From positions 1 through 35,891 of the forward strand of contig NZ_JAEPKU010000032.1 in NCBI RefSeq assembly GCF_016652235.1: a DNA stretch of 35,891 bases, read 5' to 3'. The position numbers and the translations under genes were made by a program. The notes beneath the pieces are model-generated. The model saw only the letters and a program-made list of their open reading frames with translations. It did not search any database and was not told where the DNA came from. This document shows, in pieces, positions 1 to 35,891 of this stretch. Positions within the stretch are counted from its first letter, which is position 1. Each line of letters opens with the position of its first letter. Origin of the DNA: Dysgonomonas sp. Marseille-P4677. GTDB lineage: Bacteria > Bacteroidota > Bacteroidia > Bacteroidales > Dysgonomonadaceae.

Positions 1-44
1 ATTTTAGAGAGATATTATGTCTACCTATAAAATAATAAAATCAA

Positions 45-393
45 ATGAAGTACACATTTAGAATCTCATTTTTCTTGAAGAAAAACGTAGTACGGAAAAT
101 GGCAAATCTCCAATTATTGCAAGAATAACATTGAATGGTAAAAAAAGTTGAGTATTGAATCATTGATGTGGGATGTTAATACGGGAGAAGCAAAGGGTTG
201 CAGCCATGAATCCTCATCTCTTAATAATGACCTTAATTCAATCCAGATGATCCTTTATACATATTACCGGAACCTGAGTGAAAAGTGTGAAGTAATCACA
301 GCAGACAAATTACGAAAAATGTATACACAGACAGAAACCTTCCCTCAAACACTTCTAACTCTATTCAGAAAACACAATGAGGATGAATTAAAA
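45..393 (+). pseudogene. Decayed tyrosine recombinase (integrase), N-terminal arm-binding part only
   Basis: This is the N-terminal part of a Bacteroidota-type phage/conjugative-element integrase, spread over three frames. From the ATG at 45 it reads KYTFRISFFLKKNVVR. After a shift near 96-99 it reads NGKSPIIARITLNGKK, and after a second shift in the A-run at 140-146 it reads LMWDVNTGEAKG, SLNNDLNSIQ and TLLTLFRKHNEDELK. The order matches the arm-type DNA-binding and start of the SAM-like core-binding domain of these integrases. The catalytic domain with the R-H-R-Y residues is absent. Similarity stops near 390, exactly where a minus-strand AraC remnant begins, so the open frame running on to 519 is a chimera. 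Family knowledge says such enzymes insert mobile elements; this copy must be dead. Recognition is from memory of the family, not from a search. Confidence 0.65.
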
Positions 394-633
394 TACATCT
401 TTATTTACATTTTCACGGGTAATAAACTGACGGTCATAGAAACGCATACAATGATTGAGAAAAACTTCAATATTGGCTGTAATTATAGATTTACTGTGTT
501 TGCCAATAGAGTCCATTAGTTCTTCTCTTATTTCCTTAAAACAATTAATAATAGTGTGTCGTTTCCTGAGTGATAGAAAAGACAGAGTTGTATTTAGTAA
601 TAAAAACCCGGATGATTTTGTCAAATACGGCAA
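388..633 (-). pseudogene. Remnant of an AraC-family transcriptional regulator (middle part)
   Basis: On the minus strand this frame contains KHSKSIITANIEVFLNHC followed by RFYDRQFITRENVNKDV. This closely resembles the linker between the N-terminal cupin-like domain and the HTH domain of Bacteroidota AraC regulators (typically I-D-K-H-S-Q ... L-L-N-Y-C-x-R-F-Y-D-R-Q-F-I-T-R). Just upstream, LSLRKRHTIINCFKEIREEL fits the usual L-S-x-x-E-R-x-T-I segment. The frame ends in a stop at 388-390, before any helix-turn-helix, and no clear N-terminal half is visible above about 600. It is therefore a fragment truncated at its 3' end by the same junction that truncates the integrase. The family assignment rests on motif memory and needs a profile search. 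Confidence 0.55.
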
Positions 634-968
634 GTATGAAATGCGTGGCTGCGATAAAATATTATTGGAAAAAAGCTATCTTATCCATGCTAAAGTTAAG
701 TGGTATAGTATCGGTAACTTCGCTTATTCTTTCCTCTGGAAAGAGAATAAATCAGATACTGAGTACAAAGAATAGTGGAGCGATCCGAGAAAGGCAAAAA
801 TCCAAAAAGGGAAAAAAGCAAATCGAAACTCCCATAGTCAAGAAAAATAACAGATTGAAACGCAAATAAATGGTCAAATATCCTCTCTAAACACCCGATG
901 ACATTGGTTAAAGCCATTAATAGATATGAATATAAGAGTGATATATAGTTTCATATTTTGAGGGGATT
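634..968. other. Stretch without a recognisable gene
   Basis: Short overlapping open frames exist on both strands here, but none has a recognisable domain, signal peptide or plausible start, and they overlap each other. Given the gene remnants immediately to the left, this is most simply further decayed sequence. A stretch around 600-680 (+) that reads NPDDFVKYGKYEM is not something I can assign. Confidence 0.4.
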
Positions 969-1000
969 AAAAACCCTGCCGAGTTTTTACTCTGACAGGG
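969..1000 (-). terminator. Rho-independent terminator for the minus-strand DUF2589 cluster
   Basis: Read on the minus strand, CCCTG and GAG/CTC segments form a roughly 10-bp stem with one bulge and a short A-rich loop (974-1000). It is followed by a run of five T residues (plus-strand A at 969-973). It lies 20 bp after the stop codon of the 52-residue zinc-ribbon gene, where the cluster should end. Confidence 0.7.
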
Positions 1001-1019
1001 GAATAATAAATACTCTCGA

Positions 1020-1178
1020 TTAACAAGGTGTAGCTCCGCATTTTGGACAAACCCTTGAATCAATAGGAATAGTCGTGCCACAGTCAATACATTTCTTCGT
1101 TTCTTCGCTGCGACTAGAACTAGAGCATTGATCTGCTTCTTCAGTCATTTGAACTCCACATTTCCAAGATTTTCTCAT
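1020..1178 (-). CDS. 52-residue zinc-ribbon mini-protein
   Basis: This is a small open frame with ATG at 1178 and TAA at 1020-1022. The C-terminal half carries CIDCG (from residue 30) and CPKCGA (from residue 44). The pattern C-x2-C, ten residues, C-x2-C is a typical zinc-ribbon knuckle pair, like those of small zinc_ribbon_2 proteins. Cysteines at positions 7 and 18 and the final residue 52 are extra and outside the ribbon. No signal peptide or membrane helix is present, so a cytoplasmic location is likely. It lies 115 bp downstream of the lipoprotein gene and directly before a good terminator, so it may be the last gene of the DUF2589 cluster. Function is unknown. The intact four-cysteine ribbon makes a chance frame unlikely. 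Confidence 0.65.
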   Translation of the reverse strand: MRKSWKCGVQMTEEADQCSSSSRSEETKKCIDCGTTIPIDSRVCPKCGATPC

Positions 1179-1293
1179 AATATTTAATTGTATTAAAATT
1201 ATATCCTCCTTTTTTGGCGAGGAATACTACCGATGCTACTCTCTTAGGGATTTTCTCATTTCTCCCAATTGTAATATCATACTATAATGTAAA

Positions 1294-1701
1294 TCACTCG
1301 ATATATTCGAAAATCACTATACTACGACCTCTGATACTAGACTTTAGTATTAATTTATAAGGATTTTCACTTGGATTCCAATCGAATCTACCATCGAAGT
1401 ACGTCTTATTTTGAACTGTTTCTCCACTTAATATAATTCTCTTATTCTCTTTGTTATTATCATTATTAAGAATATTTTCAGCAAAATCTTTGGCATCTGC
1501 TATGTCTATATCTGTAACACGATAATTAGATACTCCAGACCTAATATTGTTGATAATATCATTCTTAATACTATCACTATTTGGACTACTTGTAATTTCA
1601 CTTTTATAATTAATTACTTTCATATCCTTTTCATCACATCCCACAAAAAACATAGACGAAAAGAAGCTGAGAAATAAAATGAACAAAATATTTTTTTCCA
1701 T
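1294..1701 (-). CDS. Hypothetical lipoprotein, 135 residues
   Basis: The protein begins with a hydrophobic signal segment ending in the lipobox F-V-G-C, with the modified cysteine at residue 22 followed by D-E. In Bacteroidota, acidic residues after the cysteine are compatible with export to the outer membrane or surface. The remaining ~113 residues are polar and Asn-rich, with no cysteines and no domain I recognise; they suggest a small secreted domain. It starts 11 bp after the stop of the 74-residue zinc-ribbon gene and is almost certainly co-transcribed with the DUF2589 genes. It is the only member of the cluster with a secretion signal, which makes it the likely envelope contact of whatever the cluster does (inference). 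Confidence 0.75.
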   Translation of the reverse strand: MEKNILFILFLSFFSSMFFVGCDEKDMKVINYKSEITSSPNSDSIKNDIINNIRSGVSNYRVTDIDIADAKDFAENILNNDNNKENKRIILSGETVQNKTYFDGRFDWNPSENPYKLILKSSIRGRSIVIFEYIE

Positions 1702-1712
1702 AACTATAATTT

Positions 1713-1937
1713 TTAAAATTTACTTTTTGAATTTACACGGTTTTGTACCTCCTGCACCTTATGCAGAGCAGATAGAGCCTCCTTCGATTTGAACTTATCG
1801 ATAACCAACTGTAATGAACACTTTGGACACCGTATACTGGAAGATGTTATCAACTCCTGAATACTTGTTTTTATCAACTCCGAGCACCGCGGGCATTTCA
1901 CACCTGTTGTTTCGGGATTCGCTTGAATTGGATTCAT
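1713..1937 (-). CDS. 74-residue double-CxxC zinc-ribbon protein
   Basis: The protein has CPRC at residues 15-18 and CPKC at 37-40, a classic zinc-ribbon spacing. A lysine-rich C-terminal helix with heptad-like spacing follows (about residues 46-70). There is no signal peptide. It lies 14 bp below the shorter DUF2589 gene and 11 bp above the lipoprotein gene, within the same tight minus-strand run. The fold could bind nucleic acid or serve as a protein-protein adaptor; nothing in the sequence chooses between these. A second, smaller zinc-ribbon protein (52 residues) closes the same cluster, so two ribbons seem to be part of one system. Confidence 0.75.
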   Translation of the reverse strand: MNPIQANPETTGVKCPRCSELIKTSIQELITSSSIRCPKCSLQLVIDKFKSKEALSALHKVQEVQNRVNSKSKF

Positions 1938-1951
1938 AAATTAATACTGCT

Positions 1952-2575
1952 TTATTTACGTTTTACTTTGCTTTTATCTGAATCGTCACTTTCAACGTCT
2001 TCTATTTGCAGGTTGTTGGTTGTTAAATGCAATAAATTAGCCAATCCTCCGGGCACATCCGCTTGCTGCATTTTGACCTTTACCTTCATGTTAGCTGTCA
2101 ATCCTTGTCGTAGCTCACCTTTTGCCGACTGTTGTCCTACATCAGGAGCAAGTGCTGCACGTAATTTTACTCCTTGATTCTGGATTTTCACACCCTCTTG
2201 AATTTGCTCGTCTTTAAATGAAAACTGTTTGTCATAACTTTCCGATACTGCGTCTATAATTTGTATGTCAAATTCAAAATAGGCTTCTTTAACCTGCAAT
2301 AGGGGAAGTGGAACAAGGGTAAGTAATGGAACACTGATGCGCTGTATATGTTTTCCTCCAACGTCAAAAGAAGCATAGGAGAACGTTAACATTCTCAGCT
2401 TTCCAAGTTCTTTGGTTTCTTTGTTATACGATTCAAAAGCCAATTCCAATAAATAATCAAGATACCGGCTTGAAGAAATGGAGTCTGCATCAATAGTAGC
2501 TACAAGTGGTGCGGAGATCAAATCCTTTAGTTCCATTACCTGGCTACTTACCTTTTTAATATCATCATTAGCCAT
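1952..2575 (-). CDS. DUF2589-family protein, short form (207 residues)
   Basis: This belongs to the DUF2589 family of unknown function. The diagnostic features are the N-terminal helix with LKDLISAPLVATIDAD (residues 16-31), the central ISVPLLTLVPLPLLQVKEAY (80-99) leading into the strand FEFDIQI, and the late segment VPGGLANLLHLTTNNLQI (about 171-188). All three elements recur at matching places in the longer protein encoded at 3401-4285. The C-terminus is a short basic tail (K-S-K-V-K-R-K). There is no signal peptide or membrane helix, so it is presumably cytoplasmic. It lies 5 bp below the 268-residue gene and 14 bp above a zinc-ribbon gene. Family membership is from motif recognition; function is unknown. 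Confidence 0.8.
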   Translation of the reverse strand: MANDDIKKVSSQVMELKDLISAPLVATIDADSISSSRYLDYLLELAFESYNKETKELGKLRMLTFSYASFDVGGKHIQRISVPLLTLVPLPLLQVKEAYFEFDIQIIDAVSESYDKQFSFKDEQIQEGVKIQNQGVKLRAALAPDVGQQSAKGELRQGLTANMKVKVKMQQADVPGGLANLLHLTTNNLQIEDVESDDSDKSKVKRK

Positions 2576-2580
2576 AATTA

Positions 2581-3387
2581 TTATTCTTTTTCGGTTGGTA
2601 ATAAATTTTCATCATCAATTACACTTATCGGAAGGTAGTTGGGATGTATTCTAAGCTGAAGAGAGTGAATACTTTCAGTCGAATACTTGGATAGTTCAGC
2701 GTTTGACACCTCAATTTCCATAGAAGGCAGCTTTCGCTTCCGATTGAAATTAATATTCTTTGTCAGCATAGGGATAAAAGCACTAAGTGCTTTTTCTATA
2801 CTAATACTGAGAATGCTCTTGAGATTATCTTTCTTCGAGACAACCATATCACTGAAATCTTTATTATCCAGTAATTCCGCAGAAACAACATCCAATGAAA
2901 CTTTGAATAGTACATCATTATAGAAGCTGCCATCTTCCTTTACCAATATCGAAAAATTAGAATAGCACGCGTTTAGAATCTTACGGCTCAAAAAAGCATG
3001 AAACTTATCATTCAGTTGAGACTGTCCGGATAGCTTCTCCAACAATACATTCACCTCTTTATTCTCATTTTGCTGGGCTTTTACAGAAGCTGTTGCACTG
3101 ATTATTACCTTTGCCAACTGCGACGAAACATCTTCACATCGATGTTTGTAATACTCGTAATCAGCCTCATATTGCTCCGGCATGTTGTCTGCCTTCTTTA
3201 TTCCGTATTTCAAATCCAGCTCTACATCACCGAAACTAACGGTAGGCAACTGAAACTTTTCCATACGCCCGTCTTTACGGTATGCTTCGCTCAACTCTGC
3301 TGCATACATATTTGCCTCGTGTTGAGCAACGATCATATCACGAAGGATCGATCCTACTATTTTGCTTAATTGAGCCATAAGATTCAA
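2581..3387 (-). CDS. Hypothetical protein of the DUF2589 cluster (268 residues)
   Basis: I cannot place this protein in a named family with certainty. Its N-terminus is a helix that includes IVGSILRDMIVAQHEANMYA (about 10-29). It is followed by FQLPTVSFGDVELDLKYGI, whose layout echoes the V-P-L-L-x-(I/L)-V-P ... F-x-F segment of the two flanking DUF2589 proteins. A helical middle (about 70-150) and a strand-rich C-terminus ending near RIHPNYLPISV follow. It is probably a diverged third member or dedicated partner (inference). No signal peptide, cysteine cluster or enzyme motif is visible. It sits between the two DUF2589 genes with gaps of 5 and 13 bp, so the three are certainly co-transcribed. 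Confidence 0.75.
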   Translation of the reverse strand: MNLMAQLSKIVGSILRDMIVAQHEANMYAAELSEAYRKDGRMEKFQLPTVSFGDVELDLKYGIKKADNMPEQYEADYEYYKHRCEDVSSQLAKVIISATASVKAQQNENKEVNVLLEKLSGQSQLNDKFHAFLSRKILNACYSNFSILVKEDGSFYNDVLFKVSLDVVSAELLDNKDFSDMVVSKKDNLKSILSISIEKALSAFIPMLTKNINFNRKRKLPSMEIEVSNAELSKYSTESIHSLQLRIHPNYLPISVIDDENLLPTEKE

Positions 3388-3400
3388 ATGTTAATTGTGA

Positions 3401-4285
3401 TTATGCTGTTTTAGGTTCATCGACTTTCTTCGACTCTTTCTTTTCAGTCTTATTGCCCTCAACCGTTACAGCCACAGTATTGCCTTCTCCAGCTTGTACA
3501 ATATACTTACCTGCATCTTTAAGCATAAAAATTACGCTGTCGCCGCTAACTTCTCCATCAATTTTAGTATTACCTAACATCAATGTAATTGGTTTTGTGT
3601 CGAATAAACCCTCGCTGTTTTTGTAAGTTGCAATCAGTTGTACCGGCTTTCCGTCATTTAGCATTATCAAGGTTTCGCTAACTTCCAAAGTTCCTTTAGG
3701 GTCAGACACATCAAGCGAACTGCCTAATAGTTCAAGCACTTTTGCCAGACCAGCAGGCATACTTTCCTGTCCGGCTTTTACCGCTACGTCCATCGTATAC
3801 TCAACGCTGTATTTCGAATCTTGCGTAGCTTTTGAATCTTTTTTACTTGAATAATTGGCATTCATTTTTGCTGAAGCCTTAAAAGGCCCCCAACCAACAC
3901 TTACATCTGCTCCCACACTACCCCCAGCTTCTGTGTGTTCGGAGTTTTCAGAGAACGTAGATGCCGAAGCAGAAATATTGGCTTTGAAGTTTAGGTCGAT
4001 CGTGTGAATTGCAATGTAAGGTATCGGAACGATTGTAAGAAGAGGCACGTTAAGTTGTGCCATACGTCCGTTTTGCATAAATTGAAACGATACGTTTATT
4101 GCTTTCTTTTCACCTGTTTGAGAATCGGTATTAAGACCGACTTGTTGAATGAAATTCCATGTTGTTTGGGCAGCCATAGCTTGTGCTTCGATACATGCTT
4201 TGAGTGGGCCACCGATAATTGAACCAAATGGAATCGCTTGTAACGCACTAGTTGCGATTTGCGATGGAGCTGAATCAATTGCCAT
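3401..4285 (-). CDS. DUF2589-family protein, long form with C-terminal Ig-like extension
   Basis: The DUF2589 domain covers about residues 20-190. The helix SIIGGPLKACIEAQAMAAQT (22-41) comes first, then LNVPLLTIVPIPYIAIHTID (78-97) and the strand LNFKANI. A Ser/Gly/Ala-rich stretch (104-155, with SVGADVSVGWGPFKASAKMN) and SMPAGLAKVLELLGSSLDV (175-193) follow. About 80 more residues, rich in alternating hydrophobics, look like one Ig-like beta-sandwich, and the protein ends in a Lys-rich tail. No signal peptide is present. It is the first gene after the best promoter in this region (-7 box at 4333-4340), about 43 nt beyond the predicted start point. Function is unknown; the beta-rich, low-charge core suggests an assembling or lipid/surface-binding protein (inference). 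Confidence 0.8.
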   Translation of the reverse strand: MAIDSAPSQIATSALQAIPFGSIIGGPLKACIEAQAMAAQTTWNFIQQVGLNTDSQTGEKKAINVSFQFMQNGRMAQLNVPLLTIVPIPYIAIHTIDLNFKANISASASTFSENSEHTEAGGSVGADVSVGWGPFKASAKMNANYSSKKDSKATQDSKYSVEYTMDVAVKAGQESMPAGLAKVLELLGSSLDVSDPKGTLEVSETLIMLNDGKPVQLIATYKNSEGLFDTKPITLMLGNTKIDGEVSGDSVIFMLKDAGKYIVQAGEGNTVAVTVEGNKTEKKESKKVDEPKTA

Positions 4286-4332
4286 AATGTTGTAATTTTA
4301 AAAATTAATAAATTAACTTGAAGCTTCAGATA

Positions 4333-4363
4333 CAAATCTAAGCGTCGTAACATCCTTGGCAAA
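4333..4363 (-). promoter_or_regulatory. Bacteroidota-type promoter for the DUF2589 cluster
   Basis: On the minus strand TTTG (4363-4360) lies 19 bp before TAGATTTG (4340-4333), an exact match to the TAnnTTTG -7 consensus of Bacteroidota sigma-70-type promoters with near-ideal spacing. Transcription would start around 4328, about 43 nt before the ATG at 4285. The cluster can therefore be expressed separately from the upstream LytTR gene. Confidence 0.65.
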
Positions 4364-4385
4364 ATTTGTTTTTCTAACGACAATT

Positions 4386-4400
4386 CTGTTCTCCGAACAG
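4386..4400 (-). other. Short perfect hairpin after the LytTR gene
   Basis: CTGTTC and GAACAG form a perfect 6-bp stem around a 3-nt loop, 6 bp past the LytTR stop codon and just upstream of the DUF2589 promoter. There is no T-run directly after it, so it is at best a weak terminator. It could also be a regulator-binding repeat. Confidence 0.4.
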
Positions 4401-4406
4401 CAATAT

Positions 4407-4991
4407 TTATTCGTATTTCCGGCTTCTTGTACCAACGAATGAGAATGACTTGTTTACAGTTTTTTGAAATTCTCTTCCGATAGGCAATCTCTCGCCGCTA
4501 ACCATTTTCACGGTATTTCCCATGATAGATTCCACATAATGAAGATTGATTATATAACCTCGGTGAATACGAATAAAATCTTTACTGACAATATAATTAT
4601 ATGTTTCAGACATAGAAATGGATACAAGCATTGTTTCGGCATCCGATAGATGAATTTCACAATAGCTCCGTGATGCCTGCAGATGTGTTATACTACTGAT
4701 GGCAATTCTTTTAAATCCGTCTGATACCCTGACAAATAAGTGGTTGGTTATTAATATATCTGAATCAGATGAAGTTCCGGGATTTTCCAACACACTGTAT
4801 GGGTAGTTCGATTTATGGATTTGATCAAGAAACTCGCTTTCATTTGCTTGCAGGTGAATTATTTTGGGGGAATTGGTTTTACTATTGATTATGCAAATGA
4901 TAATACTTTCCACAATATTTGTAATATGGTCACTCATCATGCTGCGGTTTATCATATTACAACAATGCGGGTGTTCTTTCGAACCCCGCAT
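4407..4991 (-). CDS. LytTR-domain DNA-binding regulator without receiver domain
   Basis: A LytTR DNA-binding domain fills about residues 79-182. Its hallmarks are ITHLQASRSYCEIHL (101-115), the conserved DFIRIHRGYIINLHYVESI (138-156) and LPIGREFQKTV (169-179). The N-terminal ~75 residues carry no phospho-acceptor receiver domain. Such stand-alone LytTR proteins are common in Bacteroidota and bind pairs of short direct repeats. The start is uncertain: the ATG at 4991 overlaps a GC-rich hairpin (4967-4989), so ATG 4955, 4940 or 4937 are credible. It is immediately upstream of the DUF2589 cluster on the same strand, and downstream of a terminator that isolates it from the fimbrial operon. It is the obvious candidate regulator of the cluster (inference from position). 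Confidence 0.85.
   Translation of the reverse strand: MRGSKEHPHCCNMINRSMMSDHITNIVESIIICIINSKTNSPKIIHLQANESEFLDQIHKSNYPYSVLENPGTSSDSDILITNHLFVRVSDGFKRIAISSITHLQASRSYCEIHLSDAETMLVSISMSETYNYIVSKDFIRIHRGYIINLHYVESIMGNTVKMVSGERLPIGREFQKTVNKSFSFVGTRSRKYE
4967..4989 (-). promoter_or_regulatory. Leader hairpin with GNRA-type tetraloop at the LytTR start
   Basis: On the minus strand GCGGG-GTTC, the loop GAAA and GAAC-A-CCCGC form a 9-bp stem with one bulged A. The strong GC stem in AT-rich DNA sits directly on the first possible start codon of the LytTR gene. It is probably either a 5' leader structure, with the true start downstream, or a weak terminator/attenuator. No T-run follows. Confidence 0.45.
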
Positions 4992-5038
4992 TACTGTAAC
5001 ACTTTAAGTTAATAATTTATCGTAACTTATTTGTTTTC

Positions 5039-5063
5039 AAAAAAGAGGGATAATTTAATCCTC
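5039..5063 (-). terminator. Terminator of the fimbrial operon
   Basis: Read on the minus strand, GAGGAT ... AT(C)CCTC makes a short stem with one bulge and a 6-nt loop, followed directly by six T residues (plus-strand A at 5039-5044). It lies about 20 bp after the stop of the last fimbrillin gene and before the LytTR gene, so it separates the two transcription units. Confidence 0.7.
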
Positions 5064-5081
5064 AGTAACATTTGCTTTATC

Positions 5082-5954
5082 TTAATTAATTCTGATCACT
5101 TCTGTAATAGTACCCTGATCACCCCATGCACTGATAGTACCTGTTTGGAATTCAATTCCATAGCGGGTCAGCATTAACGTTATTTCAAGATGTTTGCCAC
5201 TTTCTAAGGCAGTCAATGTAGCAGGAACCTTGTAGGTAAATGTTTCTCCGTCAATCTGTATTTCTATCATTTCATCTCCTGTGGTCAATGTTTGAGGAGC
5301 TACAATGAACATGGCATTGGAACCTGTTACCGAAGGGTAAGGATCTGTTCCCTCTGCGGCGGTTTCATCTACGGTACAATCTGAAAAATTGACCTTCGCA
5401 TCCGATTTTAAGTTTTTCAGTGTGATTACAGCGTTTTGCAGAACATCAATAGAATAATAGTTCGTACCCAAATATATCGTCAGTTTATGCATTAGATGTT
5501 TAAACTGCAGGTTCACAGGATTACCTTTAGCTACAGTAACCTTCGGTGCCATCAACAGGTCTTTGGCTGCTTCGGTTGCCGCGCCGGCTACCTTGTATCG
5601 CACAACTCCGCTACCTGAATAACTCGGATACCAAGCAGAAAAAACAAGCGGATCGCCATAATGCGAAGTTAATACATCCCAATAAAGATTGCTACTACCG
5701 ATCTTGTACTCGACCCCGCCTCCGAACTGTGTCGTCGGATTTTCGTAACACAGGGTTAATATGTCTCCTTCTTCAAATTCTCCACTGCCATCATAATCGA
5801 AAGCAGCCTTTGTCTTTCCACCGGTCGATGCGTCAATGGTGGCTACGATTTTTACTTCTTTGCGAGAGTTGTCTACTTCCTCGTCGTTGTTAGAACATGC
5901 TGTAAAAGCTAGTGCTAGAATCAATGTAGCTGTAAATAATTTTGTTGTTTTCAT
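5082..5954 (-). CDS. Fimbrillin-family lipoprotein, distal copy
   Basis: This is a fimbrillin (FimA/Mfa1-like) subunit lipoprotein. The signal peptide ends in the lipobox F-T-A-C with the cysteine at residue 20. Fimbrillins are exported as lipoproteins, cleaved at the surface and polymerised into short fimbriae (family knowledge). Typical features are the T-K-A-x-F segment near residue 50, GDILTL (about 65), FSAWYP (about 105), the AAKDLLMAPKVTVAKGNPVN block and the conserved FKHLMHKLTIYL segment (about 152-163). The protein is a close paralogue of the one at 7667-8527, with long stretches nearly identical, so the pair arose by duplication. It is last in the fimbrial operon, 33 bp after the lectin-tipped subunit. 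It could be the main shaft subunit or an alternative one. Confidence 0.85.
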   Translation of the reverse strand: MKTTKLFTATLILALAFTACSNNDEEVDNSRKEVKIVATIDASTGGKTKAAFDYDGSGEFEEGDILTLCYENPTTQFGGGVEYKIGSSNLYWDVLTSHYGDPLVFSAWYPSYSGSGVVRYKVAGAATEAAKDLLMAPKVTVAKGNPVNLQFKHLMHKLTIYLGTNYYSIDVLQNAVITLKNLKSDAKVNFSDCTVDETAAEGTDPYPSVTGSNAMFIVAPQTLTTGDEMIEIQIDGETFTYKVPATLTALESGKHLEITLMLTRYGIEFQTGTISAWGDQGTITEVIRIN

Positions 5955-5987
5955 AAATATATAATATTAAATAGTAAAAATATTTTC

Positions 5988-7646
5988 TTAATACTCCCTT
6001 ATCCAACGGACATTACCATCATCGCTCTTTAAAAAATAACCGTATTGAGCAGATTCAACGTTAAAGATAAAGCTTCCGTTAGCCCAATCTTCGGATGAAG
6101 ATAAATACCTTTTAGCCACACTATTACCGCTGCAACCTATAGCTATACCACCATCTTTTGCCGTAAGTTTTGCATTGAACTGTGTACGAGCTTCTTTACA
6201 TTCGGGCGAATCATAACCCGGCATATTATTGCTCGCTATCCAACCCACAATGCTCTCATAAACTTTGCCGCTATATCCTGCATAAAGCATTTTCAACTCA
6301 TCACGGGCAGGCAGATACCAGGCTCCGTTCTCGTTACCGTTGTTCATATTATAAATATGAAAGAAAGCAGGATAATCCATGGAAAAGGCAACGATCGAAC
6401 CCTTATATTTGGCAATCAGGCTTCTTGTGGCTGTTGCTCCGTCTGTCAGGCTGCGGATACCTGCCACTCCGGCGGCGTCTTCATCATTATCCGGTCCCCA
6501 TTTCGAGACATAGGCCTCTTTGAATGCCACAACCTTGCCTTTGGTTCCAAAACTGCCCGGCTTCACCCAGAATACAATGCCATCGGGGTAAGTATTGTCG
6601 GGCCAGTAGTCGCCAACGGCATAGGATGTACCTGTCATTGCGTTAAGATCGCCGGTATCTACCTTCAACCGGAAATAATAGCTATTGCCCTGCTCTATGC
6701 CACCGGAAAGGAAATCGAGATCGGTTCCGATATTATACGTTTTAGTAACCAGATAGTTATTAGTTCCGTCTGTAAAGGATAGTTCGATAATTAAGTCATC
6801 TGAACTTTCAAACGCATCTGTAGCTGTGGGCAACACGGCCATATAACCTTCGCACTGGTTTTTTCCGTCTTTGACAGAGAAATTCCGGGCGTTGCCGGTT
6901 AATTCTAAAGTTAAATTAGGAAATTTTGATGAGTTCCCAACCGAGAGTGAACCGTCGTCAATATTATTCAAATTAGCTATAGCGGCAAACACCGATTTGC
7001 CGGAACTCAGCCCCACATTGATATTTTCCAACTTCAGACTATTGTTGTCCGAGTTATTCCATACGGCAAAACGAAGCATCGAAGCAAGATGCTTGTAAGT
7101 AAGATTAATAGGGCTACTACCATTCACAACTACATCGCTTTGAGCTTTCATCAGCATATAGGCTCCCGTATGTGTGGAATTAGCTTGGTCTTGTGTTTGA
7201 TAAGCAGGTACGTTTGCTCGAAGGAAAGATCCGTAATCAGTTCTAAGTTCCCAAGCCGAAGACGGATAAAGTCCATATGCAGTGTATGCTCCATCATCTA
7301 CACTTCCACTCTGAGCAACAAATGTACAACTGTTGCTTTGCTCTCCCGCTACTACGCTTGCAGCATAATCCACTCTTTTGTATTGGAGTGGGTGCGTCGT
7401 ACTTGGATTCGTAAAAAAGACTGTTGTGGCATCTCCGTTGCTCCAATAGATTTTTTCACCGACTGTATAATCGTTATCTTCTATCACACCTGCCTTTGTT
7501 ACGATTTTATCGCCCTGATCGACAGATGCTATCAGTTGCGGTGCTGTTTTTTCTCTTTCGGGTTGCTCTGTTACGGTCTCATCATTGCTGCATGCTCCAA
7601 GCAATATGGAAATACCGACAAATAAAAATGATATGTATTTTTTCAT
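5988..7646 (-). CDS. Large fimbrillin-family lipoprotein with C-terminal lectin-like (DUF1566-type) domain
   Basis: I chose ATG 7646, 20 bp after the upstream stop, because it puts a standard lipoprotein signal (lipobox L-G-A-C, cysteine 19) at the very N-terminus. An in-frame ATG at 7685 would overlap the preceding gene and bury the signal. About residues 20-330 are fimbrillin-like, with the LTYKHLASMLRFAVWN segment matching the family's F-K-H-x-M-H-K-L core. Residues from about 345 contain GIVFWV, GKVVAF, GAWYLPARDELKMLYAGYSG, YLSSSE and a final VRWIREY. This is the signature of DUF1566/Lcl, a C-type-lectin-like fold related to FGE. The arrangement fits a tip adhesin or minor subunit carrying a binding domain at the fimbrial end (inference). 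It is flanked by the two paralogous short fimbrillins. Confidence 0.85.
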   Translation of the reverse strand: MKKYISFLFVGISILLGACSNDETVTEQPEREKTAPQLIASVDQGDKIVTKAGVIEDNDYTVGEKIYWSNGDATTVFFTNPSTTHPLQYKRVDYAASVVAGEQSNSCTFVAQSGSVDDGAYTAYGLYPSSAWELRTDYGSFLRANVPAYQTQDQANSTHTGAYMLMKAQSDVVVNGSSPINLTYKHLASMLRFAVWNNSDNNSLKLENINVGLSSGKSVFAAIANLNNIDDGSLSVGNSSKFPNLTLELTGNARNFSVKDGKNQCEGYMAVLPTATDAFESSDDLIIELSFTDGTNNYLVTKTYNIGTDLDFLSGGIEQGNSYYFRLKVDTGDLNAMTGTSYAVGDYWPDNTYPDGIVFWVKPGSFGTKGKVVAFKEAYVSKWGPDNDEDAAGVAGIRSLTDGATATRSLIAKYKGSIVAFSMDYPAFFHIYNMNNGNENGAWYLPARDELKMLYAGYSGKVYESIVGWIASNNMPGYDSPECKEARTQFNAKLTAKDGGIAIGCSGNSVAKRYLSSSEDWANGSFIFNVESAQYGYFLKSDDGNVRWIREY

Positions 7647-7666
7647 ATTGTTTTCTTTTATAGTTA

Positions 7667-8527
7667 TTAGTTCCATTCGTCCCAACCTCCGTCGGGTGTA
7701 AAGTCCTCTTCCACGTATCCGCTCACATAACCGCCTTCTTTGAGGGTCAGATTCAAGGTCAAAGCTTTTCCTCTTTCGAGGCGGGTCAAGCCCGACGAAA
7801 CTTTATATGTGCTGCTCTTCCCGGCAATTTCAATCTCAATAATACCCGTGCCTGCGGCAGGGAGAACTTGGGGTGCCACAATGAAAGATACGGAAGCTCC
7901 TGTTTTAGGAGTGTAGCTGTCTGTTCCCTCTGCGGCGGTTTCATCTACGGTACAATCTAAAAAATTGACTATCGCATCCGATTTTAAGTTCTTCAGCGTG
8001 ATAACGGCATTATCCAGTTCAGCAGCAGAATAGAGGCTCGAACTCAACACTATCACCAATTTATGCATCACATGCTTAAATTGCAGGTTCACCGGATCAC
8101 CCTTGGCTACAGTAACCGGCGGTGCCATCAACAGGTCTTTGGCTACTTCGGTTTCCGCGCCGGCTACCTTGTATGGTACAGCTATACCGTCATAAAAAAA
8201 ATGGGGATACCAAGCAAAAAAGACAGTCGAATTGTCACAATACTGGGTTAAATCTTCCCAATAAAGATTAGTAATACCGATCTCGTATGGTTGTTTACTT
8301 TCGTTACCTTCCGTCGGATGCTTATAAATTAGTGTATATCTGTCTCCGGTTTCAAATACTCCGCTGCCATCGTTTTCGAAAACAGCTTTTGTCTTACCGT
8401 CGGTAGCACCAATGGTGGCTACAATTTTCACTTCTTTGCGCGAGTTATCAACTTCCTCGTCGTTCGAACAGGCGGTCAAAGCAAGCACGGTTATAAAAAC
8501 TATAGGTAATATTTTTCTCATTTTCAT
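7667..8527 (-). CDS. Fimbrillin-family lipoprotein, proximal copy
   Basis: The lipobox L-T-A-C puts the modified cysteine at residue 20. Directly afterwards, SNDEEVDNSRKEVKIVATI is almost the same as in the protein at 5082-5954. The blocks AKDLLMAP-VTVAKG, NLQFKHVMHKL, NAVITLKNLKSDA and DCTVDETAAEGTD are also shared, while the loops and the C-terminus differ. The C-terminal end here is longer and acidic (GGYVSGYVEEDFTPDGGW). Two near-copies separated by a lectin-tipped subunit could serve as shaft and adaptor subunits, or could recombine to vary the surface (inference). It starts 7 bp after the FimB/Mfa2-like gene stops and is part of the same operon. Confidence 0.85.
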   Translation of the reverse strand: MKMRKILPIVFITVLALTACSNDEEVDNSRKEVKIVATIGATDGKTKAVFENDGSGVFETGDRYTLIYKHPTEGNESKQPYEIGITNLYWEDLTQYCDNSTVFFAWYPHFFYDGIAVPYKVAGAETEVAKDLLMAPPVTVAKGDPVNLQFKHVMHKLVIVLSSSLYSAAELDNAVITLKNLKSDAIVNFLDCTVDETAAEGTDSYTPKTGASVSFIVAPQVLPAAGTGIIEIEIAGKSSTYKVSSGLTRLERGKALTLNLTLKEGGYVSGYVEEDFTPDGGWDEWN

Positions 8528-8534
8528 TTCTATT

Positions 8535-9374
8535 TTAAGGTTCTATTTCAGATATTATCTCATCCTGTAATGCCCAGCCTTTTATCGTCGATTCGATTCC
8601 TATGGCTGTAAAGATTTCCATATCGCCGGTCAATTTTAGAGGCTTGTATTTGTCGTTATTATTGAAACCCGTGAGTAGAGAACTTACATCCGATATTATC
8701 TGCTGATCAACTTTGCTTTTATAGGTTATGTCCAATATCAGTTCCTGTTTTTCGGCAGTTAACCCTATCAAACGCAGCGAGGCTGATAGCTTGTTTCCAT
8801 TCTGTGCAAATACAGGTTTTACTTTCAGTCCTGCGCCTGAACATACTCCGGTCTTCATCTCCAATATATTTGCTACACCGCTCAATGAAGCAGTTACGGA
8901 TTCTATGTTAGCAATATCTCCATCAGTAATAGTTAATTCTATATTCAGCAGGCGCACTTGTTGTTGCATAACGGCTGTTAAACTTTCTTCTTTATCGTTT
9001 TCAAAGACAGCATCTAATGATGAAGAAAAGAACCATCCCGGTTGTGCATCGACAATGCTGCCTGAAGTGGCAACTGTAGCCGTAGAGCCATTTATTGTTA
9101 TTTTATCAGCCGGGTTATAAATAGTGATGGGATAGGTACCTGCTTCCAGCTCGGGTAAGGTGTTGGTTGCAGAATGAAATGTCAGGTTTTTATTGTTTAA
9201 TACAACTGTATAAGGAGATGGGATTGCAACACCCTCGTTACGGTTTGTCCAGTCGGTCGTTAGAGTAACCTTAGGTGGATTAACCAATTCTTCTTTGGTA
9301 CAGGACGGAAGGATTACGGAAAATAAAACAATGATTGCCGTAAACGATGTGTAATTGAATTTATACTTTTTCAT
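8535..9374 (-). CDS. FimB/Mfa2- or DUF5119-like fimbrial anchor lipoprotein
   Basis: The lipobox is V-I-L-P-S-C (cysteine 25). The segment VTLTTDWTNRNEGVAIPSPY (about 36-55) and LPELEAGTYPITIYNPADKI have the layout of the FimB/Mfa2 and DUF5119 families. In these an N-terminal beta-sandwich carries a D-W motif, a P-x-x-Y/M strand and a G-x-Y-x-(I/V)-x-x-Y-N strand. In Porphyromonas, FimB and Mfa2 anchor the fimbria in the outer membrane and limit its length; they precede the shaft-accessory genes. Here the gene is second in the operon, between the DUF3575 gene and the fimbrillins, as expected for an anchor. Acidic residues after the cysteine (C-T-K-E-E) fit outer-membrane placement. The family is a layout match rather than a strong motif hit. 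Confidence 0.65.
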   Translation of the reverse strand: MKKYKFNYTSFTAIIVLFSVILPSCTKEELVNPPKVTLTTDWTNRNEGVAIPSPYTVVLNNKNLTFHSATNTLPELEAGTYPITIYNPADKITINGSTATVATSGSIVDAQPGWFFSSSLDAVFENDKEESLTAVMQQQVRLLNIELTITDGDIANIESVTASLSGVANILEMKTGVCSGAGLKVKPVFAQNGNKLSASLRLIGLTAEKQELILDITYKSKVDQQIISDVSSLLTGFNNNDKYKPLKLTGDMEIFTAIGIESTIKGWALQDEIISEIEP

Positions 9375-9396
9375 TTCATTAAAGTTTTCAGGTTAA

Positions 9397-9984
9397 TCAG
9401 TTTATTTTCCAAACAAAAGTGATACTTGCGCTTGTCGGTCCCCAATATCCATGCGAATATTTATCTTTGGTACGGACATTTACGTTGTTTTTCCGGGTAT
9501 ATTCTTCTGTGTCGTACAAATAAAGATATCCCAGAGAGATGCCTACATCGACCAGTAGGTTCTGTCCGCAATCAAATTGGTGTCCAAGTGTTAATCCGCC
9601 ACCCATATAGCTGCCTTGTTTTCCAGTCAGGTTATAACTCCCCATCATATACTGTAATCCCAAATAGTTGTCTTTAAGCTCACCGATATAATATCGTACT
9701 TGCGGAGCTACATTCCAGAGATGCCAATATTTATTGGTCGTATTTAAACTCCAGTGAGCAAAAGCACCATCTACAATCAGACCAATATTGTCCGATGGCT
9801 TGTATTCAAATCCGGCATTAGGCATCAGCATTAACCAAGGAACGGCATTGGAGCGTAGGCTTAAACTACCTTTTTCGAAATAGGTTTGCGAGGATCGTTC
9901 GGGCTGTTGTGCATAAACAGCAATACTCATGAAAAACAGTATACAGAGTAAAACCGTTTTATTCATTTTCATTAGATTTGTCAT
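9397..9984 (-). CDS. DUF3575 outer-membrane protein at the head of the fimbrial operon
   Basis: A signal peptide ends with V-Y-A-Q-Q near residue 26. The mature part shows the DUF3575 pattern: LRSNAVPWLMLMPNAGFEYK, then alternating-hydrophobic strands such as YWHLWNVAPQVRYYIG, GSYMGGGLTLGHQF, VDVGISLGYLYLY and a final aromatic strand ending SITFVWKIN. The strands and the aromatic C-terminus suggest an 8-strand-type outer-membrane barrel (inference). DUF3575 genes often lead fimbrillin operons in Bacteroidales. Methionines at 9972 and 9966 are alternative starts and give a more compact signal peptide. It is the first gene of the minus-strand unit, facing the divergent regulators across 346 bp. 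Confidence 0.75.
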   Translation of the reverse strand: MTNLMKMNKTVLLCILFFMSIAVYAQQPERSSQTYFEKGSLSLRSNAVPWLMLMPNAGFEYKPSDNIGLIVDGAFAHWSLNTTNKYWHLWNVAPQVRYYIGELKDNYLGLQYMMGSYNLTGKQGSYMGGGLTLGHQFDCGQNLLVDVGISLGYLYLYDTEEYTRKNNVNVRTKDKYSHGYWGPTSASITFVWKIN

Positions 9985-10244
9985 AGTTGATTATAGTTTT
10001 TTTAACTCATTTTGTTATAATGATAGTCTTTAGATTACATATTATACACCTCTATAAATTGACATTGAAGAGAACCAATAGTGACAATATTTACTTTTGA
10101 TTATCAATGTAATTGGGTACAATTTTCAGTAAAACTATAATCAAAATCCTGAAGAAACTAGCCAAAAAGTCCATATTTACACCTACAAAAACATCAATCG
10201 TATGATTTTGCATATATAATCTTAAAAAATGAGTAAAATCGTAA

Positions 10245-10266
10245 AATAAGATACGTGTATCTTATT
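10245..10266. promoter_or_regulatory. 22-bp palindrome, candidate operator
   Basis: Arms AATAAGATAC and GTATCTTATT are perfect 10-bp reverse complements separated by only 2 bp. The very short spacer argues for a dimeric-protein site rather than an RNA hairpin. It lies 65 bp before the first regulator gene and about 260 bp before the DUF3575 gene. Confidence 0.55.
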
Positions 10267-10315
10267 GATTCATTGAGAACTTAAATTATGTACGTTTTTG
10301 ACTTAATTGTTAAAA

Positions 10316-10323
10316 TAAATTTG
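10316..10323 (+). promoter_or_regulatory. Possible -7 box of the regulator operon
   Basis: TAAATTTG matches TAnnTTTG. The expected -33 element at 20 bp upstream is not well matched; a TTTTTG run ends at 10300, only 15 bp away. Transcription from here would leave about 4 nt before ATG 10331 but about 16 nt before ATG 10343, which favours the later start. Confidence 0.35.
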
Positions 10324-10330
10324 TATTTTT

Positions 10331-11560
10331 ATGCAAAATCGTATGAAAGAATTTGATATTATAAGGCTTCTTTTTATTGCTATTCCTGCGGGGATGTTTG
10401 CTACCTATGGAATTTTCTGGGCAATCATTCTCAGCTTAAAGGTGAAGAATACAGAAGACACTTTTAGAAAACTGATGTCGCTTTACTGCTTATTTGCAGG
10501 TATCACCGGATTAATGCTGATTATGTTTTATTTTCTTTCTGATACATTTTTTCAGCTTAATATCTTGTATTGTATTTTAGCAGCATATACAATGATTACA
10601 TTCTATCATTTCCTATACCATGCTGCTAAACTGAAAAAAGATTTTAACTTTTTACATTATCTCCCTCCCCTTTTAGTCGGTATCGGGTTGTTGATTTTCA
10701 GAATTATCTCTCCTGAAGATTGGATTAATTACGGCAATGACATTTCACTTGGTGCTGCATTGGTATTCGGAATAATCTACACTGCGTTGCCACTATATGA
10801 AATGTATAAGTTCCAACTCGCACTTGCTGTACAATTAGGTACTTCTGCTGCCATAGACAATAGCAAAGGTATTCCTTTCGTATGCGAAATCTTGTTATAT
10901 CCTGTCGCCTCTATATTACTACCACTTGTAGGAGGATCCGAACCAAGCATATATGTATCGATTTTACTGATGTTGTCCTGTCTACTTGCTTTGGCAATGA
11001 ATATCCCACTCACTTATGCACTGATGCGTCACTATGTAGGTTCTTCTTTTAGCAATATTTCGTTATTCGAAGCTTCCATGTTACCGGCACCCCAACCTAC
11101 AATGATAGAACGAATGCCTGTAATGCAAGAGCAAGAGCACGAACAAGACGAAGCAGAAACTACAGTTTCAAAGCGTGTGTACCGAAAATATTCAAGCAAA
11201 CAAATCAAGGATGGGCAACTTATCGAGTTGGACAAAAAAGTGTTTGACAGCTATTTCCGCAAGCATAAGCCATTTTTAAATCCGCAATTGACCATCGTTG
11301 ATCTTGTGGAACCACTAGAAAGTAACCGCACATACATATCGAAGTTTGTCAATCAGGTTTATGGCATGAGTTTCAGCAGTTATATGAATTTATGTCGTTT
11401 GCACGAAATGAGACGGTTGCAGGCATTACCATCAAATAAAGGCAAGAGTGAGGCTGAATTATGCCTAAAAGCCGGATTTGGCAAGTACCGCAACTACCTG
11501 TATGTAAAAAAGCAATTCTCTACGGTGTTAAATTCTCAAACAGATGTAACAGATGACTGA
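10331..11560 (+). CDS. Membrane-embedded AraC-type regulator, first of a pair
   Basis: About seven hydrophobic helices fill residues 10-245. Examples are FIAIPAGMFATYGIFWAIIL, LFAGITGLMLIMFYFL and ILLMLSCLLALAMNIPLTYA. A charged Glu/Gln-rich linker (about 262-285) leads to a C-terminal AraC-type HTH domain (about 303-397). The HTH domain includes LNPQLTIVDLVEPLESNRTY, ISKFVNQVYGMSFSSYMNL and CLKAGFGKYRNYLYVKKQF; the last is the conserved A-G-F-x-x-x-x-x-F element. This 7-helix plus AraC layout is known from Bacteroidales, often next to fimbrial operons. It probably senses an envelope signal and controls the divergent fimbrial genes (inference). Met-5 (10343) may be the true start. It overlaps the next gene by 8 bp. 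Confidence 0.85.
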   Translation: MQNRMKEFDIIRLLFIAIPAGMFATYGIFWAIILSLKVKNTEDTFRKLMSLYCLFAGITGLMLIMFYFLSDTFFQLNILYCILAAYTMITFYHFLYHAAKLKKDFNFLHYLPPLLVGIGLLIFRIISPEDWINYGNDISLGAALVFGIIYTALPLYEMYKFQLALAVQLGTSAAIDNSKGIPFVCEILLYPVASILLPLVGGSEPSIYVSILLMLSCLLALAMNIPLTYALMRHYVGSSFSNISLFEASMLPAPQPTMIERMPVMQEQEHEQDEAETTVSKRVYRKYSSKQIKDGQLIELDKKVFDSYFRKHKPFLNPQLTIVDLVEPLESNRTYISKFVNQVYGMSFSSYMNLCRLHEMRRLQALPSNKGKSEAELCLKAGFGKYRNYLYVKKQFSTVLNSQTDVTDD

Positions 11561-12698
11561 GCAGGAGGTTCTAAATATATTACCTTTCATATTTCCGTTA
11601 TATACGGCATTAATTAGTGGTTTGTTGTTGCAAAGGCTTTGTAACAAAGGAGAATCTCAGCTTGAAAAACGATCTATCCAAATGGCGATATGGGCATATA
11701 TCTCGGCAATATTCGCTTGGTTATCGATAGTATTCTATATTGTGATACCTCAATTGTTTGTTGTTTTCAATGCACCTGTTATGTGGATATTTATGGGGTA
11801 TAATATCCTGTATTATCGGTTTGTCTTTGATTTAACGAAAACACATGAAAGTGAAAAGTTTTCAATCTTACACTTTGCTATACCGACCCTTATTGCATTG
11901 GTGTTGTTTGTCTGGTCATTCTTTATACCCTTCGATGTGCAATTACAGCTTGTCGAATCACGAGGCGAACCGTCACGGGATTATCCTTACTATTCGGCGT
12001 TGTTCACCTCCAAACCATTACTTTTCGTTCTGTTCCATGTCGTATATACAGTTTTTTGTCTACTTAGGGTAATTCGTTTCCGTCGGGTTGTAGTAAACTA
12101 TTCAGCAGATGAAGAGCGAACCTCACTCAGATGGCTTTATCAGATTCTTTTTGTTATGCTTGGCTCATTACCGGCTGCATTGGGCTTTATGCTGTTAACT
12201 AAGCAGCAACTAACATCGTTTCCGATTAATATTTTTCTTGCTCTGGTATTCATGTTTAAAGATGTAATGCTTGTCCATAATATATTGCTTGACAATTTTG
12301 TGGTTATTTCCTCTGACACGTCGGAAAAGGAAATACAGACACCTCCGACAGACCGTGAGTTGCCTGAACAAATAAATCGTGAAGATGTACATCGATTGGA
12401 AATATACATGAGTAATAACAGACCGTATCTGAATCCCAAATTGAAAATAACAGAAATAGCACAAGCTTTGAATACCAATCGTAGTTCGCTATCGGCACTG
12501 ATAAATGGTACCTATGGTATGAATTTTTGCCGTTTTGTAAATCGTTACCGATTGGATGAGTTAGATAGGTTAAAATCTCATCCCAATAACACCTCCCTTT
12601 CCGAGTTGGAACTTGTGGCAAAAGCTGGTTTCAGCGACTGGAGAGGCTACCAGCGAGTAAAAAGCCGTGAAGAAGAATTCAACTTAAAACAACAATAA
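11553..12698 (+). CDS. Membrane-embedded AraC-type regulator, second of a pair
   Basis: The layout is the same as in the preceding protein. Hydrophobic helices cover residues 5-250, for example LPFIFPLYTALISGLLLQRL, FLALVFMFKDVMLVHNILL and PTLIALVLFVWSFFIPF. A short linker follows, and the C-terminal HTH (about 280-375) carries YLNPKLKITEIAQALNTNRS, LSALINGTYGMNFCRFVNRY and LVAKAGFSDWRGYQRVKSRE. The two proteins are clearly paralogous but diverged, especially in the sensor half. That suggests they sense different signals or form a heterodimer (inference). The 8-bp overlap upstream and 1-bp gap downstream show translational coupling in a three-gene operon. Confidence 0.85.
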   Translation: MTEQEVLNILPFIFPLYTALISGLLLQRLCNKGESQLEKRSIQMAIWAYISAIFAWLSIVFYIVIPQLFVVFNAPVMWIFMGYNILYYRFVFDLTKTHESEKFSILHFAIPTLIALVLFVWSFFIPFDVQLQLVESRGEPSRDYPYYSALFTSKPLLFVLFHVVYTVFCLLRVIRFRRVVVNYSADEERTSLRWLYQILFVMLGSLPAALGFMLLTKQQLTSFPINIFLALVFMFKDVMLVHNILLDNFVVISSDTSEKEIQTPPTDRELPEQINREDVHRLEIYMSNNRPYLNPKLKITEIAQALNTNRSSLSALINGTYGMNFCRFVNRYRLDELDRLKSHPNNTSLSELELVAKAGFSDWRGYQRVKSREEEFNLKQQ

Positions 12699-12699
12699 C

Positions 12700-13680
12700 A
12701 TGAAAAATAAAACAATTGAGATCAAGAATCTGAAAATTGAAGATTTAAAAGAAGGAGATTTTATTTTATGTCCACCCAATGACCTTATCGGCAAATTAAT
12801 TGTGAGGCTAAGTGGAGGTGTTGTAAGCCATTCTGCGATCTATTCCGGAATAGTGAATGGTAAACCTACAATCGCACATGCTCATAAATATGGGATTATC
12901 TATAATACACTCGAAGAGTTGTTTACCTTTTATGATGAATCATTTTGTTATGTGAGGCGAAACCCGAATCTACAAACGGTTCAACCCACAATGGAATCTG
13001 CCGACATGTATATTAAGGAAGGAAATCCATATTCGTTTGCAAATTTGACTATTCTTTCCCTGCTTGGTATATTTAGTAAATTGTCTGCTAAAATCATCAA
13101 AAATGAAACTTATTTCGATATCCTTGAAAACTTGGCTTTGAGCCTGATGAAAGATTTAAGTAAGCTACTCCACAAAGACAAACATCCGATGACTTGCTCA
13201 CAGTTTGTAGCGCAGTGTTACACGAATAAAGAGTACATTATTCAGTTTGAGAAGCTTATAGTTGACACGGAAATCCGTAAAGGAGTCGGCGATACGACTT
13301 CATTATGGGAAATTATGCAGCAAAAGAGTATGACCAGATTATTGAAGATTGAAGAACTGAATATCTCTGAATATGAAGAGGTCGATAGTGAAGATTGGAA
13401 CAACCGAATTGCTGTTAAGTTAAATGATTTGCTGGATCGTTATGATGCAGGCTTGTTGCCAGAGGACACTGTCAGTGACGAAGATATAGCAAGAACTGGG
13501 ATAAAACTGCTGACCATTTTATACGAACTTAAAGCAATCAGTAGCCATTACGGGGTTTCAAAAGCGATTGACATGATACCTGATGACAGGAACTTTTTCG
13601 TTACACCTGATGACCTCTATCTGAATGCAATAGATTTTATAGACATAGGTAGTTTTGATGGAGGTATATTTACAAGATGA
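12700..13680 (+). CDS. YiiX/YebB-like permuted NlpC/P60 (papain-fold) hydrolase
   Basis: EGDFILCPPNDLIGKLIVRL (18-37) followed by VVSHSAIYSG (41-50, His-44) and MTCSQFVAQCY (164-174, Cys-166) is the circularly permuted NlpC/P60 arrangement. The catalytic His comes first and the nucleophilic Cys later. Known YaeF/YiiX relatives cleave amide or ester bonds in cell-wall peptides or lipids (family knowledge); the substrate here cannot be told. The C-terminal ~130 residues (from about 195) are acidic and helical and match nothing I know. No signal peptide is present, so it is probably cytoplasmic. It begins 1 bp after the second membrane AraC regulator, so it belongs to the regulatory operon, perhaps in signal generation or in modifying fimbrial lipoprotein precursors (inference). 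Confidence 0.8.
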   Translation: MKNKTIEIKNLKIEDLKEGDFILCPPNDLIGKLIVRLSGGVVSHSAIYSGIVNGKPTIAHAHKYGIIYNTLEELFTFYDESFCYVRRNPNLQTVQPTMESADMYIKEGNPYSFANLTILSLLGIFSKLSAKIIKNETYFDILENLALSLMKDLSKLLHKDKHPMTCSQFVAQCYTNKEYIIQFEKLIVDTEIRKGVGDTTSLWEIMQQKSMTRLLKIEELNISEYEEVDSEDWNNRIAVKLNDLLDRYDAGLLPEDTVSDEDIARTGIKLLTILYELKAISSHYGVSKAIDMIPDDRNFFVTPDDLYLNAIDFIDIGSFDGGIFTR

Positions 13681-14042
13681 CAAAAAGACTATACACATCT
13701 GATAATCAGATTTACACATTACAAACTTTATGTTTTATAGACACTTTCTTTAGAATAAAAGAAAGAATAAACAGACCGGATTCTGATAATTGTTAGAATT
13801 TAATTATAAACAAATTAGAATACCATTTTATCATTAATCCTGTGAGTTTTTTAACAACTCACAGAGCCTAATATCTTTCGCAATTATAGATCCATTATAA
13901 TCAATTAAAAAAGCTGATGGAATGCTTCTTTACTAGTATACATGCTACTTTTGTTGAAAAAAGTATTAGATTTGCAAATTCAAAATCTAGTTTTTCTTAA
14001 GTATATATAATCAGCTTATAATAAATAAAAATATTGACTTCA
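13681..14042. other. Intergenic stretch with three inverted repeats
   Basis: No gene is seen. Inverted repeats are ATCTGAT/ATCAGAT (13697-13711, 1-nt centre), CTTTCTTT/AAAGAAAG (13744-13765, 6-nt loop) and TGTGAGTT/AACTCACA (13841-13863, 7-nt loop). The first two lie within 90 bp of the hydrolase stop and could end that operon, although neither has a strong T-run. A -7-like TAGATTTG (13967-13974) lies about 70 bp before the FISUMP gene, without a good -33 element. Confidence 0.4.
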
Positions 14043-15293
14043 ATGCTACACCTTCGTTCTATAATCTTCCTTATGCTGTCATTGTTTACTACACCACATA
14101 TTCTGGCTCAAGTAACTATAGGTTCAAATATTAAACCTAACAAAGGTAGTATTCTGGATATCAAGGAGCGACAACCAACTGCAGGAGATCCTGATCAAAC
14201 TACTGCTAATCGTGGCCTACTCATGCCACGTGTCACTCTTCTCAGTCTTACGGAACTAAAGCCAATGTATTCTTATGCGGACATAGAAAATACTCCCAGC
14301 GGGATAGACGAACAAATGCATATTGGTCTTATAGTATACAATATCATTCAAGAAATCTGCCCGGGAACGGATATCCTTGAAGGGCTTTATGTATGGCAAG
14401 GATCGGAATGGAAATTATTAAAAAACGGAACCTCATCTAATGGTGTTCAACTATTCAAAGACCAGGGTGGAAACACTTTTAAGGCACGTACTTTCGGTGA
14501 TGCCGGAACATGGATGGTGGATAATCTTGCGGTAAAACATTATTCAGATAATACAACTATCGATATATTTAACGGAAACGCGATTAATCCGCCCCCAAAG
14601 CCGATGTATGCTTATCCCAGTAGAACCACTACAGGATGGAATAGCCAACCTGAAATATGGACACGCCGTCAGGGTTTACTCTACAACTGGACAGCTGCCA
14701 CAAACAATTATAATCCGGGAGACATTGATCAGTCGCAAATAGCAGGTTCAATTCCCGGAGCAAATGAAGTAGAAACATTACAAGAAAATTCAGAAGGAGC
14801 AAAAAATGGTAAGATCCAAGGTATCTGTCCAAATGGCTGGCATATACCTAGTGACAGAGAATGGAATGCTCTGGAAAAAGAATTATATAATAATCCCGAA
14901 AAATACAGTAGTTACACAACCGATGAGATAGGTACATTTATCCCCAATAGCTGGCAAGACGGATGGGAAACTGCCTCGGGGAGACGACCTTCAAGTGCAA
15001 ACAATACAGGACATGGTGCTGTAATGAAGAGCATATGTCCGCCCGCCGATGAAACAGCTTCTACCGGAGGTAAAAGCCATTTAAATACTAAAGGTGGTTT
15101 CGATGCTATACTTCTTGGCAGTATTTCGTCCACTACAGCTCTGGGCTATGGAAAATCTGGATTCTTCTGGACTAGCAGTGCCCGTAGCGCAGAAACATCT
15201 ATGCAAAGGAATCTATCATATAATTATCCAACAATTTCACGATCTGCTGGTAGTAAAAATGTTTTCTTCTCTGTAAGGTGTAAAAAAAATTAA
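14043..15293 (+). CDS. Secreted FISUMP-domain protein
   Basis: I chose ATG 14043 over a TTG nine bases earlier because the signal peptide then starts cleanly and ends at I-L-A-Q near residue 23. The C-terminal ~270 residues are a Fibrobacter succinogenes major paralogous (FISUMP, TIGR02145) domain. Evidence is FKARTFGDAGTWMVDNLAV (about 146-164), RRQGLLYNWTAAT, GICPNGWHIPSDREWNALEK, AVMKSICPP, GFDAILLGSIS and FFWTSSA ... FFSVRCKK at the end. The residues before it (about 25-120) contain VTIGSNIKPNKGSILDI, a module often found in Bacteroidales surface proteins with this domain. The fold is lectin/FGE-like and the proteins are exported; binding partners are unknown. It stands alone, 360 bp from either neighbour, and may be an accessory adhesin of the nearby fimbriae (inference). 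Confidence 0.8.
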   Translation: MLHLRSIIFLMLSLFTTPHILAQVTIGSNIKPNKGSILDIKERQPTAGDPDQTTANRGLLMPRVTLLSLTELKPMYSYADIENTPSGIDEQMHIGLIVYNIIQEICPGTDILEGLYVWQGSEWKLLKNGTSSNGVQLFKDQGGNTFKARTFGDAGTWMVDNLAVKHYSDNTTIDIFNGNAINPPPKPMYAYPSRTTTGWNSQPEIWTRRQGLLYNWTAATNNYNPGDIDQSQIAGSIPGANEVETLQENSEGAKNGKIQGICPNGWHIPSDREWNALEKELYNNPEKYSSYTTDEIGTFIPNSWQDGWETASGRRPSSANNTGHGAVMKSICPPADETASTGGKSHLNTKGGFDAILLGSISSTTALGYGKSGFFWTSSARSAETSMQRNLSYNYPTISRSAGSKNVFFSVRCKKN

Positions 15294-15503
15294 CCTGTGC
15301 TATTGCTATTATCAAACTTATTTGAACCTACATCCGAAAAGTTTTGTACATCTCTAATACTTTAAAACCTATCTATAAACGAGGCGATTTCACGTATAAG
15401 AATAGATTCTTTTAATCATTAATTGAACTTATATCTTTGATTTTCACATCGTGAATCACTAGATATAGGTATCTATATAGTCTTTTTTCCCTATAACAGA
15501 GTA
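15294..15503. other. Intergenic stretch before the siderophore operon
   Basis: No gene is seen. Two short inverted repeats stand out: TTCAC/GTGAA (15443-15455) and TAGATA/TATCTA with a 4-bp spacer (15460-15475). The same TAGATA/TATCTA half-sites, with a 6-bp spacer, occur at 35770-35787. No clear terminator follows the FISUMP gene and no clear Fur box is seen. Confidence 0.35.
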
Positions 15504-15534
15504 TTGCAATCTCTTAAGATAACATTTATTTTTG
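15504..15534 (+). promoter_or_regulatory. Promoter of the siderophore importer operon
   Basis: TTG (15504-15506) lies exactly 20 bp before TATTTTTG (15527-15534), matching the Bacteroidota -33/-7 consensus. Transcription would begin near 15539 and give a leader of about 115 nt. Confidence 0.6.
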
Positions 15535-15606
15535 TAGAATAATTATAGATAAATATTATATCTTTTAGTGTAAGACTTCTATAATAATTCAAGTCAAAGA
15601 CATATA

Positions 15607-15627
15607 ATAAAGCTCCAAAAGCTTTAT
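15607..15627 (+). promoter_or_regulatory. Leader hairpin before the first permease gene
   Basis: ATAAAGCT and AGCTTTAT form a perfect 8-bp stem with a 5-nt loop, 25 nt before the TTG start. It lies inside the predicted 5' leader and could influence translation initiation; there is no T-run, so it is not a terminator. Confidence 0.4.
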
Positions 15628-15652
15628 ATAGCATTAAATTTATAGAATAAGA

Positions 15653-16594
15653 TTGAAGACATTTATATTTTCTTTGATGTTGCTCATAGCATCAATTATT
15701 TCTTTGTTTGTAGGAGTAGCAGATATTTCTATAGCTGATATTATCAAAGGACAAGATGAAGGAATATTCCTTATCGGTATTAGTAGGATTCCACGAACAA
15801 TAGCACTTATATTGGCCGGAATCGGGATGAGTATTTCCGGACTTATCATGCAGCAGCTGACACAGAATAAATTTGTTTCTCCAACAACAGCCGGAACATT
15901 GGAGTCTGCTAAATTAGGTTTGTTGAGCGGATTACTTCTAATTCCTACAGCAAGTGAGGCTGTCAAGATGATGGTTGCATTCTTATTTACATTCTTATCC
16001 AGTTTATTGTTTTTAAATATAATTCGAAAGATTCGTTTTAGAAACTTAGTACTAGTCCCTCTGATCGGTTTAATTTTTGGAGGAATAATAAATTCTATAT
16101 CTACCTTCTTGGCCATTAAAAGAAATATGCTTCAAGATGCTAACTCTTGGTTAATAGGGGATTTTTCCGGGGTTTTACAAGGAAGATACGAGTTGATATA
16201 CTTGAGTCTCCCGTCCATTTTGATAACCTATCTATATGCAAGTCGATTTACGGTAATAGGATTGGGGAAAGATTTTTCCAAAAGCCTGGGGCTCAATTAT
16301 AGTATGGTAATGAATATAGGCCTTTTTTGCGTATCTCTAACAGTCAGCACTGTGGTTATCACTGCCGGAGTAATACCCTTTTTGGGGCTGATTGTTCCAA
16401 ACATTGTCAGTATGATTTATGGAGATAATATTCGTAAAACTTTACCTCTAGTCGCCTTGACGGGAGCTATATTTCTTGTCATATGTGATATAATAGGTCG
16501 TTTGGTAATTTTCCCATACGAGGTCCCGATTGGCATTATGGTCAGTGTAATAGGAGCCGGTATATTTCTAATGATATTATTATGGAAAAGATGA
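15653..16594 (+). CDS. Siderophore ABC transporter permease 1 (FecCD family, CeuB/YclN type)
   Basis: This inner-membrane permease has about nine to ten hydrophobic helices over 313 residues, close to the family's usual length. FecCD hallmarks are RIPRTIALILAGIGMSISGL (about 40-59) followed by IMQQLTQNKFVSPTTAGTLE, the GLGKDFSKSLGLNYSMVMNI loop that contacts the ATPase, and GVIPFLGLIVPNIVSMIYGD. The start is TTG: the next upstream in-frame codons run into a stop at 15635 and contain no ATG or GTG, and starting at the first ATG (Met-9) would cut the first helix. Its stop overlaps the second permease gene, as usual for this transporter class. Together with the next three genes it forms a complete importer. 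Confidence 0.85.
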   Translation: MKTFIFSLMLLIASIISLFVGVADISIADIIKGQDEGIFLIGISRIPRTIALILAGIGMSISGLIMQQLTQNKFVSPTTAGTLESAKLGLLSGLLLIPTASEAVKMMVAFLFTFLSSLLFLNIIRKIRFRNLVLVPLIGLIFGGIINSISTFLAIKRNMLQDANSWLIGDFSGVLQGRYELIYLSLPSILITYLYASRFTVIGLGKDFSKSLGLNYSMVMNIGLFCVSLTVSTVVITAGVIPFLGLIVPNIVSMIYGDNIRKTLPLVALTGAIFLVICDIIGRLVIFPYEVPIGIMVSVIGAGIFLMILLWKR

Positions 16595-17541
16595 CAAAAG
16601 ATAAACGGCAGATCCTTATACTGTTATTCGCACTCGTTGTATCTATTTTACTATTTCTCTTCTATGAATTGGGAAGTAGCTGGATGTTTACACTCCGTTT
16701 ACGTTCGGTTAAAATTGTCGCTATGCTGATTGTATCATGCTGTATCGCCTATTCTACGGTCTCCTTCCAAACATTGACAAACAATCGTATTCTTACCCCT
16801 TCCATTATGGGCTTCGAATCTGTTTATCTCTTATTTCAGACAGTACTAGTATTCATTTACGGAGATATGACTTATAGTGTCCTCAATCATGTTGATAATT
16901 TTATCCTTTCTATTTTTGGGATGATTGCTTTTGCAATGTTACTCTATGTTCTCATATATAAAAGAGGGAAAGATAATCTCTATTTACTATTACTTATCGG
17001 ATTGGTACTGGGTATTCTGTTCAATAACTTGAGTGGATTCATGCAATTGCTGATTGATCCTAACGATTTTTTCATTGTTCAGGGAAAGATGTTCGCTTCT
17101 TTCAATAAAATTAATCAGGAGTTATTAGGTTATGCTTCGGTAATGATGTTCCTCGTTTTACTGATAGGTTTCAAATTGACTAAATATCTGGATGTATTAG
17201 CTCTTGGAAGAGATCAATCAATCAATCTGGGATTGAATTATAACCGCATGGTACAATTATTTCTTATAATTATTGCCATCCTTTCAGCCATATCAACAGC
17301 TTTGGTAGGCCCTATAACATTCTTGGGATTACTGGTAAGTAATTTGACTTATGAAACATTCAGGACGCATAAACATAGAGTCGTCATCATTGCCTGTAGT
17401 TTGATTTCTGCTGTCACCCTCATAGGCGGACAATTTGTGATGGAGCGTTTTTTTAATTTACTTATTCCTATAAGTACAGTTGTCAACTTTGGAGGAGGTA
17501 TTTATTTTTTGTATTTATTATTGAGAGCAAAAAGACTATGA
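16582..17541 (+). CDS. Siderophore ABC transporter permease 2 (FecCD family, CeuC/YclO type)
   Basis: This is the second permease half of the heterodimeric importer. At 319 residues it has multiple membrane helices such as LILLFALVVSILLFLFYELG and FILSIFGMIAFAMLLYVLIY. Family segments are TLTNNRILTPSIMGFESVYL (about 64-83), LALGRDQSINLGLNYNRMVQ and GPITFLGLLVSNLTYETFRT. The R-x-L-T-P-S-I-M-G-F wording is typical of the CeuC/YclO/VctG branch rather than of FecD or BtuC. The ATG at 16582 overlaps the first permease by 13 bp; ATG 16591 would give the usual 4-bp ATGA overlap and is equally likely. Its end overlaps the ATPase gene by 4 bp. Confidence 0.85.
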   Translation: MEKMTKDKRQILILLFALVVSILLFLFYELGSSWMFTLRLRSVKIVAMLIVSCCIAYSTVSFQTLTNNRILTPSIMGFESVYLLFQTVLVFIYGDMTYSVLNHVDNFILSIFGMIAFAMLLYVLIYKRGKDNLYLLLLIGLVLGILFNNLSGFMQLLIDPNDFFIVQGKMFASFNKINQELLGYASVMMFLVLLIGFKLTKYLDVLALGRDQSINLGLNYNRMVQLFLIIIAILSAISTALVGPITFLGLLVSNLTYETFRTHKHRVVIIACSLISAVTLIGGQFVMERFFNLLIPISTVVNFGGGIYFLYLLLRAKRL

Positions 17542-18296
17542 TTAGAGTAACAGATATAATCAAGAAATTTGGACGCAAAATTGTTCTTGATGGAGTAAGC
17601 GTCGAATTTACTAAAGGAAAAATTACTTCATTAATAGGTAGTAATGGTGCGGGGAAAAGTACATTGCTTTCTATAATCAGTCGCTTGTTACTTCATGACG
17701 AAGGAATCATCTTGATTGATGAAAAAAATATAACCGAATATAAAAATAAGATATTAGCTCAACGGCTATCAATTTTAAAACAGTTTAATAATATAGGTCT
17801 TAAGTTGACTGTAAGAGAATTGGTTTCTTTTGGACGTTTCCCCTACTCTCAAGATAAGTTAACACCTGTTGATCTTGAGAAGATAGAAGATGCAATCCGG
17901 TTTCTTGATCTCGAAGATATAGCAGGTTCTCCTATAGACGAATTGAGTGGAGGACAAAAACAACGTGCCTACTTGGCGATGGTTGTTGCACAAGATACCG
18001 AGTACATATTGTTGGACGAACCTTTGAATAATCTGGATATGAAACATTCGGTTCAAATAATGAAAACATTGAGAAGATTGGCCAAAGAACTTAATAAAAC
18101 AATAATTATAGTTCTGCATGATATAAATTTTGCATCACATTATTCCGATTCAATTATTGCTTTGAAAGAGGGAAAAGTAAAATATTCCGATAAAACTGAA
18201 AATATTATCAACGAAGATATACTGGAAGACATTTTTGATATTAAGTTCAGTGTGACTGAACACAATGGTAAAAAAATATGTAACTATTTTAATTAA
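17538..18296 (+). CDS. Siderophore ABC transporter ATPase (CeuD/YclP type)
   Basis: This 252-residue ATP-binding subunit has an intact nucleotide-binding domain: Walker A GSNGAGKST (34-42), Q-loop region around LSILKQ (77-82), signature LSGGQKQRA (136-144), Walker B YILLDEP (156-162), D-loop NNLD and the H-loop histidine in VLHDINFAS. The RELVSFGRFPYSQDKL segment after the Q-loop is characteristic of iron-siderophore ATPases. It works on the cytoplasmic face with the two permeases. It overlaps the preceding gene by 4 bp and is followed after 21 bp by the binding-protein gene. Confidence 0.9.
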   Translation: MIRVTDIIKKFGRKIVLDGVSVEFTKGKITSLIGSNGAGKSTLLSIISRLLLHDEGIILIDEKNITEYKNKILAQRLSILKQFNNIGLKLTVRELVSFGRFPYSQDKLTPVDLEKIEDAIRFLDLEDIAGSPIDELSGGQKQRAYLAMVVAQDTEYILLDEPLNNLDMKHSVQIMKTLRRLAKELNKTIIIVLHDINFASHYSDSIIALKEGKVKYSDKTENIINEDILEDIFDIKFSVTEHNGKKICNYFN

Positions 18297-18317
18297 CTGT
18301 ATTTAAATTATAAAAGT

Positions 18318-19262
18318 ATGAAAACGACATTCTATATTTTGGCTGTATGTGCTCTTACTGGTCTTTTTAGTTGTAATAGCGGGCAACGCAAATCACAATC
18401 GGAAACTGAAGGTTCTGAAAATGATAAAGTATCTATAATACATCAATTTGGAACAACAGAAGTTCCGAAAAATCCTAAAAGAATCGTTGTCTTAGATTTT
18501 GGTGCGTTGGAAAATCTGACTGCATTGAATATTAAGCCTGTTGCCATCCCTAAAACGGGACTACCTCAATACTTGAGCCAATATAAATCAGATCCTTCGA
18601 TCGTAGATGTAGGCAATCTGGTCGAAGTAAATCTGGAGCGAATAAATGAAGCAAAACCGGATTTGATTATTATAGGAGGGCGCTTAGCGAGTTCGTATCA
18701 GCAAATCTCACAAATTGCACCTACTATCTGCCTATCAACAGATTATAAAGATTTTCTAGAGAGCTTTGAGAAGAATATAACCGACTTATCTAAAATATTT
18801 GATACAGCCGATAAGCTGAATGAAGCATTGGTTAGCTTAAAAAATAGAATAGAGGTTGTAAAATCTAAAACCTCATTATCAGACAGTAAAGCTCTTGTAT
18901 TAATACACAATAAGGGTAAATTCAGCGCTTATGGTAGTGGTTCCCGTTTCGGTATTATCCACGATATTTTTGGAATAAAAGAAGCTAAATCGGGACTAGA
19001 TATACATCCTCATGGAAATCCAGTGTCAAGTGAATTTATCCAACAGGTTAATCCTGATATCCTTTTTATTGTCGATCGTAGTGCGGTAGTCAATAATGAA
19101 GCCTTAGACAAGAAACAGATAGAAAATAAGCTTGTACAAAAAACCAACGCTTTTAAAAACAATAAAATAATTTATTTAAATTCCGAAGCTTGGTATCTGT
19201 CGGGAGGGGGTGGAATTACTTCTTTAAATATTATGATTGATGAAATTCATAAATCTATATAA
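18318..19262 (+). CDS. Siderophore-binding lipoprotein (CeuE/YclQ type)
   Basis: A lipoprotein signal ends in L-F-S-C (cysteine 19). The helical-backbone periplasmic binding fold shows PKRIVVLDFGALENLTAL (about 54-71), LERINEAKPDLIIIGGR, VLIHNKGKFSAYGSGSRFGI, IHPHGNPVSSEFIQQVNPDI with LFIVDRSAVV, and IYLNSEAWYLSGGG near the end. The H-G-x-P-V-S-x-E-F-I and N-P-D-x-(L/I)-F-x-x-D-R wording is that of the CeuE/YclQ group, which binds catecholate siderophores such as petrobactin or hydrolysed enterobactin (family knowledge). No TonB-dependent receptor, siderophore synthesis gene or Fur gene adjoins, so the outer-membrane entry route lies elsewhere. It is the last gene of the operon. Confidence 0.88.
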   Translation: MKTTFYILAVCALTGLFSCNSGQRKSQSETEGSENDKVSIIHQFGTTEVPKNPKRIVVLDFGALENLTALNIKPVAIPKTGLPQYLSQYKSDPSIVDVGNLVEVNLERINEAKPDLIIIGGRLASSYQQISQIAPTICLSTDYKDFLESFEKNITDLSKIFDTADKLNEALVSLKNRIEVVKSKTSLSDSKALVLIHNKGKFSAYGSGSRFGIIHDIFGIKEAKSGLDIHPHGNPVSSEFIQQVNPDILFIVDRSAVVNNEALDKKQIENKLVQKTNAFKNNKIIYLNSEAWYLSGGGGITSLNIMIDEIHKSI

Positions 19263-19331
19263 TTACAAAAAAGAAAGAGTTTAATCTAAAATCTGATAAT
19301 CCTAGATCATAATATTTTACCCAACAAAAGT

Positions 19332-19368
19332 ATACTAGGAAACATCTGTAACAGATGTTTCCTAGTAT
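19332..19368. terminator. 37-bp perfect inverted repeat between importer operon and gntR gene
   Basis: Two perfect 18-bp arms flank a single central base: the left arm begins ATACTAGGAAACATC and the right arm ends GATGTTTCCTAGTAT. It lies 70 bp after the binding-protein stop and 58 bp before the GntR-family gene. As RNA it forms a very stable hairpin and most simply terminates the importer operon, although the following TGTTTAAATAG is only a weak U-tract. An operator role for GntR is possible. Confidence 0.55.
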
Positions 19369-19425
19369 GTTTAAATAGTATGATAAATATGTTTATCTTT
19401 ATGCCCATATTTATATGATACTTAT

Positions 19426-20154
19426 ATGAAACTAGAGATTAATCACAAAAGTTCTATTCCCTTGCATCAACAAGCTGAGTACCTCATTCGTAAAATGATA
19501 GAAAAGGAAGAATTCAAGAATGGGAAACTATTGCCTAATGAAGTCGAATTATCGAAACAACTAGGAATCTCTAGGAATACCTTGAGGCAAGCTATTAATA
19601 AGCTGGTTTTTGAAGGAGCATTAGTCCGAAAAAAAGGAGTAGGAACAAAAGTGCAAAAGAAAGGTGTTGTTGGTGGCGTAAAGAACTGGCTAAGCTTTTC
19701 GCAAGAAATGAAAATGTTGGGTATTGAAGTACGAAATTTTGAATTACACCTAAGCTATAAGAAAGGCAATGACGAGATTCTAAATTTTTTCGATATTGAA
19801 CCTTCTACACGATGTCTGGTTCTTGAGCGAGTAAGAGGCAGACAAGAATATCCTTTTGTATATTTCATATCATACTTTAGCCCTTCAATAAATCTTGATA
19901 GCGAAACAAATTTTGTTAAACCTTTGTATGAATTATTAGAAAAAGATTACAATATAATAGTAAAAACATCAAAAGAAGAAATTTCAGCTTCACTTGCCGG
20001 TGATTTTATCGCCGAAAAATTAGATATCAAGCCCAACGACCCAATTCTTATTCGAAAAAGATTTGTATATGATGTAAATAACAAACCTGTCGAATATAAC
20101 ATTGGTTACTATAGAGCCGATAGTTTTACATATACAATAGAAGCAGAACGCTGA
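19426..20154 (+). CDS. GntR/HutC-family transcriptional regulator with UTRA sensor
   Basis: The N-terminal winged helix-turn-helix spans about residues 5-75. Its conserved pattern is IPLHQQAEYLIRKMIEK, then LLPNEVELSKQLGISRNTLR and QAINKLVFEGALVRKKGVGT. The C-terminal UTRA domain (about 85-238) binds a small effector, usually a phosphosugar or amino acid. Its segments include CLVLERVRGRQEYPFVYFIS, ISASLAGDFIAEKLDIKPND and VEYNIGYYRADSFTYTIE. Length and layout are standard for the family. A small inverted repeat, GATAAA/TTTATC (19382-19397), lies just upstream and may be an autoregulatory site. Being the only regulator near the mannan operon, it probably controls that operon in response to a mannose-derived phosphosugar (inference). 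It converges on the HAD gene with 2 bp between the stops. Confidence 0.88.
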   Translation: MKLEINHKSSIPLHQQAEYLIRKMIEKEEFKNGKLLPNEVELSKQLGISRNTLRQAINKLVFEGALVRKKGVGTKVQKKGVVGGVKNWLSFSQEMKMLGIEVRNFELHLSYKKGNDEILNFFDIEPSTRCLVLERVRGRQEYPFVYFISYFSPSINLDSETNFVKPLYELLEKDYNIIVKTSKEEISASLAGDFIAEKLDIKPNDPILIRKRFVYDVNNKPVEYNIGYYRADSFTYTIEAER

Positions 20155-20156
20155 TA

Positions 20157-20936
20157 CTACAAATATTTGAAATATTTCAGAGCATTTAGGATCCCATTTT
20201 CATCAACCGAATCTGTCACATAATCAGCATTACATTTTACATTGTCGTCTGCATTGCCCATTGCAATACCTAAACCTGCATATCTCAGCATTGCAATATC
20301 GTTCCCCCCGTCTCCAAAAGCTATTGTATTTTCCCTTTTCAACCCATAATAATCAATAAATTTGCTTATCCCTGTACCTTTATTATTATTAGCCACATTA
20401 ATATCTACGAATGAAGGGTGCCATCTTGCCCCCTCACATCCTGTAAGCGCAATTTCGATTACCAACTTCTCCAAATCTTCGTCTATAAATGCATCGATCT
20501 GAAACACCCCATCTTCTATCATATCTTCGAGTTGTCTAATCGGAGGATTAGGCAGGTTTACCAAACGTTGGATATTTTCGACAGATTGATTAATATAATT
20601 GATAAAATTTCCTTTCTCGGTCATCAGCACGCACGGAAATGGATGAATCTTCTGAAATTCAATAAGTCTCAACAAATTATCGTGTGCTATCAAATTCTTA
20701 TGAATTACCTCACCATCTGCTGTAATACAATAAGCGCCATTAGCTGTTATATAACCATCAAATATCAAATCTTCTAAATTGTTAATATCAGAATAAGGGC
20801 GTCCGGTAGCAATGAAAACTTTTACTCCATTCTGCCTTAATAGCTTTACAGCATCTTTAGTCGATTGAGGTATAGAGTGTGTATTAAAACTCACCAGTGT
20901 ACCATCTATATCGAAAAAAACAGCATCTAAATTCAT
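20157..20936 (-). CDS. Cof-type HAD-superfamily sugar-phosphate phosphatase
   Basis: All four HAD motifs are visible: FFDIDGTL (7-14, nucleophile Asp-9 and acid/base Asp-11), FIATGRP for motif II, Lys in NNNKGTGISKF for motif III and FGDGGNDIAML for motif IV. The C2B-type cap between motifs II and III and the length of 259 residues are typical of Cof/YbiV-like enzymes, which dephosphorylate sugar phosphates and flavin or pyridoxal phosphates (family knowledge). There is no signal peptide. It lies beyond the hairpins at the end of the mannan operon on the same strand, so it may be a read-through distal gene or independent. A role in relieving mannose- or fructose-phosphate build-up is possible but unproven. 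Confidence 0.88.
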   Translation of the reverse strand: MNLDAVFFDIDGTLVSFNTHSIPQSTKDAVKLLRQNGVKVFIATGRPYSDINNLEDLIFDGYITANGAYCITADGEVIHKNLIAHDNLLRLIEFQKIHPFPCVLMTEKGNFINYINQSVENIQRLVNLPNPPIRQLEDMIEDGVFQIDAFIDEDLEKLVIEIALTGCEGARWHPSFVDINVANNNKGTGISKFIDYYGLKRENTIAFGDGGNDIAMLRYAGLGIAMGNADDNVKCNADYVTDSVDENGILNALKYFKYL

Positions 20937-20984
20937 ATTATAAATATAGTTATCTATTTTTAATTTCTTATGTCACAATACAAA

Positions 20985-21021
20985 CGATGAGTTGCTAATT
21001 GTATAAAACAGCAACTCATCG
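20985..21021 (-). terminator. Large hairpin at the end of the mannan operon
   Basis: Perfect 12-bp arms (CGATGAGTTGCT and AGCAACTCATCG) surround a 13-nt loop, 28 bp past the GH92 stop. On the minus strand the stem is followed by TTTGTATTGT, a T-rich but imperfect tail. It is probably a partial terminator before the HAD gene. Confidence 0.55.
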
Positions 21022-21036
21022 CCTAAATTATATCGT

Positions 21037-21060
21037 ATTCTACGATATTTATCGTAGAAT
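21037..21060 (-). other. Hairpin spanning the GH92 stop codon
   Basis: ATTCTACGAT and ATCGTAGAAT are perfect 10-bp arms around a 4-nt loop. The stem includes the last codons and stop of the GH92 gene (stop 21049-21051). With the larger hairpin at 20985-21021 it forms a tandem 3' structure that may protect the operon mRNA from 3' exonucleases (inference). Confidence 0.5.
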
Positions 21061-23409
21061 TTTAGTATTTGGTTTATTGCTTAAATTCATTTTTAATACA
21101 CCACCTTTAGTAACACTTGCAAAAGGCATTTGTAATGTATTCATTTTCTTCCCATTCAAGTTGGTAGATTGTATATATATATTTTCAGGTTTATTATTCT
21201 CTGTGATAATGGTAAACTTATCACCTGAATAATAATCCTTATTTAACTGTATCTCAATCTTATCAAATAATGGTGTACCTAGTTGTAATCTCGGATTTAT
21301 TTCGGTCAATCCCTTTACATCGAATAATCCCATTGCCGCCATAACATACCAAGCGCCTAATTGACCTTGATCTTCATCTTGTCCATAGCCATATCCATGA
21401 ATACCGTCTGTTCCATAAAATTCATTGCAAATAGCACGTACCCATTTTTGGGTTAAATATGGTTTTCCAGAAAAGTTGAATAGCCATGAGATATGTAAAT
21501 TAGGCTGATTCCCATGATTATAGACCGCCTGAAGACCGGAAAACGCATTTAATGTAGTTCCTCCTCCAAAAATATCTTTTTGAGATATCTCGAAAATTTC
21601 ATTTAAACGCTGATTAAATTCGTCCTGTCCAACAAGCCCTATTAATTTTTCAATTTCATGTGGCACATAAAATGTATATTGTACAGCATTACCTTCTTGA
21701 AATCCAATCCATGGGGCAAATTTGTCGAAAGGTTCAAGAAATTTACCATCTACGGTTTTAGGCTTGATAAGCTTTGTTTCACTATCGAATAATCTCTGCC
21801 ATCCCTTTGAAAGATTCTGCAACAACTCATAATCATCTTTCTTTCCTAAACTCTTCGCGAACTGGGAAACTGCATAGCTACTGAATGCATATTCCATCGT
21901 ATGAGAAGTTCCGAAAGTAGAACCTTGTGTAGTCGTATTCATTACTATTTCCGGAGAGTATGGTGCAAATCCTTTCTCTACAAACAAACCCACGTCTAAC
22001 TTTCCTGCACCTTCGGGACGATTCTTACTTTCTATTTCGTTTTTCAACGCAGCTTCATATCCAAGATTCACATCAAAATCGCGAATACCTACATTATATG
22101 CTGCCGCTATTGCCAAACTTGTAAAGTTAGTTCCTACTCCTGAAACATACTTACTATTAGCTATACCGTCGCCAAGCCAACCAGTTTCTTTATATACAAG
22201 CAGTTGACTTTGAACCCAATCTGAATAATACTCTGGATAAGCAATTGACCAAAGCTGTGTCAAATTCCAAAAAGCACCCCATATTGCATCTGTATTATAA
22301 TGATTATGAATAGGTTTACCATCTCTCATAGCTATTTGTCCCACTTGCCCATTGTTCATCGGATAACTACCGTTAACATCACTTGCTAATCCTCGACCTA
22401 AAAGAGCATGAAAAAGGCCCGTGTAGAATTTTGTCTTATCGGCTTCACTCCCACCCTCTACATTAATACGGCCCAGATATTCATCCCACTGATTGAATGC
22501 GTTTCGTTTAGCTTGTTCAAAATCCGTAGTATTTGCTTCTGATTCCAGATTTTTCTTTGCATTCTCGATAGATGTATACGAAAGGCCTATTTTAACACTT
22601 ATCTGTTCTTGGCTATCGGTATTGTATTTTAAGGCCAAAGAAGCTCCTAATCCCCTGATTTCATCAGCTGCTATTAATTTCCCTCCTCTATAAAAAGTAA
22701 ACACTTTATCTGCGGCCTTATCTACTTTTGCATAGAAATACATCCTTACATCTGCTCCGGCCTGATATTTTTTCACATACTCAGGAGTTGTTACTACATA
22801 GCCTTCAATTGTATTATCATCTATTACTTTAATATATGCATCTCGTACATGTCCACTCTCGCCGAGTTGATTTCCTACATCAAAAACTATATATGAGTCT
22901 GATGATTTAGGAAATGTATACTTTTGGAATCCGACACGTTTCGTTGCTGTTAATTCAACTTTAATATCATATCTATCCAGAATAACAGAATAATAGCCCG
23001 CTGTAGCATATTCGTTTTTTTTATCAAAACCTGAGCGAAAACCACTATTTACATCATCTAATGATCCCGGTTTTGTTTTCAACTCACCCACAACCGGCAT
23101 CAACATAATACCTCCAACCTGAAATTCGTGAAGACAAGGAAATCCTTCAATTGATCCGTGAATATCTTCATAACCTACAGCCTCCCAACCGGAATGGTTT
23201 CCATAACTCCCATTTGTAGACGGACTTAATTTAGCCATTCCAAAGGGTAATGCTGCAGGTGTATAAAAGAACCATCGACTATGCGCTGTCCCTATATTGG
23301 GATTCACATACATTCTGGGAATTTTTATTTCACTGGCAACCGTTGAGATGCTGAACGTAAGCAATAATAAGCTCGTTAATAATTTTATAATATTTAATCT
23401 AAAATTCAT
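21049..23409 (-). CDS. GH92 alpha-mannosidase, periplasmic
   Basis: At 786 residues this is the usual length for glycoside hydrolase family 92, calcium-dependent inverting exo-alpha-mannosidases. A type I signal peptide ends near S-T-V-A-S (about residue 26) with no lipobox, so it is periplasmic. Family landmarks are YVNPNIGTAHSRW (about 35-47), PFGMAKLSPSTNG, the His/Asn-rich HNHYNTDAIWGAFWNLTQL substrate loop, STFGTSHTMEYAFSSYAVSQ and GYGQDEDQGQLGAWYVMAAM (674-693). In the last, DEDQGQ stands where many GH92 enzymes have N-D-D-x-G, so it belongs to a less typical subgroup. It probably trims mannan side chains or oligomaltose-like mannose stubs after import by SusC/SusD. It is the last gene of the operon. 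Confidence 0.9.
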   Translation of the reverse strand: MNFRLNIIKLLTSLLLLTFSISTVASEIKIPRMYVNPNIGTAHSRWFFYTPAALPFGMAKLSPSTNGSYGNHSGWEAVGYEDIHGSIEGFPCLHEFQVGGIMLMPVVGELKTKPGSLDDVNSGFRSGFDKKNEYATAGYYSVILDRYDIKVELTATKRVGFQKYTFPKSSDSYIVFDVGNQLGESGHVRDAYIKVIDDNTIEGYVVTTPEYVKKYQAGADVRMYFYAKVDKAADKVFTFYRGGKLIAADEIRGLGASLALKYNTDSQEQISVKIGLSYTSIENAKKNLESEANTTDFEQAKRNAFNQWDEYLGRINVEGGSEADKTKFYTGLFHALLGRGLASDVNGSYPMNNGQVGQIAMRDGKPIHNHYNTDAIWGAFWNLTQLWSIAYPEYYSDWVQSQLLVYKETGWLGDGIANSKYVSGVGTNFTSLAIAAAYNVGIRDFDVNLGYEAALKNEIESKNRPEGAGKLDVGLFVEKGFAPYSPEIVMNTTTQGSTFGTSHTMEYAFSSYAVSQFAKSLGKKDDYELLQNLSKGWQRLFDSETKLIKPKTVDGKFLEPFDKFAPWIGFQEGNAVQYTFYVPHEIEKLIGLVGQDEFNQRLNEIFEISQKDIFGGGTTLNAFSGLQAVYNHGNQPNLHISWLFNFSGKPYLTQKWVRAICNEFYGTDGIHGYGYGQDEDQGQLGAWYVMAAMGLFDVKGLTEINPRLQLGTPLFDKIEIQLNKDYYSGDKFTIITENNKPENIYIQSTNLNGKKMNTLQMPFASVTKGGVLKMNLSNKPNTKILR

Positions 23410-23428
23410 TGTATATCAAATCATTTAT

Positions 23429-24616
23429 TTATCTACTCTCCTTCTTTATTTGTGCTATCCTAGCGTAAAGTTCAGCCATACACGATTCGTCCAATATCCA
23501 TTTCGGCTGTTTTGACTGATCTACCCTTCCTGTCCAATCGTTAAAAAACAGCCCATTAGAATCTCGTGCATTTTCCCATGCCCAATCGCCAAGCTCGATT
23601 ATGGCATTTACATATTTAGGATTCTGGTCTATCTCATATAGTTCCTGATACCCTCGTAACAGAACAATTGTAAACCATGGCATATCCTTTACATATGGAA
23701 TCCCATCTTCGGTCTTACCAAAATAGTAGCTGTGACTACCTTCCGCAAGAGCTTTGGCTTGGTTCAGATATTTCTCGTCCTGCGTAATGTTGTATAATCG
23801 GACAGCTGACTGAATCATTGTTCCCGTATTGTAGGTATATGCGTGCTTTTGCACTTCTCCTGAAGGCAAATTTACTGTTGTCAGGAGGGAATTCCAAATA
23901 ATGTTTAGAGAATCATCTCTAAGGGTATTCATTACCCAATTATACGATTTTAGACCATAATCTAAATATTGTTGTTCCTTTGTCGCTTGATACAATTTGA
24001 GAGCCAATACCGTTGCTTTCCCATTCGAACAAGCAGGTTTCTGATCTCTAACACCTTCCAGCCAAGAAACACCACCACCAAAATCCTCACTCCATCCGCT
24101 TTCAATAAATGTCATTACCTCTTTGGCTTTATCGAGGTAAGTTTTATTTTGTGTAAGCTGATATGAATCAATATAATCGATTCCCACCAGACCATTATCA
24201 TCATAATATCTATCAACTTTTTCGAATCGGGATGGATAAGCCTGATATCCTGCAGGTGTACGTAATGTATCGTAATATTGTTGCTCTGCCATTATCATAG
24301 AATCCAGAAAAGTGCTGTATTTTTCTTTATCCAATTCCATGAGTACAGTTGTAGCAGAAAAAACACCACTCATTGGCCATAAATATGATACTTCCTTAGC
24401 CTGTGAAGGATCGCCCTGCATGTAGGTAAGATCCGGCTTATATGAATTTGGATAAAATTCTGAGAATAAACCATATTCATTAACTCTATACTTCTCCCAT
24501 ACAAGGTGATACACTTCTTCTGCTCTATCGAGATAGGGAGTCTCTTGTTTTTTAGTATCCTTACAGGCCGATAAAATCAAGCCTGTAAGAATAAATATGA
24601 TAGATAAATTTCTCAT
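23429..24616 (-). CDS. GH76 alpha-1,6-mannanase, lipoprotein (second copy)
   Basis: The lipobox I-L-S-A-C has its cysteine at residue 19 and is followed by K-D-T-K-K. That is less acidic than the surface-export signal of its neighbour, so it may stay on the periplasmic side (inference). The (alpha/alpha)6 endo-mannanase domain carries the catalytic Asp pair in RYYDDNGLVGIDYIDSYQLT (136-155; Asp-139, Asp-140). It also has LWPMSGVFSATTVLMELDKE (79-98), CSNGKATVLALKLYQAT and TYNTGTMIQSAVRLYNIT, all standard for family 76. These enzymes cut the alpha-1,6 backbone of yeast mannan. Fourteen base pairs separate it from the upstream GH76 gene. The two are distinct in sequence and not a recent duplication. 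Confidence 0.9.
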   Translation of the reverse strand: MRNLSIIFILTGLILSACKDTKKQETPYLDRAEEVYHLVWEKYRVNEYGLFSEFYPNSYKPDLTYMQGDPSQAKEVSYLWPMSGVFSATTVLMELDKEKYSTFLDSMIMAEQQYYDTLRTPAGYQAYPSRFEKVDRYYDDNGLVGIDYIDSYQLTQNKTYLDKAKEVMTFIESGWSEDFGGGVSWLEGVRDQKPACSNGKATVLALKLYQATKEQQYLDYGLKSYNWVMNTLRDDSLNIIWNSLLTTVNLPSGEVQKHAYTYNTGTMIQSAVRLYNITQDEKYLNQAKALAEGSHSYYFGKTEDGIPYVKDMPWFTIVLLRGYQELYEIDQNPKYVNAIIELGDWAWENARDSNGLFFNDWTGRVDQSKQPKWILDESCMAELYARIAQIKKESR

Positions 24617-24630
24617 GAAATCAATCGGTT

Positions 24631-25854
24631 TTAATTATTTTTTGTTTCATTATATAGAGCCAATAATCCATATGTTTCAACTACACACGACTGCATCAAT
24701 AAAGAATAATAACGACCTTGTTTTATTCCTGTCCAATCTTCATAGAAAAGACCATTATCCATACGCGCATTTTCGTACGCATAGTTTATATAATTATTAA
24801 ATACTTCGATATATTCTTCTACTGCCGGATAATATGGCTGCATATCAATGTATGCCCCCAATAGCTTAGTCGAAAACCACGGATCATGGTCTGGAAATGA
24901 CAGTACTCCGTTTCTTAGGCGCACAAAATAATCATAAGAGCCATTAGCTGAACGTTTAGCTTCATCTAAATATGTTTGATCTTTAGTTATTTTATAAAGT
25001 AATAATCCATTTTGCATCATTACCCCAGTATTGTAGGTCCATATTGTTTTGTTAATCTCACCTTTTACATTTTTGTCATTCCAGTAACAACCTGAATACG
25101 AATCGTAAAGATTATCCCTAAGCCATTTATATAGACTTTTTGCAAGATCAAGGACTTCAGCTTTTTCTGTCTCATTTGTAGCTACTTCATAATATCTCAA
25201 TAGAAACTGTATAGCATAACCATTAGAACATGTTGGCTTATTTGAATTCGGATTATCTATAATATTCTTCTCGCTCTCATTCCACCAAAGGGCTCCTCCT
25301 AATATATTATCTTGTCCACTTTTCAAAAAAGTAACAATTCGTTGAGCACGTTCTAGGTATATTGGTTTTTTAGTTATACGATAAGCATCTATTAAATTAA
25401 TACCCACAATGGAGTTATCGTCATAGAAGCGAGTTCCACCACCAACAGATCCGTTAGTAGATGATCCATATCCGCCAATATTATTACCTTCTGCCCCTAC
25501 ACGGAAATACTTCTCGAAACGATCGACCATTGCCTCATAATTTACGTCATATCCAAGTTCAGTAAGAACCGAAGCTGCACTTATAGTAGCATCGTAAGGC
25601 CATAAATAAGAATATCGGGGATCTCCTGCCTGTGCAGGCACACTTTCAAGGAATAGACCATTTCCATCATTTACATTGAATATTGGATATATAATATCGT
25701 ATATTTCTTTTGCTCTTGCTTTGTGATCCACTACAACATCTTCTTCCCCATCGTCTTCTATTGGCACTCTATGATATGGTTCTGAACCATCATCACAGGA
25801 AATAAACAGAAAGAAAATTATTGATAATATATAATAAAATATTTTTTTCATCAT
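24631..25854 (-). CDS. GH76 alpha-1,6-mannanase, probable surface lipoprotein (first copy)
   Basis: The lipobox F-I-S-C has its cysteine at residue 20 followed by D-D-G-S-E, which resembles the Bacteroidota surface-lipoprotein export signal. An acidic linker (E-D-D-G-E-E-D) spans 33-39. The family-76 domain contains YSYLWPYDATISAASVLTEL (81-100), the catalytic Asp pair in RFYDDNSIVGINLIDAYRIT (142-161; Asp-145, Asp-146), CSNGYAIQFLLRYYEVATNE and IWTYNTGVMMQNGLLLYKIT. It probably makes the first cuts in mannan at the cell surface, supplying SusD/SusC, while the second GH76 works downstream (inference). It lies 11 bp after the end of the frameshifted SusE-like gene. Confidence 0.9.
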   Translation of the reverse strand: MMKKIFYYILSIIFFLFISCDDGSEPYHRVPIEDDGEEDVVVDHKARAKEIYDIIYPIFNVNDGNGLFLESVPAQAGDPRYSYLWPYDATISAASVLTELGYDVNYEAMVDRFEKYFRVGAEGNNIGGYGSSTNGSVGGGTRFYDDNSIVGINLIDAYRITKKPIYLERAQRIVTFLKSGQDNILGGALWWNESEKNIIDNPNSNKPTCSNGYAIQFLLRYYEVATNETEKAEVLDLAKSLYKWLRDNLYDSYSGCYWNDKNVKGEINKTIWTYNTGVMMQNGLLLYKITKDQTYLDEAKRSANGSYDYFVRLRNGVLSFPDHDPWFSTKLLGAYIDMQPYYPAVEEYIEVFNNYINYAYENARMDNGLFYEDWTGIKQGRYYSLLMQSCVVETYGLLALYNETKNN

Positions 25855-25865
25855 TTATAGTTGTT

Positions 25866-27003
25866 TTACATTGGTACTATATTACTAAACTCATGAATCA
25901 TCATGTTATCTTTATTAGTATTGATCGAAATCGTCGCTTTTTTAAGATCCAGGCTACCTGACATTTTCCAAAGATGTTCCCATTGATCCCAATTAAACTC
26001 TCCTAACTCATAGAAGGAAAGAGGTTCTCCTCCTACTGGTCTTTCAGCGCTAATACCATCCATTCTACCCCAGCATTTTTCAACATCATTTACATTTGCT
26101 ATGAAATAATATCTTTCTTCGACCCAAGATAACCAAGAAGGTGGATTCGTTTGAGGACGATCAGCTGATACAAACTCAATTTTACAATTATCAGCCTTGA
26201 AAATACCATTGCCAACATACTTCAGATCACCTATTGTATTATAAGTAGCACCCCATATTGCACGTACTCCTTTTATTTTTTCTGTGGTCATTTTTAGGGA
26301 GTTGAAATTAATTGTGATTCGGTATACATCATCAGAAGGCTCAATAGAAAAATCACCTTCACCTTCCACTAACATCTCGTTTTGAAGATAATACCTTGAA
26401 TTCGAATCACCTGCTTTACCTTCCATATAAAGATTTCCATCCTGAGGAATTTTTGTATAAATGACAAATACACCCTCTTTGGACATTCTAAATTTCAATC
26501 CTTCTGTTCCTCCATTTTCACTAGCCGATCCCAATAGATATAAATCATCAGGAATATTATCTATTCCAGGACCTCTCTAGCAACACTTCCTTATGTAAAC
26601 CACCAGAATGTGTTACGCCTCCCTTAGATGTTCTGACAGTCCATATCACTTTTCCTTTAGACAATGGATTTATTCCTGCTTTTCGAGCAATCACACCCAA
26701 TTCTTCGGTTGTCATTCTTAGCTCTGGGTCTGTATTATATTCGCTTTTCTTTAAGTAAATCGGATTAGAGAAATCACCTCCTTCTTTATCAAATAAGACT
26801 TCATAAAGAACATATGATCCATCTTTTGCTCCCCCTCCTGACCAAGAGAAACGAATCTGATCAGAAGACTCAAGATCTACGTATATATAATCAGGTGAAT
26901 CCAATTCTGTCGGTATACTAAAATCTGTTGATAATGAATAATCATCATCACAACTGATAAATATTGTCAGTAATACCATTAATACTAAATATATTTTTTT
27001 CAT
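25866..27003 (-). pseudogene. SusE-like surface glycan-binding lipoprotein, frameshifted
   Basis: Two frames read as one SusE/SusF-type protein. The first (27003 to 26557) has the lipobox I-F-I-S-C (cysteine 18) then D-D-D, and an N-terminal SusE-like Ig domain including YVLYEVLFDKEGGDFSNPIY. The second (26534 downward) continues with GSASENGG, VFVIYTKIPQDGNLYMEGKA and further carbohydrate-binding-like strands to 25866. At the junction the frame KEVLLER runs into a stop, while the +1 frame continues PGIDNIPDDLYLLGSASENG, the normal wording in this family. One extra base in the AGAGGTCCTGG stretch (26566-26576) explains everything. No start codon with independent function precedes the second part; its TTG is internal. 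If real, the outer domains are lost. A sequencing error is the main alternative. Confidence 0.85.
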
Positions 27004-27021
27004 AAGATTATTCTTTAATTA

Positions 27022-28605
27022 TTACCAATTCGGATTTTGAGTTAGGTTTTTATTTAAGAATCTTTCATTCTGAGGAATAGGCCACAAATAATGTTTTTCC
27101 TTATCAAATTTACGTGATTCGACTTTTACAAAGCCATTTACAGAGCCTGATACATTACCTATATATGCACCGAGCGCATCGCCAGTCAATACTGTTTCGG
27201 CTATTCTCCAACGTATAATATCTTTCGTACGCAAACCTTCCAGCGCTAATTCAGATCTTCTTTCACGTCGAATAATTTCTTTTATATTCGCATTTCCAGG
27301 ATAATCAAGTGCTGATGATTGAGTGAATCCTGCACGCACACGGATATGCTTGATCGTCAAGTCCCAAGCAGCTTGATCCATTTTATTTAATTCTACTAAA
27401 GCTTCGGCATACATTAATAGAACATCAGCATATCTTATAAGGATATAGTTTAATCCTGACATATAGTTTGCACGATAAGAATTATCCCAATACTTTTTAA
27501 TATAATATCCTGTTGGTGAGGCGTCCGATCCTGCTCCATAAGCATCTTTAGATGGGTTTAATTCATGTAAACTGCCATCATTCATTGTATACGTATTTCC
27601 TTGATAAGCGATTGTTGCAGCCAGACGCGGATCTCGATTTGTAAACATATTGTTAGGATCATAACTTCCTGCCGGAGCATTTTCTATAGCATAACCATCT
27701 AAAGTAATATAGTTGTCAACCAATGATTTTAATGGAGCAATTTGCGTATAACCACCTAGTGATGGAGGTAGGAACTGATATTGAACTTGATGCTCCCTAT
27801 CCATCGGTTTATATTGGATATCCCAAATCACTTCTTCATTATTCTCATTATCAATTGTGAATAATCCTTCGTAGCTAGGAAAGAGCCTATATGGGCCATT
27901 ATCAATAATGTCTTTTGTCAGATTCTTGACATCCTCAAAGTTTCCGGCAAACAACTGGATTCTCGCTTTAAGTGCAATAGCAGCCCAATGAGTCAACCGT
28001 CCAGGCTCACTAGCCTGAGCAGTCGTAGGAAGTGCTTTTGCGTTTATAACGTCTTGCAAATCTTTCAATATATAATCTATAATAACATTTTTATCTGTTC
28101 TTGGAATTTCCTGAGATTCACTCATACTAATGGTTTTATCAGAAAAAGGAACATCTCCAAATTTACTTACAAGCTCGAAATATTGATAGGCACGCATTAC
28201 CTTCGCTTCAGCTGTAAATCTGTTTACCTCATCAGCAGTCAAACCTGTAGCCATATGTATATTATCCAATATCAAATTACAATACCTTATTCCTGTATAT
28301 CTACTATTCCAAACAAGTAATACATAACCATCGGCTGTAGAATAAGATCCGTTTCCGATTGATTGGGTATAGCCCAGCAACACTTTTACATAAGCATTAT
28401 CTGACATAGCATCAGCATATACAATCTCATCAGCACTGGCAACACCAGCATAACAAGAATTTATCATATTGTAGACTGCATTAGGTTTACCCCAATATTC
28501 TACATCTGTTGTACGATCATCAGGAGTTACATCCAGCCCTACACAAGAATAGGACATGAATGCCAATAATACAACTGTATATAATATTTTAAAATTTATT
28601 TTCAT
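27022..28605 (-). CDS. SusD-family mannan-binding outer-membrane lipoprotein
   Basis: At 527 residues this is a standard RagB/SusD protein. The lipobox S-Y-S-C (cysteine 21) is followed by V-G-L-D-V-T-P-D-D-R. The TPR-like helical core includes TAEAKVMRAYQYFELVSKFG and VPFSDKTIS (about 130-160), WAAIALKARIQLFAGNF and YILIRYADVLLMYAEALVEL. The C-terminal part ends with RRERRSELALEGLRTKDIIR, then HYLWPIPQNERFLNKNLTQN-PNW, the typical family ending. SusD proteins sit as a lid on the paired SusC channel and capture oligosaccharides. It starts 13 bp after the SusC stop. Together with the GH76/GH92 enzymes the likely ligand is alpha-mannan oligosaccharide (inference). Confidence 0.93.
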   Translation of the reverse strand: MKINFKILYTVVLLAFMSYSCVGLDVTPDDRTTDVEYWGKPNAVYNMINSCYAGVASADEIVYADAMSDNAYVKVLLGYTQSIGNGSYSTADGYVLLVWNSRYTGIRYCNLILDNIHMATGLTADEVNRFTAEAKVMRAYQYFELVSKFGDVPFSDKTISMSESQEIPRTDKNVIIDYILKDLQDVINAKALPTTAQASEPGRLTHWAAIALKARIQLFAGNFEDVKNLTKDIIDNGPYRLFPSYEGLFTIDNENNEEVIWDIQYKPMDREHQVQYQFLPPSLGGYTQIAPLKSLVDNYITLDGYAIENAPAGSYDPNNMFTNRDPRLAATIAYQGNTYTMNDGSLHELNPSKDAYGAGSDASPTGYYIKKYWDNSYRANYMSGLNYILIRYADVLLMYAEALVELNKMDQAAWDLTIKHIRVRAGFTQSSALDYPGNANIKEIIRRERRSELALEGLRTKDIIRWRIAETVLTGDALGAYIGNVSGSVNGFVKVESRKFDKEKHYLWPIPQNERFLNKNLTQNPNW

Positions 28606-28618
28606 GATATATCGATTT

Positions 28619-31600
28619 TTAGAATCTTAAATTTAAACCTATGGAATATACTCTAGCTACAGGATATGTACGTCCTCCTGCAGTTTCAGGATCGTAGCCA
28701 CCTTTCATATTATCAAATGTTAATGCATTCTGAACGCTTCCGTATACTCTCAACTTGGATATCATCATTTTTTTTGTCAAGCTCGCAGGAAGTGTGTAAC
28801 CAAGCTGTACATTTTTAAGACGTAGATATGCTGCATCTTGAATCCAGAAATCGGATTTTGCCGCATTATTCTGAGATTCAGTTCCTACAGTCAAACGGGG
28901 ATATGTAGCATCCGGATTAGATGGAGTCCAACGATCCATATGAAAATCAAAGACCGGGCCTTCATTGTTGTTATGGAAAGCTTCTACGGCTTCACCTCGA
29001 ATCCAGACACGTCTTTGTCCGACGCCTTGCCAAAACATACTAAAATCAAAGCCATTCCATTCTAAATTATAATTAAAGCCATATAAAAAACGAGGAAAAG
29101 AGTTTCCTAAAATATATCGGTCATCATCTTCTGTTACTACTTTATCTCCATTTTTACTTAGATATCTGATATCTCCAGGCTTAGGTGTTATTCCAGCTAA
29201 ATGCGGACCTTTTCTAACCTCTTCTTCATTTTGGAAGAATCCATCCCAACGATAAGCATAGTACGAATTGATGGGATATCCTTCTCTAACTATAGTAGTT
29301 ATATCATGACCTGAAATCCATTCTGTACCTTTTGTATCAAGAACCTTATTTTGACTATCAGATAAACTTCCAGACAGGCTATGTTTAAATGCTCCGGTAG
29401 AAAGATTGTATCTTGCTGATATTTCCCAACCTCTATTACGAACTTTACCCGCATTTTGAACAGGCGATCCTCCTCCATAGATACCTGGCATTGGTATACC
29501 TATTAGGATATCATTAGTTGTATTATTGAAAAAATCTGCAGTAAATGTCAGTGCATTATTGAGGAATCCCAAATCCACTCCGACATCAAACATTGATGTT
29601 GTTTCCCACTTCAAATCGGAGTTAGCGCTTCCATAGTTTGCTACATTAACAACCTTATCTCCAAAATTATAGCCATTATACACCGACACTGTTGCTTGAT
29701 ATAAATAATCTTCAATTCTGTTGTTACCCACAAGTCCCCATGAACTTCTTAGTTTTACTGAAGAAAGAATATTCTTTAAAGATTCTGAATAGAATTTTTC
29801 TTCCGATATTCGCCAGGCTGCCGACAAAGACGGAAACCAACCAGAGCGATTCCCCTTTCTGAATTTGGAAGACACATCGTCTCTAAGATTAAACTCAAAC
29901 AAATAACGTTCGTTGAAATTGTAGTTTAATCTCATAAAACCTGAATAGATGGACCATTCATTTCTCCAACCTTGGTTTCCTACTTTATCTGTCTGCGATC
30001 CACCCATCATATCATTTTCCGAATCTTCTGTAATCCTATATGTTTGGAAAGAATCGTTCCAGCCCCCTTCATACGAATAGCCCAGCATAGCCTTCAGATT
30101 ATGAGCTTCTGCGAATGTCTTATCGTAAGATAGTATTATGTTTGTAGATAAGTTTTGAGTTCTGCCCGAGTTTTCTGTCATTCTATTTTCCTGGTCTCCC
30201 GATCCCTCAAATATAATCGCTTTTCTATTCTCATGAACTCTGGAATTGACAATCTGCCCTGCAGCCATTCCTGACAATTTGAGACCATCAATTATCTTAT
30301 ATTCGGCATTCAGAACTCCTGTCAAATCATCATCCTGATTCTTGCGATAGCCACCTTCTTCCAAACGTTGCAATGCATTACTATTACTTCCTGCCGGATA
30401 ATTATAGCTTCCATCTTCTTTTTTTATAGAATAAATTGGAGGCATACGACTGGATTGCTCAATCAACCATTCAGTCCAATATGCATGATCTCTAATCTCA
30501 TTCCGCACATATGCTATGGATGCGTCAAACGACAAACGATCGCTGATCTTAGTATTTACATTTAAACGCATATTATAGCGCTGATGTCCGTATGATGGCC
30601 CCTCAAGCATACTACTATGATCCATGTAGCCAAATGAGGCTAAGTATTGGGTATCTGTACCACCACCTCTTACCGATAAATTATGGTTTTGTATTGGGGC
30701 AGTCGTTCTATAGATATCTTTCATCCAATTAGAATTCGGACCATTTTGTTTATAGTTAAGTATCTGTTCGTTAGAAAAGGGTGCCGGTCTTCCTGAATTC
30801 CTCATAGCCTCATTTCTTAATTCAGCATATTCCCAACTCTTTACAACATTTGGCATTGCTGTAGCTTCTTGTATACCATAGTTGAAGTCATAACTTATTT
30901 CGGCTTTACCAGCGCGACCTCTTTTAGTCGTGATCAAAACAACTCCATTTGAAGCTCTAGACCCATAGATAGCAGTAGACGAAGCATCCTTAAGAACCGA
31001 TATATTTTCTACGTCAGCCGGATTTACATTCTGAATATCGCTTATAATACCGTCGATAATAATCAGAGGTGTATTATCATTCAATGTATTAACTCCTCGA
31101 ACATTGATACTCAATCGGCTGCCTGGCTGAGAGTTATATTGCTGAATAGTCAAGCCCGGAGTCGTCCCTTGAAGGGCCTCAGCAATACTGGCAATAGGCC
31201 TGTTTTCTAATTCTTTGGTTGAAACTGTCGACACAGCACCTGTCAAATTTACTCTTTTTTGTGTACCATATCCTACAACTACAACCTCGTTATCAAAATC
31301 GAAAGTTTTCACATTAAGTACTATGGACAATTCTTTTCTACCTTTCACAGATATAGTTTGATTATCATAACCAACAAAGCTTATTTCTATGTTTGAATTA
31401 GGTTGAACCCTGAGAACAAATTTTCCATCAATGTCGCTAATAGTTCCATTCGTAGCATTACCAGACTCTTGGACAGTAGCTCCAATCGCAGGAGAACCAT
31501 CATCTCCTAATAGTATTGTACCCGTAATTTCGATTTTATCATTTTGTGCCCAAATAGGTTGTATCCCTATAATGAATAGAGCACAAATAATGAATACCCC

Positions 31601-31663
31601 TGAGAGGCTTCTAAAGCCAGCTCTGGTATTTTCCATAAATTGTTTTTTTGCTATTATTTTCAT
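28619..31663 (-). CDS. SusC-family TonB-dependent oligosaccharide channel
   Basis: This 1014-residue outer-membrane receptor has a signal region ending I-W-A-Q near residue 40. A CarboxypepD_reg-like domain follows (about 45-125, ITGTILLGDDGSPAIGATVQ and ISFVGY), then the SusC TonB-box region VVVVGYGTQKRVNLTGAVST (about 127-146). The plug domain includes IDGIISDIQNVNPADVENIS, VLKDASSTAIYGSRASNGVV and LITTKRG. The C-terminal barrel ends in the aromatic strand RVYSIGLNLRF. Met-10 (31636) is an alternative start. It imports the oligosaccharides bound by SusD using TonB energy. No extra N-terminal signalling domain (STN) is seen, so it is a plain transporter rather than an anti-sigma-linked receptor. 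It follows the ROK kinase gene by 27 bp. Confidence 0.95.
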   Translation of the reverse strand: MKIIAKKQFMENTRAGFRSLSGVFIICALFIIGIQPIWAQNDKIEITGTILLGDDGSPAIGATVQESGNATNGTISDIDGKFVLRVQPNSNIEISFVGYDNQTISVKGRKELSIVLNVKTFDFDNEVVVVGYGTQKRVNLTGAVSTVSTKELENRPIASIAEALQGTTPGLTIQQYNSQPGSRLSINVRGVNTLNDNTPLIIIDGIISDIQNVNPADVENISVLKDASSTAIYGSRASNGVVLITTKRGRAGKAEISYDFNYGIQEATAMPNVVKSWEYAELRNEAMRNSGRPAPFSNEQILNYKQNGPNSNWMKDIYRTTAPIQNHNLSVRGGGTDTQYLASFGYMDHSSMLEGPSYGHQRYNMRLNVNTKISDRLSFDASIAYVRNEIRDHAYWTEWLIEQSSRMPPIYSIKKEDGSYNYPAGSNSNALQRLEEGGYRKNQDDDLTGVLNAEYKIIDGLKLSGMAAGQIVNSRVHENRKAIIFEGSGDQENRMTENSGRTQNLSTNIILSYDKTFAEAHNLKAMLGYSYEGGWNDSFQTYRITEDSENDMMGGSQTDKVGNQGWRNEWSIYSGFMRLNYNFNERYLFEFNLRDDVSSKFRKGNRSGWFPSLSAAWRISEEKFYSESLKNILSSVKLRSSWGLVGNNRIEDYLYQATVSVYNGYNFGDKVVNVANYGSANSDLKWETTSMFDVGVDLGFLNNALTFTADFFNNTTNDILIGIPMPGIYGGGSPVQNAGKVRNRGWEISARYNLSTGAFKHSLSGSLSDSQNKVLDTKGTEWISGHDITTIVREGYPINSYYAYRWDGFFQNEEEVRKGPHLAGITPKPGDIRYLSKNGDKVVTEDDDRYILGNSFPRFLYGFNYNLEWNGFDFSMFWQGVGQRRVWIRGEAVEAFHNNNEGPVFDFHMDRWTPSNPDATYPRLTVGTESQNNAAKSDFWIQDAAYLRLKNVQLGYTLPASLTKKMMISKLRVYGSVQNALTFDNMKGGYDPETAGGRTYPVARVYSIGLNLRF

Positions 31664-31690
31664 GATATTTTAGGTTGATATTTCTTATTA

Positions 31691-32809
31691 TTAGTCTAGA
31701 CACTCATCTAGTTTTGATAAAGCAAAGGCATATGCTCCTAACGAAACAGCAGTATTTGTTCCAATGGACGAAATCATAACAGCTACTTGCTTCGAAGAAC
31801 GATATCTAATAACATCATTAGAATCGGGTATTTTAACTTCTTTCGTTTTATCTATAAAAAACTCAGCTCTTTCATCCGCATCGTTTATATTATAAATATC
31901 CATTTCCAAGCGATTGTATATAGATCCATCAAATGACGTTAAAGTCGATCGCATTTCTTTCATCATTGCTGGTAGGATATATTTGGCTGCGCCTACAATG
32001 CCTCCTCCTAAAACTATTATTCCATCTATAACAGTTAGCATATAGGCTAAAGAATCTCCTGCTGCCTCGCCAAACAGTTCAAAACTTTTTATTGCAGCAT
32101 TTTTGTTTCCTTCTGATTTACCTTCTGCAATATCAAATATAGTTTTAGGTGTAAATGTGGCATTTTCGTCATTAGATAATCGCTTATATTCTCGGACAAT
32201 TGCTCTTATACTAACATTCTCTTCTGCAATCATTGTTGTGTTTAGCTTATTGCGAAATACCCATATATCTCCACCACAACCATTATCTCCACAAAGCAAT
32301 TTATTATCAACAACAACTCCGGAGCCAAAACCTGTTCCAAAAGTTATCCCAATAAGATTTTTATACTGACGATTACATTTCTGTTCTTTAAGCTCCCGAT
32401 TAATCTGAGGTAAAGCTCCTGCTAATGCTTCTCCATAAGCAAACAGATTTCCATCATTATTTATAAAAACTGGAATTTTAAATTTTCTTTCAAGATAAGG
32501 ACCTAAAGCTACACCACCTTTGAATGCTGAAAAATTAGGTAAATCACCAATCACTCCATTTTCGTAATCTGCTGGTCCAGGAAAAGCAAAGCTTATTGCC
32601 ACCGGATTTTCTTTATTTTCAGAGTTTAATACACTCCAAATCTCTTCAAACCCACGGACAAGTGTATCCAGACATTTTTGCAAGTCTTTTGTTTCAGCAG
32701 GTAGATTAAGTGCATTTACAATTTCTCTATTGCCCTGAATCGCAGAAAAAACAAAATTGGTTCCACCAGCATCCAAGGTTAAGACTATTCGTTTATCATA
32801 CTGATACAT
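31691..32809 (-). CDS. ROK-family sugar kinase (probable mannokinase/hexokinase) lacking the zinc motif
   Basis: The ATP-binding loop LTLDAGGTNFVFSAI (10-24), sugar-binding ISFAFPGPADYENGVIGDLP (72-91), catalytic NNDGNLFAYGEA (117-128, Asp-119) and GTGFGSGVVVDNKLLCG (158-174) identify a ROK kinase. Normal ROK enzymes follow with G-E-I-G-H and a C-x-C-G-x2-G-C zinc site. Here the segment reads NGCGGDIWVFRNK (176-188), so the His is replaced by Trp and the cysteine cluster is missing. The later LGGGIVGAAKYILP segment is normal. In this operon the likely job is to phosphorylate mannose at C6 for the adjacent isomerase (inference from context). At 372 residues it is longer than the usual ~300, with insertions around 195-230 and 300-345. 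It lies 3 bp from the permease gene. Confidence 0.88.
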   Translation of the reverse strand: MYQYDKRIVLTLDAGGTNFVFSAIQGNREIVNALNLPAETKDLQKCLDTLVRGFEEIWSVLNSENKENPVAISFAFPGPADYENGVIGDLPNFSAFKGGVALGPYLERKFKIPVFINNDGNLFAYGEALAGALPQINRELKEQKCNRQYKNLIGITFGTGFGSGVVVDNKLLCGDNGCGGDIWVFRNKLNTTMIAEENVSIRAIVREYKRLSNDENATFTPKTIFDIAEGKSEGNKNAAIKSFELFGEAAGDSLAYMLTVIDGIIVLGGGIVGAAKYILPAMMKEMRSTLTSFDGSIYNRLEMDIYNINDADERAEFFIDKTKEVKIPDSNDVIRYRSSKQVAVMISSIGTNTAVSLGAYAFALSKLDECLD

Positions 32810-32812
32810 AGG

Positions 32813-33973
32813 CTATTTTAAATTTGAAAATTTGTAAGAGAGAAATAATATATATACGACACAGAGTAATAGAACACCAAAGCTTAGACCGATACCAATA
32901 TTATTAGCAACTAGACCTACAATAGGTGTAACAATGGCTCCTCCGGCAACTCCCATAATCATCAATGATGAAATAGAGTTAGCAGATTCCGGATATTTTT
33001 GTAATGCAATGGAAAAAAGTATTGAAAAGACATTAGCACATGTAAAACCGACCAGAATAATTGCACCGTACAATAACCATGCTTGCTGACCAAACATTAT
33101 TAGTAAAAAAGCTATAATTGCCACAAACATATTTATCCTTAAAAAGCTTGCAGGTTGCATCTTCACTAAAATCATTGCACCTATAAACGCACCTAATGTG
33201 CGTGCCCCAAAATAAATACTCGACCCGATACCTGCCGTATCAGTTGTAAAGTTTATTTTTTTTATTAATAACTCCGGAGTATTTGTGTTCATTGCCACAT
33301 CAATGCCTACTATCAGAACAATGCCCAAAAACAGCTGAAGAATTGAGGATTCTTTAAGCATAGATAATGTTTGCGCAAATGTAGATAATGATGCTCTATC
33401 TGTTTTAAACTCTTCTTTTATGGAAGTACTGTATAGTGCGATAAAACTGATTATAGAAATTACTGCATATATAACAAATACATATCTCCAGTCATACCAA
33501 CGAGTTGCAACAAATGTCGCAATAATAGGACCTAGAAACGACGCTATAGCTTTTACAAACTGTCCAAAAGTCAACACACTAGTTAATTTATCGGCAGTAA
33601 CGATTCCTGCCACAAGTGGATTTAAAGACACCTGTAGAATTGTATTCCCAATACCCAAAAGAGCGAAGGCGAATATGACACAATAAAAATTATAGAAAAA
33701 ATAAGGAATTAACAAAGCGACCACCCCTATAGCAATAGAGATCAATACTGTCTTCTTACGGCCAATCTTATTCATCAACATCCCTGCGGGGATAGAGAAT
33801 AAAGCAAACCATAAAAAAACCATAATCGGTAATATTGAGGCTGTAAAATCATTTAAATGAAAATCCTTCCTAACGAAGTTTGTAGAAACCCCAACGATAT
33901 CGACCATTCCCATAACGAAAAAACTCAACATTACAGGAAATAAAATTTTCAATATGTTACTCTTTCTTTCCAT
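32813..33973 (-). CDS. MFS sugar permease (glucose/fucose-porter-like)
   Basis: This is a twelve-helix major facilitator protein. The N-terminal half has ILFPVMLSFFVMGMVDIVGV and, between helices 2 and 3, the signature GMLMNKIGRKKTVLISIAIG. The middle has LGIGNTILQVSLNPLVAGIV and the second half NTNTPELLIKKINF and SSLMIMGVAGGAIVTPIVGL. The N-P-L motif and overall wording resemble the FucP/GluP group of Bacteroidota sugar:H+ symporters found in glycan loci. I prefer ATG 33973, 7 bp after the isomerase stop, because the earlier ATG at 34000 would overlap that gene and add ten polar residues. It presumably carries free mannose, released in the periplasm by GH92, into the cytoplasm. Confidence 0.88.
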   Translation of the reverse strand: MERKSNILKILFPVMLSFFVMGMVDIVGVSTNFVRKDFHLNDFTASILPIMVFLWFALFSIPAGMLMNKIGRKKTVLISIAIGVVALLIPYFFYNFYCVIFAFALLGIGNTILQVSLNPLVAGIVTADKLTSVLTFGQFVKAIASFLGPIIATFVATRWYDWRYVFVIYAVISIISFIALYSTSIKEEFKTDRASLSTFAQTLSMLKESSILQLFLGIVLIVGIDVAMNTNTPELLIKKINFTTDTAGIGSSIYFGARTLGAFIGAMILVKMQPASFLRINMFVAIIAFLLIMFGQQAWLLYGAIILVGFTCANVFSILFSIALQKYPESANSISSLMIMGVAGGAIVTPIVGLVANNIGIGLSFGVLLLCVVYILFLSYKFSNLK

Positions 33974-33980
33974 ACTATAT

Positions 33981-35738
33981 TTATTGGCGGAAGCGTACAT
34001 AAGCTTTTATTGTCATACACTCTTTTCCTTCCGATTTTCCATAAGGACGAATTGTATATTCACCTAACCATGCCGGTATTATGAATGTCTCAGCGTAATG
34101 CGCGACAAAGGGGGCAAATGAATTATTCACACTTTCGACTATAATTTCTTCTCCTTCTACTAAGTTCAAAACATTTACACTGTTGTTCGTTTTATGTGTA
34201 ACTTTCGAAGAAAAACGATGTCTCCTTGTTTCGATAAATTCATTCACATGCAATCCGGTACGTTCTTCTATCCAACCATCACCTTCAGCAACGATAGAAA
34301 CATGGTTTACCAGATTTTTCATTGTATAATCAGTATCCCTTTTCCAGTCAATCACATCTAATCCTCTTTCTACATTTATCGGACGAGGTTTACCATCAAG
34401 GCCTAAACGTCCCCAATCCCACATTTTGAATGTAAAATGATTTGGTGTAGAACTTATTTCAAGAACTAGTCCCTCAGGACCTGAACAATGAACTGTTCCT
34501 CCCGGAATTAAGAAATGATCATGCTTCTTTACACTTAATCTATTAGCATATTTTTCAGCATCAAACGCTTTTTCTCCTTTTTGAGCAAGCCTCAGATCAT
34601 TTGCCATTTCGGCCTTGTCTATATCATTTTTCAAACCAAGATATACGGTTGCATCTTCTGCTGCATCTATCATATAATAGCTTTCATCCTGAGTATACTG
34701 CATTCCAAAGTTTTTGCGAATATATTGAGTTGTAGGATGTACCTGAAAACTTAAATATCCACCGCCAAAAGTATCAAGCAAGTCAAAACGTATGGGAAAT
34801 TCTTTACCAAACCTAGATTCAACAGGCTCCCCCAACAATTCCCTGCTCTTCAGCAAAACTAGATTGATAGAAGGCAACTCAAACAGAACTCCGTTTATCT
34901 CAAATAACAGGCTATTTTCTTCGGGAACACAATCGAAACACCATCCGTAGTTTTTAACACTTCTATCCAAATCGCAGACCTCTTTCATCCATTGCCCTCC
35001 CCACGGTGCCGGAGCAAAAAAGGGAACAACCCTAAATGGTTTTTTTACAGTCTGATCAATTCCTTTATAGAAAGTCTCTTTGTCTATTAACTTCGGTTCA
35101 TCCTCTATATGAGTATCCAGCCAAAAGTCAATTTTGTCAAAAAGTTGATCCTTGTGAGCGTCGCAAATATGCCAATCATTGAAATAATTCCTTTTATGCT
35201 GACTGGCAAAATCTTCGTTACTATTATCAAGGCCTAAAGCCCGGACTGACTTTTTATGCATTCTCAACTGATGCTCCCAACGTGCCATATCAGCATATAC
35301 TAAACACGAATCATCCATTTTCAGCAGCGAAGCTCCGCAACCCACGACAATGCCACCTCCTTTCGATTTGGCTATAGCTTCTTTTGCTTTCGATAATTTC
35401 ACCTCATCAAAATAATCACTCATTGTCAAACAAGTAACATATCCAAACAAAGGATCATTCGTAACAAAACGCTGCGTCATCTTTCGAATTTCTTCTTCCG
35501 GCTTAAATAAATCACGCGTATTGATTAATAAACCTGTGCTGATTTTCTTTAATTCAGTAATTATTTCTTCCTCATGAACTCCAACGTACATATCGATAAT
35601 TAACGCTTTATCACTCTCGATAATTTGTTTGAACTTATCTATAATTCCATCCCAGCCCAAAAGCATCCACCCTGATATTTTTGTTGATGGATATTTGTCA
35701 TAATTTGATTTTTCTACCATTTCTATATGTATGAACAT
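33981..35738 (-). CDS. Class I mannose-6-phosphate isomerase with long N-terminal extension
   Basis: Residues ~235-585 form a cupin-type class I phosphomannose isomerase. RVVPFFAPAPWGGQWM is followed by FPIRFDLLDTFGGGYLSFQV with the metal ligands in QVH (332-334), Glu-352 in TQDESYYMID and His-417 in IPGGTVHCSG. The reaction interconverts mannose-6-phosphate and fructose-6-phosphate. Residues 1-230 are an extra domain containing ALIIDMYVGVHEEEIITELK, GGGIVVGCGASLL (127-139) and VYADMARWEHQLRMHKKSV (147-165). The alternation of strands and helices recalls a nucleotide/uridine-kinase-like alpha/beta fold, but no Walker A loop is visible. Usual class I enzymes are 300-420 residues, so this is a fusion. 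ATG 35720 (Met-7) is an alternative start and fits the predicted promoter better. It is the first gene of the mannan operon. Confidence 0.88.
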   Translation of the reverse strand: MFIHIEMVEKSNYDKYPSTKISGWMLLGWDGIIDKFKQIIESDKALIIDMYVGVHEEEIITELKKISTGLLINTRDLFKPEEEIRKMTQRFVTNDPLFGYVTCLTMSDYFDEVKLSKAKEAIAKSKGGGIVVGCGASLLKMDDSCLVYADMARWEHQLRMHKKSVRALGLDNSNEDFASQHKRNYFNDWHICDAHKDQLFDKIDFWLDTHIEDEPKLIDKETFYKGIDQTVKKPFRVVPFFAPAPWGGQWMKEVCDLDRSVKNYGWCFDCVPEENSLLFEINGVLFELPSINLVLLKSRELLGEPVESRFGKEFPIRFDLLDTFGGGYLSFQVHPTTQYIRKNFGMQYTQDESYYMIDAAEDATVYLGLKNDIDKAEMANDLRLAQKGEKAFDAEKYANRLSVKKHDHFLIPGGTVHCSGPEGLVLEISSTPNHFTFKMWDWGRLGLDGKPRPINVERGLDVIDWKRDTDYTMKNLVNHVSIVAEGDGWIEERTGLHVNEFIETRRHRFSSKVTHKTNNSVNVLNLVEGEEIIVESVNNSFAPFVAHYAETFIIPAWLGEYTIRPYGKSEGKECMTIKAYVRFRQ

Positions 35739-35750
35739 TTAATATATGTG

Positions 35751-35758
35751 CAAATATA
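35751..35758 (-). promoter_or_regulatory. -7 box of the mannan operon promoter
   Basis: On the minus strand TATATTTG matches TAnnTTTG. Transcription would start near 35747, leaving about 27 nt before ATG 35720 or 9 nt before ATG 35738. No TTTG is found 19-21 bp upstream, so the promoter looks weak at -33 and may be activator-dependent or need derepression. Confidence 0.45.
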
Positions 35759-35769
35759 TAAATATTTTT

Positions 35770-35810
35770 TAGATATCGCACTATCTAGATTTTTTTTACT
35801 ATAAAATCTA
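35770..35810. promoter_or_regulatory. Overlapping inverted repeats over the -33 region, candidate operator
   Basis: TAGATA/TATCTA (35770-35775 and 35782-35787, 6-bp spacer) covers the expected -33 position of the mannan promoter. It is abutted by TAGATTTT/AAAATCTA (35786-35793 and 35803-35810, 9-bp spacer). Such paired dyads at a promoter are where a GntR-type dimer would be expected to bind; the link to the regulator at 19426 is inference. From 35811 to the window end nothing else is seen. Confidence 0.4.
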
Positions 35811-35891
35811 TTTAAATCATATATTACATAGAGATTTTAATGGCCTAAATATTTAATAGAGAAAATACATAAGTTCTCTTATAGCTAGACT

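What the first reader, a model, noticed from the sequence alone, without database searches (positions are those of the whole stretch)
1020..4991. Compact DUF2589 cluster with zinc-ribbon proteins, a lipoprotein and a LytTR regulator
Two DUF2589 proteins of different size flank a third protein with a similar central segment. They are followed within 5-14 bp by a zinc-ribbon protein and a lipoprotein, then by a second mini zinc-ribbon and a terminator. The shared V-P-L-L-x-(I/L)-V-P and P-x-G-L-A segments point to a set of paralogous building blocks rather than enzymes. A LytTR regulator and a good promoter stand at the head. Nothing here has a known function, yet the order and spacing look like one machine: cytoplasmic assembling proteins plus one exported lipoprotein. 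This is the best candidate in the window for an undescribed system.
Basis: partly seen in the sequence, partly recalled or inferred. Interest (0 to 1): 0.72.

Follow-up and report, generated by a model that had tools for sequence, protein, structure and literature searches.

The report
Conserved DUF2589 operon with swappable enzymes
A small set of bacterial proteins of unknown function is kept together, in the same order, in many distantly related bacteria, often next to a cell-wall-cutting or protein-cutting enzyme, many of which have no export signal; it looks like an undescribed machine for carrying or releasing such enzymes.

Summary
In detail: on the minus strand lie a LytTR regulator, DUF2589a, a middle protein (MID), DUF2589b, a zinc ribbon, a lipoprotein, a mini zinc ribbon and a terminator. 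A genome-wide search found MID in 14 of 390 genomes, each time beside DUF2589. No solved relative was found by sequence; one paper in the library names DUF2589. The lipoprotein and mini ribbon are not conserved. The recurring partner is an enzyme: an N-acetylmuramidase without export signal (22 of 80 loci, downstream, same strand), elsewhere GH25, papain, trypsin-like or M15 enzymes; in five proteins DUF2589 is fused to DUF6734, which elsewhere is a separate gene of the operon. The window's genome has no PF11860 muramidase; its AT-rich lipoprotein fills the variable slot. Best reading: a LytTR-controlled cytoplasmic hetero-oligomer that carries or releases a swappable enzyme. A serine-rich amphipathic hairpin in DUF2589a (mean z 3.3; 3 of 2318 background windows exceed it) makes a pore possible but unproven.

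The parts
4407..4991 (-). LytTR-domain regulator, 194 aa; head of the cluster
   Evidence: PF04397 5.5e-13 over residues 93-182; a LytTR gene lies upstream of the core in at least 25 of 80 loci (the 16 loci without MID were not scored for it)
4333..4363 (-). Bacteroides-type promoter match (TTTG-N19-TAGATTTG) ahead of DUF2589a
   Evidence: not above chance for the window as a whole (3 against 1.38 expected); suggestive by position only
3401..4285 (-). DUF2589a (A), 294 aa: N-terminal helix, beta core with a 56-aa serine-rich amphipathic loop (about residues 104-159), C-terminal Ig-like domain (about 193-280)
2581..3378 (-). MID (M), 265 aa: N-terminal helix, strand pair, inserted helical bundle, short C-terminal strands
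   Evidence: no Pfam family above cut-off; model pLDDT 82, pTM 0.65; in 14 of 390 genomes, each time beside DUF2589
1952..2575 (-). DUF2589b (B), 207 aa
   Evidence: PF11655 8.6e-16; homologous to A at 99.8% profile probability
1713..1937 (-). Zinc-ribbon protein (Z), 74 aa, two CxxC pairs
   Evidence: C15, C18, C37, C40 invariant in 27 aligned sequences
1294..1701 (-). Lipoprotein of 135 aa in the variable slot; not part of the conserved core
   Evidence: lipobox-like signal (direct reading), hydrophobic N-terminus; GC 27.9% against 38-42% for A, M, B and Z; no convincing relatives
1020..1178 (-). Mini double-zinc-ribbon protein, 52 aa; no relative seen
   Evidence: PF13240 1.4e-08; no tblastn match better than E 1.5 in 129 loci
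974..1000 (-). Intrinsic terminator closing the operon
   Evidence: hairpin -16 kcal/mol, z -4.5, 0 of 200 shuffles as good

Best explanation
A, M, B and Z are the fixed core of a cytoplasm-made hetero-oligomer built from paralogues (shown: they are one gene unit; inferred: that they bind one another). In many organisms the operon ends in a swappable enzyme, most often an N-acetylmuramidase without an export signal (shown in relatives; absent from this window). The core probably carries that enzyme to, or through, a membrane when a LytTR or hybrid two-component regulator switches the operon on (inferred), so that the enzyme reaches peptidoglycan or another target, as the holin of a phage does for its endolysin. 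Fusions of DUF2589 with DUF6734, which is a separate gene in other operons, suggest that the DUF2589 domain is what holds the cargo (inferred). The serine-rich amphipathic hairpin of DUF2589a is the best candidate for a membrane-crossing part (inferred). The small variable protein between Z and the enzyme, the slot of the window's lipoprotein, would be an adaptor or immunity partner (inferred). In this window the core is intact but its enzyme is absent.
For: Core order A-M-B-Z in 47 of 80 loci, A-M-B in 58 of 80; median gaps 31, 12 and 12 bp. MID in 14 of 390 phylum genomes, each time beside a DUF2589 hit. LytTR upstream in at least 25 of 80; a hybrid histidine kinase with an AraC domain lies upstream in L052. 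A muramidase profile has 24 matches in the 80 loci, 22 of them downstream on the core strand within 1.4 kb of a core gene; the family is PF11860 with PG_binding_1. 19 of the 24 were checked by a crude hydrophobicity test and none passes it as a signal. Other partners by Pfam on one representative each: GH25, papain, Trypsin_2, M15, subtilase; GH25, Trypsin_2, patatin; GH24 lysozyme overlapping a DUF2589 gene in Burkholderia stagnalis and PF11860 about 2 kb from one on a Smac51 plasmid. DUF2589-DUF6734 fusions in 5 of 8 large proteins scanned, DUF6734 as a separate gene in 6 loci. Hairpin alternation: 49 A proteins, mean z 3.26, 92% above 1.65; 3 of 2318 background windows above 3.26.
Against: The window itself has no PF11860 muramidase, and none was found in its genome, so the commonest cargo is absent here. 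49 of 80 loci show no recognised hydrolase downstream (contig ends, insertions, DUF6734 or unknown genes). In the relatives set, PF11860 occurs in 15 of 150 genomes, and the two that also have DUF2589 carry it on another contig. GH25 of L142 and L148 has its own membrane anchor, so it would not need a carrier. The hairpin loop is modelled with pLDDT under 50, and any exposed beta-hairpin alternates. No physical contact was tested. Zinc ribbons are more usual in nucleic-acid proteins (recalled). The 77 named loci were chosen by similarity to A and include near-duplicates, so 47 of 80 is not a rate for all DUF2589.
Confidence: 0.5

Rival explanations
1. Programmed-suicide (abortive infection) module: a phage or stress signal activates the core, which frees or activates a cytoplasmic killer enzyme inside the producing cell.
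For: Patchy presence (12 of 149 related genomes besides the window's own; 0 of 24 same-genus genomes). Swappable killer-type enzymes, including a patatin close to PADLOC phospholipase effectors (E 1.7e-60) next to the core in L061, and a subtilase matching PADLOC subtilase models (E 1e-24). Four viral contigs (L169-L172) encode a 150-163-aa protein that shares a 28-38-residue segment of A around V-P-L-L-T-I-V-P-I-P (58-68% identity), which could be a phage decoy.
Against: A, M, B and the lipoprotein match nothing in PADLOC; Z has one weak match, 2.1e-05. A muramidase is harmless in the cytoplasm unless exported (recalled). Defence-island enrichment was not tested. The decoy idea is untested.
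Confidence: 0.2
2. Domesticated phage lysis or particle module: the core and muramidase are remnants of a prophage.
For: The muramidase matches PHROG endolysins (3.1e-90). One 4-kb unverified phage scaffold and one 7.4-kb viral contig carry the core, and viral contig L091 has a DUF2589 gene. By reading, integrase genes lie beside the core in L090, L073 and the window.
Against: A, M, B and the lipoprotein match nothing in PHROGs; Z matches two PHROGs of unknown function weakly, 1.1e-4 and 6e-3. 1 of 50,697 phage records has A. I noticed no phage structural genes in the flanks that I read, which was not a systematic search.
Confidence: 0.1
3. Accessory part of a contractile injection system that loads effectors.
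For: Variable effectors beside conserved non-enzymatic genes are typical of such systems (recalled).
Against: Tail-sheath family PF04984 is found in 14 of 150 relatives (4 over the cut-off), none of them among the 13 genomes with DUF2589; chance overlap would be only 1.2, and the profile is weak in this group.
Confidence: 0.05
4. Regulatory or stress complex in the cytoplasm (zinc-ribbon scaffold) with no role in export; enzyme neighbours are incidental.
For: Zinc ribbon; LytTR; upregulation of four DUF2589-related genes on lactate in Archaeoglobus (PMC3949148, one passage read), an organism that lacks bacterial peptidoglycan (recalled).
Against: 22 of 24 muramidases fall in the same downstream slot; unrelated lysozyme families lie beside DUF2589 in unrelated bacteria; DUF2589-DUF6734 fusions.
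Confidence: 0.13

Closest known systems
Pfam PF11655 (DUF2589)
   Same: A and B are members by score
   Different: The family is a sequence label without function; it does not describe the operon, MID, the ribbon or the enzyme partner
Phage holin-endolysin lysis cassette
   Same: Signal-less muramidase of an endolysin family encoded, in relatives, with proteins that could open a membrane
   Different: No transmembrane holin seen; several paralogous subunits; mostly on bacterial contigs; enzyme class varies to proteases; enzyme absent in this window
Polymorphic toxin or effector systems
   Same: Conserved carrier with swappable enzymatic partners and a small variable neighbour; DUF6734 occurs both separate and fused
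   Different: The recognised hydrolases are separate genes; no known trafficking domain or immunity family was detected
Beta-barrel pore-forming toxins (aerolysin-like), recalled
   Same: Long serine/threonine-rich alternating hairpin with an aromatic tip
   Different: No fold match; no secretion signal; constant company of paralogues

Membership tests
PF11655 DUF2589 | Score above the Pfam gathering cut-off (23 bits) | tested here: met
   A 93.2 and B 59.1 bits; MID gives no match and is not a member by this test
LytTR regulators (PF04397) | LytTR DNA-binding domain above cut-off | tested here: met
   49.4 bits against 22.6
Phage-type lysis cassette | Endolysin gene in the operon | tested here: not met
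   No PF11860 in the window's genome and no Pfam enzyme in the window operon; present in 22 of 80 related loci
Phage-type lysis cassette | Holin with transmembrane helices | tested here: inconclusive
   No transmembrane segment seen on reading A, M, B or Z; no dedicated predictor was run
Polymorphic toxin system | Variable toxin domain fused to a conserved trafficking domain | tested here: inconclusive
   Recognised hydrolases are separate genes; DUF6734, of unknown function, is fused to DUF2589 in 5 of 8 large proteins scanned, of 15 that have 470 aa or more
Polymorphic toxin system | Immunity protein next to the toxin | tested here: inconclusive
   Small proteins c1, c3, c34, c7, c31 are linked by profile comparison at 78-97%; activity unknown; the window lipoprotein is not detectably related to them
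Aerolysin-like pore-forming proteins | Common fold with a solved pore-forming protein | tested here: inconclusive
   VIA matches cover only the Ig-like tail and Foldseek lists mostly Ig domains; loop pLDDT under 50
Contractile injection system | Sheath gene in the same genome | tested here: not met
   PF04984 not found in the window's genome nor in the other 12 DUF2589-positive genomes of 150; the profile is weak in this group

The most novel reading that the evidence does not exclude
DUF2589 and MID paralogues form a new family of hetero-oligomeric beta-barrel pores or tubes that move folded, signal-less enzymes across a membrane: a holin-like or translocon-like machine with swappable cargo, spread across several bacterial phyla.
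Probability: 0.28. Interest if true: 0.9.

Novelty: categorically new. Interest (0 to 1): 0.72.

Why it matters
A multi-gene unit conserved over several phyla, with no described function in the library searched and a repeated link to cell-wall and protein-cutting enzymes, suggests an unknown route by which bacteria release or deliver enzymes, or lyse on command. It turns an isolated 'domain of unknown function' into a testable system with defined subunits, cargo and regulator.

Tried and rejected

Considered and dropped: the lipoprotein as a member of the small-protein family c1/c3/c7 (no link above 5% in the profile comparison). An ADP-ribosyltransferase reading of the downstream genes of L161 and L164 rests on a recalled motif; Pfam gave E 0.16 for one and nothing for the other. 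A caspase-like reading of the small genes in L079 and L153 is by eye only; Pfam gave nothing usable.

Rows dropped before counts: of the 80 loci, 16 had no MID in my gene calls (contig ends, broken genes, or variants such as L135 and L141 where another DUF2589 protein stands in its place) and 6 had MID but lacked A, B or both; all stay in the denominators. 10 of 59 A proteins were skipped in the hairpin count because the flanking motifs were not found, most of them from the expanded operons. Of 40 first-round loci, 5 gave no DUF2589 gene with my caller. The caller is simple and can lose short or overlapping genes; it lost the window's own mini ribbon, so that gene was tested again with tblastn. 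The loci are not independent: L100, L101 and L102 have equal gene lengths, L086 and L098 nearly equal ones. 8 of 15 DUF2589 proteins of 470 aa or more were scanned; L153 and L159 had been scanned, the other 5 were not scanned.
Full report
WHAT IS THERE. The window is a whole contig (C206, 35,891 bases) of a 4.73-Mb genome. Its family is probably Dysgonomonadaceae: the same-family genome G038 carries its DUF2589 gene on a contig of 268,634 bases, the length of the Dysgonomonas sp. 520 contig that gave L094 (inference; family name recalled). The finding is a minus-strand cluster: LytTR, DUF2589a (A), MID (M), DUF2589b (B), zinc ribbon (Z), lipoprotein, mini ribbon, terminator. A and B are DUF2589 members and homologous to each other. 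MID belongs to no Pfam family above cut-off. Its model starts like A, with a long helix and strands, and then carries an inserted helical bundle. The profile alignment with A is in register but weak (15%), so common descent is likely, not shown.

DISTRIBUTION. DUF2589 is patchy: 13 of 150 genomes in the relatives set (the window's own included) and 28 of 395 across the phylum. None of the 24 same-genus genomes (G001-G024, kinship as listed) is among the positives. With the window, L086 and L090, 80 loci were mapped. A-M-B-Z stands in that order in 47 of 80 and A-M-B in 58 of 80; a LytTR gene lies upstream in at least 25 of 80. Besides Bacteroidota, the 47 include Anabaena, Dolichospermum, Nostoc and Coleofasciculus, Fibrobacter, Akkermansia and Chlorobaculum, and records labelled Planctomycetaceae and Acetivibrio that may be contaminated. 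Median gaps are 31, 12 and 12 bp. These loci were picked by similarity to A, so the share is not a rate for all DUF2589.

Two checks are free of that bias. First, among the DUF2589 loci fetched from the phylum sample the same order was found in L058 and L074. L074 and L153 are probably the same Chlorobaculum contig (27,584 bases; equal gene lengths). Second, MID was sought genome-wide in 390 genomes: 14 have it, all 14 are DUF2589 genomes, and each has a MID hit next to a DUF2589 hit on the same contig. The other DUF2589 genomes gave no MID in that search, which scores only a few candidates per genome; the iterated profile finds MID in three more loci of the phylum sample (L064, L066, L082). 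Other gene orders exist: DUF2589-DUF2589-ribbon-DUF2589 (L055, L072, L079) and DUF2589-MID-helical protein-subtilase (L052 by Pfam, L059 by reading). Several Bacteroidales operons hold seven DUF2589 proteins around one MID and one ribbon (L131, L133, L137, L140, L166).

THE PARTNER. Downstream of Z the conserved part ends and a variable slot begins. The commonest occupant is PG_binding_1 plus N-acetylmuramidase PF11860. A profile of it has 24 matches among the 1448 ORFs of the 80 loci; 22 lie downstream on the core strand within 1.4 kb, and 2 (L112, L118) lie elsewhere. PF11860 is uncommon: 15 of 150 relatives have it, and the two of these that also have DUF2589 (G032, G148) carry it on another contig. 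So the link is strong in the subtype of the window but not universal. Other enzymes, each identified by Pfam on one representative: GH25 (L142, L148; also L072), papain (L141, L143, L154, L155), Trypsin_2 (L144, L147; also L062), M15 (L152), subtilase (L052), patatin upstream in L061, and a GH24 lysozyme whose frame overlaps a DUF2589 gene by up to 17 bases in a Burkholderia stagnalis replicon. A Deltaproteobacteria plasmid has PF11860 about 2 kb downstream of DUF2589. By this reading 31 of the 80 loci have a recognised hydrolase downstream (22 muramidase, 4 papain, 2 GH25, 2 trypsin-like, 1 M15) and 49 do not. Of the 24 muramidases 19 were tested for an N-terminal signal by a crude hydrophobicity score; none reached 1.8, the highest being 1.75 in L151, a shorter form. 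The GH25 enzymes of L142 and L148 do have an anchor.

DUF6734, a family of unknown function, is a separate gene at the end of six operons (cluster c2; Pfam on L135). In five others (L130, L131, L133, L134, L140) it is fused behind a DUF2589 domain in one protein. A domain that is a partner gene in one operon and a fusion in another is usually a physical partner. This raised my confidence in the carrier reading from 0.45 to 0.5 and interest from 0.70 to 0.72.

Between Z and the muramidase there is often a small variable protein. Clusters c1, c3 and c34 (95-97%), and c7 and c31 (78-90%), are linked by profile comparison; some members have signal peptides, others an amphipathic start.

THE WINDOW'S OWN VARIANT. 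After Z come the lipoprotein and the mini ribbon, then an integrase-like remnant on the other strand (by reading) and the contig end. PF11860 was not found in the genome. The lipoprotein has 27.9% GC against 38-42% for A, M, B and Z and no convincing relatives. I read it as a newcomer in the variable slot, not as a part of the machine.

HOW IT MAY WORK. Shown: a conserved gene unit of paralogues, with a regulator gene in many loci and a swappable enzyme. Inferred: hetero-oligomer formation and a carrier or release role. The main structural clue is the 56-residue loop of A between two long strands. Its hydrophobicity alternates with period two (49 proteins, mean z 3.26, 92% above 1.65); of 2318 windows of other proteins from the same loci 3 exceed 3.26. 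By reading, it is rich in Ser, Thr, Gly, Asn and Ala and usually has a glycine-aromatic turn. Such hairpins build the barrels of pore-forming proteins (recalled), but any exposed hairpin alternates, the sequences are related, and the model is unreliable there. No solved structure was matched to A outside its Ig-like tail, or to MID; the tools used cannot exclude a missed fold.

PHAGE SIDE. One of 50,697 phage records has A, an unverified 4-kb gut scaffold with the full A-M-B-Z-small protein-muramidase set. In viral contigs, L090 has LytTR-A-M-B, with DUF2589b shortened before an integrase gene (by reading), and L091 has a DUF2589 gene. Four more (L169-L172) encode a 150-163-aa protein with only the V-P-L-L-T-I-V-P-I-P segment of A (28-38 residues, 58-68% identity). 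Whether this is a decoy, a shared binding motif or something else is open; it is the best lead for the defence rival.

LITERATURE. DUF2589 occurs in one paper of the library: Archaeoglobus fulgidus genes AF0414-AF0417, upregulated on lactate (PMC3949148, one passage read). PF11655 occurs in none. Searches joining LytTR, muramidase, DUF3380, toxin and Bacteroides terms listed nothing that looked like this operon (listings only). Preprints and most subscription papers are not held, so 'undescribed' means undescribed in this library.

VERDICT. A real, conserved and apparently undescribed system. The mechanism is a hypothesis at 0.5, the pore version at 0.28.

Noticed in passing
L169:7767-8219, L170:7767-8231, L171:7752-8222, L172:7761-8252: Four viral contigs encode a 150-163-aa protein that shares only a 28-38-residue segment (V-P-L-L-T-I-V-P-I-P-Y-I) with DUF2589a, and by reading repeats a variant of it near the C-terminus.
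   Followed up: partly
L130, L131, L133, L134, L140: DUF2589 fused to DUF6734 in one protein; in six other operons DUF6734 is a separate gene.
   Followed up: partly
window 1-900: Degenerate tyrosine-recombinase (integrase) remnant on the plus strand, by reading of the translation, between the operon's end and the contig end.
   Followed up: no
window 5082-9984: Fimbrillin-like lipoprotein genes (5082-5954 matches Mfa_like_1; 7667-8527 is similar by reading) directly upstream of LytTR on the same strand; LytTR might also serve them.
   Followed up: no
window 20157-35738: Apparent glycan-use locus by reading of the translations: GH92-like, two GH76-like proteins, SusD- and SusC-like genes, ROK-type kinase, sugar transporter and mannose-6-phosphate isomerase-like protein.
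   Followed up: no
window 15653-19262: Iron-siderophore-type ABC transporter genes (two permeases, ATPase, binding lipoprotein), by reading of the translations.
   Followed up: no
L131, L133, L137, L140, L166: Expanded operons with seven DUF2589 proteins around one MID and one ribbon.
   Followed up: partly
L052:3586-10332: DUF2589-MID-194-aa helical protein-subtilase-70-aa protein operon with a hybrid two-component regulator upstream; similar gene orders in several other first-round loci.
   Followed up: partly
L161:4476-5036, L164:10910-11500: Downstream genes whose translations both carry a Y-R-x-D-x-R motif near the start, reminiscent of ADP-ribosyltransferases (recalled motif; no significant Pfam match).
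   Followed up: partly
   Followed up: no
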